Of a stretch of 64,000 nucleotides of DNA, positions 1 to 64,000 are shown piece by piece; position 1 is the stretch's first letter; every line of letters begins with the position of its first letter. The position numbers and the translations under genes are program-made. The notes under the pieces are model-generated. The model was given only the letters and a program-made list of their open reading frames with translations. It searched no databases and was not told the DNA's origin. Origin of the DNA: a virus; IMG/VR virus record IMGVR_UViG_3300024346_010589, positions 18,064 to 82,063 of that record. One strand, 5' to 3'.

Positions 1-812
1 ACGCAGAACTCATTAAATCGACTAAAGTTCTTGAATAGAAAATTAGTCTCCTGTAGTAAATAGAAATCAACAAGAGCTTCTTTGGCTATTTTTGTCTTAC
101 CGTAAACTTCTTCTAATTTTAACTGCTCCTCCGTTGAGCCTTCTCCTATTTCGTGGCCGGTGCCGCAACCCGGAGGGGCAAAATACCTATCTATTGAAAT
201 AGTATTTGGAAATTGATCCTTGAATATATCCACGAATTTGCTCGAATCAGAAGCTATAAAAAATTTATAATCCTTGCAGGATTTCAAAAAAGCACGAGGA
301 GCGTTAAAGAGTATATCGTCGATCTTTTCTTTATAAAACAATACGGCATCCTTCATTGGGCGAGCGCCTTCAAATCGACTTTTAACTTCCCCGTTGGACA
401 TTCTGGCGTGAACCCCAACCATGTAATTACCTTTGAATTTTTCCCGCACTATATCCTTGACGGTATTAGTTACTGATTCACTGGGCTTAATTCGAGAAAA
501 CGTGTTGTAGAATAACACGGTATCCTCTTTTGATTTTAAGGGGTTTTTGATTTTTACAGTTTTATTTGTATGTTTTTCTGAATCTTTTTTTAATTGATCT
601 ATAGATTCTTCATTAGTTATAATGTTTATATCGGTATCTATAGAGCAGAAGTATTCATTAAATAGGTTTTTTTCACCTTTGCTAGACCAGTGGCCCCGCA
701 AATCTATAAGCATATCTTGCTTTGAATTCTCGCAATGAATTAATGCATTAGTTAAGTGCCATATGGTGTCGCCCCAGCCAGCATCCCAGGAGAAATAATA
801 ATACTTGCTCAT
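1..812 (-). CDS. NodZ/GT23-like fucosyltransferase, C-terminus cut by window edge
   Basis: This frame is open from an ATG at 812 to the window edge, giving 270 codons, so the end of the protein is missing. The N-terminus (SWDAGWGDTIWHLTNAL) resembles the phosphate-binding start of GT-B sugar transferases that handle GDP-fucose. Around residue 130 there is VGVHARMSNGE, close to the conserved 'GVHxRxGD' nucleotide-binding loop of NodZ/FUT8-type fucosyltransferases. It is followed by FIASDSSKFVDIFK and then an ALVDFYLLQET segment, both in the family order. The ATG overlaps the stop of the upstream sulfotransferase as ATGA, so translation is probably coupled. The window also encodes GDP-mannose dehydratase and GDP-fucose synthase, which would supply the donor sugar. 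The fucose specificity is inferred. The GT-B fold and family resemblance are moderately secure. Confidence 0.7.
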   Translation of the reverse strand, partial: MSKYYYFSWDAGWGDTIWHLTNALIHCENSKQDMLIDLRGHWSSKGEKNLFNEYFCSIDTDINIITNEESIDQLKKDSEKHTNKTVKIKNPLKSKEDTVLFYNTFSRIKPSESVTNTVKDIVREKFKGNYMVGVHARMSNGEVKSRFEGARPMKDAVLFYKEKIDDILFNAPRAFLKSCKDYKFFIASDSSKFVDIFKDQFPNTISIDRYFAPPGCGTGHEIGEGSTEEQLKLEEVYGKTKIAKEALVDFYLLQETNFLFKNFSRFNEFC

Positions 813-1609
813 AATATGATTTTCTCACTGCCATATTTATTAAACATTTCTTGATAATTTGGTATTTTACCATAGGCTTTTTTGCCGAATACTCTTCTGT
901 CTGTAGATAGGAAGTTCTCTACGTTGTTTTGATCTATTTCTATGTCTAGGTAGTTTACGATCTTGTCGAACTGAACTAATCTTTCCTCGTAGGTTGATAA
1001 GCCATAAAGATCTTCGTATTTGGAGACGATACTTTCGGGAGGAAGCAATTCGTGGTAGTGGGGTAGGTATTTTTGATACCACGCTACTCTTCTTTTGATT
1101 GGAGCCTCCTCTAGGGAGGTATAGTTAAATGAATCGACTAAACCCTTGTTCTCTTTGTTTTCTCCAAGCTGCCACACTTGAACTTGATTGGCAAGCTGCC
1201 AGGAAATAGCGGGGTAGAATGCGCTCTCCCTGTACTGGAAGATTATTTTTATTCCATGAGCTTGGCAGTAGCAGATAAAGTTTTCGTTCCCCTCTTCCGA
1301 AGAAGTACACCACACATGCTTGACCCCGTCAAATGTGCAAAATAATGAGTCTAGGAAATCCCACAGTTTATCGTTATCTTCTGCAATGTTGTTAAACTTA
1401 TTAAAGTATGGTATGTTTTTGGAGGCAGGCAAGTTGTCTGGAATCATTTTGTGTTGCTTGATAATTTCAGCATACCTAGGGTTGTGATCAAGATCTCCAG
1501 TCAACGAAGAAAGTGGCTCGTGCACAATTCTATCGTTTTTGTTGAGCGCAGAAATCAGACTAGTTGTTCCAGCCCGTTCCTGACCAAATATAACAAATTT
1601 AGAATCCAT
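809..1609 (-). CDS. Sulfotransferase-like protein
   Basis: A PAPS-dependent sulfotransferase would move a sulfo group from PAPS to a sugar or other acceptor. The N-terminus reads FVIFGQERAGTTSLISAL, which matches the 5'-phosphosulfate-binding loop of the superfamily ([QR]RSGT-type P-loop). IIFQYRESAFYPAISWQL in the middle fits the 3'-phosphate-binding strand and helix. The frame is open from a TTG at 1615, but the ATG at 1609 starts just ahead of the loop and is preferred. This leaves an 11-base overlap with the preceding gene. The stop overlaps the next start as ATGA. It is unlike the neighbouring sulfotransferase in sequence, so the two probably modify different positions. The acceptor is unknown. 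Confidence 0.72.
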   Translation of the reverse strand: MDSKFVIFGQERAGTTSLISALNKNDRIVHEPLSSLTGDLDHNPRYAEIIKQHKMIPDNLPASKNIPYFNKFNNIAEDNDKLWDFLDSLFCTFDGVKHVWCTSSEEGNENFICYCQAHGIKIIFQYRESAFYPAISWQLANQVQVWQLGENKENKGLVDSFNYTSLEEAPIKRRVAWYQKYLPHYHELLPPESIVSKYEDLYGLSTYEERLVQFDKIVNYLDIEIDQNNVENFLSTDRRVFGKKAYGKIPNYQEMFNKYGSEKIIL

Positions 1610-2285
1610 AACCAAAGTAATCTAAATCACGAACGAAATGATCTTCTATATATTCACGACTGTAATCAGAGTAGTAATCTCTGTAGCTCTTTTTCTTTTT
1701 ATATTCGGAACTGCTATTTTTTCGCCAGTCATCGAACCCGGAGGAGCTACTAAACCCAAAAACATCTTTTAATGCATAAAGGCATCCCTCTATGTTTTCC
1801 ATTTTATAAAACTTATCAATAGCAATATCTCCATTAATTTTTATGCGGTCAACATAGTTTTCGTAATATCCAGCGTGGAATTTTAGAATAGCTTTTTCTT
1901 CGTAGGCGTATTTGATAAAACCATCAAAGTCATCAGACATATAATACTGGTGAAATTTCTGAACATAAGGCATCATTGGTGATTCTATATTGTTTTCAAC
2001 AAAATAATCAAACTTCCATCCACCAAGATAAGAAAACATTGATACGACTCTATCAAATGGATTACGAACAACTGTGAACTTGAAGTAATCTTCGTAATCT
2101 GGCACGTCTTGCGCGATAGCATTAAGAGCTCTTTCGCAGGTCACGTGATATTTGTCATCATAATCCTGCTGGTTTTGGTTCTTTGCATAATCTGACTCTA
2201 TGTTAGAAAGCAAATAATGCTTTACAAAAGTTCCTGCAGACTTGGGTATGTGAACGTATATAAATTTATGTTCGTGACTATACAT
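1599..2285 (-). CDS. Sulfotransferase, Sulfotransfer_2 type
   Basis: The 228-residue protein opens with FIYVHIPKSAGTFVKHYL, the PAPS 5'-phosphosulfate loop (HIPKxAGT) of carbohydrate sulfotransferases such as heparan 2-O- and chondroitin-type enzymes. Near residue 72 comes FTVVRNPFDRVVSMFSYL, the 3'-phosphate-binding motif (VRNPxxRxxS). Both hallmark motifs are intact, so the enzyme is probably active. The expected substrate is a sugar hydroxyl on a surface or virion glycan. It overlaps the upstream glycosyltransferase gene by 8 bases and the downstream sulfotransferase by 11, which marks it as part of one translationally coupled operon. The specific acceptor cannot be read from the sequence. 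Confidence 0.85.
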   Translation of the reverse strand: MYSHEHKFIYVHIPKSAGTFVKHYLLSNIESDYAKNQNQQDYDDKYHVTCERALNAIAQDVPDYEDYFKFTVVRNPFDRVVSMFSYLGGWKFDYFVENNIESPMMPYVQKFHQYYMSDDFDGFIKYAYEEKAILKFHAGYYENYVDRIKINGDIAIDKFYKMENIEGCLYALKDVFGFSSSSGFDDWRKNSSSEYKKKKSYRDYYSDYSREYIEDHFVRDLDYFGYGF

Positions 2286-3129
2286 CGATACGATCCATTA
2301 CTTCTGGATTTTCTAGATTATCTAAAAGGAACTGCTTTCCGTCTTCCCCGCAAAGGTGACATAGATTGAACGCTTTATTGTCTTCTCCTTTTTGAAAGCA
2401 GGCTTGATAGTTCGCGTTCCAGATCCAGTCTAGAGGTTTATGTTCTTGAAGTATGTCTGTTTTTGTATATGCGTATCCGTACAGATCTTGATCGATGAAA
2501 TCTTTTCTCTCCCCCAATACTTCTAAGACTGGATTATCTATAAGTCCATGGCTCTTTAAAAAGTCAACGAAGTTATATTGATCTGGTAATACCTTGGTCA
2601 TTTTTCTTACAACTTCTCTACCCATGACATAACAACCTAAATTTAAATTGTATTTTGGTATATCTCTGTTTGTTTTTTCATTATGCCAGTATACATTTTC
2701 ATCTTCCGGTATGCTTTTTAAGTATTTCTTTAGGAAAATTTCATTCTTCTGCACAACTGCTGGGTGGAATCCGTATCCCATAACAAAATCGTTTTCCTTG
2801 TAGGCTTCAAAAATATCTGTAGCGTCTTTACTGACAACCATATCAAGATCAAGAAGCGCAAACTTATCATAGCTAGTCTTCATGAATTCATGCAAGAATA
2901 AAATCTTAATAAAGGTGCTCTTCTGGTAGAAGCTAAAGTTGTAATCATCTATTTCTTTGAATGCTGGGAAATCATTCATTGAGATAATCTTGAGGTCGCA
3001 ATTTATCTTTGATGCGTATCTCTCTAGGGACTTTAAGCAGTGTGGCACCCACGCTACATCTTGATAGCCTGGATTTGCAAAATCCGTATCAGAGGGTAGG
3101 TTGTTAATAATATATATTACGTTACTCAT
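2278..3129 (-). CDS. GT-A glycosyltransferase-like protein (GT8-like)
   Basis: The 283-residue protein starts with VIYIINNLP and a segment on a moving subject (HCLKSLERYASKINCDLKII) typical of glycosyltransferases that read a nucleotide-sugar. The key motif is KFALLDLDMVVSKDATDIFE near residue 90. DLD followed by a hydrophobic run is the DxD-type metal and nucleotide-sugar-binding site of GT-A folds, here most like GT8 and related families. A late segment with Trp, His and Cys (NLCHLCGEDGKQF) resembles the C-terminal acceptor region. It overlaps its neighbours by 8 and 4 bases. Donor and acceptor are unknown. Confidence 0.65.
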   Translation of the reverse strand: MSNVIYIINNLPSDTDFANPGYQDVAWVPHCLKSLERYASKINCDLKIISMNDFPAFKEIDDYNFSFYQKSTFIKILFLHEFMKTSYDKFALLDLDMVVSKDATDIFEAYKENDFVMGYGFHPAVVQKNEIFLKKYLKSIPEDENVYWHNEKTNRDIPKYNLNLGCYVMGREVVRKMTKVLPDQYNFVDFLKSHGLIDNPVLEVLGERKDFIDQDLYGYAYTKTDILQEHKPLDWIWNANYQACFQKGEDNKAFNLCHLCGEDGKQFLLDNLENPEVMDRIDV

Positions 3130-4055
3130 ATCATGGTTATTTCTAAATCTTCGTCAATCAAGCCCCAGTTGTCTGGGTTCGGGTTGTCTATCATTTTGTT
3201 TCTGATGTCCAGGTCGTTAGTCTTGCGCTCCCCTTCTTGTTGCGCGTGAGGCTGCGTGGTATCGTTAGATGCTCCTTCAGATCTGTCATGATTTTGATGG
3301 TAAAAATCAGCGTCAATTGATAAACATAAATTATATATATCTTCTTTTGCGGCAATACGATTAAGGAACTCTGTATCCATGCTATTCATGTAAACCAGCT
3401 TTTCATTAAACCCTTTGTTCTCAAGGTAGCATTCTCTGTCAACCATCATAACACCAACTGCACCGCCATAAAAAGGAAAAACTTCGCCGTTTGGCATCAA
3501 TCGGCTATAGTGATTATGCTCGTGACAAATATCAACCTTCCTGGATAATTGTTGATCATATATATAATCCCTAAAAACAGAGTGATGAGATTGATCTTCA
3601 CTTAAATTTCTACGACTACAAAACGCCGCCCTTGGCCAGCTCCAACCATAATCTTTAACTTCATACTCATGGTAGAACCAGTCCATAAACCTTTGACCTA
3701 TCAAGGTGTCTTGATCGATTCTCGCAAAATGTTTGCCCTCCATGTTTCTGAATCCAACATTCATTGCGTGAACCTCTGAGAATGGAGAGTCTCCCTGGTG
3801 CCTGTCAGCTATCTCAGGTGACACGGTAACTATTTTAAGTAGACCTTTAGCTTCTGGGACTAATCTAGAGGATATGGACTCCCTTAAAGAGCCGCTACGA
3901 GAGCACCAATCAACCAGTAGGACTTCGGATTGATCAACAACATTATTCTTTGCAATGATTTCACAGGCATGATTAACTGTGTTGACACAACGGCCAACCG
4001 AATCACCATTATAATTATCATTTCTAGAAACTAATACGTAAGATATTCTTTTCAT
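3126..4055 (-). CDS. GT2-like glycosyltransferase
   Basis: The N-terminus MKRISYVLVSRNDNY is a typical GT-A start (a beta strand followed by a short loop that binds the nucleotide). VLLVDWCSR continues the fold, and HFARIDQDTLIGQRFMDWF near residue 110 supplies the DxD-like site (DQD). FPFYGGAVGVMMVDRECY and the following GFNEKLVYMNSMDTEFLNRI match the acceptor-side motif (an ED-like pair on a helix) of GT2/GT27-like enzymes. The gene has ATGA overlaps on both sides within the glycan cassette. The substrate is unknown. Confidence 0.7.
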   Translation of the reverse strand: MKRISYVLVSRNDNYNGDSVGRCVNTVNHACEIIAKNNVVDQSEVLLVDWCSRSGSLRESISSRLVPEAKGLLKIVTVSPEIADRHQGDSPFSEVHAMNVGFRNMEGKHFARIDQDTLIGQRFMDWFYHEYEVKDYGWSWPRAAFCSRRNLSEDQSHHSVFRDYIYDQQLSRKVDICHEHNHYSRLMPNGEVFPFYGGAVGVMMVDRECYLENKGFNEKLVYMNSMDTEFLNRIAAKEDIYNLCLSIDADFYHQNHDRSEGASNDTTQPHAQQEGERKTNDLDIRNKMIDNPNPDNWGLIDEDLEITMI

Positions 4056-4693
4056 GATCCTGGGACTAATCTTTTAGAGTTAAAACAGAAAACGCGATTT
4101 TGATTAGGCACTGTAACTTGTATACCTCCAATTTCTTTTAACATGTTCATGTGCATAGATCCTGGAGTGGATACGTGCTTTTCAAGATGCTTTAAGCAGT
4201 GAAAATTTATACTATTTCTGTATTGTTTATCTATGTTGTGATTGTATGTATTTGGAACTATGTAAAAAATCTTATTCATCCAGTTAAACGCATCATTTAA
4301 TTTTAAAAGAATATCTTCCGAGTCGGTGACCACAAAGAAATTAGCCTTTCTCGCATTGATTTGAACTTTATTCATTTGCGCGATATAAACATTAATGTCA
4401 CTAACTTTGTCGGCCTCGAGAATAACTCCCCAAGTATGCTCAGTAATCCTTTTATTGATTCTTATTATTTCTTCGATAGCTGTTTCTGGCATAGAGCTAA
4501 GGCTATGAATTTCGTTTTCAAATTTGTAAGATTTGTATTCCATTGTTAGTTCTTTTATTTTGTGTTGTTCAGTGTAGTATTTAAGTGATTGTTCGTAGTT
4601 TAATTCTCTATCTAGGTATTTTAATATTTGAAGGCTTTTATTTTCGTATGCTGTTTTAGCTTTATTTAGTTTTTTTTTAAAATAAGATATCAT
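4052..4693 (-). CDS. Unknown protein in glycan cassette
   Basis: I do not recognise this 213-residue protein. The N-terminal 60 residues are strongly basic and helical (KKKLNKAKTAYENKSLQ), while the rest looks like a compact alpha/beta domain with hydrophobic strands (GVILEAD, FFVVTDS, IFYIVPN). No signal peptide, membrane span or clear catalytic motif is visible. It sits in the overlapping run of glycosyltransferase and sulfotransferase genes (ATGA at its 3' end, TAATG at its 5' end), so a role linked to glycan assembly is the simplest guess. That rests only on position. Confidence 0.6.
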   Translation of the reverse strand: MISYFKKKLNKAKTAYENKSLQILKYLDRELNYEQSLKYYTEQHKIKELTMEYKSYKFENEIHSLSSMPETAIEEIIRINKRITEHTWGVILEADKVSDINVYIAQMNKVQINARKANFFVVTDSEDILLKLNDAFNWMNKIFYIVPNTYNHNIDKQYRNSINFHCLKHLEKHVSTPGSMHMNMLKEIGGIQVTVPNQNRVFCFNSKRLVPGS

Positions 4694-4794
4694 TAAGTTG
4701 GTGGAGCTGGAGGGAGGTCAACCTTATTGACTACCAGTTTTGATAGTTTTTTGACTATTAATTTAGCGGTTTTTTTTATAATTAAAAATGCCAT
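4693..4794 (-). CDS. Small basic 33-residue protein, hypothetical
   Basis: An ATG at 4794 opens a 33-residue frame that begins MAFLIIKKTAKLIVKKLSK and ends with the proline-rich PPAPPT. Its stop overlaps the start of the next gene as TAATG. That overlap, plus regular hydrophobic-basic spacing that could form an amphipathic or membrane-associated helix, favours a real gene. It would be the first gene of the glycan cassette. No Shine-Dalgarno sequence is visible and the protein is too short to recognise. The 118 bases upstream are very AT-rich and contain a TTGACT about 24 bases from the start, but no convincing -10 box. Confidence 0.45.
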   Translation of the reverse strand: MAFLIIKKTAKLIVKKLSKLVVNKVDLPPAPPT

Positions 4795-4912
4795 TGTAAT
4801 CCATAAAGTAAATTAAGCACAGTCAATTATGAATTATTAATTAATTTAAAATCCCAAAGAAATAGAGAAAAATAAAAAATAGTTGAAATCGTACAGAGCA
4901 TCGTTAGTTAGA

Positions 4913-5449
4913 TTACACATTATTGAGTATAAATTTTACTATAATATCTCCCCTTTCTTTTTTGGAGGAGAAGGCCCATAGCCATACATAGCTGTTTCTA
5001 ATGTCAGATATGGTCTTTTCGGTTTTAATTATGCTTGCTTCTATGAATTTAATGTCTGAGAACTTCATTTTATTCAAGTCTATTTTTAAATCTTTAGCTA
5101 TTGAGACTAGTTTATCAATCTTATTTTCTTTTTTTGCCTCTGTTGCTTCTTGGTATGCGTCTAGTTTTTTATCATTATTGGCGACTTTATCTGGGTGAGT
5201 TTCGATTGCTATCTTTCTGTATAAGGATTTAAATTCAGGCGCAACTTCAGGCTCACCCTTCTTTTCTTTATCTTCTTTGAGTTTTTCTAGTGGGTTTTGT
5301 AGGTCGTTTCTACTGCAATAATCACAAACCTCAGAACAAAATATAGGCACTGACTCTTCGTATATAGAGTTAACTTCCGATAACTCGTTATTGAGTTCAG
5401 AACATTTAGCCTTTAGCTTTCTTAGTAGTTTTGATTTATAATCGTCCAA
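4913..5449 (-). CDS. J-domain (DnaJ-like) protein
   Basis: YRKIAIETHPDKV places the invariant HPD tripeptide at residues 85-87, on the loop that stimulates Hsp70 (DnaK) ATPase. The preceding helix (EFKSLYRKIAIE) and following helix (KLDAYQEATEAKK) match helices II and III of a J domain. The first 60 residues form a charged coiled helix with a Cys cluster (C38, C42, C45) that might bind metal. The only possible early start is TTG at 5449, because an in-frame stop lies just upstream and there is no nearby internal Met. A perfect 9-bp hairpin ends five bases before the start. A phage J protein could recruit host DnaK for replication or virion assembly. Which process is unknown. Confidence 0.75.
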   Translation of the reverse strand: MDDYKSKLLRKLKAKCSELNNELSEVNSIYEESVPIFCSEVCDYCSRNDLQNPLEKLKEDKEKKGEPEVAPEFKSLYRKIAIETHPDKVANNDKKLDAYQEATEAKKENKIDKLVSIAKDLKIDLNKMKFSDIKFIEASIIKTEKTISDIRNSYVWLWAFSSKKERGDIIVKFILNNV

Positions 5450-5453
5450 TATA

Positions 5454-5474
5454 CAATATTATAAAATAATATTG
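5454..5474 (-). repeat. Perfect AT-only hairpin before the J-domain start
   Basis: Nine bases (CAATATTAT) are followed by a three-base spacer and their exact reverse complement. The element lies between the stop of the small virion-like gene and the TTG start of the J-domain gene. It could hold the weak start in a structured leader or be a binding site. There is no U-tract, so it does not look like an intrinsic terminator. Confidence 0.6.
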
Positions 5475-5478
5475 ATAT

Positions 5479-5730
5479 TTACCCACTACTAATTTTCAAG
5501 AAATCAGAGCCATCTCTCCATACAGCCCCCCTTACCAAGGGGTCAACAGTAGGAATATTATCATAGTCAAGAATCAAATACCCCAAGCTGGCAGAAATCG
5601 AAGAAATACTTGAGCTAGAAATAGATGATGCGGAAACCTGACCTAGGTCAGACACATCACTGTCTAGGTTCTGGAAGATTCCGCTTTCGCCGCTAGTATT
5701 GCTTAATGTGTATAATGGAACTTTTGCCAT
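5479..5730 (-). CDS. Small Ser-rich virion-like protein
   Basis: This 83-residue protein has a Ser-rich middle (SASSISSSSISSISASLG) and a C-terminus reading DNIPTVDPLVRGAVWRDGSD followed by FLKISSG. That ending matches the 'LPTSDPxVxGxxWxDxGxLKxSxG' pattern I know from many small phage structural proteins and fibre or neck components. No signal peptide or membrane segment is seen. It lies downstream of nrdB, separated by a long hairpin. A virion role is inferred from the C-terminal pattern only. Confidence 0.6.
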   Translation of the reverse strand: MAKVPLYTLSNTSGESGIFQNLDSDVSDLGQVSASSISSSSISSISASLGYLILDYDNIPTVDPLVRGAVWRDGSDFLKISSG

Positions 5731-5753
5731 AATATATATTACACGTAAGAATT

Positions 5754-5821
5754 AAGCGCCTTGAAGATGAATATCAGAATCTTGATCAAACAAGATGATA
5801 GGGTGAATCTCCAGGGCGCTT
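5754..5821 (-). repeat. Extended imperfect hairpin between nrdB and the next gene
   Basis: On the minus-strand RNA the outer arms are AAGCGCC and GGCGCUU (7 bp). Inside a 2x2 loop, GGAGAU pairs with AUCUUC. A terminal stem pairs AUCUUG with CAAGAU, and a short UAUC/GAUA helix lies between them. The whole forms a rod of more than 20 bp ending 24 bases before the next ATG. No U-run follows on the minus strand, so processing, stability or attenuation is as likely as termination. It sits exactly in the gap after the nrdB stop. Confidence 0.6.
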
Positions 5822-5829
5822 TTTAGAAT

Positions 5830-6843
5830 TTAAAAGTCGTCTTCTAGTGAGCCGCTTTGTTGATACTCGCGGACTCTTCTTTCGAAGAAATTACCCATCG
5901 CCTGCACATCAACAACCTCTCCTAGCCAAGGGAATGGGTTTTTATCGCTAGGGAACCTGTAGTCTAATCCTATAGCTTCTAAGCGTCTATTACCAATGTA
6001 ATGCATATAGTCCACGAACATGTCTGCATTCAACCCAAGTATTCCGGTGGGAAGAACATCTTTTGCATAAGCAATTTCAAGGTCAACTGCTTTTTTAATG
6101 TGTTCAATGAATTCCTCTTGAATTTCTTTAGTCCAAATAGAGGGGTTTTGATCAATTAAAGTATTGATGAGATAAGTTCCAAATGCAATGTGAGAGCTTT
6201 CGTCCCTCAATGTATATTTAATCTGATCAGAAACACCCTGTAATTTATTTTGACGACCAAGCGCAAGAAGCATAGCAAATCCACTAAAGAAAAAAGTACC
6301 TTCGCATATAATCCAGTAGGTCAAGAAGTTTCTTAATATAGCCTGCTTGCCCTCAATGCTAGTTGAGTTGAAGTCATTAGAACTAATATCGTCAGTAATC
6401 TGCATCAAGAAGTCATCCTTAGCTTTAATGCTTGGAACATTTTGATAGGCCGCATAGACCTCGTCAATTTCTAAATCAAGACTATCGCATATGTATACAA
6501 CAGTTAGGTTGTGAAGACTTTCTTCAAAAGCTTGACGCAATATATACTGGCGACACTCAGCGTCTGTAATATAACGAAAAGCGGACAAAAGCAAATTATT
6601 GCCAACCAAAGACTCACTTCCTGCAAAAAATCCAAGACATCGTTTGACAAGTAATTTTTCATCTTCTGTAATTTCATTGTTTTTCCATTGAGCTATATCG
6701 TTTTGCATAGATATTTCAGTGGGCATCCAGTTATTTGCACAGCTTTTAAGGAATAAGTCCCATGCATATTTATGTTTATGGGGCAATATTCTGTTTACCC
6801 CGGCGATATTGTCTGTTAAAAGTTCTCCTGTTTTATCTTTCAT
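5830..6843 (-). CDS. nrdB: Ribonucleotide reductase small subunit, class Ic-like
   Basis: NrdB houses the di-metal cofactor that starts the radical needed by NrdA to reduce ribonucleotides. The six metal ligands can be placed at E77 (GSESLVGNN), E108 and H111 (FEESLHNL), E181 (ICEGTFF) and E215/H218 (RDESSHIAFG). The residue four after H111, where class Ia/Ib enzymes keep the radical tyrosine, is V115. All ligand positions differ from the numbering of Chlamydia trachomatis R2 (E89, E120, H123, F127, E193, E227, H230) by exactly 12, which indicates a gap-free match to the class Ic, Mn/Fe type. The acidic C-terminus with a nearby Tyr (REYQQ...LEDDF) fits docking to NrdA. A sigma70-like promoter lies 40 bases upstream. 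nrdA is about 2.2 kb away with other genes between, so the two genes are transcribed from separate promoters. Confidence 0.95.
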   Translation of the reverse strand: MKDKTGELLTDNIAGVNRILPHKHKYAWDLFLKSCANNWMPTEISMQNDIAQWKNNEITEDEKLLVKRCLGFFAGSESLVGNNLLLSAFRYITDAECRQYILRQAFEESLHNLTVVYICDSLDLEIDEVYAAYQNVPSIKAKDDFLMQITDDISSNDFNSTSIEGKQAILRNFLTYWIICEGTFFFSGFAMLLALGRQNKLQGVSDQIKYTLRDESSHIAFGTYLINTLIDQNPSIWTKEIQEEFIEHIKKAVDLEIAYAKDVLPTGILGLNADMFVDYMHYIGNRRLEAIGLDYRFPSDKNPFPWLGEVVDVQAMGNFFERRVREYQQSGSLEDDF

Positions 6844-6882
6844 GTATAGTATAACGAATGCGATTAATAATTAGATCACACA

Positions 6883-6911
6883 ACTATACAACAAAAAACA
6901 AGAAAGGTCAA
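6883..6911 (-). promoter_or_regulatory. Sigma70-like promoter of nrdB
   Basis: On the minus strand TTGACC is followed by exactly 17 bases and TATAGT. The expected start is near 6876, giving a leader of about 33 bases before the nrdB ATG at 6843. No Shine-Dalgarno sequence is visible in that leader. Confidence 0.7.
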
Positions 6912-6922
6912 GCAAAAAAAAA

Positions 6923-7246
6923 TCAAGAACGATTCTTAAATCTTTTAATTAACGACGTTAAATAAGAATAAACTATCGGCCAAAAACAAATAACCATAAC
7001 AATAGTTGACAGTATAGAGAAAACTGCAAAAGGAGTATCGTAGTCTATTGAATTGTTTTTATTAAAAAATTTAATTGATTCATTTTTATCTATAACTTGG
7101 TCTTTATTTATATCAGCTTTATTGAAATCATTAATACTTGGTATAACTTGTTGTATGCTTGTCGGGTTATTTGTGTTTTTACTTTTTTTAAATGTAGAAC
7201 AATTAAGCAAAAAAGGGATAATTAAAATTAATAGATATTTTTTCAT
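6923..7246 (-). CDS. Candidate unimolecular spanin (lipoprotein plus C-terminal TM)
   Basis: The 107-residue protein starts with a lipoprotein-type signal: KK, a hydrophobic stretch (LLILIIPFLL) and Cys16 (lipobox LLNC, slightly atypical at -1). Residues 45-56 form an EF-hand-like loop with D45, N47, D49, D53 and E56. Residues 73-95 are a strong membrane helix followed by a basic tail (KRFKNRS). An outer-membrane lipid anchor joined to an inner-membrane C-terminal helix is the architecture of phage T1-type u-spanins, which fuse the two membranes at the end of lysis. Its start directly follows the stop of the upstream gene, itself coupled to a peptidase gene. A plain lipoprotein or signal-anchored membrane protein remains possible. 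The calcium loop would be unusual in a spanin. Confidence 0.55.
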   Translation of the reverse strand: MKKYLLILIIPFLLNCSTFKKSKNTNNPTSIQQVIPSINDFNKADINKDQVIDKNESIKFFNKNNSIDYDTPFAVFSILSTIVMVICFWPIVYSYLTSLIKRFKNRS

Positions 7247-7564
7247 TTATAAATTGTCTGATATTTTTTTGAGTCTAGTTATTATGTAGTTTAGGTTTAG
7301 TGCATTTATTCTATCTACAACTATATCTCCTTTTTTGGGATGGATTAATGCGCCAGACTCCAGCTCCCCCTCGTGGAGAACATAGGAGATGAAATCATGA
7401 GCGCCGTTATTCTTCAACCAATTCCAGTACATAGATCTTGTACCCATCTTGCAGGAAAGCAGTACGTTTTCAAAATGAAACACTTTACTATACATAGTCA
7501 CGTCCCTGAAACAGGATATCTCGCTGGGTGGTTCGGATAGAGTTGAATCTATGATTAAATTCAT
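7247..7564 (-). CDS. Unknown 105-residue protein
   Basis: I do not recognise this protein. It is a soluble-looking domain of about 105 residues with two Cys and one conserved-looking Trp pair (MYWNWLKNNG), beginning MNLIIDSTL and ending with a basic amphipathic helix (IITRLKKI). Its ATG overlaps the stop of the papain-like peptidase gene by one base (TAATG), and its own stop is followed at once by the start of the spanin candidate. The three genes therefore form a translationally coupled set, which suggests a shared lysis or membrane-related function. Confidence 0.6.
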   Translation of the reverse strand: MNLIIDSTLSEPPSEISCFRDVTMYSKVFHFENVLLSCKMGTRSMYWNWLKNNGAHDFISYVLHEGELESGALIHPKKGDIVVDRINALNLNYIITRLKKISDNL

Positions 7565-8670
7565 TAACTAGAGGATATGATCAATGCCAGAATCACAACT
7601 ATTGCGCAAATTATCAATGGTATGTTTTTGCTTTTCTTGGGTTCTGGTTCTACAGGCTCTGGTTCTGGTTCGACAGGCTCTGGTTCTGGTTCTATGGGCT
7701 CTGGTTCAACAGGCTCTGGTTCAACAGGCTCTGGTTCAACAGGCTCTGGCTCTGGTTCTATGGGCTCTGGTTCAACAGGCTCTGGTTCAACAGGCTCTGG
7801 TTCTGGTTCGGGGTCAATTGGTTTTGGGTTAACAAACCCATCCGAAAACTCTACATAGTAAGGGCCAATAGAGTTCATGATAGAGGACTTAAATAAGGAA
7901 TCCTCCATAAAAAAGTAGCCAGAGTTTCCAAAAAATAAACCCCAACTGTTTTGAAATTCCCAGTAAAGCTTGTCGTTTATATACTTCCAACCAATGAGGC
8001 ATACCGCATGGCCACCTGCAACCTCTGATGCTAGGTATTTTTCTGTATCAACAATGCCGTCATAGCCAATGGAAAAAAAGTAATCCCTGACTTTGAATGC
8101 ATACCAAAGTGGCCGGTCAATCACCATCCTTTTAATCTCTTCTGTTTCAGAGCAGGGTATAACGTGGTAGGAGCTAATCTTTTTGAGTCCAGCGTCTTCT
8201 TTTGCTCCTTCTTTGGGGTTACTGGATTCGCTATCTATATATGGCCAAAAGCTTTCAAAGCAGCAACCTTCGTTTATTAATGCGTTAGCAGCACCCCTGA
8301 TTGATGTTCCTGAGTAATCTTCACCGGCCCATGGGTCGTATTTTTTAGCGGTCTTGTATATCCACATAGGGCTTGGCTCTTCGTTCTTGAACGCACTAGC
8401 CGAACCAAGAACAACCCTTCCGCTGTGGCCCACGCATGAACCTATTGACCCTTGGTTAGCGACGCTTACGCATAGTGATCTTCTGGAGAATTCCTTACTG
8501 TTGACACTTTCGGATTTTAAATACTCAGAGACGTGAACCCAATCTCTTTTATCTGCAGGATGTTCAGAAACATTTAATTTTTTTTCTGAAAATTTATTCT
8601 TTTTAACGTATTTAGATACTGGATTGTCTAGTAATAAGGACGCTATCGATTGTATTAGTTTTTTTCTCAT
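7564..8670 (-). CDS. Papain-like (C1A) cysteine peptidase with EP-rich stalk and C-terminal membrane anchor
   Basis: The catalytic triad of a C1A peptidase is readable: C79 in VANQGSIGSCVGHS, His near 220 in GGHAVCLIGW, and Asn near 240 in QNSWGLFFGNSGYF. The Gln of the oxyanion hole precedes the Cys as in papain. From about residue 284 to 345 the chain is a (E-P)n/VEPEP repeat that should form a stiff extended rod, as in TonB. The last 20 residues (NIPLIICAIVVILALIISSS) form a membrane anchor. No N-terminal signal is evident. Tail anchoring with a rigid spacer would hold the peptidase away from a membrane. Its job could be host-protein cleavage, lysis or maturation of a virion protein. Substrates are unknown. 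Confidence 0.85.
   Translation of the reverse strand: MRKKLIQSIASLLLDNPVSKYVKKNKFSEKKLNVSEHPADKRDWVHVSEYLKSESVNSKEFSRRSLCVSVANQGSIGSCVGHSGRVVLGSASAFKNEEPSPMWIYKTAKKYDPWAGEDYSGTSIRGAANALINEGCCFESFWPYIDSESSNPKEGAKEDAGLKKISSYHVIPCSETEEIKRMVIDRPLWYAFKVRDYFFSIGYDGIVDTEKYLASEVAGGHAVCLIGWKYINDKLYWEFQNSWGLFFGNSGYFFMEDSLFKSSIMNSIGPYYVEFSDGFVNPKPIDPEPEPEPVEPEPVEPEPIEPEPEPVEPEPVEPEPVEPEPIEPEPEPVEPEPEPVEPEPKKSKNIPLIICAIVVILALIISSS
7640..7821 (-). repeat. Tandem repeat encoding the EP-rich stalk
   Basis: Short units built from GAACCAGAGCC-type sequence recur many times with a core period of 18 bases (VEPEPx) and variants. The repeat lies entirely inside the peptidase gene and encodes its rod. Such repeats expand and contract easily, so stalk length probably varies between relatives. 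Confidence 0.9.
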
Positions 8671-8696
8671 GTATATAAATACACATTAAAGTGCAA

Positions 8697-9119
8697 TTAT
8701 ATACCATCTAAGAGGTTAACTATGTTGGGATCTATCAAGTCTTGGAAGTTTACTAGCTCGTTGATTTTAAACCAACCAAACTCACTATGTTCTTGGCATA
8801 ACTGTGGAACCACTATTTTATTGGACCTATGTATATGAAAGTAAAAATCACAATATTCATCTCTTATTACATCGATAAACTCAATAAATTTAAAGTCTAC
8901 AAATATTTTTGACTCTTCCAGTAATTCTCTTCCAGCGCACTCAATTGGAGTTTCGCCTTCATCTATTGATCCACCGAACACAGACCAGTAACCTCCGTAA
9001 GGATATGACTTTCCGGTAACATAGCACTTTTCTGACCTCTTGGCTAATAGTACCGAATTTTCAAATAGTACAGCAACGCCAGAAGCTCTTCTATTGGCAG
9101 CTTTCACATTCTCCACCAT
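8697..9119 (-). CDS. Nudix hydrolase
   Basis: Nudix enzymes split nucleoside diphosphates linked to another moiety. The box is nearly complete: GSIDEGE, then seven residues, then RELLEES, giving the G-x5-E-x7-R-E-U-x-E-E pattern with the metal-binding glutamates present. The final Gly of the box is replaced by Lys. The surrounding fold (GVAVLFENSVLLAKRSE before it, EFGWFKINEL after it) is typical of 140-residue Nudix proteins. The gene overlaps the 3' end of nrdA by 29 bases, so it is co-transcribed with the reductase. Likely roles are clean-up of dNTPs or turnover of nucleotide-sugars made nearby. The substrate cannot be fixed. Confidence 0.9.
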   Translation of the reverse strand: MVENVKAANRRASGVAVLFENSVLLAKRSEKCYVTGKSYPYGGYWSVFGGSIDEGETPIECAGRELLEESKIFVDFKFIEFIDVIRDEYCDFYFHIHRSNKIVVPQLCQEHSEFGWFKINELVNFQDLIDPNIVNLLDGI

Positions 9120-11559
9120 TCTTCATCGCTTCAATACTGCAGGCGGTTTGAGAGCTAGAAGAATTTGAATCTTCGGAGGTCGACTTCTCTACCTTACTGG
9201 CGGCCCTATTCCTTAAATAGTACGTTGTCTTTAGTCCTGATTTCCAGCACTCCATATAAATGTCATTTAAGTACTTCAAGGACGTTGAGTTGTTGTATAA
9301 ATTAAAGCTAATTGCTTGGTCGAGCCATTTTTGCCTAGCTGCGTTGCATTCTATTAACTTGAACATATCCCTGTCAAAGGCGGTTTTGTATTTTTCCTTT
9401 ATCCACTGTGGGATATCGCCATTAAGTAAAGAAAGATCTCCATCAACATCCTTGACTAGCTTTGCCACCTCGGGACTCCACAAGCCTTCGTCTTTCATGT
9501 CATCAATAAAATGCTGGTTAGTGATAAAGAAGTTGCCGCTTTTATTTTCATAAACAAAGAGTACGGAAAAGTTGGGCTCAATGCTTTGCTCTACTCCGTT
9601 AATATAACCTATGGTTGCAGTTGGCGCAATAGCCATAACATTAGAGTTTCTCATACCGAATTCAGAAACATGTCGCCTTGAGATCTCCCACTCGTCTTTC
9701 TTGGTTTCACCATTACCAGATGGCGTTTGGCCCTTGTAGGACATTAGGTTATTGTAGGAATCAATTGGGAAAATATTTTGACTCCATAGTGAGCCTTCAT
9801 AAGTTTCATAGGATCCTCTTTCCTTAGCCAGTATGGAGCTAGCGTATATGGATTGGCAAGAATAAAACTCAAACAATTCATCATTGAATTTAATAGATTC
9901 ATCGCTATCAATATTAATATTTAATTTATGAAGCACGTCGTGTATCGCCATCATGCCTAGACCTATAGGGCGATTTTTCAGATTTGAGTTAGCAGCTTCC
10001 TTTGTTGGATAAAAGTTGATATCAATAACATTATCAAGCATTCTTACAGCTGTATGTATTGTTGATTTCAGTTTATCGTAATTAACAAAATAACCAGACT
10101 TGCCGTGCGTGGACTTCTCCTCCACATGGTTGAGTAGATTTATTGATCCTAAGTTGCATACAGCAGTCTCTCCAATTTCAGTCTTCTCGCCGGATTTATA
10201 TTTAGAGGCTTTAGTGTGGAGTGTTATTTCTGTGCATAGATTACTACTATGGACAACTCCTTCATGCTGATTGGTGTATCTTATATTGCACGGATCCTTG
10301 AAGGTACACCAAGGATGTGATGTCTCAAATAATACCTTGAGCATTTTTTTCCACAACTCTTTTGCTGGGGTTTTTCTGAAGTTTTTAACATTTCCGTCTT
10401 CTGCTGATTGGCACATTGCGTTATACTTATTGTCAAAGTCTTCGCCGAAGGAATCATGTAGACTTACTTCACTATCAATGAGCTTTTCGTTTGGGTCAAA
10501 GAAATACCAATCTTCATTAGCTTCAACTTTCCTCATAAAGATATCTGGAATCCATGAAGCAGTATTCATATCGTGACACCTAAGTCTATCGTCACCAGTA
10601 TTTCTTCTTAAGTTTAAGAAGTCCTCAAAGTCTAAATGCCAAGGTTCTAGGTATGCGCAACCTGCACCTGGGCGCTTTCCGCCTTGGTTTACGGCAACCA
10701 GCAAGTCGTTGTAAATTTTCAACCATGGAATTAAACCTCCAGAAGTTCCATTTGTTCCCTTGATGTGGGAGCCTGAAGACCTAAATGGAGTTACATCAAA
10801 ACCTAAACCACCAGCAAACTTGGATTTTCTAGCTTCTTGCCAGGCCCCATCAAATATACCATCAATACTATCATCAAAAGTATTAAGGTAACAAGAGCTA
10901 AGCTGTGAGTGTGTTGTACCGCTGTTGAATAGTGTGGGAGTAGAGGCTGTGTATAAAAATTGACTGAACAGATTGTAGAACTCTATTGCTTTTTCGTTTT
11001 TATCTTCTTCGTTGATGGCTAGACCCATTGCAACTCTCATCCAGAAAGCTTGAGGAGTTTCCATTATTTTCTTTTCACTTCTTATGAAGTAACGATCAAA
11101 TAGTATCTGGATTCCTAAGTATTTAAACTTCTTGTCTCTGTCTATCTTTAGCGCCTCTGAGAGTTTAGCAAAATCAAATCCAAGTAATCTTTCGTCTAGC
11201 ATTTCCTGCTTTACTAATTTTTTAATGTTCTGTATGAAGCTTTTTCTATATTGTGACTGGAAAGCTTCTGAGTCAACCCCCTCTTTGAATACTTCTTTGT
11301 ATAAGCAGTTTAATAGTAAACCTGCAGCAGCGTAAGAATAGTTTGGCTCTTTTTCTATTTTTTCTCTAGCAGATAAAACCAAAGCTTTGTCTATTTCGAT
11401 AGTAGTTATTTTATCAAATAATTGCAACTGTGCATCTAGTACTATCTCGCTTGGAGAAACGTTGTCTATGTCACTGCACGCTCTTAATGCGCTGGCGTTT
11501 ATTTTATCTACTTCAAATTCTTCTAGGCGGCCGTTTCTTTTCTTAACTTTAATATTCAT
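9091..11559 (-). CDS. nrdA: Ribonucleotide reductase large subunit, class I
   Basis: This is the catalytic subunit that converts ribonucleoside diphosphates to deoxy forms. An ATP-cone starts the protein (IKVKKRNGRLEEFEVDKI). The redox and radical cysteines are visible: SQLSSCYL near residue 222, NLCTEI near 440 (the thiyl radical Cys with the active-site Asn and Glu) and AVCNLGSINL near 465. TTYYLRNRA supplies the tyrosine pair of the radical path, and the tail ends with a C-x2-C redox pair (GGECESCQ). The length of 822 fits class I alpha subunits. It has its own promoter and partners the NrdB encoded downstream. The stop is TAG, inside the start of the Nudix gene. Confidence 0.97.
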   Translation of the reverse strand: MNIKVKKRNGRLEEFEVDKINASALRACSDIDNVSPSEIVLDAQLQLFDKITTIEIDKALVLSAREKIEKEPNYSYAAAGLLLNCLYKEVFKEGVDSEAFQSQYRKSFIQNIKKLVKQEMLDERLLGFDFAKLSEALKIDRDKKFKYLGIQILFDRYFIRSEKKIMETPQAFWMRVAMGLAINEEDKNEKAIEFYNLFSQFLYTASTPTLFNSGTTHSQLSSCYLNTFDDSIDGIFDGAWQEARKSKFAGGLGFDVTPFRSSGSHIKGTNGTSGGLIPWLKIYNDLLVAVNQGGKRPGAGCAYLEPWHLDFEDFLNLRRNTGDDRLRCHDMNTASWIPDIFMRKVEANEDWYFFDPNEKLIDSEVSLHDSFGEDFDNKYNAMCQSAEDGNVKNFRKTPAKELWKKMLKVLFETSHPWCTFKDPCNIRYTNQHEGVVHSSNLCTEITLHTKASKYKSGEKTEIGETAVCNLGSINLLNHVEEKSTHGKSGYFVNYDKLKSTIHTAVRMLDNVIDINFYPTKEAANSNLKNRPIGLGMMAIHDVLHKLNINIDSDESIKFNDELFEFYSCQSIYASSILAKERGSYETYEGSLWSQNIFPIDSYNNLMSYKGQTPSGNGETKKDEWEISRRHVSEFGMRNSNVMAIAPTATIGYINGVEQSIEPNFSVLFVYENKSGNFFITNQHFIDDMKDEGLWSPEVAKLVKDVDGDLSLLNGDIPQWIKEKYKTAFDRDMFKLIECNAARQKWLDQAISFNLYNNSTSLKYLNDIYMECWKSGLKTTYYLRNRAASKVEKSTSEDSNSSSSQTACSIEAMKNGGECESCQ

Positions 11560-11624
11560 GAAATTGTTTTTACACTAAGGGGTTGTGTTGTTTTATAAAA
11601 AATGTAAGTTTTGCTAAAGAAAAC

Positions 11625-11653
11625 ATACTAACATAAAAAAACGTGTAGATCAA
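11625..11653 (-). promoter_or_regulatory. Sigma70-like extended -10 promoter of nrdA
   Basis: On the minus strand TTGATC, 17 bases and TAGTAT are preceded by TGT, giving an extended -10. The leader would be about 59 bases long. The TGTTAGT core is shared with the promoter before the sigma-factor gene. Confidence 0.6.
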
Positions 11654-11675
11654 GTAAAAACGAAAATAATTTATT

Positions 11676-11727
11676 AACAATAAGAGAACCAAGGATGAAT
11701 GTGGGAATCCCTAGTGTGCTTATTGTT
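11676..11727 (-). terminator. Long two-part hairpin after the nucleotide-sugar operon
   Basis: On the minus strand AACAATAAG pairs perfectly with CTTATTGTT (9 bp). Inside a 4x4 internal loop, CTAGGGAT pairs with ATCCTTGG (8 bp with two wobbles) around a 10-base loop. It begins five bases after the stop of the dehydrogenase gene and ends just before the nrdA promoter. That position suits a terminator or mRNA 3'-end protector. The following sequence is A/T-rich but not a clean U-tract. Confidence 0.6.
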
Positions 11728-11731
11728 AAAT

Positions 11732-12589
11732 TTATGAATCGCTATTGTCTACGGCAGAAGTTGAGTTTCCCCAGTCCAGGTCTTTTCTTACGTCTAGATT
11801 AACTGACCATGCTGATTTTAAAAGTTTCGCATCTAACCCATTTTTCTCAAAGGTGGATATTAATGCATTAATGTCTTTTGGAAAGCATGTGCCGCCAAAA
11901 CCTTTGTCTCCGTCGTGACCGGGAACTTGATAGTGGGACTCACCTATTCTTTTGTCGCTAATAACTCCATTAATAATAGAGTCCCAATCTAATCCAAGTT
12001 TATCAATCAGCAAGTGTATCTCATTGAAAAAACTAACCTTGGTAGCAAAGAAACAATTAGCGATATACTTTACAGATTCAGACTCAACGCTTTTCATTAT
12101 AAGGCATGGCACATCAGGGAAATTGTATTTGAATAAGCCAGCAGCTTCCTGTGCGACGTGCTGGTATTTAGTGTAGCCTATTATGTGCCTATCTGCATTA
12201 ATGAAATCTTCTTTTGCTAATTTAGCGGTAAGAAATTCTGGGGAATGGATTATATGTAATTCCGGATGCGCTTCCTGTAGGCTGTCGGTTGTCCCAATTG
12301 GAACAGTTGATTTTATTATGAAGGTGGCGTTAGATCCAATAGATTTAATTTCGCTAAAGCAGGATTCTATAATTGATAGATTGCAGTCATCTCCCATAAC
12401 ATCCCTCATTGGTGTTGGGACGCATATGAAAACAAAGTCCTGAAGTATTACATCTCTAAGCGAGTGAGTCGAGGAGTTTGGATTTTTATCATACACCTTT
12501 ACTTCTTCGGACGAAAATCCGTTGGCGACTGCAGAACCAACGAAGCCATTCCCTATAACTCCGATTTTAATTTGGTCTGTTCTTTTCAA
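11732..12589 (-). CDS. Short UDP-glucose/GDP-mannose dehydrogenase-type protein
   Basis: The protein belongs to the NAD-dependent family that oxidises C6 of a nucleotide-sugar to a uronic acid. The Rossmann start is IGVIGNGFVGSAVA, with FVFICVPTP and TFIIKSTVPIGTT following in family order. The central helical domain has the catalytic cysteine in GFGGTCFPKD near residue 240. At 285 residues it stops soon after, so the C-terminal nucleotide-sugar-binding Rossmann domain of the usual 390-450-residue enzymes is absent. It may act as a reduced enzyme or pair with another subunit. The start appears to be TTG at 12589, overlapping the upstream gene by 23 bases, because the family N-terminus begins within a few residues of it. 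Confidence 0.85.
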   Translation of the reverse strand: MKRTDQIKIGVIGNGFVGSAVANGFSSEEVKVYDKNPNSSTHSLRDVILQDFVFICVPTPMRDVMGDDCNLSIIESCFSEIKSIGSNATFIIKSTVPIGTTDSLQEAHPELHIIHSPEFLTAKLAKEDFINADRHIIGYTKYQHVAQEAAGLFKYNFPDVPCLIMKSVESESVKYIANCFFATKVSFFNEIHLLIDKLGLDWDSIINGVISDKRIGESHYQVPGHDGDKGFGGTCFPKDINALISTFEKNGLDAKLLKSAWSVNLDVRKDLDWGNSTSAVDNSDS

Positions 12590-13478
12590 TCCAATCTTCT
12601 ATTTTACGAGATGGATTCCATCCGAGCATAGTTTTAGCCTTAGTGTTGTCTGCAAGAGTTTCTCTTGACTCTCCTGGTCTTGCCGGGATATGAACGTGCT
12701 CACCTCCAGTTAATTTAACCAAGTCTAAGACTGAATGATTTGTGCCAGTTCCGAGGTTGAAAAGCTCTCCCACGATTTTCTTGTCATGCGATTCTCCAGC
12801 CAGAAACATCGCCTCGACTATGTCTTTGACATGAGTGTAGTCTCTAGTTTGAAGGCCATCTCCGACAACAGTCATTGCTTCGCCCGATTCTTTTTGCCTA
12901 AAGAATAAGCCGACAACTGGCGCGTAATCTCCAGCTAAAGGCTGACGCTCGCCATAGACGTTAAAGAATCTAAATAGAACAGTTTGTAGCCCAAAAAGTT
13001 TTGTATACATTTTGCAAAGCTCTTCACAGTTAGACTTGCTTACAGAATATGGGTTTAAGCAATCATTCGGCATATCCTCTCTTAGGGGAATTGGGTTTTT
13101 GAGCCCATAGCAAGAAGATGTTCCTGCGAACATTACTTTTTTGCAATCATTTAATCTTGCGGCCTGAAGAACGTTGCAGGTTCCTAGTGAGTTGTTCTTG
13201 ACAGCATCAGCTGGATCCTGTACGCAAATTTGTATCCTGGACCTAGCAGCTAAATGAAAAACCAAGTCAACACCCTTGAAGAGTGGATTAAGTTTCTCAA
13301 AATCACAGATATCTACTTTGTGGTTTTCGCAATCATCTCTCCATGTGAAATTAGAATTTGCTGTGGAGGATTCATCATCAACCACGATAACATCGTGTCC
13401 GGCTTTAAGTAATCTTTCAACAAGATGGCCGCCAATAAATCCGGCACCACCTGTAACTAAACATTTTTTCTTTGACAT
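12567..13478 (-). CDS. NAD-dependent nucleotide-sugar epimerase/dehydratase (extended SDR)
   Basis: LVTGGAGFIGGHLVERLL is the NAD-binding G-x2-G-x2-G signature of extended SDR enzymes such as GalE, UDP-xylose synthase and RmlB. FHLAARSRI and GTSSCYG follow, and the catalytic Tyr-x3-Lys is in NPYSVSKSNCE. FRFFNVYGERQ and DYTHVKDIVEA match the substrate-binding half. The 303-residue length is typical. Sequence alone does not separate a 4-epimerase from a decarboxylase or dehydratase. It sits between the dehydrogenase and GDP-fucose synthase genes, so action on the UDP-uronic acid made by its neighbour is plausible. Confidence 0.85.
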   Translation of the reverse strand: MSKKKCLVTGGAGFIGGHLVERLLKAGHDVIVVDDESSTANSNFTWRDDCENHKVDICDFEKLNPLFKGVDLVFHLAARSRIQICVQDPADAVKNNSLGTCNVLQAARLNDCKKVMFAGTSSCYGLKNPIPLREDMPNDCLNPYSVSKSNCEELCKMYTKLFGLQTVLFRFFNVYGERQPLAGDYAPVVGLFFRQKESGEAMTVVGDGLQTRDYTHVKDIVEAMFLAGESHDKKIVGELFNLGTGTNHSVLDLVKLTGGEHVHIPARPGESRETLADNTKAKTMLGWNPSRKIEDWIEKNRPN

Positions 13479-13486
13479 AATTAATG

Positions 13487-14452
13487 TTACACTTGATCGC
13501 AGTCAATATTTAAATTTTCTAGATACCATTTGTATGTTTTAACTATCCCATCCTTTAATGTGACTTTTGGCGAAAATCCTTTTGATTTAATTCTTGTGTT
13601 GTCCATTTTTTTTCTAAAAGTTCCGTCCGGCTTAGAGCTGTCAAATACTATTTCTCCATCATAGCCGATTGCGTCTTTGATCAAATGCACTAATTCTAAT
13701 ATCGTAACCTCGTGTTCTGATCCACAATTTATATGGGAAACGCCATCGCTATATATGTCCTCTGCGTTTATGTTCTCCATGCAATGGATAACGCCATCAG
13801 CCAAATCTTCGACATATAAAAATTCACGTAGGGGCTTGCCAGATCCCCATACTTCTATTGATTTATCGCCTTTTTCTTTTGCGCAATGTATTTTGTTTAT
13901 TAAAGCAGGCAGGACATGCGAACTCTTTAGATCAAAATTATCCCTAGGGCCGTATAGATTGCACGGCATTACCGAGTAAAAGTTGCAACCATATTGATCG
14001 TAGAAGCTTTCGCACATTTTGAGCGCCGCTATTTTAGCTATAGCATAGGGCTCATTGGTATGTTCGAGTGGACCGGTTAACAAGTATTCTTCTTTAATTG
14101 GTATGTCTGCATGCTTTGGATATATGCATGAAGAACCTAAGTTGATTAACTTCCTGACTCCGAACTTTTGCGCAGCCTTTATTATTGTTGATGAAATTTG
14201 TAAATTATCATAAAGGAAGTCTGCTCTGTATGTATTGTTGGCCAGAATTCCGCCAACTTTAGCCGCGCAAAGAATTACTGTGTCAATTTTTTCATCCCTA
14301 AAGAAGTCCAAAACCTTATGTTTATTCATTAGGTTCATCTCTTGCCTGGTTCTTGTTACAATATTGGAATAGTTTGAGCGTTGAAGCTTGCCAAGTATAG
14401 AAGAACCGACCATTCCGCGATGGCCAGCTATGAATATTTTTTCTTGCTTCAC
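13487..14452 (-). CDS. fcl: GDP-L-fucose synthase
   Basis: The enzyme epimerises and reduces GDP-4-keto-6-deoxymannose to GDP-L-fucose using NADPH. Family hallmarks are clear: IFIAGHRGMVGSSI (cofactor loop), CAAKVGGILANNTYRADF, LGSSCIYPK with the catalytic Ser and Cys, and YAIAKIAALKMCE with the Tyr-x3-Lys pair. SVMPCNLYGPRDNFD and GSGKPLREFLYVEDLAD complete it. The length (321) is standard. It begins with GTG at 14452, and that GTG overlaps the stop of gmd as GTGA, so the two consecutive pathway steps are translationally coupled. Confidence 0.95.
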   Translation of the reverse strand: MKQEKIFIAGHRGMVGSSILGKLQRSNYSNIVTRTRQEMNLMNKHKVLDFFRDEKIDTVILCAAKVGGILANNTYRADFLYDNLQISSTIIKAAQKFGVRKLINLGSSCIYPKHADIPIKEEYLLTGPLEHTNEPYAIAKIAALKMCESFYDQYGCNFYSVMPCNLYGPRDNFDLKSSHVLPALINKIHCAKEKGDKSIEVWGSGKPLREFLYVEDLADGVIHCMENINAEDIYSDGVSHINCGSEHEVTILELVHLIKDAIGYDGEIVFDSSKPDGTFRKKMDNTRIKSKGFSPKVTLKDGIVKTYKWYLENLNIDCDQV

Positions 14453-15480
14453 TTAGACAATAACGAATAATCGTTATGGTACATCTTAGAGACAAGCCCA
14501 AAGAAGTCTACTTTCCTGACCCAGCCAAGTTCCTTTTCAGCAAGAGAGCAGTCTCCGCAAAGCTTGTGGACTTCAGCTGGCCTGTAGTATTTTGAGCTAA
14601 CCTCAAAGAATAACTTACCCTTTTTTGTGTAAAATTTTTCATTATCATCTTGGCCCTCAGAGTAGAAATCTATTTCTGCGAACTCTAAAGTCTTGGTTAG
14701 GAATTCTCTTACAGTGTGCATTTCCCCGCTACCCAATACGTAATTCTTAGGCTTGTCTTGGTTGAGCATGATCCACACTCCAGACATAAAATCTTCGGCA
14801 TCACTCCAGTCTCTCTTGGCGTCAAGGTTGCCTAGTTGAAGAATAGGTATATCTTTTCCATTTTCTAGAGCAATTTTAATTTTTGCTATACTGTGGCTGA
14901 TTTTTCTGGTTACAAAGTCAAGGCCTCGACGAGTGCCTTCATGATTAAATAGCCAACCCTGTACTGCGTATAAATTGTAAGACTCCCTGTAGACCCTGAC
15001 AATGTGCCTGGCCGCGCACTTGGCGGCACCATAGGGAGATTGTGGTCTTAGTGGGTGGTTCTCATCTTGAGGAACACACACTACATCTCCGAATTCTTCA
15101 GATGATCCAGCATTATAAAATCTGCATTCCGGAGCAAATCTTCTTATGGATTCCATGATATGCAGAACCGCATCAGCATCAGTATCCCATGTCTGGATTG
15201 GGTAATCCCAGCTTCCAGCTACGAAAGATTGAGCTGCAAAATTAATAAAATAGTCTGGCTTAATGTCTAGTATTACATCCCGAATGCTGTGCGCATCATT
15301 GAGGTCCATATTGATTAGCTCAAATCTAGGATTGTCTTCTAGGTGCAAGATATTCTCGTGGTTTTTAACGCTCAGCCTACGTACCGAACCATAAATTTTA
15401 TGATCAGTGTTCTTTAATAAATAGTCAGCCATGTGACTTCCGTCTTGACCTGTTACTCCTGTTATAATTATTTTTTTCAT
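14449..15480 (-). CDS. gmd: GDP-mannose 4,6-dehydratase
   Basis: This enzyme makes GDP-4-keto-6-deoxy-D-mannose, the branch point to GDP-fucose, GDP-rhamnose and GDP-perosamine. IITGVTGQDGSHMADYLL is the characteristic GMD start, followed by NFAAQSFVAGSWDYP, AGSSEEFGDV (Ser and Glu of the catalytic set) and SPYGAAKCAARH (Tyr-x3-Lys). NHEGTRRGLDFVTRKI and LGNLDAKRDWSDAEDFM are also family-specific. The length of 343 is standard. The gene lies upstream of fcl in the same operon, and the aminotransferase gene just before it could use the same intermediate. Confidence 0.96.
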   Translation of the reverse strand: MKKIIITGVTGQDGSHMADYLLKNTDHKIYGSVRRLSVKNHENILHLEDNPRFELINMDLNDAHSIRDVILDIKPDYFINFAAQSFVAGSWDYPIQTWDTDADAVLHIMESIRRFAPECRFYNAGSSEEFGDVVCVPQDENHPLRPQSPYGAAKCAARHIVRVYRESYNLYAVQGWLFNHEGTRRGLDFVTRKISHSIAKIKIALENGKDIPILQLGNLDAKRDWSDAEDFMSGVWIMLNQDKPKNYVLGSGEMHTVREFLTKTLEFAEIDFYSEGQDDNEKFYTKKGKLFFEVSSKYYRPAEVHKLCGDCSLAEKELGWVRKVDFFGLVSKMYHNDYSLLSK

Positions 15481-15483
15481 AAA

Positions 15484-15792
15484 TTAATATGTTTTGTGCT
15501 TTCTTTGTATGAATTTTACTGAATCTAATTCTTCTCCCGCCATATACGAATGAATTATTTCAATGATTTTTTCGTCAACTTCATCTATTAGCTGATTTCT
15601 TTGAACATTCAGGTCGCAGCACTTCTTTAAAGATTGCCATAAGTTCTCTGCGCCTTCTTTATTGTCGAAGTATTTTTCCTTGTACTCATCAAAGGACATG
15701 CGCCTAATTTCATAAAGTAATTCTTGGTTATTCCACATTTTTAAATCAACCGTGGAGAGTTTATCTATTAATGATCCTAGTGTATCTGACAT
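15484..15792 (-). CDS. Small helical protein of the sugar operon
   Basis: The 102-residue protein is all helical by eye. It begins TLGSLIDKLSTVDLKMW and carries a second conserved-looking helix with LKKCCDLNVQRNQLIDEVDE. Its first motif resembles the VGELFDRISVLEVKRI start of the DUF6165 protein encoded at 25982-26389, so the two may be distant relatives. I recall similar small proteins beside nucleotide-sugar genes in other phages, but I cannot assign a function. It lies four bases before gmd and is presumably co-expressed. Confidence 0.6.
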   Translation of the reverse strand: MSDTLGSLIDKLSTVDLKMWNNQELLYEIRRMSFDEYKEKYFDNKEGAENLWQSLKKCCDLNVQRNQLIDEVDEKIIEIIHSYMAGEELDSVKFIQRKHKTY

Positions 15793-15808
15793 AGTTGTTG
15801 TTGAGTTA

Positions 15809-16921
15809 TTAGATTAAATCGTTTTTATCTGCCCAGTTTTGGAAAACTAAAGAATTGTATGCAATAATTCTATCACAAATTTCATCAATCTCTTCGTTTT
15901 TTAAAAAAATATGAGAAGGGAATACGGCAATTTGATTTTGCAATATATCTGAATTAGTGTGGGAACCCTTTAGGGATAAGTGTGTGTGTTTATCGTAAGA
16001 ATAAAACATAGGTCTAGTCTCAATATTGTTAGATTTAAAAAAATGACTAGATTTAGCAAATGATTTAGCGCAATGAAACCTAACCCCAATCATCCACATT
16101 GAATGATCGCAGCCATCTTCCGCCGATTGCAGCGATAGGAAGGTTTGATTTTTTAAGTTTTGCGAATAACGATCAAATACCCTTTTCTTTTCGCTATATA
16201 TGTATTCATATTCTTCTAGTTGGCCTAGTAGTAAACCAGCTTGAATGTTGGTCATTCTGTAGTTATAGCCTAATTCGTCATGGATGTATCTGGTTGATGT
16301 TTGGCCTTGACCATGAATCTTGAGGGCAAATTCATAAACATCCTTCTCGTTAGTTAAGAATGCTCCTCCTTCTCCGCTAGTTATATTTTTATTTCCAAAA
16401 AACGAAAGAGACGAGCAAAAACTCTTTGATCCAGAAGGGTTACCTTCATATTTACCAAAAAAACCTTCGCAATTATCTTCAATAATCGGAGAATTGTGAT
16501 TTTTTAATAACTTTGGAACATTTATAATCCCCCCGAGATTATGAACGGCCATGATTGCTGAATTTTTATTTAATTTTATTTTATCAATTGACATATTCCA
16601 TGTGTCAATGTCTAGGTCGATGGCAACAATGTTTTTGTAACCTTCATAGATTAAAGAATTGTATGCTGCGATATAACAAGCGCTTGGAACTAAAACCTCA
16701 TCAATATTTGGGAAAAATTTCTTTAAAGATATAGCGGTAAGGTGAGTAGCTGAGGTTCCACTGTTTACAGGGAGTGCATATTTTACTCCAAGTTTTTCGC
16801 CTAAAAGTCTTGAGCTTTTTTCTGGATAATCACCTAGGGAAGAAATCCAACCGCTATCAATAGCTTCTTTGGCGTACTCTAAGCTTTTCCTGGGTAGATA
16901 GGGCTCGTAGATTTTATGCAT
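15809..16921 (-). CDS. DegT/DnrJ/EryC1/StrS aminotransferase (sugar aminotransferase)
   Basis: PLP-dependent enzymes of this family aminate keto-sugar nucleotides. The chain shows the family order: an N-terminal loop (AIDSGWISSLGDYPE), the cofactor contact NSGTSATHLTAISL, a D-x-D region (IIEDNCEGFFG) and the PLP lysine near residue 179 in SFFGNKNITSGEGGAFL. LGYNYRMTNIQAGL is the conserved C-terminal signature. The closest functional class, given gmd in the same operon, is GDP-perosamine synthase, which uses the GMD product with glutamate as the amino donor. That specificity is an inference from context. The stop and start of this gene and the GNAT gene overlap by eight bases. Confidence 0.9.
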   Translation of the reverse strand: MHKIYEPYLPRKSLEYAKEAIDSGWISSLGDYPEKSSRLLGEKLGVKYALPVNSGTSATHLTAISLKKFFPNIDEVLVPSACYIAAYNSLIYEGYKNIVAIDLDIDTWNMSIDKIKLNKNSAIMAVHNLGGIINVPKLLKNHNSPIIEDNCEGFFGKYEGNPSGSKSFCSSLSFFGNKNITSGEGGAFLTNEKDVYEFALKIHGQGQTSTRYIHDELGYNYRMTNIQAGLLLGQLEEYEYIYSEKKRVFDRYSQNLKNQTFLSLQSAEDGCDHSMWMIGVRFHCAKSFAKSSHFFKSNNIETRPMFYSYDKHTHLSLKGSHTNSDILQNQIAVFPSHIFLKNEEIDEICDRIIAYNSLVFQNWADKNDLI

Positions 16922-17330
16922 AACTTTTCTTCATATAAATAATAATAGAATTAGATTTAATAATTTCAAATCCAAATTTTAAATATAATTTTTGCCCCGC
17001 TATATTAGCTGTGTCAACCGATAGATATATATCCTCAGATGAATCTTCTAGGAGTTCTCTCATTATTTTTTTTCCAAAACCCTTTCCGGTGAAATCTTTA
17101 AGTAATGCAATTCCTAACCATATTTTTTTATCAGATCGGTCTCTGTCTAAATGACCGTAACCTATGGGCTTCGAGTGATCAACCAATAAAATGGTTTTCT
17201 CATGATTTGGTAAGCAAGAATCTAAATCCCTAGACTCAAAGTAACGAAACGTGTTAGAAGAAGCACCCAGTTTGGATATAAAAATTTTTAATAAAGAAGT
17301 GTCCCTGGTGTCTACATGCGTGAAGTTCAT
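16914..17330 (-). CDS. GNAT-family N-acetyltransferase
   Basis: The acetyl-CoA-binding motif is WLGIALLKDFTGKGFGKKIM (the R/Q-x2-G-x-G/A loop, here TGKGFG). It is followed by IYLSVDTANIAGQKLYLKFGF, the typical motif B with the Asn and the catalytic-region Tyr. The 138-residue size is that of a single GNAT domain. It overlaps the sugar aminotransferase gene, so acetylation of the amino sugar produced there, for example to an N-acetylperosamine-type sugar, is the natural hypothesis. Other amines cannot be excluded. Confidence 0.85.
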   Translation of the reverse strand: MNFTHVDTRDTSLLKIFISKLGASSNTFRYFESRDLDSCLPNHEKTILLVDHSKPIGYGHLDRDRSDKKIWLGIALLKDFTGKGFGKKIMRELLEDSSEDIYLSVDTANIAGQKLYLKFGFEIIKSNSIIIYMKKSYA

Positions 17331-17336
17331 AAAAAA

Positions 17337-18305
17337 TCATAGAGAATTTAACGCTTGCCCTATTTTTAATAAAAAAGAAGATTTATTGTCGTAAATTAAT
17401 GTGGGGTTTTTTGCGTTAAAAAATGGATGATCCGACCCAAGGTCCACAAAAGTATGTGTGGTAGTTTTAGCGTAAGAGTTCATAACCACATTACCACCTA
17501 TACCGAAAGCTATACAAAGACTGGAGCGCGATGATAGAAAAGAGTCAATGGCTAAGTTGTTTAAGGTAAACCCAGCACTAGTGAAGTCAACTAGCGATTC
17601 TGCTGGTATTAAACTTCTACAAATCCCGTATATAGAACTAAAGTTACACATATCAGTCCTTTCACCAACGAGGCAAACTTTATAGTTAGAAGAACCTATC
17701 ACGCCAAACAATAAACTATGTAGAAATTGTTTATCCGGGGGGTTTAGGCTTCTGTTCCTGGTGTGGATGCAGATATATTTAGTTTTAGAGAAGTGAGCCA
17801 TCTCTGTGGTTATATTAATCCCTTCGAATAATTCATTTGATAAGTTTTGATGAGGTAGGTCGGGAAAAACTTGTGAGGCTAAAACGTCCTGGGTTCCGGC
17901 AAAACCCTGAAAGTACAATTCATCACCAAAAAAATTACCTCCTATTGGTCCATTGGGGTTTAATGCCAAAGATATAAAGATATTCGCGTCAGATGGAAAT
18001 ATTTTTTTAATAAAAGGGACCAAGACGGAGTTAAGATAATCAGGTATCTGTTGACATCTTTGTTCAAATGGTCGTTTTAAAAAACGTAGATGCAAGAATT
18101 TTTTCCCACCTATGAATAGGGGGGTATCGCCGCCACCGACAAAACTAGCCCAATGCTCGCATTTTTTAAGTGGGTTAGATTTATGTGTTGGCATCACGTA
18201 ATCTCTTAAGATTAATAGATCCCCTATTCCGCATCTAGAAAAAATAGATAAAGTTTCGTGAGCATATGTCTGTAGTGATGCTAGGTCTTGGGTTATGCAA
18301 ATCAT
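17337..18305 (-). CDS. Putative GT-B glycosyltransferase
   Basis: I cannot place this 322-residue protein in a named family. The C-terminal half has the layout of a GT-B donor domain: KTKYICIHTRNRSL (an H-x-R strand as in fucosyltransferase-like enzymes), then YKVCLVGERTDM, and SSLCIAFGIGGNVVMNSY, which resembles the 'DSGxxHLA/NxxG' sugar-nucleotide loop. The N-terminal half has two Trp/Phe-rich stretches and no signal peptide. It lies within the sugar operon, six bases from the GNAT gene. A transferase using one of the locally made sugars is inferred. Confidence 0.55.
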   Translation of the reverse strand: MICITQDLASLQTYAHETLSIFSRCGIGDLLILRDYVMPTHKSNPLKKCEHWASFVGGGDTPLFIGGKKFLHLRFLKRPFEQRCQQIPDYLNSVLVPFIKKIFPSDANIFISLALNPNGPIGGNFFGDELYFQGFAGTQDVLASQVFPDLPHQNLSNELFEGINITTEMAHFSKTKYICIHTRNRSLNPPDKQFLHSLLFGVIGSSNYKVCLVGERTDMCNFSSIYGICRSLIPAESLVDFTSAGFTLNNLAIDSFLSSRSSLCIAFGIGGNVVMNSYAKTTTHTFVDLGSDHPFFNAKNPTLIYDNKSSFLLKIGQALNSL

Positions 18306-18318
18306 ATCAAGTTAAGAG

Positions 18319-19446
18319 CTAGAAAAAGGAACTCAAGTATTTGTGTTTTATATTAGAGATTTTATAATTATTATATAAAGATGATTGGTAAGAAGATAAT
18401 TGTTTAAGCTTAACCCTACTCTTTGTTAAAAGATTCTGTAATTTTATTGATGCAGATTGATGGTCGAAGTATAGATGAGGGTGGTTTTTAAATTCAAATA
18501 TAAACTCCGAATTAAAACCAATATGGTCGGTTATTCTTGTTGTTGAGCAATGAAGTATTGGTATACCTATGCAGGAAGCTTCGATTTGAGAATATTGTAT
18601 TACTAAACCATTAGACACCCCTAGTAGTATTGGATGAAAATTGAACATTAGTTTACATCTTTGCATAAATGAAAACACCTCGTTAATATGACCACATTCA
18701 TGTACAGATAGATTCTCTGGAACCATGCCGTTTGGAATATTTGAGTTATCTTTTCCAACCAGAACAAACTCAATATCAGGATTGGCTTTGCATAAGGATA
18801 ACAACCAGTCCCTGCAGCTTGCTAACACTTTTATGCACGTTTGTTGTCTTGAGAAAACTCTACTACACACTATTAAAACCTTGTTGTTTGATTCATCACT
18901 ACAAGCCCAAGAGTTTTCTAGTTCGCACATATCTTTAATTGGTATATTAAGTTGAGCGAACTTATTCGTTGGTAGGTTTTTAGTGGCGATTGGAAGTAAG
19001 TGTTTGTGGCAAAAAATATACCTAGAGCTATTAGAGTTGATAAATTTAGTATTGAATTGAGCTAATCCTTCGTACCCCGTTTCTGAGGGTAAGACCCCGT
19101 CCCCCCATATTAGGAAGTATTTAGGGCAATTAAGGTCCATTAGTCTTAAGTTTAGCTTTTCTGGTACAAAAAAATAAGAAATTATAAAATCAAAGTTCAT
19201 TGAAGCAATAATATTGCATATTGCGTCAGCGCCTTCTTTAGACATGTTTTTATTGAATAAATTATATCTATTAGTTAATTCTTCGTTTAAGATGGTGGAG
19301 TGTTCTCTGTAGGTTGATTCGTAATTTTTTTCTTCATCGCTGATGAAAGGTGGAGCAAAAGTATCCACCCCGATGCTCTTAAATAAAGCACAGAAGTTAA
19401 CCATTGCTTGTTGGTGGCCAAGTAGTATTAACGCCCTCTTTTTCAT
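18319..19446 (-). CDS. GT-B glycosyltransferase-like protein
   Basis: The 375-residue protein starts with a Rossmann-like strand (ALILLGHQQAMVNFCALFKS). Its second half reads KVLIVCSRVFSRQQ, then IEFVLVGKDNSNIP, LSVHECGHINEVFSFMQRCK and SQIEASCIGIPILHCS, the standard succession of GT4/GT1 donor-domain elements ending with the E-x-G-like helix that binds the sugar diphosphate. It has no signal or membrane segment, so it acts in the cytoplasm or at the membrane face. The acceptor and donor are unknown. It is part of the minus-strand sugar operon. Confidence 0.65.
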   Translation of the reverse strand: MKKRALILLGHQQAMVNFCALFKSIGVDTFAPPFISDEEKNYESTYREHSTILNEELTNRYNLFNKNMSKEGADAICNIIASMNFDFIISYFFVPEKLNLRLMDLNCPKYFLIWGDGVLPSETGYEGLAQFNTKFINSNSSRYIFCHKHLLPIATKNLPTNKFAQLNIPIKDMCELENSWACSDESNNKVLIVCSRVFSRQQTCIKVLASCRDWLLSLCKANPDIEFVLVGKDNSNIPNGMVPENLSVHECGHINEVFSFMQRCKLMFNFHPILLGVSNGLVIQYSQIEASCIGIPILHCSTTRITDHIGFNSEFIFEFKNHPHLYFDHQSASIKLQNLLTKSRVKLKQLSSYQSSLYNNYKISNIKHKYLSSFF

Positions 19447-19450
19447 TGTA

Positions 19451-20329
19451 TTATTTAAGTGGGTATCTGCTTAGCGCTAAATCTAGATTGTCGGCTTTAT
19501 ATATTATTGTTTTATTCTTATGGTGGGTAAAATCTTTTGTAGACCAATGTTCCCCTTTAACTAACTCTATCCTTGGTATATTTGAGTCGCAATAATCGCT
19601 TGAAGTTAAGCAAGTTATTCCAGAAGAGCAGCTAATGAATAAATCCACAGAATTGTACATCTCGGCATTAGACATGAATGAGCCGGAATAATGAAATAAA
19701 TTTAAACCAAGCTCCAGGTCGACAGTATCCAAGTATTTGGGTTTATTTTTACCTGAAAAAATAATATTAAAACCAGTTCCTTTGTAGAATTTCAAGATCA
19801 TTAAGATGCAATCTAGATTCATGAAGCTTTGCTGAGAAAGGAATTCATACTCAAGCATAATTATCGGCCTATTTGGTAATTTATCTAGAAAAGATTTTGC
19901 TTCACTCTTCTCTCTAGTGGATAACTCTACATGTGGTATAAAATCGCAATTCCAATCCTTTATCCCGCTAGATTTATCCTTAATAATCCTAAGCAGTCGA
20001 TCCTTGGGCGTTCCATCATATTCCGACCACATGTATGGAGCTGGAAAAATTATTTGACTAAAATCCTCAATATTCAATACGCCACTGTTGATTTGACCCT
20101 TAAAGAGTCGAGATAAAGGAAATGGTGGGTAGTCATTTAGGCCTTCGTTTAAAGTAAGCACCGAATCAATCTTTGAGTTGTTTTCAATAATATGCCTGTA
20201 TTTTCCTTTAGTTAAGAAGGACACATGGTTGTCTTTTGATGCTTTTTTGTAGTGTGTAGCAATCGGCGTCGTGTTGAGGATGTCACCCATTCCGCCAAAA
20301 TTCACAATTAATATTTTTTCACTTGACAT
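19451..20329 (-). CDS. GT9 (heptosyltransferase-like) glycosyltransferase
   Basis: ILIVNFGGMGDILNTTPIATHY is the classic GT9 start (GxGDxLxxTP), and DLFISCSSGITCLTSSDYC holds the position of the donor-binding 'DSGxxHLA' loop, with SCSSG instead. At 292 residues it is slightly short for a heptosyltransferase. It is the first gene of the minus-strand sugar operon and its ATG lies inside the -35 box of a plus-strand promoter. GT9 enzymes usually add heptose or related sugars to lipopolysaccharide core, so the target may be host LPS or a virion glycan. Confidence 0.75.
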   Translation of the reverse strand: MSSEKILIVNFGGMGDILNTTPIATHYKKASKDNHVSFLTKGKYRHIIENNSKIDSVLTLNEGLNDYPPFPLSRLFKGQINSGVLNIEDFSQIIFPAPYMWSEYDGTPKDRLLRIIKDKSSGIKDWNCDFIPHVELSTREKSEAKSFLDKLPNRPIIMLEYEFLSQQSFMNLDCILMILKFYKGTGFNIIFSGKNKPKYLDTVDLELGLNLFHYSGSFMSNAEMYNSVDLFISCSSGITCLTSSDYCDSNIPRIELVKGEHWSTKDFTHHKNKTIIYKADNLDLALSRYPLK

Positions 20330-20350
20330 TTTCTTAATTTATGTTATAAT
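20323..20350 (+). promoter_or_regulatory. Plus-strand sigma70 promoter with 16-base spacer
   Basis: TTGACA, 16 bases and a perfect TATAAT preceded by TGT (extended -10) read rightwards from inside the start codon of the divergent GT9 gene. Transcription would start near 20357, within an inverted repeat, about 180 bases before the sigma-factor gene. Confidence 0.7.
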
Positions 20351-20376
20351 GCTTCAAAAGCTTTAGCTATTGAAGC
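20351..20376 (+). promoter_or_regulatory. Operator-like inverted repeat at the promoter start site
   Basis: GCTTCA and TGAAGC are exact reverse complements 14 bases apart. Inside them AGC pairs with GCT around TTTA after a symmetric 2x2 gap. The repeat begins directly after the -10 box and covers the predicted start site, a usual place for a repressor operator. Confidence 0.5.
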
Positions 20377-20427
20377 TATTCTCATGTTAATCTTATTTGT
20401 CTCACGTTAGTCTAATCAATTAGTAAT

Positions 20428-20458
20428 TCTTACGGAGACCTCATATCTTACGAAGACC
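20428..20458 (+). repeat. Tandem 13-base repeat, period 18
   Basis: TCTTACGGAGACC and TCTTACGAAGACC (12 of 13 identical) lie 18 bases apart in the non-coding gap, followed by a (GC)4G run and seven Ts. A paired protein-binding site is possible. Confidence 0.6.
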
Positions 20459-20489
20459 AAGCGCGCGCGATTTTTTTCTTTATTTTTGC

Positions 20490-20518
20490 TTGACATTACT
20501 ATGATTATATGTTAGTCT
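20490..20518 (+). promoter_or_regulatory. Promoter of the sigma-factor/SSB operon
   Basis: TTGACA, 17 bases and TAGTCT with TGT before the -10 lie 22 bases before the sigma-factor ATG. GTTAGTCTA occurs a second time at 20406-20414. The -10 is poor, but the extended TG and perfect -35 compensate. Confidence 0.55.
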
Positions 20519-20539
20519 ATCATTTATTCTAAATAAAAA

Positions 20540-21136
20540 ATGGAAATAAACTCCTTATCCGATAATGAGCTGGTCTGCAATTTGCAGGTTGGTGTAGAGC
20601 CCGAGCAAAGCTTGGGTGAATTGGTTCAACGTCATAGTGGTATATTCATAACAATGGTGAATAATTACTCCCCCACTAGTACTTCCGGGATAGTGTCTGA
20701 TAGAGTTGACCTACTAAAGGATAGGAATTACTACATATATAAAGCGGCGCTAAAATATGATGATTCCAGAAATACTAAATTTTCAACCCATCTGGGTAAT
20801 GAGACGAGGTGGTTGTGCTTAAACCTATATAATAAAAATAAGAACTCGAAAGAAGTTCACATGGATTATGCCGACATTGGTAAAAGGTCAGAGACTCAAC
20901 CTGAGGATAAAAAAGTAGACCTAGAGGTTTTAAGTAAGATCATGAATTTAATAAATAAAGATCCTGACACTAGGGTTTCAAAAATATTCAGAATGAGATA
21001 CATAGAAGGGCAGAGAAACAACGTAATGCCGTGGAATAAAATATGCAAGCCGCTAAAGCTTAGCATACAAGGATGTATAAATATCCACGACAAAGCAATC
21101 ACTAAAATAAAAAGAGAACTAAAGAACGAATTATGA
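20540..21136 (+). CDS. Phage sigma factor (sigma70-family, regions 2 and 4)
   Basis: The 198-residue protein contains YKAALKYDDSRNTKFSTHLG and a following TRWLCLNLYNKNK. These match sigma region 2.2-2.4, where core RNA polymerase and the -10 element are bound ('A..xFDPxRGxKFSTYA..WIR'). The C-terminal 60 residues, with IFRMRYIEGQR and a final helix-turn-helix-like IQGCINIHDKAITKIK, fit region 4. Regions 1 and 3 are absent, so the size is that of ECF or T4 gp55-like factors. It would redirect host polymerase, probably to the late tail genes, which lack sigma70-like promoters here. The gene overlaps ssb as ATGA. Confidence 0.8.
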   Translation: MEINSLSDNELVCNLQVGVEPEQSLGELVQRHSGIFITMVNNYSPTSTSGIVSDRVDLLKDRNYYIYKAALKYDDSRNTKFSTHLGNETRWLCLNLYNKNKNSKEVHMDYADIGKRSETQPEDKKVDLEVLSKIMNLINKDPDTRVSKIFRMRYIEGQRNNVMPWNKICKPLKLSIQGCINIHDKAITKIKRELKNEL

Positions 21137-21522
21137 TAAATAAATTTATAGGAATAGGTCACCTAACAAAAGACCCAGAGACTAAATCATTCGAGAGTAG
21201 CAACACTAAGTGCTCATTTTCACTAGCAATAAACAGCTCCAAAGACGAAGTGCTATTTATGGACACCGAATGCTGGAATAAAACTGCAGATAACTGCAAG
21301 AAGTTTTTATCAAAAGGGTCTTGTGTTTACGTTGAGGGCAAAATCAAAGTCAGCAAATGGGAAGATAAGAATGGAAATTCAAGACAGAAGTTCTACCTTG
21401 GTGCTGACCTAGTAAGATTCCTACCTAGCGGAAAGAAAGAGTCAAACACTGTTGCTGTTGAAAATCCACAACCCAGCCCTACTATACAATCAATAGTAGA
21501 AGAAGAAGAAATGCCATTTTAA
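21133..21522 (+). CDS. ssb: Single-stranded DNA-binding protein
   Basis: An OB-fold SSB of 129 residues. FIGIGHLTKDPETKSF opens like bacterial SSBs ('GRLTxDPExR'), with FSLAINSS, DTECWNKTADNCKKFL, GSCVYVEGKIKVSKWED and SRQKFYLGADLVRFL following. The tail is short and ends EEEEMPF, the acidic tip (DDDIPF type) that recruits replication partners. It is translated from an ATGA overlap with the sigma-factor gene. Confidence 0.93.
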   Translation: MINKFIGIGHLTKDPETKSFESSNTKCSFSLAINSSKDEVLFMDTECWNKTADNCKKFLSKGSCVYVEGKIKVSKWEDKNGNSRQKFYLGADLVRFLPSGKKESNTVAVENPQPSPTIQSIVEEEEMPF

Positions 21523-21525
21523 ATT

Positions 21526-22611
21526 ATGAACAAAATAAACTTCAGCGGACCAATCAATTCCTTGAGTTTCGGCAACGTTACTTATAATATGCTAAAATCC
21601 CTGCACAGTAAAAGTGTAGATATATCATTCTTCCCTATGGGTAGCTCTCTAGATTTTAGCGCTTACGATAAAGTTGACAGTGACTTCAAGTCTTGGATAG
21701 ATAGTTCCTACAATAATAGATTCTCAAATCTATCAAAAGATTCTGTATCTCTAAAAATGTGGCATATAAATGGCGCCGAGTCAAGAGTTGGATCAACTCA
21801 ATATTTATATACTTTCTATGAGACGGATGAACCTACAGATACTGAAACCAACATCTGCAAGATACAGGATAAATGCATCTTTAGTAGTTCTCATGCTAGA
21901 GATTGTTTCGATAAATCTGGAGTAGAGAATACTGAATATATCCCAATCGGATTTGACACAGACTTCTTTGAAACTAATAAGACATATTTAGAAGGAAGGA
22001 TTAATTTTGGCATCGTAGGCAAGTTCGAAAAAAGAAAACACACCGAAAGGATAATCAAACTTTGGGCAGATAGATATGGCAATAATAATGATTATCAGTT
22101 AACATGCTGCATTAATAATCCATTCTTTAAGCCCGAGCAAATGGGTCAAGTTTTAACTAAAGCTACCAATGGAAAAAGATTTAGTAATATAAACTTTTTA
22201 CCTCATCTGAAGACCAACTCAGAAATGAATGAGCTCTACAACTCTATTGACATTAACCTAAGTGGTTTAAGCGGAGCGGAAGGATGGAACCTGCCTGCAT
22301 TTAATTCTACCTGCCTAGGAAAATGGAGCGTTGTATTGAATGCCACATCTCACAAAGATTGGGCCACAAAAGATAACTCAATATTAGTTGAACCAGAGGG
22401 TAAAGAAGAAATTTATGACGGAGCTTTCTTCCAAAAAGGTCAACCATTCAACCAAGGCAACCTAAATACATTCTCAGACCAATCGTTCTACAAAGCGCTA
22501 GATAAAGCTATAGATAAATATGGAGAAAGAAACGAAAAAGGTGTTGAAATAAAAGAAGTATTTACTTATGATAATACAGTTGAAAAAATCTTAAACTTAA
22601 TAAACAAATGA
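21526..22611 (+). CDS. GT4-like glycosyltransferase
   Basis: The 361-residue protein starts with INFSGPINSLSFGNVTYNML, the open-loop start of GT4 enzymes. The donor domain is INFGIVGKFEKRKHTERII (the 'GR..xKG' region), FSNINFLPHLKTNSEMNELY and IDINLSGLSGAEGWNLPAFN, whose AEGWNLPxxE-like motif holds the sugar-nucleotide phosphate. It is cytoplasmic by appearance. A glycosyltransferase directly between ssb and small early genes, in the same direction, shows that glycosylation genes are not confined to the minus-strand cassettes. Confidence 0.8.
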   Translation: MNKINFSGPINSLSFGNVTYNMLKSLHSKSVDISFFPMGSSLDFSAYDKVDSDFKSWIDSSYNNRFSNLSKDSVSLKMWHINGAESRVGSTQYLYTFYETDEPTDTETNICKIQDKCIFSSSHARDCFDKSGVENTEYIPIGFDTDFFETNKTYLEGRINFGIVGKFEKRKHTERIIKLWADRYGNNNDYQLTCCINNPFFKPEQMGQVLTKATNGKRFSNINFLPHLKTNSEMNELYNSIDINLSGLSGAEGWNLPAFNSTCLGKWSVVLNATSHKDWATKDNSILVEPEGKEEIYDGAFFQKGQPFNQGNLNTFSDQSFYKALDKAIDKYGERNEKGVEIKEVFTYDNTVEKILNLINK

Positions 22612-22796
22612 ACATCAAAAAACAAGATGGTGGAGTCCTTCTTTGCTGCGGTAAAGGAAGATGCCCAGTGCTTAAAAAATCTAAAGAAAAAACAGATCAC
22701 TACACCCTCACCGATGATTTCGGCGGGGAAGTATCCTTGACTCAAGAGCAACTTCTAGTTATTAAAGAAGCGCTAGAGTCGCTAAATGGCAATTGA
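22608..22796 (+). CDS. Small Cys-rich protein, unknown
   Basis: The 62-residue protein contains GVLLCCGKGRCPVLKK and DHYTLTDDFGGEVSLTQEQL. I recall similar tiny proteins with a CC...C motif and a following beta hairpin from marine phages, but know of no function. Three Cys in seven residues might bind a metal, although a fourth ligand is not obvious. It overlaps the GT4 gene (ATGA) and the next membrane-protein gene (11 bases). Confidence 0.6.
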   Translation: MNIKKQDGGVLLCCGKGRCPVLKKSKEKTDHYTLTDDFGGEVSLTQEQLLVIKEALESLNGN

Positions 22797-23082
22797 ATTA
22801 ATCTCCTGTGTCGGCTTAATGTGGATCCTCAGGTATGGGTCCATATTAAGTCGTCCGAGGAATTTTATTTTTAAATATTCTAATTTATTAAAGGAATTAT
22901 TTAATTGTAGTTTATGTTTAGGTTTTTGGTGTGGTTTATTGATTGGTTTATTAATGTATTATTTTAAAGAAAGTAATATTTTATATTTGTTATTTCCTTT
23001 ATGTTCTAGTGCTTGTTGTTGGTTATTTGATTCTCTATTGGATTTAATACAATTAAGCTGTAATAAGTTAGATAAAAAATAG
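22786..23082 (+). CDS. Small membrane protein, DUF1360-like
   Basis: This 98-residue protein has three hydrophobic stretches (ELISCVGLMWILRYG, FWCGLLIGLLMYYF, ILYLLFPLCSSACCWLF). Its motif CSLCLGFWCG matches the C-x2-C-x-G-F-W-x-G signature I associate with DUF1360-type membrane proteins found in many phages and bacteria. The function of the family is unknown to me. The coding sequence from about 22860 is markedly T-rich, using TTA, TTT and ATT almost throughout. The stop codon abuts the -35 box of the next promoter. Confidence 0.65.
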   Translation: MAIELISCVGLMWILRYGSILSRPRNFIFKYSNLLKELFNCSLCLGFWCGLLIGLLMYYFKESNILYLLFPLCSSACCWLFDSLLDLIQLSCNKLDKK

Positions 23083-23111
23083 TTGACAATATAGTAGATA
23101 TCTGGTATAAT
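23083..23111 (+). promoter_or_regulatory. Perfect consensus sigma70 promoter
   Basis: TTGACA, exactly 17 bases, TATAAT, with TGG before the -10 (extended -10). The -10 ends eight bases before the ATG at 23120, so the expected start site (near 23118) lies at or just before the first codon and the mRNA should be nearly leaderless. Confidence 0.85.
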
Positions 23112-23119
23112 CTAACACT

Positions 23120-23506
23120 ATGCCAATGTATATCTTTCAAAACCCTGAGACCGAAGAGGAAACAGAAGTGTTCTTCCACATGAATGATGAGAAGAAGTAT
23201 GTAGATGAGAAAGGATTAGAATGGAAAAGAATCTTTACGTCATCCCAATTAAACACAGAAGGTTCTATTGACCCCTGGGATAATGCTAGCTTTGTAAACT
23301 CTACTGCAAACATGAAGGGTAGTATTGGTGACATGATGGATAAGAGCGCCGAACTTTCATCTATGCGCGCCGAAAAGAATGATGGCGTAGATCCACTAAA
23401 GAAAAAATACTTTGAAAACTACTCTAAGGAAAGAGGAGGAACAAAACATCATATGGAAAAAACTAAAACATATGAAAGTAAAAACGTTAAAATAGACTTC
23501 GATTAA
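23120..23506 (+). CDS. FmdB-like small phage protein without zinc ligands
   Basis: The 128-residue protein starts MPMYIFQNPETEEETEVFF with a following MNDEKKYVDEKGLEWKRIF, the outline of the FmdB zinc-ribbon family ('MPxYxYxC..C...'), but the metal-binding cysteines are absent. The middle (GDMMDKSAELSSMRAEK) and the end (DPLKKKYFENYSKERGG) are charged helices that I recall from a conserved hypothetical protein of T4-like and jumbo phages. It lies directly behind a perfect promoter and may be one of the earliest and most strongly made proteins. The function is unknown. Confidence 0.65.
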   Translation: MPMYIFQNPETEEETEVFFHMNDEKKYVDEKGLEWKRIFTSSQLNTEGSIDPWDNASFVNSTANMKGSIGDMMDKSAELSSMRAEKNDGVDPLKKKYFENYSKERGGTKHHMEKTKTYESKNVKIDFD

Positions 23507-23508
23507 TT

Positions 23509-24078
23509 ATGAGCTTACAATTATACAAACCAAATAAATACAACTCTGGATTCGGTTTCAGTTTCTCAATGGGTCACGACAAGAATAGCGGCGAGCCTAT
23601 CTTATTTGTGTCAGCTATTATGCAGTACAGCTGGGATGAGAAAGCTAGACGAGGAACCTTCATCAAAAACAAAGAAGACCCAGAGAAAAACATTACCTTG
23701 AAATTTAATGAGTTTGAGTGTGGCTCAATAATCAACGCAGTAAAGAATAGATTTGCATACGACACCTTCCATCAATTCGAAGGTAAAAAAACTACTATAA
23801 AATTTACTCCATGGGATAAGGAATCTAAAGTTTCTAAGTTTGACCCAAAAACAAAAAGCTACAAAGAAGAAATTCAAATACTACCAAACTTCGGATTAAC
23901 AATTATCAAAAACGGAAGCAGTACATTCAAATGCTCCTTAGAAGCTGGAGAGGCAGAATGCTTATCTAGATTTCTTGAAACTATTTTAACCAGAATATAC
24001 AACTTTCGCATAGAGAAAAATATTGAGTCATTTTCTAAATCCAAATACTCTAACCCTGAAGAAGACTGCCCGATTTAA
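23509..24078 (+). CDS. Possible ssDNA/RNA-binding protein (whirly/PC4-like), uncertain
   Basis: I do not recognise the protein securely. Strand-like segments (FGFSFSMGH, PILFVSAIMQ, GTFIKN, NITLKFN) are followed by a helix with FECGSIINAVKNRF and then a second strand set (TTIKFTPW, FGLTIIKNG, FKCSLEAGEAECL). This beta-sheet-then-helix pattern, with basic and aromatic residues on the strands, resembles PC4/whirly-type single-strand-binding domains. It is co-directional with ssb and the Rad52-like candidate, which fits a role in DNA metabolism. Another fold is quite possible. Confidence 0.4.
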   Translation: MSLQLYKPNKYNSGFGFSFSMGHDKNSGEPILFVSAIMQYSWDEKARRGTFIKNKEDPEKNITLKFNEFECGSIINAVKNRFAYDTFHQFEGKKTTIKFTPWDKESKVSKFDPKTKSYKEEIQILPNFGLTIIKNGSSTFKCSLEAGEAECLSRFLETILTRIYNFRIEKNIESFSKSKYSNPEEDCPI

Positions 24079-25985
24079 TGAAGAAGATATTATTTCATAG
24101 CAATCACAGTAAAGCATTTACTGGCTTCGGAAAGAATTGCAAGAACGTATTATCCTACCTGTATTCTACCGGAAAATATGAAATTATAGAAGCCTGCAAT
24201 GGGATGCCAAAGTCTCATCCAGCTTTATCCAAGATGCCCTGGAAGTGCGTTGGCACATTGCCGGACGACCAAAGAAAACTGCAACAATTACAGAAAGATC
24301 CAAATACCGCAAGGATCGCCAGCTATGGTGGAGAAACAATAGACGACTTAATAAAAGAATTCAAGCCTGATATATATATTGGCGCCGAAGACATTTGGGG
24401 CTTTAATGGATACTGGAAAAGGAAATGGTGGGACAAGATAAACTCCATCATATGGACGACATTAGACTCTGAACCTATATTGCCACTAGCGCTTGAAGCT
24501 GCTCCATTTGTTAAAAACTTTTATGTTTGGGCTAGTTTTGCTGAAAGAGAATTAAATAAACTAGGACACGAACACGTTAAAACCCTAAGAGGCGTAGTCA
24601 AGACAGAGAGCTTCTTTAAAATTCCAACCAAACACAAAGAACATTTAAGAAAAAAATTCCTAATAGACTCAAATTCTTTTGTAATTGGCTTTGTTTTCAG
24701 AAACCAACTAAGAAAGAGTGTGCCTAATTTAATGGATGGGTTCTCGTCATTCCTTAGGGATAATCCTGACTCAAACGCCAAACTATTACTCCACACGCAC
24801 TGGGGCGAAGGCTGGGATATAGTCAGGTTGATAAAGGAAAAGGGTATAGAGAACTCAAGAATACTCACAACGTATTATTGCAAGAAATGCAAGCAGTACG
24901 AAATTAAACCATTCTCAGGCCAAGAACTTGATTGCAAATACTGCAGATCCAAAAAAAGCCAAAACACCACAAACGTACAGGCTGGGGTTTCTGAAAATCA
25001 ACTGAATGAAATATACAACCTAATGGATGTATACTGTCATCCGTTCACTTCCGGCGGTCAAGAAATACCAATTCAAGAAGCTAAGCTTACCGAGCTTGTA
25101 ACCCTTGTCACAAACTATAGCTGCGGCGAGGACACCTCAACTACAGAGAGCGGATCCTTCCCGCTTGAGTGGGCTGAATACAGGGAGCCTGGAACTCAAT
25201 TTATAAAAGCTAGCACCTATCCATCCAGCATCGCCAAGCAGTTGACAAAAGTTTTCAAAATGAAAGCCAACAAGAAGGCTAAGATGGGCAAAACTGGAAG
25301 AAAGTTCGTTATAGATAATTTCTCCCCAGAAGTAATAGGCGCCCAACTAGAAGATATATTTGATTCAATGCCTGACCATAATTTTGATTTCGACTTCAAG
25401 GATAAGCCAAGAAATCCTAATTACATCCCACGAAATATAACTTGCGACTCAGAATGGTTGGTTGACATTTATAAAAATATCCTAATCATGGACGTGGATG
25501 CAAAGACTGACGAAGGCCACAAGTACTGGATGGGTGAAATCTCAAAAGGGAAAACAAGAGACGAAGTTCTTCAATTCTTTAAAGATGTTGCCAATAAAGA
25601 AAATTCTTCAATTCCATCTTCTTTTGATTTTGAGAAATTTCTTGACGACGAAGGCGCAGAGAACAGGATTGCTGTAGTTATGCCTGGAAGCGGCGGCGAT
25701 GTATTGTGGGTTAATTCACTGATATCTAATCTAAAGTCTCTCTATCCATCCCATAATATATATTTTATAACAGACCCAAAGTTTTATCCCTTTATTGAAG
25801 ACAATCCTTGCGTGCATAAATTAATACCATATAGTGATCGGATCGATTCCTTGACCTTCCTGGAGGGTGTGGGCGAACACAAAGGATACTTTGACGTAGC
25901 CTACCTTCCCCATATCGGAACTCAAAAAATATATAACTATATACACAACGGCAGAGACAAAAGTCAACTAGATTTATTGCCATGA
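24078..25985 (+). CDS. GT4 glycosyltransferase fused to the N-terminal half of a GT9 domain
   Basis: Residues 1 to about 440 form a GT4-type enzyme: ILFHSNHSKAFTGFGKNCK start, FVIGFVFRNQLRKSVPNLMD, AKLLLHTHWGEGWD, and HPFTSGGQEIPIQEAKL in the place of the E-x7-E donor motif. An insertion carries two C-x2-C pairs (YYCKKCK and DCKYCRS), a likely zinc ribbon. From about residue 530 a new domain begins with IAVVMPGSGGDVLWVNSL and NIYFITDPKFYPFIEDNPCV, the acceptor half of a GT9 heptosyltransferase. It stops abruptly after DKSQLDLLP. The matching donor half begins the protein at 26386, beyond a DUF6165 gene. The stop overlaps that gene as ATGA. Confidence 0.75.
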   Translation: MKKILFHSNHSKAFTGFGKNCKNVLSYLYSTGKYEIIEACNGMPKSHPALSKMPWKCVGTLPDDQRKLQQLQKDPNTARIASYGGETIDDLIKEFKPDIYIGAEDIWGFNGYWKRKWWDKINSIIWTTLDSEPILPLALEAAPFVKNFYVWASFAERELNKLGHEHVKTLRGVVKTESFFKIPTKHKEHLRKKFLIDSNSFVIGFVFRNQLRKSVPNLMDGFSSFLRDNPDSNAKLLLHTHWGEGWDIVRLIKEKGIENSRILTTYYCKKCKQYEIKPFSGQELDCKYCRSKKSQNTTNVQAGVSENQLNEIYNLMDVYCHPFTSGGQEIPIQEAKLTELVTLVTNYSCGEDTSTTESGSFPLEWAEYREPGTQFIKASTYPSSIAKQLTKVFKMKANKKAKMGKTGRKFVIDNFSPEVIGAQLEDIFDSMPDHNFDFDFKDKPRNPNYIPRNITCDSEWLVDIYKNILIMDVDAKTDEGHKYWMGEISKGKTRDEVLQFFKDVANKENSSIPSSFDFEKFLDDEGAENRIAVVMPGSGGDVLWVNSLISNLKSLYPSHNIYFITDPKFYPFIEDNPCVHKLIPYSDRIDSLTFLEGVGEHKGYFDVAYLPHIGTQKIYNYIHNGRDKSQLDLLP

Positions 25986-26389
25986 ACCCAAAGGATGAAA
26001 GCATCTTATCAGTGCCTATATCAGTAGGTGAATTGTTTGATAGAATTTCTGTATTAGAAGTTAAAAGAATAAAGATTAACGATCCAGAAAAGCTTTCTCA
26101 CGTGAATAATGAATACGAATTACTACTCCCCCTATGCGAGGAACGTATTTCAATAAAACCAGAACTAAAGTCATTACTCTCAGATATAACAGACGTCAAC
26201 GAAAACCTATGGGACATACTAGAGCACCAAAGAAATAAAGAAAAGAATAAAGAATTAGATCAAGAGTTTATAAACATATCTATATCAGTATACAGAGAGA
26301 ATGATAAAAGATTTAATATTAAAAATGAAATTAATAATTTAACTAATTCAAAAATTAAAGAACAAAAATATTATACCGCAGAAAAATGA
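25982..26389 (+). CDS. DUF6165-family protein
   Basis: ILSVPISVGELFDRISVLEV and DPEKLSHVNNEYELLLPLCE follow the 'xPVSVGELxDKITILEIKxxRI..PxKLxNVxxELxLL' pattern of DUF6165, and VNENLWDILEHQR matches its second conserved helix. The 135-residue size fits. Family members often occur beside glycosyltransferases in surface-polysaccharide loci. I know of no demonstrated activity. Here it lies, with ATGA overlaps on both sides, exactly between two proteins that look like the two halves of a GT9 enzyme. Confidence 0.7.
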   Translation: MNPKDESILSVPISVGELFDRISVLEVKRIKINDPEKLSHVNNEYELLLPLCEERISIKPELKSLLSDITDVNENLWDILEHQRNKEKNKELDQEFINISISVYRENDKRFNIKNEINNLTNSKIKEQKYYTAEK

Positions 26390-27576
26390 GTCATATCGCT
26401 GAAGAATACGCAAAATCACTTGGTGTTAAAATAGGTCAACCTGAAATCATTGGTCACTTCTACCCAATACCTTCTGAGAAATTTATAACGTTCCACACTA
26501 ACAACACTAAATCTCCAGCAAGACATTATGATTATTGGGCCGTAACTATACAAATGATTAAACCCTTCTTAAAAAAAGAAGGAATAGATATAATACAAAT
26601 AGGCGGAAAAGATGATGTCGTACTAAATGATTGCGATTTTAATTTACTAAATTGTTCATTCAAACAAATGACCTACGTATCCAGTAAGTCGTTACTGCAT
26701 TTTGGTATAGATAGTCTTCCCGTCCATATAGCGAGCTGCTTTGATAAAAAAATAGTATGCCTCTACTCGAACCTTTTCCCAGAATGCTCTGGTCCAATAT
26801 GGAATAAGAAATCACAAGTAAAATTAATTTCTCCTGATTTTTCCGAGATAAAACCATCTCTCTCAAACCATGAATCTGTAAAAAGAGTAAACGAAGTTAA
26901 GCCTGAAGAAATAGGTTGCGCAGTTTTAGATTTATTAAATATCAAGCATGATTTAAATAACCTATATACATTAAATATAGGCAGGCATTTCCATAGTCGT
27001 GTAGTTGAGGCCGTGCCAAACACTATTGCGCCAGAAGGATTCAAACAGTCGTCCTTGATTAATTTAAGGTGTGACTATGGGGCGAATAACGAAGGACTTT
27101 CTTCTTGGCTAAACTACAGGTCTAATTTAATGACTTCAACAAAGATTACATTGGATCACATCAACAAATCCAATATCGTTGCGATGACTTTATTCCTGGA
27201 GGATGGAAACTTCGACAAAGAGTATCTAAATTATTTAAACTCTCTGGGTGTTAAATACTCCTTAATATGCAGGGACTCATCCAAACTATCAGAACTTAGA
27301 TTCAAGTTCTTTGATTGGACTGTTGAGGAATACAAACTGACCCTAAAAAAAGATCTTGACTTCTGTGAAGAAATATGTGATAATACGTTCTATGAAAGCA
27401 ATAAAGTACTTATATGCGATAGTAAAGAATACGCAAGCAAAGCGCACTGGAAAGCTGGAATTACAAACAATAAAGAAAAATCAAAAATCATCGACACTGA
27501 TGACTTTTGGGAAGAAGTAGAACATTTCAACATATATAATCATGGTAAAAGCAAAAAAAATCGAAACAGAGTCTGA
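26386..27576 (+). CDS. C-terminal half of a GT9 glycosyltransferase plus an extra domain
   Basis: The first 180 residues read as the donor-binding half of a GT9 enzyme: SEKFITFHTNNTKSPARHYD, then IDIIQIGGKDD, FKQMTYVSSKSLLHFGIDSL with PVHIASCFDKKIVCLY, and FPECSGPIW. The 'DSxPxHIAxxxxxPVV' loop is intact. The N-terminus (MSHIAEEYAKSLGV) corresponds to the middle of a normal GT9 chain, so no acceptor half is present. That half sits at the end of the protein at 24078-25985. Residues from about 195 to 396 form another alpha/beta domain that I cannot name. The two GT9 halves might assemble as a heteromer. Confidence 0.7.
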   Translation: MSHIAEEYAKSLGVKIGQPEIIGHFYPIPSEKFITFHTNNTKSPARHYDYWAVTIQMIKPFLKKEGIDIIQIGGKDDVVLNDCDFNLLNCSFKQMTYVSSKSLLHFGIDSLPVHIASCFDKKIVCLYSNLFPECSGPIWNKKSQVKLISPDFSEIKPSLSNHESVKRVNEVKPEEIGCAVLDLLNIKHDLNNLYTLNIGRHFHSRVVEAVPNTIAPEGFKQSSLINLRCDYGANNEGLSSWLNYRSNLMTSTKITLDHINKSNIVAMTLFLEDGNFDKEYLNYLNSLGVKYSLICRDSSKLSELRFKFFDWTVEEYKLTLKKDLDFCEEICDNTFYESNKVLICDSKEYASKAHWKAGITNNKEKSKIIDTDDFWEEVEHFNIYNHGKSKKNRNRV

Positions 27577-28333
27577 GATAGACAACTCCATAGGGCCTTC
27601 GTTATTCAACAGGGACGAAAACGGTTTACTAAAAAACATACAATACGTCTTTAACGAAGATGGCTCCGTTAACTGGAGAGCGATGATAAAAGAAGAACAT
27701 TTATTCCCAAACAAACTTTGGTTTCAGGCTAGAAATAAAGACATGCCAAGATCAATAGAAGGTTTAAAAGATAACCAACTTTTAATAAAACTTAGCGGAA
27801 TCAAAGAGCTTGCCAGGCTAAGGGGGTTCTCAAGCATATCCTACTCTATGGATAAGTGTGAAGATGATCATGTTGCAGTTACTTGTAGTACTGTTTTTAT
27901 ACCCAATTACGAAACAGGAAACGATCCAGTTTCATTTCAAGACATGGCAAATGCAAGTACAAAAAACACAAGTAGTTTTGCTACCAAATTTCTAGAGACT
28001 ATAGCGTGCAACAGGTCTTTTGTCAGATGCGTTAGAAACTTCCTAAATGTACATATTGTTGGAGACGACGAGATTGACAAATCAAACCCAAATGGACCTT
28101 CCCATCAAGATTCTTCTAAAAAAAGTGACCCATTTAGTCCTGTAACCACATTGAAGAATAGGGTGAAAAGCATTCTTTCCGTTGAATCGTTTGAAGAGTT
28201 TAAGCCTTTTATCAAAAAATGCTGGCAAGAAAAAAAAGAAGGAATCTACCAAAATAAAAATATAGAATCCTGGAAAGACTGGGACGACATCTCAGTCAAA
28301 GACGCCAAGATACTTATAAGCTTAATATCTTAA
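27542..28333 (+). CDS. Candidate single-strand annealing protein (Rad52/Sak-like), uncertain
   Basis: I recall close relatives of this 263-residue protein as conserved hypotheticals in large marine phages. VNWRAMIKEEHLFPNK and LLIKLSGIKELARLRGFSSI are followed by a strand pair (VAVTCSTVFIPNYE). Then comes FATKFLETIACNRSFVRCVR with NFLNVHIVGDDE, resembling the 'AxTxAxxRALRxxLxI..xxxE' element of Rad52-like annealing proteins. The neighbourhood (ssb and a possible ssDNA-binding protein on the same strand) fits recombination or replication. Without a profile search the assignment stays tentative. Its stop overlaps by four bases with the stop of the convergent tail-fibre gene. Confidence 0.45.
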   Translation: MVKAKKIETESEIDNSIGPSLFNRDENGLLKNIQYVFNEDGSVNWRAMIKEEHLFPNKLWFQARNKDMPRSIEGLKDNQLLIKLSGIKELARLRGFSSISYSMDKCEDDHVAVTCSTVFIPNYETGNDPVSFQDMANASTKNTSSFATKFLETIACNRSFVRCVRNFLNVHIVGDDEIDKSNPNGPSHQDSSKKSDPFSPVTTLKNRVKSILSVESFEEFKPFIKKCWQEKKEGIYQNKNIESWKDWDDISVKDAKILISLIS

Positions 28334-31300
28334 GCTTGTGGTGTCACAAACTTGTATGGATGCCCTTGTGGCAGTTTACTAGACGTGCCCCACTTGTGAG
28401 CTAAATATCCTTCCATCTTTTCTTGGACTGAAGAGTCTTCAAAGAATACGAGCTCGGCAATGTATCCATTGATTGATTGATCCTCTCCCTCATTGGCTCC
28501 AACATTAAGTGATGAAAATGGATTGGTGCCAATGTTCCCTGAACTTTCAACTTCCCCGTCAATCCTGATACTAGAATTACTTCCGTTAAATTTCACAACA
28601 ATTAAAAGATCCTCTCCCTCATTGGCAGTGTTTGGGCCTGAGCCAAGGGCGATATTTGAACCTGTTCCACTGCCCCCTAATACTTGAATTGAATTGAAGC
28701 CAACTGTCCTCCTTGCAGACATTCTATTACCAGGCACAGTACTTTCAGTGCCAGCAATAATGAAATCCTGCTGGTTATTTATATTGCATTTGAAAATTAC
28801 GGCAAAGTATAATGCCTTGGAGTTTTGATCGTATGCAAAAGAATTATTCTCAAGCACCTGGGCAGGTAAGTCCCAAGTTAGTACATTTAAATTATTAAGT
28901 GTCTCTACGCCCGTCTTGGGTCCAACTTTATTGGCGGTTAATACATTTAAGTGGAATCCATTGTCTGACTTATCGTCAACTTGAGACACGACTCCAGCAG
29001 ATTCCGTTATGGTGGATATGTCGCTTGCGTCGTACCACGCAAATAAAGAAGCCACAGTGGGACTCCATGGTTTAAATATAAACTCTCTAGTCTTAGTATT
29101 TCCGCTAGCAGATCTAACATAAAGAGAGTATCCATCGCTTGGAGGTATTTCTGTAAATAAAAACGACACATCCTTGGTGCTGGCTTTTCCAACTACCATT
29201 GCCCCTAAATAAGACATCGTTTCGTCTCCACCATCATACTCAATACCAAATGTAACTATCGGCGCATATTCATGTTCGAATGGAAATTTAACTTTTATGT
29301 AATTCTGATTGGCGGCTCTCATTCCATCAAGATTCACAATGGTAATTTGATCATTCTGTATTAACTTTATTGGGTCTTCAGGGTTTCCGCCTTCAGCTTC
29401 AGCTATGATTTTATTAGCGTCCGCTAAAACTCCAGTTCCAATTGTATCAAATGGCAATATCTGAAAAAATCCAGGAGGATTATCTCCGTCTTCATTGTAT
29501 GAGAAATTCACTCCAGATTGTAATACCTCTATAGTTCCATCTCCTGGTTGATCTTCTTTAAAGGATTTGTATAAATTGTCGTCAGAAATAGAAAATCCAT
29601 AAGAGTCTCCTGTATAGAGGTTTGCCTGGATTAAATTGTAATTTGTTTGGTCTCCCTGCTGCAACCCAGACTCATAATAATGATCTTCAAAGTTGTATTG
29701 AAAATTTATATCTAAACTCCCTGATAATCCAGTTAATTCATTTATTTCTACTGGTCTAGATTCAGCTTTAAATCCTGTGGTATATATTAAATAATCATCA
29801 CTATCTCTCTTTATGTCTAATTTTAAATGAGCCTCTCTTGTTTTTTCGTATCCACTTCCTGCATATTTATATATATGAGTTCCGCTTGAGTTTGTCCAAC
29901 ACCAATACTCCCCTACATCATTTATTTCCAGCCTTGAGCTTTCCGTTCCTCCAGTTATGTTTGTTATCTGTATGTCTCTACTTTGCTCCTGATCTATGTT
30001 TATACTTTCAAGGAATGATTGATTGCTAAAATCCTCAGAGAACAAACTAGTCATAACCCCAACCTTGTTCCGCCTTAACCCTAGCCATCCAATCCCTCCG
30101 CTAATTTCAGAAATCTTAGTCAATTGGGATTTATTCATTATCACCGCAGGCATGCGCCCTATCGAATTAAGATAAGAGGCTCCCTGCTCGTAACTCTTTT
30201 GAAAATTAACTCCATCATGATACTGTATATCATAACTATTCGGGTTGTTTACAGGGATAGAATATATTCCCCTAGTCTCCAGTATTCCAGATTTTATTTC
30301 TTCGTTACTAGCGCATTTAAATTTATTTTCATAAGGGTCGTAATATCCATAGTTGTAAATTCCTCCTGATATTACGCCACCTCCATTATCCTTTGAAACG
30401 TATCCAGTATACTTAGGAAAAGATTCAGCCCAATATTCTCCCGCTCCACTTCCATATGTTCCAGATCCAGTAAATCCTACTCCAGTTATAGTTGCTACAT
30501 CTTTTAATTCTCCAGTATTAAAACCCTCCTGAATTGGCAGTGAATTATCGTATGTATATTCAATCCCAGTATTATTATAATTGTAAGTCGCATCAAAGGC
30601 AACCCCGCTATCATAAAATATTTCACCATCATAACCAAGTACTGAACCTGTTGTCTGACCTGTTCCTGTCACACCGTAGCAAGTTGTCATTAAATCACTG
30701 CCAGTGTTGTAATTCAAATCAAATGTATAGCGATATGCATCGCCACCAGATATTCTGTAGCCATTAATGTTTCTTATTGCTGGGTTGTAATCTATCAGTA
30801 ATGGTTGCTCAGGGTTCCCCACAAGCCCGCTAAACCCAACTCCTGTAATGTATTCTTGAGGCTTAAAAAATCCAGATACATCCCCATAATAATATAAATC
30901 CCTAGGAACTGACATTACGTAATTGTTAGCGCCTGGCGTTAGCTCTATTGATGCAAAACCATTATTACCTGTCTCTGATCTTATAGCTTTACTTTTATCC
31001 GGAAAAGTACCATTTTCGAATCCAGTAAAATTATAAAGCTCTAAATACCTAAGGCCGTTTGCTATGCTTGATCCATTTTCTCCAGTTAATCCACTATAAC
31101 TGCAATCAAAAACTCCCATATCAACTCCGGTTGATAAAATAGAATAATTAGGCATCGGGTTCTGCGTGGTTAATATTGCCCTATTCTTGTTGCCTGTAAA
31201 ATCTGTTAATATTATCTCTACAGAATAATTTCTACTATAGCTATCTCCTGTTATTTCATAGTTTAAAGTATTACCCAATAGGCCTGACTCAGAAAACACT

Positions 31301-31641
31301 TTAGTTCCATTATCTATAGCGTTTTGTCCTGTTAAATTTCCGTAGTTTTCATATATATTTACATCGAAACCACTTATGTATACATTCTTCTCTATGTCTG
31401 ATGGGTTTTTATATATGTAGTCGTTCCTTGGATCGGTTACCTCCCATTCTAAATTCAGGCTTGAGGTCTGAAAGTTCTGCTTATAATAAGATGTTGAGTC
31501 AGAAGACGGTTGCAAGTCCTTTACATCTTGAACTTCGCTAGATGAATTTAAATATATATTCGAAATCCTAAAAGTTTTTCCGTATTTTAACCTGGGATTA
31601 GATAGAGGTATTTGAACTTGACTGGAATTATTGAATGACAT
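28330..31641 (-). CDS. Tail fibre/adhesin-like protein with C-terminal lectin-like (LamG) domain
   Basis: The 1103-residue protein is a long beta-rich chain. The N-terminal part has FN3-like strands, and a central stretch of about 500 residues is rich in Tyr, Gly, Thr and Ser with many 'TG' turns (for example ITGVGFTGSGTYGSGAG), as in fibrous adhesins. The last 240 residues form a concanavalin/LamG-like domain: LFAWYDASDISTITESAG start, then GYIAELVFFEDSSV and GYLAHKWGTSSKLPQGHPYK at the end, a signature common in phage and bacterial adhesins. It follows the gpJ homologue in the tail-tip operon with a TAATG overlap, the usual place for the receptor-binding fibre. The receptor is unknown but probably a glycan. 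Confidence 0.75.
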   Translation of the reverse strand: MSFNNSSQVQIPLSNPRLKYGKTFRISNIYLNSSSEVQDVKDLQPSSDSTSYYKQNFQTSSLNLEWEVTDPRNDYIYKNPSDIEKNVYISGFDVNIYENYGNLTGQNAIDNGTKVFSESGLLGNTLNYEITGDSYSRNYSVEIILTDFTGNKNRAILTTQNPMPNYSILSTGVDMGVFDCSYSGLTGENGSSIANGLRYLELYNFTGFENGTFPDKSKAIRSETGNNGFASIELTPGANNYVMSVPRDLYYYGDVSGFFKPQEYITGVGFSGLVGNPEQPLLIDYNPAIRNINGYRISGGDAYRYTFDLNYNTGSDLMTTCYGVTGTGQTTGSVLGYDGEIFYDSGVAFDATYNYNNTGIEYTYDNSLPIQEGFNTGELKDVATITGVGFTGSGTYGSGAGEYWAESFPKYTGYVSKDNGGGVISGGIYNYGYYDPYENKFKCASNEEIKSGILETRGIYSIPVNNPNSYDIQYHDGVNFQKSYEQGASYLNSIGRMPAVIMNKSQLTKISEISGGIGWLGLRRNKVGVMTSLFSEDFSNQSFLESINIDQEQSRDIQITNITGGTESSRLEINDVGEYWCWTNSSGTHIYKYAGSGYEKTREAHLKLDIKRDSDDYLIYTTGFKAESRPVEINELTGLSGSLDINFQYNFEDHYYESGLQQGDQTNYNLIQANLYTGDSYGFSISDDNLYKSFKEDQPGDGTIEVLQSGVNFSYNEDGDNPPGFFQILPFDTIGTGVLADANKIIAEAEGGNPEDPIKLIQNDQITIVNLDGMRAANQNYIKVKFPFEHEYAPIVTFGIEYDGGDETMSYLGAMVVGKASTKDVSFLFTEIPPSDGYSLYVRSASGNTKTREFIFKPWSPTVASLFAWYDASDISTITESAGVVSQVDDKSDNGFHLNVLTANKVGPKTGVETLNNLNVLTWDLPAQVLENNSFAYDQNSKALYFAVIFKCNINNQQDFIIAGTESTVPGNRMSARRTVGFNSIQVLGGSGTGSNIALGSGPNTANEGEDLLIVVKFNGSNSSIRIDGEVESSGNIGTNPFSSLNVGANEGEDQSINGYIAELVFFEDSSVQEKMEGYLAHKWGTSSKLPQGHPYKFVTPQA

Positions 31642-34600
31642 TATGTTAATACTGAATAAACTCTTGCGTAATAAGTACCGTTCTCAACTACTCTTTCGCT
31701 TCTAAATTCGTGCGATATGGTTTCAGCAGTCTTATCGTTAGGCACTTCGAATGTTGCCAGTAGAATGTTTTCGTTAAAGAATTGCACTCTGTAACTTGCC
31801 GCAGCAACAACCATTGACCAAGTAGCCTTTACTCCATATGGTATATTGTCGCCAATATCTTCGCTCAATATTTCTACTGTTATTTCGGAAGGTGGGTCAA
31901 TGCTATTTTCTGTAAATATTACCGGTGACTTTGGTTGCGTTAGTGATAAATCTCTTTCTATATTATCAAACTTGTCTTCGTTGTATTCTAATCCTTGAAT
32001 ATTATATACGCCATTAGAAGATTCCGCTATGTTTAGTATTTTATATTTCTTGGGCTCTGCAAGGTTGACGGAATCTTCCATCATGAAAGTAGTACCCTTA
32101 TTGTCTTTTAAATTAAAAAACGACTCATCAGCTTGTTTTTCCAAAATGTATCCAAGTTTCGTATCCCCACTCAATGTAACCCAATCTCCATGTATTGAAT
32201 TGTTCTCAGAACCACTAACTGCTATAAAAATTTCTCCAGGGAACTCATTATCTGCCGCTATGTCTAATGTGCCTAGAGGGCATATATGATCAGTTTCTAA
32301 GTTTCCTTCTGACGCCAGGTCTGACTCTATTTCTTTTGCCACCCTAGGGTATCCATCAAGCCAGCTAAAAAATGTTATTTCGTTACTGTCGCATTCTTGC
32401 GGTTGATGCCATATAAATTTTTCAGGTATCGGAAGTTCTAAGTAATATCCACCTATCCACGCCATCTCATCTTCTGGCAACATAGCCTGAACCATTACTT
32501 GATCCATTTCGTTGTTTATGGTTGCAAGTATTCCTCCACGCTCTTCTGCATCTTTTAGGGCTTCAACCCAAGTGTACTCACCAGTTACATGACTATATGG
32601 GTTATTAACCAACCTTAGTTTAGTGTCGTTCTCATAAATCTTATTGACCGTGAACTGTTTTATTTGCTCGGCCCTCATGTCTTCTATTTGCTGGTCGGTC
32701 ACTTCCCCTAAATCATCCAATGATTCAATTGTTTGATTTCCTGAGGTGTTATAAATTGTTATTTGCTTCCATGTGTCCTTATCATCTTCTTCTATTATTG
32801 TTCTTATTGGGTAATCGACCATTAGTTCCGCAGTTTTTCCGTCTCCGCTTATTTCAACATCAACTATTTTACCAGCAAACCTACCTATAGTTCTTTTATT
32901 GTCTAAAACATCTATTACATCTCCTGGCTTGAGATAAGATCCAAGCGAGCTGGTAACGAAAGACAATAGTTCTGTTTCCATGTTTGCGCCCTTGACTAAA
33001 AAGTCAGCAGCTCTTTTTGCTTGAGCTTGAGAAGTTATTCCAAACCCATCTATGGTTTGCTCTATGATATTATTCTCTTGTATGGATTTTCTATCTTCAG
33101 AATGTTCCATTTTTGCTCTGAACATATTGTACTTATCTACGTACTTTATCTTACATGAATTAGTTCTGCTTGTTTTCGGCGTACTAGAATAAGAGAATCC
33201 TTCTTTGGATATATTATTGTTAGCAAACAACATTACTGAATCTTTTTTCTGATCCTGAAAGAAGTTGATTGAGCCCCCTGACCAATAAGCAAAAGCTCTA
33301 AATATCGCAGCAAATTCATTTATTAACTTAAAGGCATTTTGGGAGTTCATTAAAAATGCATTCAATGTGTACCTTGGCTCAACCAATGGATAGTCTATTT
33401 CTACAGCGCACTCCCCTGACTCCTGAGCTGGGTTTCTCTCTAGTATTATTTTCTTTCCAGATAATGTTGTTCCAATTATTTTAATAGATTCGCATATTCC
33501 ATGATCGTAGTAAATGGCTAGTTTTTTATTCGTGTGATTATATTCGCTTTGAAAATCCGCATCATCATAAGGGCCCTCTGCGGTTATTGATATGGTATTT
33601 TCTCCGGACAAAGAGAATTTTCTTTTAGGAGTTTTCGAGCTGTAACCAGTCGGAATAAACTCATCGCAATATTTCGCTATCCTGTAAAGAGTCCACCTGT
33701 CTATATTTTCGGGCTTTATTCCAAATTTACCTACTCCATATCTTTTGCTTGATATTAAATCATACAAACACCAGGCCGGATTATCGGTCCAAAGTTTTGC
33801 TTCTTCAGGAACCGGATCATCTTTAGATGCTTGGCCTTCGAATCTTCCATCCCAGTTTCCATTATACCGCCTTGTTTCCGGGTTGTAATTACTTGGGACT
33901 GCTACTTTCTTTAGCTTTAGGTGGTAATTTCTGGTGGGAATAGAGGATACGTCTTTAGCGTTAACTCTTGTTCCTATAACAACTGAGTTAGGATAACTCA
34001 ACTGAACCGGTGTTATTTCAGTTACCCCAGACAATAAAAAAGTCTCCTTGTATCTAGCGGCCTGCTCTCCCTCTTTTACTGGATTCCTTTCTCTATTTAA
34101 TTTGTAAACCTTTACTATCCTATCCTTTCTAGATGGATTCTTTGGTAGATAAATTTTAACATCTTTCCTGTATGAACTCGTGGCTACGCCATAAATGTAA
34201 ATATCGGTAGAGAAAGGAGTCTCTCCTTCGTTTCCGTATTTTATTCTAAACTTCGCTTTGTTTGGCCAAATCTCTCCTGCGTTTTCTATTTTTGTTCCAA
34301 TATTCCATCCATCATCAGGGTTTATAAAGCCTTTTATAACTGTCCAAGCCGCCAGCATTGCAAGCTCCCACGCAGCCGCTGCAGCGTTTTCTCCAGCGAT
34401 AGCTCCTGCACCTGCGGCTAATTGCGGAACCATTGCAGCTGTAGCCATGAGCGCGAATTTAATCGCTGTAGCTGCATAATAGGCCGCTAACAATCCGTGG
34501 TAGATCTGGTATGCAGACATTATCCAAGTCCAAAGTTTTCCTATTTTGTATGTTATCTCTATTGTGTCTCCCTCGTATATATATGATAATTGGTCTATCT

Positions 34601-37037
34601 GAATTGTAACGTACATCTCTTCGACTAATGGATTAATAACCGTGTGACTCACATAGTATTCTTCCTCTGAAGACCTAATTACTGCCTGGTCTGAGGTTCC
34701 AGCTAATAAAAATATTTTAACACGTAAATCGTCCCTCTCTTCTCCTTCTTCTCCTGGACCTCCTGGCCCATTTTTTACATCCTTAACTCCGTTTATTTTG
34801 ATGGATTGCCATAGCCCTTGTATTTGCCCTGGAGTCAATTGAACCTCAGAAGCCCAGTCTTTAGCACTTACCCCTACGTCGTCTGTATTTTGCAATATAT
34901 AAATAGGGTCATTTGTTGTTATTTTCTTGTCGTCACTCCTATCTTTAGCTGAAAGCTGTTTTGTGAAATCTTCAAAACCAAAAGGCCTAGTAAGCTCTGG
35001 ATTTATCTGTATTATTTTTCCTGGAGAATAATCTCCTGTTATTTTATATATTGGTGATGTTGTATTGTTTTCGTCCGACAATTTTTTCATCAAGACCTTG
35101 CCTTGTTGCCCATTGTAGGTCGCCTCTTCATCAAAAAGACCCAAGAAATCACCTGCGTCAGCACCCATTTGGTAATACTCAACCCCTCCATCATGTCTGG
35201 CAGACCTTATTAGGTCTCCATCTTCATAAAACTTATCTTCGTCTATGTTTACGTACTCTCCATAGAAAGTCTGGTATCCATTAATGAGCGGGGTTGTTGT
35301 ATAAAACTCAGCAGCATCACCTGCCCCCACGTAAACTATTTCAGTTTCACTTTCGCTATAATTATGGTTCGCATGCCTACTGAAAGGATTAGCTAGGCTG
35401 GTATTTATTTTGTATGTATATTTTTCTCCAGCACCCTCTTGATATGAAATATAATCTCCCTGCTTGTATGTTTTGTTTTTTTCAAAAGGTTGAAGATTAT
35501 TTGCGTTTTCTATTATGTTATTAGGATTTATTTCTCTTGGTCCGTAAAGTGGCGCGTTAATATCTTTGGTGTTTGCTGAGAATAAATATTGAGGGTCAAG
35601 CAGTGATTGATCATTTGTACCAATAACGCCGCCTCTGCTTTGTCCTATGTCTATGTCAAACTCATTTATATTATATGCGTCCTTAGGTGGAACTGTTCCC
35701 AGGTTTACTTCTTTTACTTGTGCGTCATCCAATATAACCCCCTGAAGATAATCGTCATCGGGATTTCTTAAAAATTTAGGGTCGCTAGGGTCTGTTATTT
35801 TTTTTGATTCTTTATTGAATACTAAAGTTTCTCCGTTTTTATCACAAAGCCCATCAATTGGACCCTCGCAGGCCAAGTCTACAGCTTTATATACAGATGT
35901 TGACTCTAACTTGAACCATCCAACTCCATCATTTTTACTACCATTTCTCCACCTCTGTCCAACTGGTATAGGAAAAAACCCTTCAAATGATTTATCTTTT
36001 CCGGCTATATATTCTATCTCTCCGTCTTCCGCAAAAGATATTGGATAAAATTCTTTTTCTTTAACCTCGTCATCAGGCAGTGGCACGCTTTGAAGGCAAA
36101 CATAAGAACTTGTAGATGCGTCCGATTCTTTTACCTTATAGGTGTTGTCCGCTTTTGATACAGTGGTCCAGTTTCCATCGACTCCTTTCACCCCCATTCT
36201 ATCTATATTGACACCCTTTAACCAGTTATAGTTGTAATAAAAATAACCCGCAACTGCATTGCCAGTTTTCTCCTGTTTCACTGTCGTTACTGACTGCCTA
36301 TAAGTGTCAGCATCTGTATACTGACCATAAATTCCATCATTTGCTCCAAAATAAGTTGTTGGTAGGTTATTTTTTAAAAATTGATAAGCTGGATCAGAAG
36401 CCTTGAAGTCACTACTTCCATCAAATAAATTCAACGCGAATGCAGAAAACAGACAACCCTGAGGCAAGTAGTATTTACTATAACTAGGAACGAGGCTGTA
36501 TAATCCTTTTTTGAAATTAAAAATTTGCCCCTTTTCCGAATCGTAATCATAATTGACAATACATGAAGATATAACATTGCTTCCAATTTTCATTCTGCCA
36601 TAACCAAGAGGCACAGTTGCCCCCTGCTGGTATCTATTATCGGACCCATTGAATAAAAACGATTGAGTTTGCGCAACTAGAGTGCTGTCGTCTCTTTCCA
36701 TTGCTTCCGATATTTTCTTTGAAATATACATGCTTGCGGCGGTCTGAATTGCCATCATGAATAAGCTGCCAACGAATCCTGATCCTTGCGGCATAGGAAA
36801 TATATGTATATCTTCTTTTGTTGGCAATACGTAGTCAACTTGATCTATAAAGTTGTCGCTTTTCTCTTTTTTTATACCATAATGTATTCCTGCTTTTTCT
36901 TTCTTATTAAGGTATGATTCTATTTCTCTATCGTTAGCGAACAGTGCAGACACAGCTTCAGACGGAGAGCTAACGTCTAGCTTCCATTCCTTACCGAACT
37001 TTTTTCCAAGTTCTCCGTACAAAAATACCCTTTTCAT
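31641..37037 (-). CDS. Tail tip hub: fused gpI-gpJ homologue with lectin-like and FN3 domains
   Basis: This 1798-residue protein combines several tail-tip parts. Residues 1-80 (VFLYGELGKKFGKEWKLDV...) are a lambda gpI-like ubiquitin-fold domain, followed by a hydrophobic helix (SLFMMAIQTAASMYI) and the gpJ start QQGATVPLGYGRMKIGSNVI. The hub region follows, with an Ala-rich hydrophobic insertion at about residues 840-925. TNSCKIKYVDKYNMFRAKM and the nearby PGDVIDVLDN match the gpJ body. A C-type-lectin-like domain (about 1490-1635) includes YTWVEALKDAEERGGILATI and MAWIGGYYLEL. An FN3 domain with a PPSEITVEIL start ends the chain. AAGG-AAAAAAGG-ATG gives it one of the few clear ribosome sites. 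gpJ is the central adsorption protein of siphophages. Confidence 0.85.
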   Translation of the reverse strand: MKRVFLYGELGKKFGKEWKLDVSSPSEAVSALFANDREIESYLNKKEKAGIHYGIKKEKSDNFIDQVDYVLPTKEDIHIFPMPQGSGFVGSLFMMAIQTAASMYISKKISEAMERDDSTLVAQTQSFLFNGSDNRYQQGATVPLGYGRMKIGSNVISSCIVNYDYDSEKGQIFNFKKGLYSLVPSYSKYYLPQGCLFSAFALNLFDGSSDFKASDPAYQFLKNNLPTTYFGANDGIYGQYTDADTYRQSVTTVKQEKTGNAVAGYFYYNYNWLKGVNIDRMGVKGVDGNWTTVSKADNTYKVKESDASTSSYVCLQSVPLPDDEVKEKEFYPISFAEDGEIEYIAGKDKSFEGFFPIPVGQRWRNGSKNDGVGWFKLESTSVYKAVDLACEGPIDGLCDKNGETLVFNKESKKITDPSDPKFLRNPDDDYLQGVILDDAQVKEVNLGTVPPKDAYNINEFDIDIGQSRGGVIGTNDQSLLDPQYLFSANTKDINAPLYGPREINPNNIIENANNLQPFEKNKTYKQGDYISYQEGAGEKYTYKINTSLANPFSRHANHNYSESETEIVYVGAGDAAEFYTTTPLINGYQTFYGEYVNIDEDKFYEDGDLIRSARHDGGVEYYQMGADAGDFLGLFDEEATYNGQQGKVLMKKLSDENNTTSPIYKITGDYSPGKIIQINPELTRPFGFEDFTKQLSAKDRSDDKKITTNDPIYILQNTDDVGVSAKDWASEVQLTPGQIQGLWQSIKINGVKDVKNGPGGPGEEGEERDDLRVKIFLLAGTSDQAVIRSSEEEYYVSHTVINPLVEEMYVTIQIDQLSYIYEGDTIEITYKIGKLWTWIMSAYQIYHGLLAAYYAATAIKFALMATAAMVPQLAAGAGAIAGENAAAAAWELAMLAAWTVIKGFINPDDGWNIGTKIENAGEIWPNKAKFRIKYGNEGETPFSTDIYIYGVATSSYRKDVKIYLPKNPSRKDRIVKVYKLNRERNPVKEGEQAARYKETFLLSGVTEITPVQLSYPNSVVIGTRVNAKDVSSIPTRNYHLKLKKVAVPSNYNPETRRYNGNWDGRFEGQASKDDPVPEEAKLWTDNPAWCLYDLISSKRYGVGKFGIKPENIDRWTLYRIAKYCDEFIPTGYSSKTPKRKFSLSGENTISITAEGPYDDADFQSEYNHTNKKLAIYYDHGICESIKIIGTTLSGKKIILERNPAQESGECAVEIDYPLVEPRYTLNAFLMNSQNAFKLINEFAAIFRAFAYWSGGSINFFQDQKKDSVMLFANNNISKEGFSYSSTPKTSRTNSCKIKYVDKYNMFRAKMEHSEDRKSIQENNIIEQTIDGFGITSQAQAKRAADFLVKGANMETELLSFVTSSLGSYLKPGDVIDVLDNKRTIGRFAGKIVDVEISGDGKTAELMVDYPIRTIIEEDDKDTWKQITIYNTSGNQTIESLDDLGEVTDQQIEDMRAEQIKQFTVNKIYENDTKLRLVNNPYSHVTGEYTWVEALKDAEERGGILATINNEMDQVMVQAMLPEDEMAWIGGYYLELPIPEKFIWHQPQECDSNEITFFSWLDGYPRVAKEIESDLASEGNLETDHICPLGTLDIAADNEFPGEIFIAVSGSENNSIHGDWVTLSGDTKLGYILEKQADESFFNLKDNKGTTFMMEDSVNLAEPKKYKILNIAESSNGVYNIQGLEYNEDKFDNIERDLSLTQPKSPVIFTENSIDPPSEITVEILSEDIGDNIPYGVKATWSMVVAAASYRVQFFNENILLATFEVPNDKTAETISHEFRSERVVENGTYYARVYSVLT

Positions 37038-37057
37038 CCTTTTTTCCTTATGTATAT

Positions 37058-37771
37058 TTACACTAACGATGGATGTCTGTACACTTCTTTTATTTTTGCT
37101 TGCCAGCGTTCGTCCAATAACTCTCTCCTGGATAAAATACCAGTGGCCTGATGCAAGAAGTAATCATCTCCACAATATATACCAACATGATATCTAAAAT
37201 TTTTCTTTACTTGAAATAATATCACATCATGTTTTTGTAATTTTTTATCTTCTATTTTTTCTAAATTATTATTTAATATATTTATTAATAGTTTATTTGC
37301 ATCTTTATCTTCTTGTGGAAGCCAATAGTTTTCATTCCATTTAGATATGTTTATGTTTAGTTCTTTTTTGAAATAGTCTTTGAACATACAAGTGCATTCA
37401 AAGAAACCCTTGATGTAAGGTTTCCCAGTAAGCTTTTCTGGCTCATAGCTTTCGGGGTAATAAAGAAAAAACTTCTTGGTTATTACGCTGTAAATTAAAT
37501 AAGGAATACCCATCTCCTCAGACATGGCTATATCTGGCGGAGAAGGCTTCTCGTTGCTCCTTGGATGAGAGTGGTATATTCCTACTATTGTTTTGTCTAT
37601 AGAATGTTTTATGAAGCTTTTTGGCGATATTGTAAAGCAATCTCTTGGCGCCGAATGTTCGTTTATTGCGGGCTCAACTGATACAGTTAAATCTTTATGA
37701 AGCAAAATAAATCCACACACCTCTTCCTCTGGATTACTCTCCGCATGAACTATGACTTCTCTCTCAAACAT
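37058..37771 (-). CDS. Tail tip peptidase, lambda gpK-like (JAMM plus NlpC/P60)
   Basis: Two domains can be read. The first is a JAB/MPN metallopeptidase with H67-x-H69, S77 and D80 in HSHPRSNEKPSPPD, plus the upstream glutamate in EEEVCGF. The second is an NlpC/P60-like domain with C126 in FFECTCMFKDYF and a His in RYHVGIYCGDDYFLHQ. Together they are the architecture of lambda gpK, which processes or assembles the tail tip and may cut peptidoglycan on entry. The metal ligands are complete. The 237-residue length matches gpK-like proteins. It is followed after 20 bases by the gpI-gpJ fusion gene and directly preceded by the gpL homologue. Confidence 0.9.
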   Translation of the reverse strand: MFEREVIVHAESNPEEEVCGFILLHKDLTVSVEPAINEHSAPRDCFTISPKSFIKHSIDKTIVGIYHSHPRSNEKPSPPDIAMSEEMGIPYLIYSVITKKFFLYYPESYEPEKLTGKPYIKGFFECTCMFKDYFKKELNINISKWNENYWLPQEDKDANKLLINILNNNLEKIEDKKLQKHDVILFQVKKNFRYHVGIYCGDDYFLHQATGILSRRELLDERWQAKIKEVYRHPSLV

Positions 37772-38806
37772 TTACTTAAACTCATAAGGGTCAACTCCGG
37801 GAAAACCTCCAAAAGGAAGACCTTCCTCGGATTCGGTCCAGAACTGATCCTTACCTTCTGGGTTCTCTGTGATTCTTTTTCCGCCTCCAGCTCCTGTAGC
37901 TAAATCTGAGAATCTAAGTCTGCATCCGCATAAACTTCTATCGCAATCATCTAAAACCCAATTTTCTGTATCGTAAATAGGGTTCGACCTAACACCATCA
38001 TTCAGGCAAACATAAATATCAATAGGATTCAATGAAGAATCATGGTCGTAAGGAACCAGCTTAACGGTATCTCCCTTGGAATAAGTAGAAGTTATAGACC
38101 AATCTGGATAAACATTTCCTTCCTCAAATTTAGCAAACTCTTCGGTTTTAAATTCGCCGCTAAAATATACTTCAGACCCAACCATATCTTCATTATAACC
38201 GCTTGGCACAAACCTTTTATTCTTACCGTTCGATATTGGCTTACCTTTATACCCACAACCTATATCTCCTCTGTATTGCCAAGGACAACTATTAGAGTAT
38301 ACTGTCCTGGCTGGCACGCTTGCGTTCTGCAACTCAAGCAGTGAAACCAATTCGAACTCTACTATATTATCATCTTCTTTTGTTTTTTGATTAACAAAGA
38401 AAACATCTTCACCAAAAGCCGCATCAGGATCAGGTTCGGCGTGAGGATTAAAATTATTAGGAAAATTAACTGCATCTAAATATTTAACAAATGTTTTTAT
38501 TCTGGTGACTTTATAATTAATAAAATCTTCAAAGTGATTCAGGCGCAATGAGATTACTCCTTGATGATTTGTGAATGTTAATTTAGGTCTGGGCAATCTG
38601 CCATCTCCTTGAACCTCAAATCCGTCAGCCTTTATGGGAAAGAAGTCGTACTCCTGGCTATTGAATACTAGCTTATTTTTATATCCATTTTCTCCAGCAT
38701 GAAATAAATACTGACCTTTCCCTTTTAAATCTATCTTATACAAACATATAATAGCAGAAGGATCCAGCTCGAATAAAGCTTTAATATTTTTACCTGTATC
38801 TTTCAT
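37772..38806 (-). CDS. Minor tail protein, lambda gpL-like (Fe-S type)
   Basis: The protein has the gpL pattern. The N-terminal domain (LFELDPSAIICLYKIDL) is followed by the Cys-rich half: NSCPWQYRGDIGCGYKG, then CDRSLCGCRLRF and the end motif LPFGGFPGVDPYEF. Lambda gpL is known to carry a [4Fe-4S] cluster held by cysteines of this region, and the spacing here is compatible. At 344 residues it is longer than gpL (232), mainly through an insertion of about 80 residues between the two Cys pairs. It lies between an unknown tail protein and the gpK homologue, in lambda order. Confidence 0.88.
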   Translation of the reverse strand: MKDTGKNIKALFELDPSAIICLYKIDLKGKGQYLFHAGENGYKNKLVFNSQEYDFFPIKADGFEVQGDGRLPRPKLTFTNHQGVISLRLNHFEDFINYKVTRIKTFVKYLDAVNFPNNFNPHAEPDPDAAFGEDVFFVNQKTKEDDNIVEFELVSLLELQNASVPARTVYSNSCPWQYRGDIGCGYKGKPISNGKNKRFVPSGYNEDMVGSEVYFSGEFKTEEFAKFEEGNVYPDWSITSTYSKGDTVKLVPYDHDSSLNPIDIYVCLNDGVRSNPIYDTENWVLDDCDRSLCGCRLRFSDLATGAGGGKRITENPEGKDQFWTESEEGLPFGGFPGVDPYEFK

Positions 38807-38824
38807 ATATATATTATAAATTAA

Positions 38825-39970
38825 TTAATCAATAAAATCAGCAATATTAATATTATTTTGTAAATTGTATGAATAAGTTGTTCTTGGAGGAGATGCGTAT
38901 ATTTTTGTTATCTCTTTTGTTTGCTTTACTACTGGAAGGTATGCTAGTTCAGATCTTAGCGCCCTTACGTTTTCCGAAAATAAACTTTTACCACCAAGAC
39001 CAATATACCAATTCATCCCCTCGCTACTACTAAAACTAGTATTAGATAATATATTTATATCATCAGAAGCTCCAAAATAATAAAAACAATAGAATATATG
39101 ATTCTTTAATGTTTCTGGATCTCTTGAGCTTAATTGTATGCTTTCATTATCTATATAATTTCCCCACAAATTTCTTTTTAACTTGTTGTACCAATTTTTT
39201 TCTAAATAATCCTGCATCTCTTGAATAAAAACTTCATCTCTGTTTTGTCCGTTTTTGAATATAGAATCTACGTTGGAGTTTTGGTTTATCTCAAACATGC
39301 TGTTCCACTCTTTTAAAGTTTCACCCTTGCTCGCTGAAGATGTTGTTTTTGTTTTTATTAAGTCTGGTAATAACAAGCTACCAGGCCCGTTGGAATCCCC
39401 GCTTATGAAATCCCTTTTTATATCCATTGTGAAAATGCATCCCTCAAGTGACGAAGCGTAAATATCAAAAGATCCAGTTGAGCTTATTTCTTTATTTTTT
39501 ATATTCACAAAAGGCATATTACCCTTGAGAGAATATACGTTTGAAACCTTCATTATTCCCTGAGGGCTCCACTCATCATCATACAAGTCTTCTAATACAA
39601 GCGATCCAGATTTCAAATATTCGTTATTACTTAATTCTGACTTTTCCGTCAACGAATCTAGTTTTCCTGTCTCAACCTCTTCTGAATTAGAAAGAGAACA
39701 TACTGAATCCCCAGGAATCCACGCAAAACCTGAAGGGTAACCAATTTTTTGATTTTCTGATGCGCTTAGTTCAACAGTTTCTTCGGAAATATATTTAACT
39801 CTCTCAACTTTCCATGCGTAATCAGAAGTGGAGCTATACTGAATTACCCCAGATATTCCACTATTATATATTCGTATATTCGAACTTGTCCCAGCGTCCA
39901 TCGCAACATGCATTCTTACATAATCATTACTTGGGTCGTTGTCACCAGAGGACATACTGTAAATATTCAT
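38825..39970 (-). CDS. Tail tip protein of unknown family
   Basis: I cannot assign this 381-residue protein. It is acidic and Ser-rich with beta-type segments in the first 200 residues (SNIRIYNSGISGVIQYSS) and a helical, Trp-containing region near 270 (DYLEKNWYNKLKRNLWGNYI). No signal, membrane segment or known motif is visible. Its location between the vWA/gpM-like genes and gpL, with an ATGA overlap to its upstream neighbour, indicates a virion protein of the tail tip. Confidence 0.6.
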   Translation of the reverse strand: MNIYSMSSGDNDPSNDYVRMHVAMDAGTSSNIRIYNSGISGVIQYSSTSDYAWKVERVKYISEETVELSASENQKIGYPSGFAWIPGDSVCSLSNSEEVETGKLDSLTEKSELSNNEYLKSGSLVLEDLYDDEWSPQGIMKVSNVYSLKGNMPFVNIKNKEISSTGSFDIYASSLEGCIFTMDIKRDFISGDSNGPGSLLLPDLIKTKTTSSASKGETLKEWNSMFEINQNSNVDSIFKNGQNRDEVFIQEMQDYLEKNWYNKLKRNLWGNYIDNESIQLSSRDPETLKNHIFYCFYYFGASDDINILSNTSFSSSEGMNWYIGLGGKSLFSENVRALRSELAYLPVVKQTKEITKIYASPPRTTYSYNLQNNINIADFID

Positions 39971-41352
39971 ATCGTCTCTTTCATTGGGTAGTTGTTAAAA
40001 TCTCCACTATTGACAATAAACATTCTTACATCTTTTGCTTGTCCTGGAATAATTTCTGCGTTAAAAAATACAGCTTGATTACTTACGTCTCCAGCGTTCT
40101 CAACTGGTTCGTTTTTGATAATCATTCCCGTCCAATTATAGCCATCAAGTTGCACTTCAGAGGTATTATTACTTGCGTAAGAAACTTGAATCTTCTTGTC
40201 TCCATAACTCACTTGCGTTGTGGGTAACGAGGATTGCAGTAAATTGTTTATGTCATTATCCTGGCCTGCATCTATAACCCCCTGCACTAAGGAGTGAAAA
40301 ACGCCTAGAGCTCCAGATATTCCTAGGTCCCCATAAGCTTCATACCAATTAGGTTGCATATTATTCAACATTGCTGCGTAAGCTAAAGAAGAGTCCTTTA
40401 ATCCTTGGTAAATATTCTGAACCGTCACTACATCAGTAGTGTTAATCTCTATCGTTTTCTTTTTGCTTAAAAAATAGTCATTCTGTATTTTTTTTAATAC
40501 TGAAAAGTCGGGCTCTATAAAGTTTTCGTCATTATTCAAGAAGTCCCTATCAACCGGCTCGCAGATAAATTCTCCCTCTAATTTAAACTTTGGCGAACAA
40601 TAAGAAGATATAGCTTTTGAGTTATACTTTACCGCTACATTTTCTTCACCTTTCTCTTCAAAATACTGGGCATCTTCAGTGTATGATTCAAATAATGACT
40701 CCCTGACTTGATAGTTATCATCACCAGACTCCTGAAACCACTGAGCTGCAGGATTAAAAGATTTCTCCGCATCATTCAATAGAACCAAATCGCAATGCTC
40801 ATTTTCCTCCCACCATAAAATAGAAGTATTTGGGTCCTCCACACAGTTCAATACCTCAAAGCCCGGAAGTATTGAAACGTTAGACTCAAACTTATCTCCA
40901 GTTCTATTCTCATAAGTTCCCGCTTTTCCACTTATAAGCTCGGAATATAAAGGATGAAAAAAAGTATTTATGTTTACTCTTTGGAATGGTTCGACAGTAA
41001 AAGGAAGTTCTTGAGTGTTACCAGTATTATATTCTGCGTAGCCTGAATATTCCGGGTAATTAAATATAGAAAACCTCAACGGGTCTTCGTTTTTAAATCC
41101 CGTTATAGTTAAAGGAAGACTACAGGTATTAATTATGGTTACAAATTTTCCGCTATCCACGGTAATTCTATCAAGCTTACTACAATCAAAGTCAGTAATT
41201 GGCAAACAATCTCCTTCTGGGATTATTCTTTTTGATCCTTCTGTCAGTATATACTTTCTGCCCAACTCATCTATTAAAAAGTCACACCCAGCAAGCACCG
41301 ACGTTCCGGTTTCCGAAAGGCACACTCCAGACTCTTCACTTATGAAACTCAT
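39967..41352 (-). CDS. Tail tip protein with Ig/ASH-like domain and QWF repeats
   Basis: The frame is open from an ATG at 41373, but the ATG at 41352 overlaps the upstream stop as ATGA and fits the style of this operon, so it is preferred. Residues near 50-110 (ITVDSGKFVTIINTCSLPLT and a following GF..EDPLRFSIF) resemble an Ig-like ASH/choice-of-anchor domain. Around residues 174-250 it has the motifs AQWFQESGDD and AQYFEEKGEE, which recur in the neighbouring 1686-residue protein. The C-terminal 150 residues look helical and then beta-rich. The function is presumably structural. Confidence 0.6.
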   Translation of the reverse strand: MSFISEESGVCLSETGTSVLAGCDFLIDELGRKYILTEGSKRIIPEGDCLPITDFDCSKLDRITVDSGKFVTIINTCSLPLTITGFKNEDPLRFSIFNYPEYSGYAEYNTGNTQELPFTVEPFQRVNINTFFHPLYSELISGKAGTYENRTGDKFESNVSILPGFEVLNCVEDPNTSILWWEENEHCDLVLLNDAEKSFNPAAQWFQESGDDNYQVRESLFESYTEDAQYFEEKGEENVAVKYNSKAISSYCSPKFKLEGEFICEPVDRDFLNNDENFIEPDFSVLKKIQNDYFLSKKKTIEINTTDVVTVQNIYQGLKDSSLAYAAMLNNMQPNWYEAYGDLGISGALGVFHSLVQGVIDAGQDNDINNLLQSSLPTTQVSYGDKKIQVSYASNNTSEVQLDGYNWTGMIIKNEPVENAGDVSNQAVFFNAEIIPGQAKDVRMFIVNSGDFNNYPMKETI

Positions 41353-44300
41353 GGGCAATACTGCAAGCCCCATACGAGACTATAGTAACACTCAGCGGTG
41401 TCTGGCGTTAAAGTTATGCTTGTATGCTCCCCCGGAAACTGCAGGACTCCAAAAGCCTCCGGCCCCTTGAAGCTAAAGTCTGTATCAACAACTATAGTGG
41501 AATGGTCAGCTGATTTTGCTCCTCCCGAATAATCGACAACTTTGGTGCTTGTTTTTATAGTTACGCTTAAACCAGGGTTTCCCAAACTATACACAGCCAA
41601 AAGAGGATTTCTTATTGGTTGAGAAAATGTATATGTTTGAGCTGAAGCTATGTTGCACATCTTGAAAGAATTACCCCCTGATGTCGGCGGCTTATCTGCG
41701 AAATCCCTTAAAGCCCAAGGGTGGTATGTTGGGGCGATAGGTAACTTAGGGCTACTATCAAAAGAAACTTTTCCATATTCTGGGTGGTCTATAATCAGAT
41801 TTGAATTCATCCATACGCTCTCACAATCAGTTGGGTCGCTATTATCCTTAGTGTCAGAATCACCTAAAGACTCCTTGCTTGATGGAATGATTATTTCAAA
41901 ATCATAATTAGCATAACAGTCCATCTCCTTCATTGTCTCGTCGTCTGAATTGATAAAGAGTTGAACTTTTTCGGAAAAGTCGCTCAACTTATTAGTTTTT
42001 ACTCCAAAAAATAAATCAAGTTTTTCACCAGGCTTTATTGCTGGTAAATGGGAATAATCTCCCCTGTATCCATTACTAGAGGTAACGTTTCCTATATTGT
42101 AGTCTGTTATCTGTAAGCCTGAATCTGCCTTAAATACTCTTATCGGCATACCTTTAAATGCAACACCTGTATTCTTAACTCCGTTTGTTAAATTTGAGTT
42201 TGCGGCCCACCCTCCATTTATGTTTTCTACTATCCCTTGTCTTGACACTTCGTATTGGGTATTAAATGAAGTCCACAATATATTTGAAGCCTTAGGGTCG
42301 TCTGAAAATAAATCTTGATTGTCCGAGTCGCCAAAGTATTGGCCGCCGTAACCTTTCACTATTGACCCTAATCCCTGATCTGGCTGCGTGAAAGTTAAAT
42401 CCCTAACGTTTCCTCCTTTGGGTATACCTTCTTTTAATATTTCAGTAGTGTATTTTAATGCGGTGTTTTGGCCTTCGATATTAATTAATGTGTTTTTTAG
42501 TTTTACATCGTGAGGGCCACAATTATATAGAACTATCGATAATACGTTCTGATAACCATTATCATTGGTGAGCATTTCTACAACTTTTATCAAGTCCATT
42601 ATCCTAGTTACTTCTCCATTTAAGTCACCCCCTTGCGTTATGGGAAAAAAGAACTGAGGAGTCTTGCCTGGCGGCTCTAAGTATGGCGCCGGCTTATCAT
42701 AATCATAAACATAATTTGGAGCGTAGTCAGACAATTGTCCAGGTACGCCTACCCTAGCAAACATAAACACCGTTGGCATTTCCTCTTTATACCATGCGGG
42801 ATTATCTTTGCCCAGGTCAGGATTATTATAAGCTGACTTTCCGCCATCCCTTTCTTTAAATTTATATTGCTCCATCTTGGCATATGGATTTTGAGATTGA
42901 TAACCATACTTTTTAAGCGTCTCGTCAGATGGTCTTCTGACCGCCAAGTCTCCTCCTTTTCTTAATTCAGCGCACATGTCAAGAGTATATTGGCTATAAA
43001 ATTTATTATAGTCGTGACTTGCCCCCTTTAGGGGCATGGTGGCGTCAGCGGTTGTAAAAACTCCATCGCTTAGCATTACAACTATTCTATCTGTCACATG
43101 TTCGGCTCGTGGGCTATTATAAAACTGAGCCAAGGCCTGGCTAACTGCTCTAGGTGAATCTTCCAATAGTGGGTCGTTAGGATCTTTTATGTCTATGCTC
43201 TTATAAGATTGCACTTTATCAAATGAGCTTGGGTAATCTGAAACATCCTGAATTACCTGCCTTGTATCCGCCATCAGTATAAAACCAAGATTAACTCTTT
43301 TTTGGTCTATTTTTATTTTAAATCTATCTAGGTTTTCTAAATTGTAATCATTATTTTCCAGTTCTTCCTGTAACTCTTTTAGCGGGTCATATAATTTAGA
43401 AATTAAACTATTTAAAACTTGATCGTCTGCTGGCCAAGGAGGAACAGTATCGTCTCCACTCCTGGACCCAAAGCTTAATGGTGGAGCGCTGAACTCACCA
43501 TTGTATGATTCGGTTCCAGGCATGACATAACTATCGTGAGCTGTTATCATTTTTAAAACCACATCTATACATACCTGATACTTTGTTTTGGTGACGCCAT
43601 TCGTCTCCATAGAGGCAAATGTCATGCTCCCCGTCGTGTCAACTATAAAAACTAAATCAACAGCTTTAGATTTTGCAGTTTTCGAGTCTTGATCAAGGTC
43701 AAAACCAGCACCCTTTGCAGCCATCAATTGAGAAGAAAAAGTGCAAAGCTCATGGGTCGTTATTGGATCATATATTTCTGCTCCATAACAGGGTTTATCT
43801 TCATCTCTTCCTATTCCAAAAACATTCCTTAGATCCTCCTCTATTGAAGTTGTGGACTCTATAAATGTCGCAGATATTGTGTGATTATTTTTGTATATTA
43901 TATCGTGCCCCCAACTAGGACAATAGAAGCTCGAAATATAAGGCCTGCTTGGCGAAGTGATGTAACTTCCATCCTTTAGATATGGGCGCGGCATTTGAAA
44001 CCTAAACTTCTTGTAACCAAGATGACTCTCAAGGAACTGCAATATTTCAGACGCTTCTTCGTCACTTCTTTGTTCAAATGTCAAATTAAAAGTTGATAAG
44101 TTTCCGTTAATACCCCTTTTGAATTTTTTGTTGTAGTATTTTAGAAAACTTGACTGAATATTATCGGGCGTCTGCTCTAAGCTAAATGCCAAACTTGGCT
44201 TGTGGTCAAAGTTCCTGACCTCCAACCATGGATATTTAGGTATTTCATTCGGGTCTTTTAAGTAAATACTACTCCTGCCCTGAACCGCAGACACAAGCAA

Positions 44301-46409
44301 CCAGAAATCATCCTTCGCTTCTAGTGTAAAATTCTCTAAAGGCGTAAAGATTACGTACAGGCTTTCTGCGTCTATGTCTGAGTCTATCTGCATCCTTCTG
44401 TAGTTTTTAAGATAAACCTGCCTTTTTCTGGGTGCCCCGGTTGCTGGATCTATTACCTCTGACGGTATATTCGAAACATGCTCTGGTAAAAGAACCTTAC
44501 TGAACATACAATCCTCTGGGCAGACTTGCATCTTCTTCATCATGATATTTCCGCTTATTATGAAATCTTCACCCCTTATTGTTATGAACTCTTCTGTAGT
44601 CTCCTCAAAGTATTGAGCTCCATCCTCTGATTCGAATAGTTCATTTCTTGGAGTTATTCTATCTACATCAGTTGGTCTCCATAATTGATCTGCCAAGTCA
44701 GTGGTGAGCAGCTCTTGCTGCCTAGGTTCTAATTCACTTTCACCGACTTCGTCAAACCATTGCACAGAAGTGTTCTCTCCGGCAGAAGATGTTGCTCTCA
44801 AGTTTGCAACGTCGGACTCATCTCCTTCTTCAAGTATTGGCCAAAAAGCGTATTGGTTTTTTGATATTTTTTTCTTTATCTTTGTTTTTCCAACGTTAAA
44901 AATAGAGTTCTTTGGATCTGCAACTGTTATGTAAACGCAATCTTCTTCTTCTACATCTACATCATCAGTAAAAGTTATTATTCCCCCGGTTATTGGAGCC
45001 AAAGGGTCTTCCGGATACCTTTTGATTGTTTTTATTTTATTGGTATCAATTGTTATAACCCCATCTCCTTCTTCCAAGGTGAAGGTGTTTAATTTTATTT
45101 GCTCGCCCTTTTTGAAGTGAGTAGTTTCATCTATGAATATAGGTATCAGTGCATCAATTCTTTTGTTGTAACCAGCGTGACTCTCCACGCTTGACAGAGA
45201 GCTTTCTGTATTGCATATAAACTTAGCATTTACATTATTATTATTCCTATAAGAAATAGTATGGTTAAATTGAGTACAAGTATATTTTAAGTCGCTCCTG
45301 TATGGGTACGAAAACTCAAAGTTGAACGCCGATATCTCGCTTGACAATAACCTGTCGCCCTTATAATCGAGGCTAAAAATTGACTCGTATGCAAATGATT
45401 TTTCCTGCAAGAAGTGGACAATAGCTCTAGCTTCCTTGTCTGTTCGGTTTCTAAAGTTTAATGTTAATTCCATCGGCAATGCGTTTATTGCCATATTGGT
45501 AACATAATCTTTACCTTCCCCCATTTTTAATTCTTCATTGATTGCTACAAAGTCAGACTTCGCTCCATAGGAAGGCCTCCAAACAAAATCTTGAGTCCAA
45601 TATTCTAATCCGTCTTTACTATTCGGACTATTGTATGAAGTTGACTCGTGATCCTTTATGCAATAAAAGAACTTACTTAAATTTCTTACTGATGGTTTTT
45701 TGAAAATAAATGAACCAGCACTCATTCCATAAACAAATAAAACTAACTGCGCAGAAACAGCCTCATCAGGTATTGAAGTGTTGGCTATATCTAATTGTAC
45801 ATCGTAGTATTCATTATGGTTTAATTCACTAGTCGCCATTAACCTATGAGTATCCCTTAGATTCGGCGCATAAAGCTCAACATCACTTTCATCATAAAAC
45901 TTTATACCAACACCAACTCCAATAGAATCTCCAATATTAACAGATCTATCTTGGTTCTCTGTTATATATGTTTTATAATTATCTATTAAACTAGTAGACT
46001 CATTATCCTTTTTAACATATACATTAATAGAATAACCTAAATTAGGATTAAGTTTAAAAAATTCACTAATGTTTAATTCTTTACTAGTCGATATAGTAAA
46101 ATCTTTATCTTGAGAAAAAACTAAATCATCTATTGATAAAATATCATTTTCTAAATAATAATAATTAGGATTATAATCTACATAAACATACTTTGCTAGA
46201 GTTACATCTTCACCTGTTTGTGCAAAATACTGTACACCCCTACCCGACAAATAAGGATCTTCTACGGGTCTATAAGAGCCAGACTCTGGGTACTCAAAAA
46301 GTTGCTCACTAGATCCAGTTGGTTCGTTGCGGAACACAAGATTTGCATCACCGCTCTGCTGCCACCATTGTACGCAATTAACATCCAATCCTGAATTCGA
46401 TATATCCAT
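41349..46409 (-). CDS. Large tail protein: two gpM-like domains and a von Willebrand A domain
   Basis: The 1686-residue protein contains two domains like lambda minor tail protein M, at about residues 310-405 (LTLNFRNRTDKEARAIVHFL) and 773-853 (FNLTFEQRSDEEASEILQFL, then CPSWGHDIIYKNNHTISATF). Next is a von Willebrand A domain with the MIDAS start VDLVFIVDTTGSM (D924, T926, S928) and DRIVVMLSDGVFTT. The C-terminal 450 residues look like Ig-type beta domains. Short motifs (VQWWQQSGD, VQYFAQTGED, VQWFDEVGE, AQYFEETTEE) recur before each gpM-like part. vWA domains bind ligands through a metal ion, so adhesion or tip assembly is likely. It replaces the small gpM of lambda in the operon. Confidence 0.8.
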   Translation of the reverse strand: MDISNSGLDVNCVQWWQQSGDANLVFRNEPTGSSEQLFEYPESGSYRPVEDPYLSGRGVQYFAQTGEDVTLAKYVYVDYNPNYYYLENDILSIDDLVFSQDKDFTISTSKELNISEFFKLNPNLGYSINVYVKKDNESTSLIDNYKTYITENQDRSVNIGDSIGVGVGIKFYDESDVELYAPNLRDTHRLMATSELNHNEYYDVQLDIANTSIPDEAVSAQLVLFVYGMSAGSFIFKKPSVRNLSKFFYCIKDHESTSYNSPNSKDGLEYWTQDFVWRPSYGAKSDFVAINEELKMGEGKDYVTNMAINALPMELTLNFRNRTDKEARAIVHFLQEKSFAYESIFSLDYKGDRLLSSEISAFNFEFSYPYRSDLKYTCTQFNHTISYRNNNNVNAKFICNTESSLSSVESHAGYNKRIDALIPIFIDETTHFKKGEQIKLNTFTLEEGDGVITIDTNKIKTIKRYPEDPLAPITGGIITFTDDVDVEEEDCVYITVADPKNSIFNVGKTKIKKKISKNQYAFWPILEEGDESDVANLRATSSAGENTSVQWFDEVGESELEPRQQELLTTDLADQLWRPTDVDRITPRNELFESEDGAQYFEETTEEFITIRGEDFIISGNIMMKKMQVCPEDCMFSKVLLPEHVSNIPSEVIDPATGAPRKRQVYLKNYRRMQIDSDIDAESLYVIFTPLENFTLEAKDDFWLLVSAVQGRSSIYLKDPNEIPKYPWLEVRNFDHKPSLAFSLEQTPDNIQSSFLKYYNKKFKRGINGNLSTFNLTFEQRSDEEASEILQFLESHLGYKKFRFQMPRPYLKDGSYITSPSRPYISSFYCPSWGHDIIYKNNHTISATFIESTTSIEEDLRNVFGIGRDEDKPCYGAEIYDPITTHELCTFSSQLMAAKGAGFDLDQDSKTAKSKAVDLVFIVDTTGSMTFASMETNGVTKTKYQVCIDVVLKMITAHDSYVMPGTESYNGEFSAPPLSFGSRSGDDTVPPWPADDQVLNSLISKLYDPLKELQEELENNDYNLENLDRFKIKIDQKRVNLGFILMADTRQVIQDVSDYPSSFDKVQSYKSIDIKDPNDPLLEDSPRAVSQALAQFYNSPRAEHVTDRIVVMLSDGVFTTADATMPLKGASHDYNKFYSQYTLDMCAELRKGGDLAVRRPSDETLKKYGYQSQNPYAKMEQYKFKERDGGKSAYNNPDLGKDNPAWYKEEMPTVFMFARVGVPGQLSDYAPNYVYDYDKPAPYLEPPGKTPQFFFPITQGGDLNGEVTRIMDLIKVVEMLTNDNGYQNVLSIVLYNCGPHDVKLKNTLINIEGQNTALKYTTEILKEGIPKGGNVRDLTFTQPDQGLGSIVKGYGGQYFGDSDNQDLFSDDPKASNILWTSFNTQYEVSRQGIVENINGGWAANSNLTNGVKNTGVAFKGMPIRVFKADSGLQITDYNIGNVTSSNGYRGDYSHLPAIKPGEKLDLFFGVKTNKLSDFSEKVQLFINSDDETMKEMDCYANYDFEIIIPSSKESLGDSDTKDNSDPTDCESVWMNSNLIIDHPEYGKVSFDSSPKLPIAPTYHPWALRDFADKPPTSGGNSFKMCNIASAQTYTFSQPIRNPLLAVYSLGNPGLSVTIKTSTKVVDYSGGAKSADHSTIVVDTDFSFKGPEAFGVLQFPGEHTSITLTPDTAECYYSLVWGLQYCP

Positions 46410-47608
46410 TATCTATAAGATTGTTTTATTGTTGCGGAACCTTGGAGGAACCCTCCTTCCGACACGCTTAAATTATCCTCTTCAACAACTCCATAATCTT
46501 TTAATTCTTGAGATGGTAAATCTGGATGAACCAAGCTTCCTGCCAACCTAAACTCTTTGAGCAGTCCTTGATTGTTGTCGGTAAATTCTTTACTGAAACC
46601 TATGTCTGATAACTGAACCGTTACATCAGCTCTTTGCCCTGATATTTTTAAAAATGGATCTAACTTTTCTCCTCTTATTCTTATACTGATGTCTATGGCT
46701 TCCTTGGTTACCCTTATTGGCAGCTCTCCTTCGTCGCTCATTTTTCCGCTTAGAGGTATTGGTACTTCTGGGTTTCTTGTGGACGTTATGCTGTATGAAA
46801 AATCTAAAGGATATTCTATTCCGACATCAGAGGCTCCAAGTATTTTTGTATTGATTGCGTGAGGTACGCTTATTTGTTGCTCTTTTAGGCATCCGTAATT
46901 TTCAATTATAGAGTCGGCCAATCCAGACTGGTACAACATTCTTCCATATATATCTAAACTCAAGTTTGATTCGACAACCTGAAAGGGTTGAGCCGAAAAA
47001 GAAAGTTCTCTTAAATACGCGTCTTCAAAAATGTAGTCACCAAAGCATCCGGTTATCTTTGTTTCGTTTACTTGTGGGTAAATATTAGGATCAAGCAAGC
47101 CCGTCAAGTCTGCAAAAGTATGAAGATTTCCAGTGTTCATGTAATAAGTAACATCCAAAGAACCTCTTACTATTCCTCCTGCTGCGTAATTCCTTAAGAC
47201 CTCAACTTCTCCATGCTCTATGTCTTCCTCGTACCTCAATATAGTCTCACCTGTAGACCTTACATTTATATAATAATCACCAGCAGATAAATCTTCAGTC
47301 AAGTAAAGTCCTTGTCCGCCAGGATAAGCAATTTTAGTTCCGCTTAATATATTTTCAACTGATTCTGGAAGTCTTACTCCTGGGCCATTGCGCGGACCCA
47401 TCAAGAAACCCGATTCATGAGCTCCAGTAAAATGTATATCTCCAGTTTGCAATGCGAATGATATATGATAATCCTCTATAAATTTCTTTGCTTGTATTGG
47501 TTGACTAGCAGATAAACCAGCTCTATTAGCAAAAACCATAACTGGCTCTTGACCCTCAGAAGCCATCAACAATGGAACATCTTCGTATCTATAAAAAGGC
47601 TTACTCAT
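46409..47608 (-). CDS. Tail protein, tail-tube-like paralogue (weak)
   Basis: A 399-residue beta-rich protein between the tube-like protein upstream and the gpM/vWA protein downstream. Segments such as VRGSLDVTYYMNTGNLHTFA, LRELSFSAQPFQVVESNLSL and DVGIEYPLDFSYSITSTRNP recall the repeated strands of the other tube-like proteins in the window, notably the 'S.(S/N)....D.....S.' strand patterns. Similarity is weaker than among the other three. It overlaps its neighbours as ATGA and TAATG. A distal-tail or tube-terminator role would fit its position after the tape measure gene. Confidence 0.5.
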   Translation of the reverse strand: MSKPFYRYEDVPLLMASEGQEPVMVFANRAGLSASQPIQAKKFIEDYHISFALQTGDIHFTGAHESGFLMGPRNGPGVRLPESVENILSGTKIAYPGGQGLYLTEDLSAGDYYINVRSTGETILRYEEDIEHGEVEVLRNYAAGGIVRGSLDVTYYMNTGNLHTFADLTGLLDPNIYPQVNETKITGCFGDYIFEDAYLRELSFSAQPFQVVESNLSLDIYGRMLYQSGLADSIIENYGCLKEQQISVPHAINTKILGASDVGIEYPLDFSYSITSTRNPEVPIPLSGKMSDEGELPIRVTKEAIDISIRIRGEKLDPFLKISGQRADVTVQLSDIGFSKEFTDNNQGLLKEFRLAGSLVHPDLPSQELKDYGVVEEDNLSVSEGGFLQGSATIKQSYR

Positions 47609-48630
47609 CTCTTATTATAGTAAGATTTATATGTTAAATTTACAGTCATTTTCCCGTCTGTCGAAGCGGCCATGTCTTCTCCTATTAATCTCGCACTCTT
47701 GACTACATAATGCTGAATCGGAACACCAAAGCAATCGTTAATTTTTATCGCAATGTCGTGAACCGTGGGAGACTTCAAGTATTTCCTCAAGCTTTGATAT
47801 TCGTATTTGTCTATATCTAAACTGAAAGAAGTGTTGGTCGTCACAGGCCATGCAACATCTACCTGTGCTGGCACAGAAGAGCCTACTGTGTAAATTGGGG
47901 ATATAGGTATGTCTATACTGTAGTTAAAAGATGTAACCCTATCTGTCGTTGCTCCAGCGCACTCTATAATGATGGACCCTTGATTTGGCAGCCTTATCTC
48001 GGGGAAAGGATTATCACCTGATGCGTTGTATATTCCGGCATTAGAATCTTCTGAGCCTATTGCAAATCCATCTTCCTGAAGAAATAGTCCGCCCTCATCT
48101 TCTTGTTCCATAAACTCAGGAGATCCACCTATGTCTCCGAAAACTCTTATTGATGTGGATGTCGTTGGAAGTTCCCCAACGCCGCAAGAAACAGAGTGGC
48201 TAGTTATATACCCCTTATCAAAACCAAAGTATTTCTTTCCATGATGAATACTTCCAGTAAATGGTACGTCTCCCGTGAATTGTAAAAAGAAATCCTCACT
48301 GACCAATACAGAATTAATCGAAAAAGAACCCTCCAGTGGGGCATTCAAAACAGCCATGCTCTCTGGAAAGCCGCTTATGTCTCCATCTACCGCACAATCT
48401 AAACTTTCTTCTCCTAATATATTAAATCCATTCTCGTCCAATATAAAAGACCCATCAGGCTGAGCAAATCTTTCTCTATCATTATAGAAATTTTTATTTA
48501 CATGCCCCCAACCAAGAACATTTATTGGTCTTTCATCTATCGCATAAGAGCCCGCAACGTTTTGAACTCCTGATATTTGAGTTCCGTTTATAAAGAATTT
48601 TTGTTCATAACCTAAAACAGCTTGCCTCAT
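47605..48630 (-). CDS. Tail-tube/distal-tail-like protein
   Basis: The 341-residue protein begins VLGYEQKFFINGTQISGVQN. Its C-terminal half carries the same layout as the two tube-like proteins at 60818 and 62243: RVTSFNYSIDIPISPIYTVG, then a strand block with FSLDIDKYEYQSLRKYL, IAIKINDCFG and a final SARLIGEDMAASTDGKMTVN with LTYKSYY. This repeats the 'SxNyS...GR...lG / sxSaL / ixi.ndC / ArLes...S.gdn.tVdl.ft' order. It directly follows the tape measure gene (ATGA overlap), so it may be a distal tail protein built on the tube fold. Confidence 0.6.
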   Translation of the reverse strand: MRQAVLGYEQKFFINGTQISGVQNVAGSYAIDERPINVLGWGHVNKNFYNDRERFAQPDGSFILDENGFNILGEESLDCAVDGDISGFPESMAVLNAPLEGSFSINSVLVSEDFFLQFTGDVPFTGSIHHGKKYFGFDKGYITSHSVSCGVGELPTTSTSIRVFGDIGGSPEFMEQEDEGGLFLQEDGFAIGSEDSNAGIYNASGDNPFPEIRLPNQGSIIIECAGATTDRVTSFNYSIDIPISPIYTVGSSVPAQVDVAWPVTTNTSFSLDIDKYEYQSLRKYLKSPTVHDIAIKINDCFGVPIQHYVVKSARLIGEDMAASTDGKMTVNLTYKSYYNKR

Positions 48631-51600
48631 GAGCTAAGTTCCCCACCTATTCTCTTTTCTTGCCTGATTACATCCAGCACGGCGCTCTTTATTTTTAATG
48701 AAAGTTGCTGCTCTTCTTCGTATGAGCTGTTAGAATTCTCTGTCGATACCGTTTCTTTTCCTGTTTGGTCTATGGATACATTAACGTTTATATTGTTGGT
48801 TACTTCGCTTTTTTGTTGTGGCGCTACAGCGGCTTCTTGTTTTTGGTTGAAAGACTGATTAAGCATCTCAGCAGGATCCACACTCTTGAGTCTGTTTGTT
48901 GGGGCCTGCTTTGGTACGGATGGAGCGGGAATTGTTGAAGGGCTACCAACTACTCCTCCTTCGTAATAACCCTGCTCACCCCTCTTGAATCCCTCTGGAT
49001 TCTGTAGGGCGAAACGCATCATGTTGGGATTCTCTCTGAGAAGCTTGTCTGTTGAGCTTTTCTTTATGATAAAATCGCCCTCGGTTAATCCTACTGGTCC
49101 AACATTATCTATTCCTCCTTTGCCTTGAACAATTGGAAGCCCACCAGTAGTGTTCATGCGATTTAAATTATCATAACCAATTCTCTTCGCAACAGGAGCT
49201 GGAACGAAGCCTTCTCCCGCTGTAAGCATTGCTGGTATCGAGCCTCCAGATTGATAACCTCTTGCCCTTTTAAGCATTGATGCATTATTTTCGTCAATAC
49301 CAATTTTTTGACCACGCATTATTTGCCTATGACTTTTTGGAGAATTATTTATGTACTCCCACTTAGTTCTCTCGTTTCGGCCAGACATCAAGTGATATCC
49401 CTTATTGTTTATAACTAAAGGCTCTCCAGTCTCAATATGATTACTTACGTCTTTATAATTTGCATTTAATCCCTGACTTCTGGCAAGCTTAAATGCACCT
49501 GAATCTTTTCCGAAACCCGTATGACCTTTTGCGGTATTTATAGCCTTATTTTTTGCCCATCCAACTGCTTTTTCAACATAAGGCTCCATTATGTCTGACA
49601 TTTGGGCTATTGCAAAGGTGCCCATAAACGAAAGCACAGAGCCGATTGTCTGCATTTTTTTATCGACTTTCTCGTTTTTCTTTTGCACGTCATAAGCAGC
49701 CTTCTCTAAGAGATAATCTTTATATTCCTGCATTACTGGATCTTTAGCTAAAAACCTTGCACTCAACCTAGGGTCTCCACGCTTGATATTTACGTCTGAT
49801 CTTAGGTCTAAATTGTTGAATTTATTTTTATCAAATGTTGGGGGTCCGTCATCTTTTGGCTTTTCTAAATATTTAGCTATCCCGCGAGAGACCTCATTCA
49901 TAACCAGTAACTGCGTCACACCTTGTCCGCCCCTAATGGCTCTATTTTCAGTGTTTTTATTGTTTAGCTCTTTGGCCATTCCGCCTATTGAAAAATTCTG
50001 TATCTCTCCGCCGTTTTGTTTGAATTGCTTTGCTTTGTCTTTAGGTACGACATACTCTCCTGCCGTTAACATTGCAGGAACTTTATCTACGCCTGCTGGG
50101 CCGTCTACAAATCCGCCTTTTGCGAAGTGTTGTATTTTGCCGCCTGAGAATTTATTGGGTATGTCCACTTGGTTACTACTGTTGCTGTCGGTCAACACCC
50201 CCATTTTTTTAGAAATGTCTTCTAACTTTACAAGTTGCCCATTAAGTCCCTTAAGTGATTCTTCGGCCAAGTTGATATTTTTTATTTCCTCGGATCTCTG
50301 AACTTTTATATTTTTTAAAATAGCAGTAGATTGATTATATATTTTTTGCTGCTCTTTTAATTCATTTTTGTAATTTGTAATTTCAGTTAATTGTTTACTC
50401 GTTGGAGATGCAATATCATTAAGGCTTTTTATTTTTTCTGTGCTTTTATTCATCCTTTTGCCTGATTCGGCCTGAACTCCATACTCAAATATCTCACCTT
50501 CTTGTCTTGAAGCGAAGCCTTCTCGTCTTATTTTATCAACGTTTTCTGCATCCCTTAGATCGTCACCTTTCCAAAATTCGAGCGGATTATTTATCATAGA
50601 TCCCTGAGAGAACGCTTTTTCCAAATGAGTCGCTTCTTCCTTGTCCTTAAATCTTGCTTTTAAGGTTTTTATTTCTTCTAACTGATTTTTTATTTCTTCT
50701 TTTTTTAAATTAATATTATCATTATTCGAAATCCGATCTTCTTGCGTAAACGTAAGGACTTTATTGGGCTCTTGGCTTGTTGATCCTTTTTCTATATTTA
50801 ACCGAATGCGGCCCATTATGTCATTGAATCCGCCTTCAAAGTCTCCTGCAATTTGTTTTATTTTTGTGAAACCATTATTAACCGCAGTCACAGTGTTATC
50901 AACCCCCTCGCTTACAACCTTCTCCATTTGATCTAACATGGCCTTTTTTTCTGCGGCTTTGATTTCTGACACCTTTTTCATTGCGGCTTCAAGGGGGGCT
51001 TTTCCTCCTGCTGTGTTCTCTGGAATCAAATTAGTTTTTGGTTTATTAACTGGTGTCTCTGAGTCTATTTGTTTTTTTAACGCTTCTGTCTGGCCATTTA
51101 TTGCAGATATTAAATCTTGATTCGAAGATATTATTCCTTCGTTTACTCCTACTAAGTGTGCAGTCTCGCTAGCTATTTTTTCAGCGTCAGACTTTCCTTC
51201 TTCTCCGGTAAATGCAAATGTTAAGTTTTTAACTATTTTGTCTATATTATTTTGCGTCATTCGATCAAGTAATTGCTTAGCTAAACCAAGACCAAAATCA
51301 TTCCACGCTTCTTTTGCACTCTTTGCGCCAGATCCAATGTCGTCAAACATCTGCTTGAGACCACTTCTTGCATTGTCAATTCCAATATCAACTAAATCTG
51401 CACTTAAATTTTCAGCCTCAACATTTATTTCAGCCATCTTTGTTCTGAACCTATCCATGACCCTGCTTCCATTTCCAAGCAGTTTATTGGTTTGCTCAAG
51501 AGAGTTTGCATAAGCAAGCATATTTTCAGCGTTAGGTTCAACCGTAGCTTTCATACCCGCAGTTCTTGTTCCCAATATTGAATTAGCTTTTTCTATTCCA

Positions 51601-54600
51601 ATATCTGCAGTGGTGGTCATGCGTAAAGTCTTATCGCTAACCCCAGCTTTTGTTACAGCATTCTGCAACTCGGTCAGCTTATTCGAGGCTTCTTGTAATT
51701 CGTTGGCTTCTTGTATTAATTTTACTTGCTTTGTTTTTCCAGTCAATAATAAAGCATTTTCTGCTGCCGTTAAAGCTTCTAATCTAGAAGAATGAAGTGT
51801 CGCATTGAGCTGTTCCTCAACAAGCTTTCTCAGTTCTCCAGTCTTTGATAATTGAACATTCTTTTCGGCCGCCAATAAATTACTAGTTTGTAAATCAGCC
51901 CTTTCCTTTGCGAGCTGGCGTGTAACTAATTCCGACCTATTAGACTGATCTTTCAAGTAATCTAACCTAAACTTAGATTCCTGTAGAGCTAATACTGCAT
52001 TGTGTGTTTCGCTCTTAAGTTTTGCCTCTAAAATTATCAATGAATTTTTTGAATTTTCAAGCGAACCAGTTTGAGCCTCAAGCATCCTAAGAGAATGTAC
52101 TGCGGATATTGCGTCTGTTCTATTTTTCTCTACTTGCTTTTGGAAACCTAACTCCATAGCTTCTGAGCTTTTAGCTAATATGGAAACATCTTTTTTATAA
52201 AAATCATTCAGCACCGCAAGGGTTGCAGCTTCGCCTTTTACGGAATCTAATACGTGTTTTTCTTCGCGGCCTCTTGCTTGTAATATTTTATATAATTTAG
52301 CTGCGCCTGTTACTGTTTTTTCTTTTATAAATTTATGTTCTTCTTCTAGCTTTAGTAATTGTTGTGCTTCTTTATTGCCTGTATTTAATAATTCTAATTG
52401 TCTTTCTCTACTTAATAAGCCGGATCTTAATAGATTTAAATGCTCATCGGTTATTGTGACTAAGCCCTTTTCGTGCAAAGCAAGTAAGAGGGCAGAAGCA
52501 GTCGAACTATCTGTAGCTTTTCCAAATTTATTAAGCAATGAGGAGATGACTTCTAATGATGATGTTGCGTTTTTAGTTTCTGCGGATGTTTGCTCGAATG
52601 CTTCGGTCACTTTTGCCATTACTTCTGGATTCAGATTCATGCTCTTGCCGATTCCCGCAAAGTCTGCATTGCTTATTCCTTTTTTGATATTATCCTTGAG
52701 GGCTTGTACTGCGCCTGCCGCTTCTTCTCCATCTTTTTTAAATTGTTGAGCTAATTGATCAGTATTAAAATATGTATCCCTTAATTTGTTTAAAGATTCA
52801 ATAGTTTTCATCTCAACACCCTGCTTGTCTGCAATAAATTTTGCCTCCATTGCATTTCTTTTTCTCGCAAAGTCGGAAGAGATTGCGGCTTCTTTACCTA
52901 TCGCATTATACTCAAGCAGTAAACTTTGTTGGGATGAATTTAATTTATTTTGATGGGCTAACGACGCAAGAGATAACTTGGTTAAGTGAGCTTCGTTTTT
53001 TCTAAATTGTTCGATATTAAATATGATGTTTTTATATGCAGTTACATATTCTTTTTTTAGTTGAGCTTCTTTATTTCTGTCTGATTCTCCTTCTAGGTTT
53101 TTCTTGAGCTTGTTTAGCTGAATAACCATTTGCTTCATTCCAGCGTTTACTGCTTTTGTCTCTCTAGGATCTAAGCCAGATGTATTATCAATTGATTCAT
53201 CTATGTTTTTAATAAAAGAATTTATCTGAGAAGCCATCATTTCTGCATCAAAATCTTCTGTACCCTGCAGGTTCTTTGCTAACCTATCGGTTAGTTTGGT
53301 CACATCACTCATGCTTCTAAAACTTACAGTGGAAGATTCTCTTTCAAGGGCAGCTATATTTTTGCTCAATATAGATAGTCTATCTTTAACATCCATATCC
53401 TCGCCACCTGCAGCTGCAGAAGAAAAGCCCATTCCTATCTGGGATCCTCTAACTTTTGATGCTCCTTGGAGCAGCTTGATGTCGTCACTATCCGGATTAA
53501 ATTTGTCAAGCTTCTTGTCTATCAAGTCTCCAAAACTTTTGGACCCACTAAGAAATGCTGCCTGGCTCTTTTGCGCCTTTATTACTCTTTCTATTACTTT
53601 TACGTAGTCTTCGTTGCTGTTTGTGCCTTTCGACAGTTCTTCGATAAATCTTTTTGATACTTTTGTTCCTACTAGATTTTCGTCCAAAAGACCAGATAAA
53701 GCGTCCTGAGCTTTTATATCTATGTCTAGCCCCTTTAGTTTTAATTGCTGAAGTTCCAGCTCCTGCTTCTGAGTTCTTCTTGATCCTAAAATTTCAAGAT
53801 CTGTAACTTTTTCTCTATTTTCTGTTTGGCTATTTAACGACTCAAGAGCTCCTTGCAATTTCTCGGTACTTTCTCCTAATTTTTCTAGTTTCTTTGCGGC
53901 CCTTTCTCCTTGGCTCGAGAGAAGATCCATAACCCCAGAGCCTTTCTCTAGGCCGAACATCTCACCTATATTAAACATCTTGAATGCTTCATTTACTACA
54001 GTGAAACCAGTATATAACTGACCAATAACTGGCAAGAATCGTCCAAACATTCTTCCTACTCCTGAAAGGTTTCTCATCAATCCTCCCATCCTGCCTACTC
54101 CGCTGCCCCTGGATCCTGCATCCGATGCTGCTGCAGCACTTCTTCTGGCGGCTCTAGCCTCTGGGTTAAACGCCTGACCAATCGAGAAGGACTCATTCCT
54201 TTTCACTCCAGCCATATTCATTCCTTCAGAAACTAGTTCTTTTTGCTGAATAAAAGAAGCTGTTACATTGCTTATCGCCAACATTCCCTGTGCAAAGGTC
54301 TTGGTTAGTCCAGATGCGCCTTCAGCCAGCGTTTCAAATTGACCATTAACTAAGCTAATCGCCGACTGAAGATAAAACAAACGCTGAAGCCCACCTCCGT
54401 CATCGTCTGATTCCTCAGCAGATTTTGCGGATTCATCCAAAGCTATTCTGAAATCTTGACTAGCCTTAGTTGCTTCTTTTAGAGATTTAAGATCTGTACC
54501 TCTTGCGGTAAGCATCTTTTTTATCATTGCGTTTTCGGACTTGATTAATTGTGCCTTCTGAGCTTCGGGCTCACTGGATGATAAGTTTTTTACTGCTTTT

Positions 54601-57600
54601 GATTTTTGCGACTTTTCTTCTGTAGATTTTAATAGCGCTTCTCCTGATGACTTAGCCTTCTTTAGTTCGCCCAACCTAGTTTGTTCACCTTTGGAAAGCT
54701 TGCCTGTTTTTTCTGTTATGGAATTTATTTGTGCCTCTGTTCTTTCCATTTTTTCATTTAATAAATCCTTGATTCCTTCAAAGTCTTTAGAAATATCAAA
54801 GCTGGCTATCTCAGCTAATGTCTCTTTACCTTCCTTACCAAACTTGCTGGCTATTTTTGAAAACTCACTAAAGCTATCGGTGAAAGCTTTAGACATTTCA
54901 GACAATTCATTTTTAGCATTATTTAAAATTGCGTCTGGAATTTGTGGCGCGGCAAAGTTCGGCACCATGCCCTTGCTCGCTCCATGTTTCTTTGGGTCTA
55001 TACCCATAGTCTTGGCGCGCCTTATTCCCTGCTGTACTCCGGCCGGCTCATCTCTAGTATTAGTTACTGCGAGCCCCATTGGGTTTTGAGCACTTTTTAA
55101 TTGAGAACTTTTCTCTACCCTGATTCTGGCCTGAGGAACTCCTGCTGCTCGCTCTCTTGATATCGCCGCACTTAATGGATCTGCAAAATTAGGAACAAGG
55201 CCGCCGTGCATAGCTCCATCTAAAAATGGATCACGGGGAGCTTTATGCTTTCCTCTTGCAGTAGCAACACCTTCATTATGAGGAATCATGAAACCTTTCA
55301 AGATTCGATTCATTTTCATTTCAGATTTAGCTATTTCAATTAGGTTTTCTTTGTTCTTTCTTGATGATGAATGATTAAATACTTTTTCGTAATCTTCTGG
55401 ATTTCCACCAAATGATACAGTGGATCTATTAAACCTAAACCTTGAGGATAGGTTACTTATATTTGTTTTTAAATAATCAAAAATATTATGAGCTAAATCT
55501 TTATCTTCTTCTGTTACTTGTTCTTTTACTCTTCTTTTTTGTGATTTCTGAACTCGTTCTACTTTTGAAAAATTAGGAATTAATCCATTATTAAATAATT
55601 GAATTACTTCTCTTTCTCCTTGGTGGATTTGTCTTGTTCCGTCTTTGTTATAACCAACGTCAGCGAGAGGCACTATCTGCTTCATGCTTTGGCCGTACCT
55701 TTTGCCGGATGAATCATCATTATTAACGCCAGATATATTGAGGTACATGCCCCCGTTTTTCTGCGCCCAGTTCTTTACTGCTCCTGATGCGATTTCTTTC
55801 TTAAACTTCTCGACACTTGGATAGTTGCCGCTCTTCGGATCAGATCCCTTGTTGAGTATTTTCAGTAGTTTGGCTTTATTAAATATGTTTTTTGAAGGAA
55901 CTGTTTTTTTGAAAACTTGCCCCGGTGACATGTCATTGCTTGTTAGATCAATACTATTAGCAAATTTATCTGCAACTTGCGGAGACGTGCTGTAAGAGTT
56001 CGCGCCCGAAGCTTTCTTTTCCCCAGAAGTCCCCTGCTTGTTTCTGTATCCAGCTAAATCACCACTAACATGTCTCTTCACGAAGTCCTGAACTATCTCA
56101 ACTACATCATTAGGTGTTCTAGCAGAAGCAAAGCTGGGCAAGTTTTCTGAGATGTCTGGAGTATCTAGGGTTTTGTTCTTTTGGCCTCTATACAGGTGCA
56201 CATTTGCAAAATTTGGAACTAGGCCCTCTGCGTTACCACTGCCTCGTCCCGCATGCTGTCCAGAAAATTTATACAATTGGCCCATCAAGTTTTTATTACC
56301 TAAAGCTTTAATTGCTGCAATATTTTCAGGAGCATCGTCTATTAAATTATATCGCCCTCCATTCTTCTTCTGCATGTTTTGAAGGATCGTGGCCTTTTTT
56401 TGCGCGGAAGTCTGGCCGTTCTGGATGCTCCCAGTTGTTATGATTCTACCAGAATTTATGCCCCAAGACTTTAATTTCTTACTAATAAAAGATTTTGATT
56501 CTCCGGCTCTTGCGGTGAGGATATCAATGGTTCTACCCTTTAATGATTTAGCTAGATCAGTTGGTTCCGCAAGTGCGGCCGACTCTGCATTAAACAAATC
56601 AGCGGAAGTTACGCTACTAGGATAGGTAGCTAAAGTCTCGTCAAAGTCATAAAAAGTTTTTGCAAAATTAGGCACAAAACCTCTTGCCGCACTCAAATCT
56701 TTATTTCCGTAATACTCTCCCTCTCCCGCCTGTTTTTTGTATTTCTTGAGGATTTTTGTTTTGTCGATTGATTTTAAATTCTCGTAACCGGGAAGTTGAA
56801 GTTTCTCTCTTGTTTGGCAGACCGCCTTGATTGCGTTTTTTATATCCTCATCGCTTGGCTGAGTTTCTGGGGTTTTTCCTATTGGGATATCTAGATGCCT
56901 GCTTATTTGAGCCGAGGTGATGTTGGCGGGAGATGGTGGCTTGTTGAACTTTATTCCCTTGTTCGATGGGTCGGCCAATGTGTCTTGTATTTTTTGGCTG
57001 CGAGTTCTTGGGTCTGCGAAGTTTGGTATTAATCCGCCCGAAACATTTCCTGATTTAAGACCTTCTAATTCTTTAACTTTCCTTCCTGTTTTTGTTCTTT
57101 TGTCTATTGCTCCTAGATCTACATCATCTGTAACATAATTAAAAGATATTATTTTTTTATCTAACTGTTTTTTTAATTCTAGTTTTTTCTTTTCTTCCTC
57201 TGTGGGTTTTTTCTTGTTTTTAGGTTCGACTAATAATTCATCATATGTATAACCATGATTAGCCTTTACGGATTCATTTATTGCTTTTCTTGCTTTTACT
57301 GATTTTAATCCTCCTTTTTTCATCAGATTTCCAAGGGTAATTTCTTTTTCTCTTTCTGAGTCCCTACCAGTATTCACTATATCGGGAAAGTCATCGCCTG
57401 GTAGATGCACTTGCCTGTTTGAAAGTAGGCCTTCTAGCAATCCTTCGCTGTGCACCTCCCTTATAATCTTATCCCTCATTAATCTTACTCCATGCCCTGG
57501 TCCCGCATGGGCATCGCCATAAGTTTCATAATTGTCCAAACCTATAGCATCCGCAGTCTTTTCGGGAACCCGAAGAAGCCTTTCCCTCTTTCTAGAAAAG

Positions 57601-60600
57601 TCCATGGCGTCTGGGTTTTGCTCAAACTTGACCCCACCAAGATCCGATAATATTTCTTCAAATATTTTACCTCTTTTTCTACTATTTTCCAGGAGTTCAG
57701 ACCCACCTGCTTCTCCGCCCGGAAGATCTGTTAATAGTTGCTGAAAATCTGCAAAATTTTTGCCGCCACCAATTTCTTTTCTTGAAGCTTTTTTTGATGT
57801 TGTTTCGCTTTTAGTAATAAGCTGCTCAACGATATTAGAGACTCTTTTTGTTTTGTCGGCCAGATCAGCTCTGTCTTTGTATTCTCCAGCCCTTAAGTTT
57901 TTGAAAATGTTTACATAAGAAGTTTGCCCTGCCCTTGAAGTTGTTGCCGCTCTTTGATCTTTTATTTCTTGTATTTCTTGTTCGCTCAAATCTCTTCTTA
58001 CGTTTTTCTGACCTAATGAAACACTTAAGTCTTTTACACCGTAAGCTTTATTAATTTCCTCAGGAGTATTAAATTCTTTACCTTTGTTTCTTCTGTAACG
58101 CTCGCTCCAGGGTTCTATAGCAAAATTAGGAACCAAACCTTCAGACATCCTATGGGCCAGCAAAGCTTGATGAGTCTGCTCAGAACTAGCATCCTTACCT
58201 ATTAAGCCTTTTTTGGTTAATAGATTTGCTCCTTTTTTGAACTTTTCATTTCTAGCTTCGTTAATCATTTCCTGGGTAGCCCCTTGGCTTTCTGCAAAAC
58301 GCATCAATCCGTCATCGCTATAAAGACGCAAGCTTTTTAACAGTACATTTGGAAGCTTCCATTCTCCAGATTTAACTTCGATTGGATTCATACCTAACCC
58401 AACCAAATCAACGGGAAAAGTTGGATCGCCAGACCTTCCTCCAGTATTAAAATATTTTCCGCCCTCTGCTTTTAGTACATCTGCCTCAGCTTGATCGTCT
58501 GTTCTTTTCCCCCTTTTGGGCAGTTTCTTTAGCTTGAATTTACGCTCTATGCTTTCGATTCCACCCTCGTCCTGCAGGTACCTTATAACCTCTTTGACTT
58601 TCTTAGAATGGCTTCCCCCGGTATTTGATAAAAGTTGCTTTGTTGTAGCCTCCACGCTGATTGGCTGGCCGGTTGCTTCTAGCTCTGCATAACTTTTAGC
58701 CAAATCTCTAGGCCCTTTAACTTTTCCAGGATTAGCGCTCAACTGAGTCAACGAAGGATCGAGCATTAATTTACTACCACTCATTGCTGCAAAGTTGGGA
58801 ACAAATCCGCCGCTAGCATATGGATCAAATCCGTGCTGCCCAGCAAAAGCATCCTTGTATCCCTTTCCTGCCCTGCTTTCTTTCGGGGGCATGATTGCGG
58901 GCTGACTCATCCCAGGGAATTGTTTAACCTTTTCGGCTTTATTATAAACAACAGTGCCGACTCCTTTTACGTTCATTGAGTCTATAGCTCCTGCTGCGTA
59001 ACCACCCTTGGCGGCCCCTTGTCTTTCTTTCTTCTTAGAAGATTCGGGTATCATTCCCGATGCCGCAACTGGAACCATTCCAGATGCTTCATTTTTTGAA
59101 AAATCAGGATTAATTCCAGCCCTAACCAGTGGCTTGGCTAGCCTCGCAGCAAGATTAACCTGCTCGCTCATTGCGCTGTTTTGCTTTTCTATTATTCCTA
59201 ATATAAACATTTCTTGAGCTTTTCTGTCGTCTTCTAGATTGCTTAGCCCTTCCTGTAGTTTTACATTTTCGCCAAGAGCTTTAAGTATCGACTCCTCCAT
59301 TGCTCTTATTTTGTCTTTTTCATTAACTATGCCTAGAACATCCTTCAATGAGGTTCTAGCAAACTTAGCAATATTAACGAAAAGTTTTATAAAAATAGCT
59401 CCAAAAGCTATAGCTGCAGGTCCAGTTATTACATTACCTATGCCCTTTACTAACCCCTTAGCAAAAGTGCTACCTTCGTCTTCTCCTCCTCCTAGGGTGT
59501 TTTTTATTCCATCAATACCATCCTTTATTGACGATAAAAAGAAATCAATATCCGGAGCCAAACCAATCGATCCAAGTATCTCTGCGAGTTCTTGAATAGA
59601 TGTAGTCGTTTGCGATGCCATTGCTGCCATCGTCTTGTTTAGCATTTCATTTTTTTGCGCCGCATCTCCAGCCGCATTTCCTGCTATTTCAGTGGCCTGC
59701 GCTTGAATACTTTGCTCTTTACCTAAATCCCTCAATGCTGCCCTAAAAACATTGGCTTGAAATATTCCCGCTGAAAATTGAACAATATTAGATTTTTGCG
59801 ACTGGCTTAAATTGTCAAATGATTTAGCCATGTTTATCATTATCTTGTCTGCGGGCAATATGGATCCAGATAAATTCTTAACAGCGATACCTATTTCTTC
59901 TAATTGTCTTATTGATTCGGGCCTTTGTATTCTTGTGAAAATTGTTTTTAATCCATTACCAATAACTGCGCCCCCTCGAGCAGTTGTTTGCTGCAGTGCT
60001 GTCACTAAACCAATTAGACTGTCAATTTCAACACCTGCGTCGATAGCAACAGCCCCAGTTCTTTCTAAAGCCTTTATTAAATCCTCAGAGCTTACTGCGA
60101 ATTTAACGTCAACAGCCGCCAATTTATCAATAATATCTGTGGTCGAAAGCCCAGCATCTCCGAATGCATTAACAGCCGCAGTTAAACCAGACACAGCGTC
60201 TGCTGCATCTAGCCCAGTTAATCGCGTCAAAATCAAAGCATCATTAGTTCTTCTTAAGGTTTCTTCCATGGTGAGACCTTGTCTAGAAAACTCAAGAGCA
60301 GCTTCGGCAGAAACTGAAAACGCTTGAGCAGTATTTCTAGCCACATTAAATAGCCCGTCGCCAAATTCTTGTAGTTTTCCCGCAGAAGCTCCAACTATAA
60401 CATTTATATCCTGTAATACTTTTTGAAATTTTACAGTCTCCACAACCAAAGCCTTGAACGCTTCAGATATTCCGTTGATTATTCCTACTGAAGCACCGAA
60501 CGCAATAACTCGAGCATTAGATGCTTCTAATGATTTTGTAAATTCATTTGCGGATGCAGTTATTCTACCAAGAGGCTGAGTAAAGCTTTTTCCATTAACA

Positions 60601-60728
60601 TTGAATGAAATTTGTTTTTTACTTACTCCATTTATGGATCTATTTATCTCCGCAGCAGCGCGATCCATACTTCTCTTAGCCTTAGAAGTATTAACATTAA
60701 GCGTTACATCTGCCCTCATTCCTACCAT
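48627..60728 (-). CDS. Tape measure protein with enzyme-like cargo modules
   Basis: The 4033-residue protein sets tail length and is ejected ahead of the DNA. Residues 1-380 are a TP901-like tape-measure domain (LEFSRQGLTMEETLRRTNDA, LTGLDAADAVSGLTAAVNAF), followed by a membrane helix near 435-455. Residues 641-1926 are punctuated by eight copies of G-[FLM]-[VI]-P-N-F-[AS], starting at 641, 864, 1232, 1350, 1502, 1715, 1843 and 1920. Between them lie a nuclease-like module (D774, E784, K786), a HAD module (D1361, D1363, T1405, K1444/5, D1464, D1465), an ADP-ribosyltransferase-like module (R1514, S1580-T-S, E1705-x-E1707) and four unassigned stretches. About 1,500 residues of coiled coil follow. 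The C-terminus has the usual tape-measure motifs (VPAMLTAGEYVVPKD, IPAMLTAGEGFVP). A ribosome site (AAGG) precedes the ATG. M4 is an alternative start. Confidence 0.95.
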   Translation of the reverse strand: MVGMRADVTLNVNTSKAKRSMDRAAAEINRSINGVSKKQISFNVNGKSFTQPLGRITASANEFTKSLEASNARVIAFGASVGIINGISEAFKALVVETVKFQKVLQDINVIVGASAGKLQEFGDGLFNVARNTAQAFSVSAEAALEFSRQGLTMEETLRRTNDALILTRLTGLDAADAVSGLTAAVNAFGDAGLSTTDIIDKLAAVDVKFAVSSEDLIKALERTGAVAIDAGVEIDSLIGLVTALQQTTARGGAVIGNGLKTIFTRIQRPESIRQLEEIGIAVKNLSGSILPADKIMINMAKSFDNLSQSQKSNIVQFSAGIFQANVFRAALRDLGKEQSIQAQATEIAGNAAGDAAQKNEMLNKTMAAMASQTTTSIQELAEILGSIGLAPDIDFFLSSIKDGIDGIKNTLGGGEDEGSTFAKGLVKGIGNVITGPAAIAFGAIFIKLFVNIAKFARTSLKDVLGIVNEKDKIRAMEESILKALGENVKLQEGLSNLEDDRKAQEMFILGIIEKQNSAMSEQVNLAARLAKPLVRAGINPDFSKNEASGMVPVAASGMIPESSKKKERQGAAKGGYAAGAIDSMNVKGVGTVVYNKAEKVKQFPGMSQPAIMPPKESRAGKGYKDAFAGQHGFDPYASGGFVPNFAAMSGSKLMLDPSLTQLSANPGKVKGPRDLAKSYAELEATGQPISVEATTKQLLSNTGGSHSKKVKEVIRYLQDEGGIESIERKFKLKKLPKRGKRTDDQAEADVLKAEGGKYFNTGGRSGDPTFPVDLVGLGMNPIEVKSGEWKLPNVLLKSLRLYSDDGLMRFAESQGATQEMINEARNEKFKKGANLLTKKGLIGKDASSEQTHQALLAHRMSEGLVPNFAIEPWSERYRRNKGKEFNTPEEINKAYGVKDLSVSLGQKNVRRDLSEQEIQEIKDQRAATTSRAGQTSYVNIFKNLRAGEYKDRADLADKTKRVSNIVEQLITKSETTSKKASRKEIGGGKNFADFQQLLTDLPGGEAGGSELLENSRKRGKIFEEILSDLGGVKFEQNPDAMDFSRKRERLLRVPEKTADAIGLDNYETYGDAHAGPGHGVRLMRDKIIREVHSEGLLEGLLSNRQVHLPGDDFPDIVNTGRDSEREKEITLGNLMKKGGLKSVKARKAINESVKANHGYTYDELLVEPKNKKKPTEEEKKKLELKKQLDKKIISFNYVTDDVDLGAIDKRTKTGRKVKELEGLKSGNVSGGLIPNFADPRTRSQKIQDTLADPSNKGIKFNKPPSPANITSAQISRHLDIPIGKTPETQPSDEDIKNAIKAVCQTREKLQLPGYENLKSIDKTKILKKYKKQAGEGEYYGNKDLSAARGFVPNFAKTFYDFDETLATYPSSVTSADLFNAESAALAEPTDLAKSLKGRTIDILTARAGESKSFISKKLKSWGINSGRIITTGSIQNGQTSAQKKATILQNMQKKNGGRYNLIDDAPENIAAIKALGNKNLMGQLYKFSGQHAGRGSGNAEGLVPNFANVHLYRGQKNKTLDTPDISENLPSFASARTPNDVVEIVQDFVKRHVSGDLAGYRNKQGTSGEKKASGANSYSTSPQVADKFANSIDLTSNDMSPGQVFKKTVPSKNIFNKAKLLKILNKGSDPKSGNYPSVEKFKKEIASGAVKNWAQKNGGMYLNISGVNNDDSSGKRYGQSMKQIVPLADVGYNKDGTRQIHQGEREVIQLFNNGLIPNFSKVERVQKSQKRRVKEQVTEEDKDLAHNIFDYLKTNISNLSSRFRFNRSTVSFGGNPEDYEKVFNHSSSRKNKENLIEIAKSEMKMNRILKGFMIPHNEGVATARGKHKAPRDPFLDGAMHGGLVPNFADPLSAAISRERAAGVPQARIRVEKSSQLKSAQNPMGLAVTNTRDEPAGVQQGIRRAKTMGIDPKKHGASKGMVPNFAAPQIPDAILNNAKNELSEMSKAFTDSFSEFSKIASKFGKEGKETLAEIASFDISKDFEGIKDLLNEKMERTEAQINSITEKTGKLSKGEQTRLGELKKAKSSGEALLKSTEEKSQKSKAVKNLSSSEPEAQKAQLIKSENAMIKKMLTARGTDLKSLKEATKASQDFRIALDESAKSAEESDDDGGGLQRLFYLQSAISLVNGQFETLAEGASGLTKTFAQGMLAISNVTASFIQQKELVSEGMNMAGVKRNESFSIGQAFNPEARAARRSAAAASDAGSRGSGVGRMGGLMRNLSGVGRMFGRFLPVIGQLYTGFTVVNEAFKMFNIGEMFGLEKGSGVMDLLSSQGERAAKKLEKLGESTEKLQGALESLNSQTENREKVTDLEILGSRRTQKQELELQQLKLKGLDIDIKAQDALSGLLDENLVGTKVSKRFIEELSKGTNSNEDYVKVIERVIKAQKSQAAFLSGSKSFGDLIDKKLDKFNPDSDDIKLLQGASKVRGSQIGMGFSSAAAGGEDMDVKDRLSILSKNIAALERESSTVSFRSMSDVTKLTDRLAKNLQGTEDFDAEMMASQINSFIKNIDESIDNTSGLDPRETKAVNAGMKQMVIQLNKLKKNLEGESDRNKEAQLKKEYVTAYKNIIFNIEQFRKNEAHLTKLSLASLAHQNKLNSSQQSLLLEYNAIGKEAAISSDFARKRNAMEAKFIADKQGVEMKTIESLNKLRDTYFNTDQLAQQFKKDGEEAAGAVQALKDNIKKGISNADFAGIGKSMNLNPEVMAKVTEAFEQTSAETKNATSSLEVISSLLNKFGKATDSSTASALLLALHEKGLVTITDEHLNLLRSGLLSRERQLELLNTGNKEAQQLLKLEEEHKFIKEKTVTGAAKLYKILQARGREEKHVLDSVKGEAATLAVLNDFYKKDVSILAKSSEAMELGFQKQVEKNRTDAISAVHSLRMLEAQTGSLENSKNSLIILEAKLKSETHNAVLALQESKFRLDYLKDQSNRSELVTRQLAKERADLQTSNLLAAEKNVQLSKTGELRKLVEEQLNATLHSSRLEALTAAENALLLTGKTKQVKLIQEANELQEASNKLTELQNAVTKAGVSDKTLRMTTTADIGIEKANSILGTRTAGMKATVEPNAENMLAYANSLEQTNKLLGNGSRVMDRFRTKMAEINVEAENLSADLVDIGIDNARSGLKQMFDDIGSGAKSAKEAWNDFGLGLAKQLLDRMTQNNIDKIVKNLTFAFTGEEGKSDAEKIASETAHLVGVNEGIISSNQDLISAINGQTEALKKQIDSETPVNKPKTNLIPENTAGGKAPLEAAMKKVSEIKAAEKKAMLDQMEKVVSEGVDNTVTAVNNGFTKIKQIAGDFEGGFNDIMGRIRLNIEKGSTSQEPNKVLTFTQEDRISNNDNINLKKEEIKNQLEEIKTLKARFKDKEEATHLEKAFSQGSMINNPLEFWKGDDLRDAENVDKIRREGFASRQEGEIFEYGVQAESGKRMNKSTEKIKSLNDIASPTSKQLTEITNYKNELKEQQKIYNQSTAILKNIKVQRSEEIKNINLAEESLKGLNGQLVKLEDISKKMGVLTDSNSSNQVDIPNKFSGGKIQHFAKGGFVDGPAGVDKVPAMLTAGEYVVPKDKAKQFKQNGGEIQNFSIGGMAKELNNKNTENRAIRGGQGVTQLLVMNEVSRGIAKYLEKPKDDGPPTFDKNKFNNLDLRSDVNIKRGDPRLSARFLAKDPVMQEYKDYLLEKAAYDVQKKNEKVDKKMQTIGSVLSFMGTFAIAQMSDIMEPYVEKAVGWAKNKAINTAKGHTGFGKDSGAFKLARSQGLNANYKDVSNHIETGEPLVINNKGYHLMSGRNERTKWEYINNSPKSHRQIMRGQKIGIDENNASMLKRARGYQSGGSIPAMLTAGEGFVPAPVAKRIGYDNLNRMNTTGGLPIVQGKGGIDNVGPVGLTEGDFIIKKSSTDKLLRENPNMMRFALQNPEGFKRGEQGYYEGGVVGSPSTIPAPSVPKQAPTNRLKSVDPAEMLNQSFNQKQEAAVAPQQKSEVTNNINVNVSIDQTGKETVSTENSNSSYEEEQQLSLKIKSAVLDVIRQEKRIGGELSS

Positions 60729-60817
60729 ATTACCTTATACCTTTATTTATTGATTATACTAATAACCATCTATATGTACACCTAAAAAATATCTACATTG
60801 ATGTTTGTTTATCTTAT

Positions 60818-62182
60818 TTACACAGGTATTAGCGAGCCGTCTTGAAGCTCAACCAGACCTTGCTGTTGTAGCGCCAAATAATACTCCTCAAAAGACCCAC
60901 TCATAAAGAAACCATTATTACGACTTATTCCAAAACTAAAACTACAATCAACAGTAGCTATAGAACCAATTGATTCATTAAATGAATAATTATCAAATTT
61001 AGCATTATTAATAATATACTTAATATAAGTCTCATGTTCGCTTGATGGAGCACAAGTAAAGTCGCATTGGTTATTTAAGTTTATTTCTATCTCATACTCT
61101 TCGTCGTCACAAAACATCGTTCTTAAGTCTCCAGTATTAAAAGCGCTAGCCAATAAAGAAAAAGATATAGTTCCTACCTGCGGGTATTTCATTTTTCTTC
61201 CGTATGCATGCATTGATCCAAAACCATATAGATTTTCCCTATCAAACGGCAAAGAGATATTGAAGTTCTGTATGTTTGCTGAGCCTTTTGTGCAAGACCC
61301 TTCGTATAGTCCCGAAAGTATCGGACCACCCACATTAAGATTTTTTACGTTTACGTTTATTCCTCCAGGAGGTATTGCAGAAACAGGACTCTTGTGCATT
61401 ACTGGATCAAATTCTATTCCTGCTCCTAACTGTACTGATTCTCCACCTCTTTCTACTACAGGTCCAACTGCATCAATTCCGCTATTGACCAAATCTAAAG
61501 AAGGAATTTGCACACCGCCTTTATATATTTTTCTTTCGCTTGATCCTAGTGGAATCATTCCTCCATCTTGCAGGTTTATGAATCCATTTAATTGGGTCAT
61601 CAAGAATGCCATTTGGTTTATATTATCCAGCCAACTATATCCGCCTTCCCCTGAGCCCTCGCATGAATACCTTACATTTGAACCTACCATTGAAACAGAG
61701 GCTTTAGCAAAATCTCCAACCCCAGCACTTATTGAATAATCAGTAATATAACAATTACCTATTCCTATTATGTCTGTTCCAGAGTACCCATTCTCTCGAT
61801 TAGCGTATCCTGTTAAATCAAACTGCTCTCTGCCGACTGCAATTAGAACACTCTTATCCTCCCTGAGGTTTGAATACATGCTTCCGCTCGTCATGCTTTC
61901 TCCTTTTTGAGCAGTATTTAAGCCCAAAGTTTTTTCTTCGTATCCGTCTGTTAGCAAATAGTCTATACTTAGTTGTATGTTCGGCTCGGAAACTATTTTT
62001 CTGTCTAAGAAATCTTCACCTCCTATGTGCTGTACATTTTGCCTCTGTACATCTACAGACAAACTGGCCGATTGAACTCTGTTAAAAAAGTATAAACTAT
62101 CAGTATCTGGGCTTGCCCCCGGCGAGTCCGTCATAAACAAGCCGACTGAATTATATTTTATAGCATTTCTGTAAGGATGCAT
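60818..62182 (-). CDS. Tail-tube-like protein
   Basis: This 454-residue protein is clearly related to the one encoded upstream. Shared features, in order, are a QSASLSVDVQRQNVQHIG strand, a YLLTDGYEEK loop with the chain 'LDFSYLLxDGYNE', GNCYITDYSISAGVGDFAKA with SVSMVGSNV, GSANIQNFNISLPFDRENLY and a final FDNYSFNESIGSIATVDCSF. These fit a beta-barrel tail-tube family in which each copy carries insertions. It lies next to the tape measure gene. Two tube-like genes side by side suggest a tube protein plus a minor or decorated variant. The preceding hairpin ends six bases before its ATG. Confidence 0.7.
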   Translation of the reverse strand: MHPYRNAIKYNSVGLFMTDSPGASPDTDSLYFFNRVQSASLSVDVQRQNVQHIGGEDFLDRKIVSEPNIQLSIDYLLTDGYEEKTLGLNTAQKGESMTSGSMYSNLREDKSVLIAVGREQFDLTGYANRENGYSGTDIIGIGNCYITDYSISAGVGDFAKASVSMVGSNVRYSCEGSGEGGYSWLDNINQMAFLMTQLNGFINLQDGGMIPLGSSERKIYKGGVQIPSLDLVNSGIDAVGPVVERGGESVQLGAGIEFDPVMHKSPVSAIPPGGINVNVKNLNVGGPILSGLYEGSCTKGSANIQNFNISLPFDRENLYGFGSMHAYGRKMKYPQVGTISFSLLASAFNTGDLRTMFCDDEEYEIEINLNNQCDFTCAPSSEHETYIKYIINNAKFDNYSFNESIGSIATVDCSFSFGISRNNGFFMSGSFEEYYLALQQQGLVELQDGSLIPV

Positions 62183-62188
62183 ATATAT

Positions 62189-62221
62189 AAATACACCCCA
62201 GCTAATCGCTGAGGTGTATTT
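62189..62221 (-). terminator. Hairpin between two tail-tube genes
   Basis: AAATACACC and GGTGTATTT pair perfectly (9 bp). After one mismatch, CAGC pairs with GCTG around a five-base loop. It is the strongest hairpin in the window. On the plus strand it is followed by a T-rich tract. On the minus strand, the coding direction, it is followed by ATATATATG and then the coding sequence, so it may act as a partial terminator or mRNA processing site that tunes the ratio of the two tube-like proteins. Confidence 0.7.
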
Positions 62222-62242
62222 TTATTTAAAGTATTACTTTAT

Positions 62243-64000
62243 TTAAGACCTGTATCCCATGTACAATCCTGAGGCTGGAACGTTTTCTCTTCCGTCTAAG
62301 CCAGTCCATGAGGGCGGAAATCCTTTGATTGTTGCATCTGAAGATTCTTTACCAGAGATGAATAATCCATTATCCGGATCATCAGAACCACCAATAGTAG
62401 CAGTAAAGGTTAAGTCTACGGTTTTATTGTCTCCGATTGTGCTTGTGAAGTTTTCCGATTCAAGACGTGCGCCTTTCAAAGTATAACTCATAGCAAGACT
62501 TTCGTCCTTGGTTACACACTCAACACATTCTGGATCGTAGATCTTTACTCCGACATCTAATTTTGTGCAATCACAAAGCAAGTCGGCCATGTTGCCTTCT
62601 TTGATTTCTGAGAGTAATGCACTAACTGACATTGTTACAGTCATTGGAACATCTAAAGCTTTAGAAAATCCAAATGTAGATCCAAGTCGTTGAAGAGTTG
62701 TTCTGCCCATTGGTACGCTGATGCTTACCGATTGAACATGAGCGCTTCCAATCAATGGACTGTTTGCATCACCAGAAACCTGCTTGGAAATTAATCCTGC
62801 ATTATTAAGGTCAACAACCACGTCTCCTGGACGTAAAGCTGCTGCAATTGATCCTTCACAACCATCATAACCACTAGTTGCAGGAGGTAAAGAATAAAGA
62901 CCTGTGCATCCAAGAGCTCCTTTGCTTATTCTATCTCCTGCTGCATTTTTGTCCCAAGCAGAACTAATATAACTTCCATCACGCATATCAATTGCAGGAA
63001 GATCGTTTCCAGTTTCTCCAAAATCACTCTTGATGTTCATTCCTTCAACAGTAACGCTTGCAGTAGGAATAGCTCCCACAGAAATGTCAACGCTGTAATC
63101 AGTAATATAACCATTTCCAAGTGAGATGACTGTTTTTTCTTCTTCTCTTCCTGCCTTGTGGATGTTATTGTCGCCATTTACCGCGTCGCGTGCTTCTGGA
63201 ACTGTTAATATAAAGTAGTTGTTTCCTGCTTGATAAAGTTCAGGAGATAAAGCCCCACTCAATGCATTGGTAACGCCGTCAGTTACAAACTCAAGCATTC
63301 TTTCATTGTATCCGTCTAAGAGATAATAGCTGAAGTCTAGATTAACAGTCGGAGATTCTACCACGATACTGTCAAGCCTAGACATGTGCCCAAACTGATT
63401 AACGTCTTGTCTTGTTACGGTAAAACCATAATTCGCACTTTGAATACGTTGTAATTGTTTTACGATAGTTCCATGAGCACAAGGAGCGGCGTTAATTCCA
63501 CCAGCAAGCTGTATGTTCGCTCCAAGGTCAGGTATATCTGTTCCTCCTGAATTTACCGTTAAATTGACTGGGCTAAGGGCAGCTAAAGCGTTAACAGTAG
63601 AGAGTCCATCTCCAATTAGTAGTTCATTACCTCTTTCTCCGCGCTCGTCCGAGTCTATTGATACATTGCTTTGTCCGTTTTCAATTGGTAAAGCTAAGTC
63701 TTGAAATGTTGCTGTAACTGCGTCAACTCCTCCGGCTAATTGTATTTGAAATCCTAGATCAGGTATGTCTGCTCCGCCAGAAGTAACATTTAACGCAATA
63801 CCCTGCGCCGCTACAAGTTGATTTACTGTAAGAAGGCCATCTCCTTGCAATAAAACGTCACCAGCAACACCATCATTAACCGCATTAATTTGTACATTTG
63901 ATGTTCCATTCTCTATAGGTAAAGCTAAGTCTTGAAATGTTGCTGCTGCACCTGCAACCCCTCCGGCTAATTGTATTTGAGTTCCCGCATCAGGTATGTC
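62243..64000 (-). CDS. Major tail-tube-like protein with tandem 77-residue repeats (N-terminus beyond window)
   Basis: The frame stays open past the first Met (63850) to the window edge, so the gene enters from beyond position 64000 and at least 586 residues lie here. The C-terminal 400 residues share the tube-like layout (YGFTVTRQDVNQFGHMSRLD, LDFSYYLLDGYNERML, GNGYITDYSVDISVGAIPTA, GSAHVQSVSISVPMGRTTLQ). The N-terminal part is a tandem repeat of exactly 77 residues containing QIQLAGG, TFQDLALPIENG and GDGL.TVN.L.A. This 'list of strands plus GG' domain is one I know from tail sheath, tube and head decoration proteins. It is probably the major tube subunit, decorated by the repeats. Confidence 0.7.
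   Translation of the reverse strand, partial: DIPDAGTQIQLAGGVAGAAATFQDLALPIENGTSNVQINAVNDGVAGDVLLQGDGLLTVNQLVAAQGIALNVTSGGADIPDLGFQIQLAGGVDAVTATFQDLALPIENGQSNVSIDSDERGERGNELLIGDGLSTVNALAALSPVNLTVNSGGTDIPDLGANIQLAGGINAAPCAHGTIVKQLQRIQSANYGFTVTRQDVNQFGHMSRLDSIVVESPTVNLDFSYYLLDGYNERMLEFVTDGVTNALSGALSPELYQAGNNYFILTVPEARDAVNGDNNIHKAGREEEKTVISLGNGYITDYSVDISVGAIPTASVTVEGMNIKSDFGETGNDLPAIDMRDGSYISSAWDKNAAGDRISKGALGCTGLYSLPPATSGYDGCEGSIAAALRPGDVVVDLNNAGLISKQVSGDANSPLIGSAHVQSVSISVPMGRTTLQRLGSTFGFSKALDVPMTVTMSVSALLSEIKEGNMADLLCDCTKLDVGVKIYDPECVECVTKDESLAMSYTLKGARLESENFTSTIGDNKTVDLTFTATIGGSDDPDNGLFISGKESSDATIKGFPPSWTGLDGRENVPASGLYMGYRS
63487..64000 (-). repeat. 231-bp tandem repeat inside the tail-tube-like gene
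   Basis: CTCCGGCTAATTGTATTTGA and its surroundings recur exactly 231 bases apart (63730 and 63961), and the GGTATRTCTG site at 63531 is one further period away. One full copy, one nearly full copy and one partial copy are visible. The series continues beyond the window edge. Confidence 0.85.

What the first reader, a model, noticed from the sequence alone, without database searches (positions are those of the whole stretch)
5830..6843. NrdB without the radical tyrosine, matching class Ic (Mn/Fe) ligand spacing
All six metal ligands are present, but H+4 is V115 where class Ia/Ib enzymes have Tyr. Each ligand lies exactly 12 positions before its counterpart in Chlamydia trachomatis R2 (E89, E120, H123, E193, E227, H230), and V115 matches F127. 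Class Ic enzymes are known to use a Mn/Fe site and to have Phe, Leu or Val here. A phage-borne class Ic enzyme would give dNTP synthesis that resists radical scavengers and differs in metal need from a usual host enzyme.
Basis: partly seen in the sequence, partly recalled or inferred. Interest (0 to 1): 0.8.

Follow-up and report, generated by a model that had tools for sequence, protein, structure and literature searches.

The report
Viral ribonucleotide reductase lacking radical tyrosine

Summary
The gene lies on the minus strand (6843..5830) and encodes a 337-aa NrdB. E77, E108, H111, E181, E215 and H218 align without gaps to the Chlamydia trachomatis ligands, and V115 aligns to F127. Y117 aligns to Tyr129, which Tyr-radical relatives also keep, so it is not a displaced radical tyrosine.

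Further evidence supports a Tyr-less, class Ic-like enzyme. Its first ligand is Glu: in 262 aligned R2 proteins every non-Tyr protein has Glu, and all but two Tyr proteins (with the class Id pairing) have Asp. Relay residues and a complete NrdA partner are present. All 139 fetched members of its viral clade keep the site, always with Val (122) or Ile (17).

Trees put the clade on a long stem beside cellular NrdABz. NrdA data reject grouping it with Tyr-type NrdABz (p 0.0005); NrdB data only disfavour that (p 0.085). It differs from cellular relatives at about 18 otherwise conserved positions.

A February 2026 preprint (PMC12918982) already reports a marine viral 'subclass Ic-like' clade with Ile/Val here, nearest NrdAz; this is almost certainly that clade. 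Mn/Fe content and scavenger resistance remain untested inferences. Real, interesting, mostly known.

The parts
5830..6843 (-). nrdB (R2, beta subunit), 337 aa, Tyr-less, class Ic-like
6499..6501 (-). codon GTT of V115, position of the radical tyrosine (Ct F127, E. coli Y122)
6613..6615 (-). codon of E77, first metal ligand; Glu as in class Ic, Asp in Tyr-type NrdBz
   Evidence: PMC4118035
6511..6522 (-). E108 and H111 (E-x-x-H ligand motif 1)
6301..6303 (-). E181, metal ligand
6190..6201 (-). E215 and H218 (E-x-x-H ligand motif 2)
5863..5865 (-). Y327, C-terminal radical-transfer tyrosine (Ct Y338, E. coli Y356); ten residues follow it
9091..11559 (-). nrdA (R1, alpha subunit), 822 aa, one ATP-cone; C223, C442, C468, Y780/Y781 and C-terminal CESCQ present
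8697..9119 (-). Nudix hydrolase overlapping the end of nrdA, between nrdA and nrdB; not conserved across the clade

Best explanation
The gene is the beta subunit of a complete, very probably functional, phage-encoded class I ribonucleotide reductase of the NrdABz family that lacks the radical tyrosine. It most likely works like the C. trachomatis class Ic enzyme: a dinuclear metal site, probably Mn/Fe, is oxidised by O2 and itself stores the oxidising equivalent, which passes via W39 and Y327 to Y781/Y780 and C442 of the phage's own alpha subunit. The virus belongs to a marine clade already reported in a 2026 preprint as 'subclass Ic-like'. Shown here by sequence: family, lack of Tyr, Ic-type ligands, relay residues, intact partner, purifying selection. 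Inferred: metal identity, activation by O2, activity.
For: Best sequence and fold matches are C. trachomatis class Ic R2, then S. erythraea R2 6y2n, also Phe. First ligand/position 115 pairing: E/V 122, E/I 17, E/F 35, E/L 1, D/Y 85, E/Y 2, and no Asp with a non-Tyr. T114 also matches the Phe-type state (T in 33 of 36 Phe/Leu-type, A in 70 of 77 Tyr-type). W39, Y210, D214, Y327 and all ligands are identical in 139 of 139 members. Strong constraint: differences at codon positions 1/2/3 are 2383/735/9768 over 61 loci. NrdA has all catalytic residues and was found beside nrdB in 112 of 140 loci, many loci being cut short. NrdA tree: V/I clade monophyletic (SH-aLRT 100), union with Tyr-type rejected, p-AU 0.0005. 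NrdB tree: V/I clade 100/100.
Against: The residue is Val/Ile, not the Phe/Leu of Ic reference proteins. The clade sits on a long stem, and about 18 positions near-invariant in both cellular groups differ, among them (Ct numbering) T87G, A88S, A121S, T124N, H125L, I223T and N232A/K. In the NrdB tree union with the Tyr-type clade is disfavoured but not rejected (p-AU 0.085). There are no metal or activity data.
Confidence: 0.72

Rival explanations
1. A Tyr-less, metal-oxidant NrdB whose native cofactor is not Mn/Fe but for instance Mn2 (as in class Id) or Fe2, so that the clade is a subclass of its own that only resembles Ic.
For: Val/Ile unlike Ic references (PMC12918982); changed site neighbourhood and long stem; the V/I clade branches outside cellular Phe-type and Tyr-type NrdA when rooted on L091/L092. 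Four Glu and two His do not by themselves fix the metal (PMC4118035).
Against: First-ligand Glu and T114 shared with class Ic; best matches are Ic; class Id enzymes keep the Tyr (PMC8463856), this one does not.
Confidence: 0.17
2. A class Ia-type enzyme that lost its Tyr recently and is degenerate, or uses another Tyr such as Y117.
For: The closest isolate-phage NrdB proteins (Pseudomonas vB_PpuM phages) have Tyr; Y117 is near.
Against: Val/Ile in 139 of 139 members with strong purifying selection; Glu rather than Asp first ligand; Y117 is present together with the radical Tyr in Tyr-type relatives; NrdA tree rejects union with Tyr-type.
Confidence: 0.05
3. Not a reductase subunit but an R2-like ligand-binding oxidase (R2lox).
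For: R2lox also uses a Mn/Fe site with six similar ligands (PMC4118035).
Against: R2lox models score 72.7 bits or less against cut-offs of 194 or more, while NrdB PRK07209 scores 451 over 309; C-terminal relay Tyr327 and an nrdA partner are present.
Confidence: 0.01

Closest known systems
Marine viral 'subclass Ic-like' RNR clade (PMC12918982, bioRxiv Feb 2026)
   Same: Marine viruses; beta with Ile or Val at the radical-Tyr position; alpha closest to NrdAz, in a clade without cellular references.
   Different: No difference found. The text read does not analyse the Glu/Asp pairing, relay residues or a beta tree.
Class Ic RNR of Chlamydia trachomatis (NrdBzc; PDB 1syy, 4m1i)
   Same: Family, fold, six ligands with Glu first, no radical Tyr, residues matching W51, Y222, D226, Y338.
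   Different: Val/Ile instead of Phe; about 51% identity; changed second-sphere positions; alpha has one ATP-cone where two cellular Phe-type alphas (L181, L187) show two matches each.
Tyr-type NrdBz (Acinetobacter; Pseudomonas phages vB_PpuM-*)
   Same: Same family, 42-44% identity.
   Different: Tyr at position 115 and Asp as first ligand.
Cyano SP / class O cyanophage RNR (PMC6370689, PMC9531940)
   Same: Phage-borne and Tyr-less.
   Different: Class O beta ends just after the C-terminal Tyr; here ten residues follow. Cyano SP beta branched away from Ic in PMC6370689.

Membership tests
Class Ic (NrdBzc) | No Tyr at the radical position: Phe, Leu or Val (PMC6370689); Phe or Leu in references (PMC12918982) | tested here: met
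   V115; meets the wider definition, not the narrower Phe/Leu one
Class Ic (NrdBzc) | Six ligands with Glu as the first | tested here: met
   E77 and cross-table
Class Ic (NrdBzc) | Phylogenetic grouping with NrdBzc rather than Tyr-type | tested here: inconclusive
   Outside the Tyr-type clade; union rejected for NrdA (p 0.0005), not for NrdB (p 0.085); not shown nested inside Phe-type either
Class Ic (NrdBzc) | Mn(IV)/Fe(III) cofactor | not testable with these tools
   needs purified protein
Viral 'Ic-like' clade of PMC12918982 | Marine virus, Ile/Val at the position, alpha nearest NrdAz | tested here: inconclusive
   139 viral beta with V/I; alpha over the PRK07207 cut-off and ending CExCQ as in cellular relatives. 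Fits the description; no direct comparison with the preprint's sequences was possible
Class Ia/Ib | Radical Tyr with Asp first ligand | tested here: not met
Class Id | Tyr/Glu pairing | tested here: not met
   Val/Glu, PMC8463856
Class Ie | Carboxylate ligands lost | tested here: not met
   all four Glu present
Class O / Cyano SP | Beta ends just after the C-terminal Tyr (PMC9531940) | tested here: not met
   Y327 followed by ten residues
R2lox | Scores over R2lox cut-offs | tested here: not met
   72.7 bits against 194

The most novel reading that the evidence does not exclude
The Val/Ile clade is a separate metal-oxidant subclass: its changed second sphere supports a cofactor or activation route different from chlamydial Mn/Fe, used only by viruses.
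Probability: 0.18. Interest if true: 0.7.

Novelty: new member of a known kind. Interest (0 to 1): 0.42.

Why it matters
If the site is Mn/Fe, many marine phages would replicate with a reductase whose metal need differs from most Fe-tyrosyl enzymes, which bears on phage ecology in iron-poor water. The clade is also a natural test of what sets the cofactor: Phe, Val, Ile and Tyr at one position of one family, tied to Glu or Asp at the first ligand.

Tried and rejected
Y117 as the radical Tyr: rejected, it is Ct Tyr129 and coexists with the radical Tyr in relatives. 'Acinetobacter phage MD-2021a' as a phage relative: its neighbourhood (rstAB, LysR, TetR genes) looks chromosomal and its NrdB has Tyr. 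First tree with distant outgroups: saturated branches, replaced (then 51 and 55). ATP-cone residue comparison with E. coli (H59 to D57) was dropped: cellular NrdAz cones do not align in register. A conserved neighbour such as NrdI or a ferredoxin: none seen among the recurring neighbour families in 140 loci, judged by eye from sequence starts. Host: not found; UvsX and the tail-fibre protein are far from any isolate.

Full report
Observation. The ORF is on the minus strand, 6843 to 5830. The window is part of an 82-kb IMG/VR virus contig with a single R2 gene. The six ligands and V115 are as stated, and the alignment to C. trachomatis R2 is free of gaps across all of them.

Family. NCBIfam PRK07209 scores well over its cut-off, Pfam Ribonuc_red_sm likewise. 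The nearest solved proteins are C. trachomatis R2 (382 bits) and Saccharopolyspora erythraea R2 6y2n (361 bits; identity of 6y2n from PMC7467353), both Phe at this position; all others score under 135 bits. An AlphaFold model from 30 relatives (pLDDT 79) has only C. trachomatis and then 6y2n entries as its top 14 fold matches.

Breadth. Scans of IMG/VR found 176 relatives with the window protein and 314 with a family profile; the best were fetched. Of 262 aligned R2 proteins, 139 form the window's group with Val (122) or Ile (17), 35 have Phe, 1 Leu and 87 Tyr. The first ligand is Glu in every Val, Ile, Phe and Leu protein and Asp in 85 of the 87 Tyr proteins; the two exceptions (L095, L260) carry the Tyr/Glu pairing of class Id (pairing rule in PMC8463856 and PMC4118035). 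No isolate phage in INPHARED comes nearer than 45%, and the nearest have Tyr.

Phylogeny. With the two trait columns removed, the V/I clade is supported 100/100 and sits on a long stem outside the clade (99/92) that holds Tyr-type NrdBz plus the actinobacterial-type Phe proteins. Forcing it together with the Tyr-type is 19.6 log units worse, p-AU 0.085. For NrdA the same forcing is 60.5 units worse, p-AU 0.0005. So the clade looks like a deep lineage next to cellular NrdABz rather than a recent Tyr loss; whether it is nested inside class Ic is open.

Function. NrdA (9091-11559) keeps the catalytic and radical-transfer residues and the terminal CExCQ, with one ATP-cone where two cellular Phe-type NrdA proteins gave two matches each. 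All ten key NrdB residues are identical in 139 of 139 members, and third codon positions carry most differences. The enzyme is therefore very probably active. Metal-based oxidant storage is inferred from the missing Tyr; Mn/Fe is inferred from class Ic.

Difference. About 18 positions near-constant in both Phe-type and Tyr-type NrdBz are changed in this clade, several beside ligands. This is the main reason to keep open a cofactor other than Mn/Fe.

Known status. PMC12918982 reports 269 marine viral alpha sequences nearest NrdAz, with beta having isoleucine or valine, named 'subclass Ic-like', and no true class Ic in GOV 2.0. This matches the present clade. PMC6370689 earlier described Tyr-less cyanophage beta subunits of another lineage.

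Noticed in passing
L089, L090, L114 (IMG/VR contigs of 74, 176 and 436 kb): A second viral lineage carries a Phe/Glu (canonical class Ic pattern) NrdB with NrdA, beside SbcC-like, phrog_28378 (CTP-synthase-like start) and RNA-ligase genes; the two larger contigs have UvsX-like genes. The preprint found no class Ic in GOV 2.0.
   Followed up: partly
48627-60728 (-): Tape-measure protein of 4033 aa, implying an exceptionally long siphovirus-type tail (about 0.6 micrometre by the usual 1.5 angstrom per residue rule, from memory).
   Followed up: no
7564-8670 (-): Papain-family peptidase with C-terminal EPEPEPVEP repeats lying between nrdA and nrdB; found in only 6 of 80 near relatives' loci.
   Followed up: partly
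809-4693, 11732-20329, 21526-22611, 24078-25985 and L264: Dense run of genes that look like glycosyltransferases, sugar-nucleotide enzymes and sulfotransferases (mostly by eye, not by search).
   Followed up: no
L082 (CAKLQH020000007.1): Record named 'Acinetobacter phage MD-2021a' looks like bacterial chromosome around nrdAB (rstAB, LysR, TetR genes).
   Followed up: partly
28330-31641 (-) and L264:1526-2362 (-): The C-terminal part of the 1103-aa protein and the 278-aa protein in L264 share a nearly identical domain of about 220 residues, a duplicated module.
   Followed up: no
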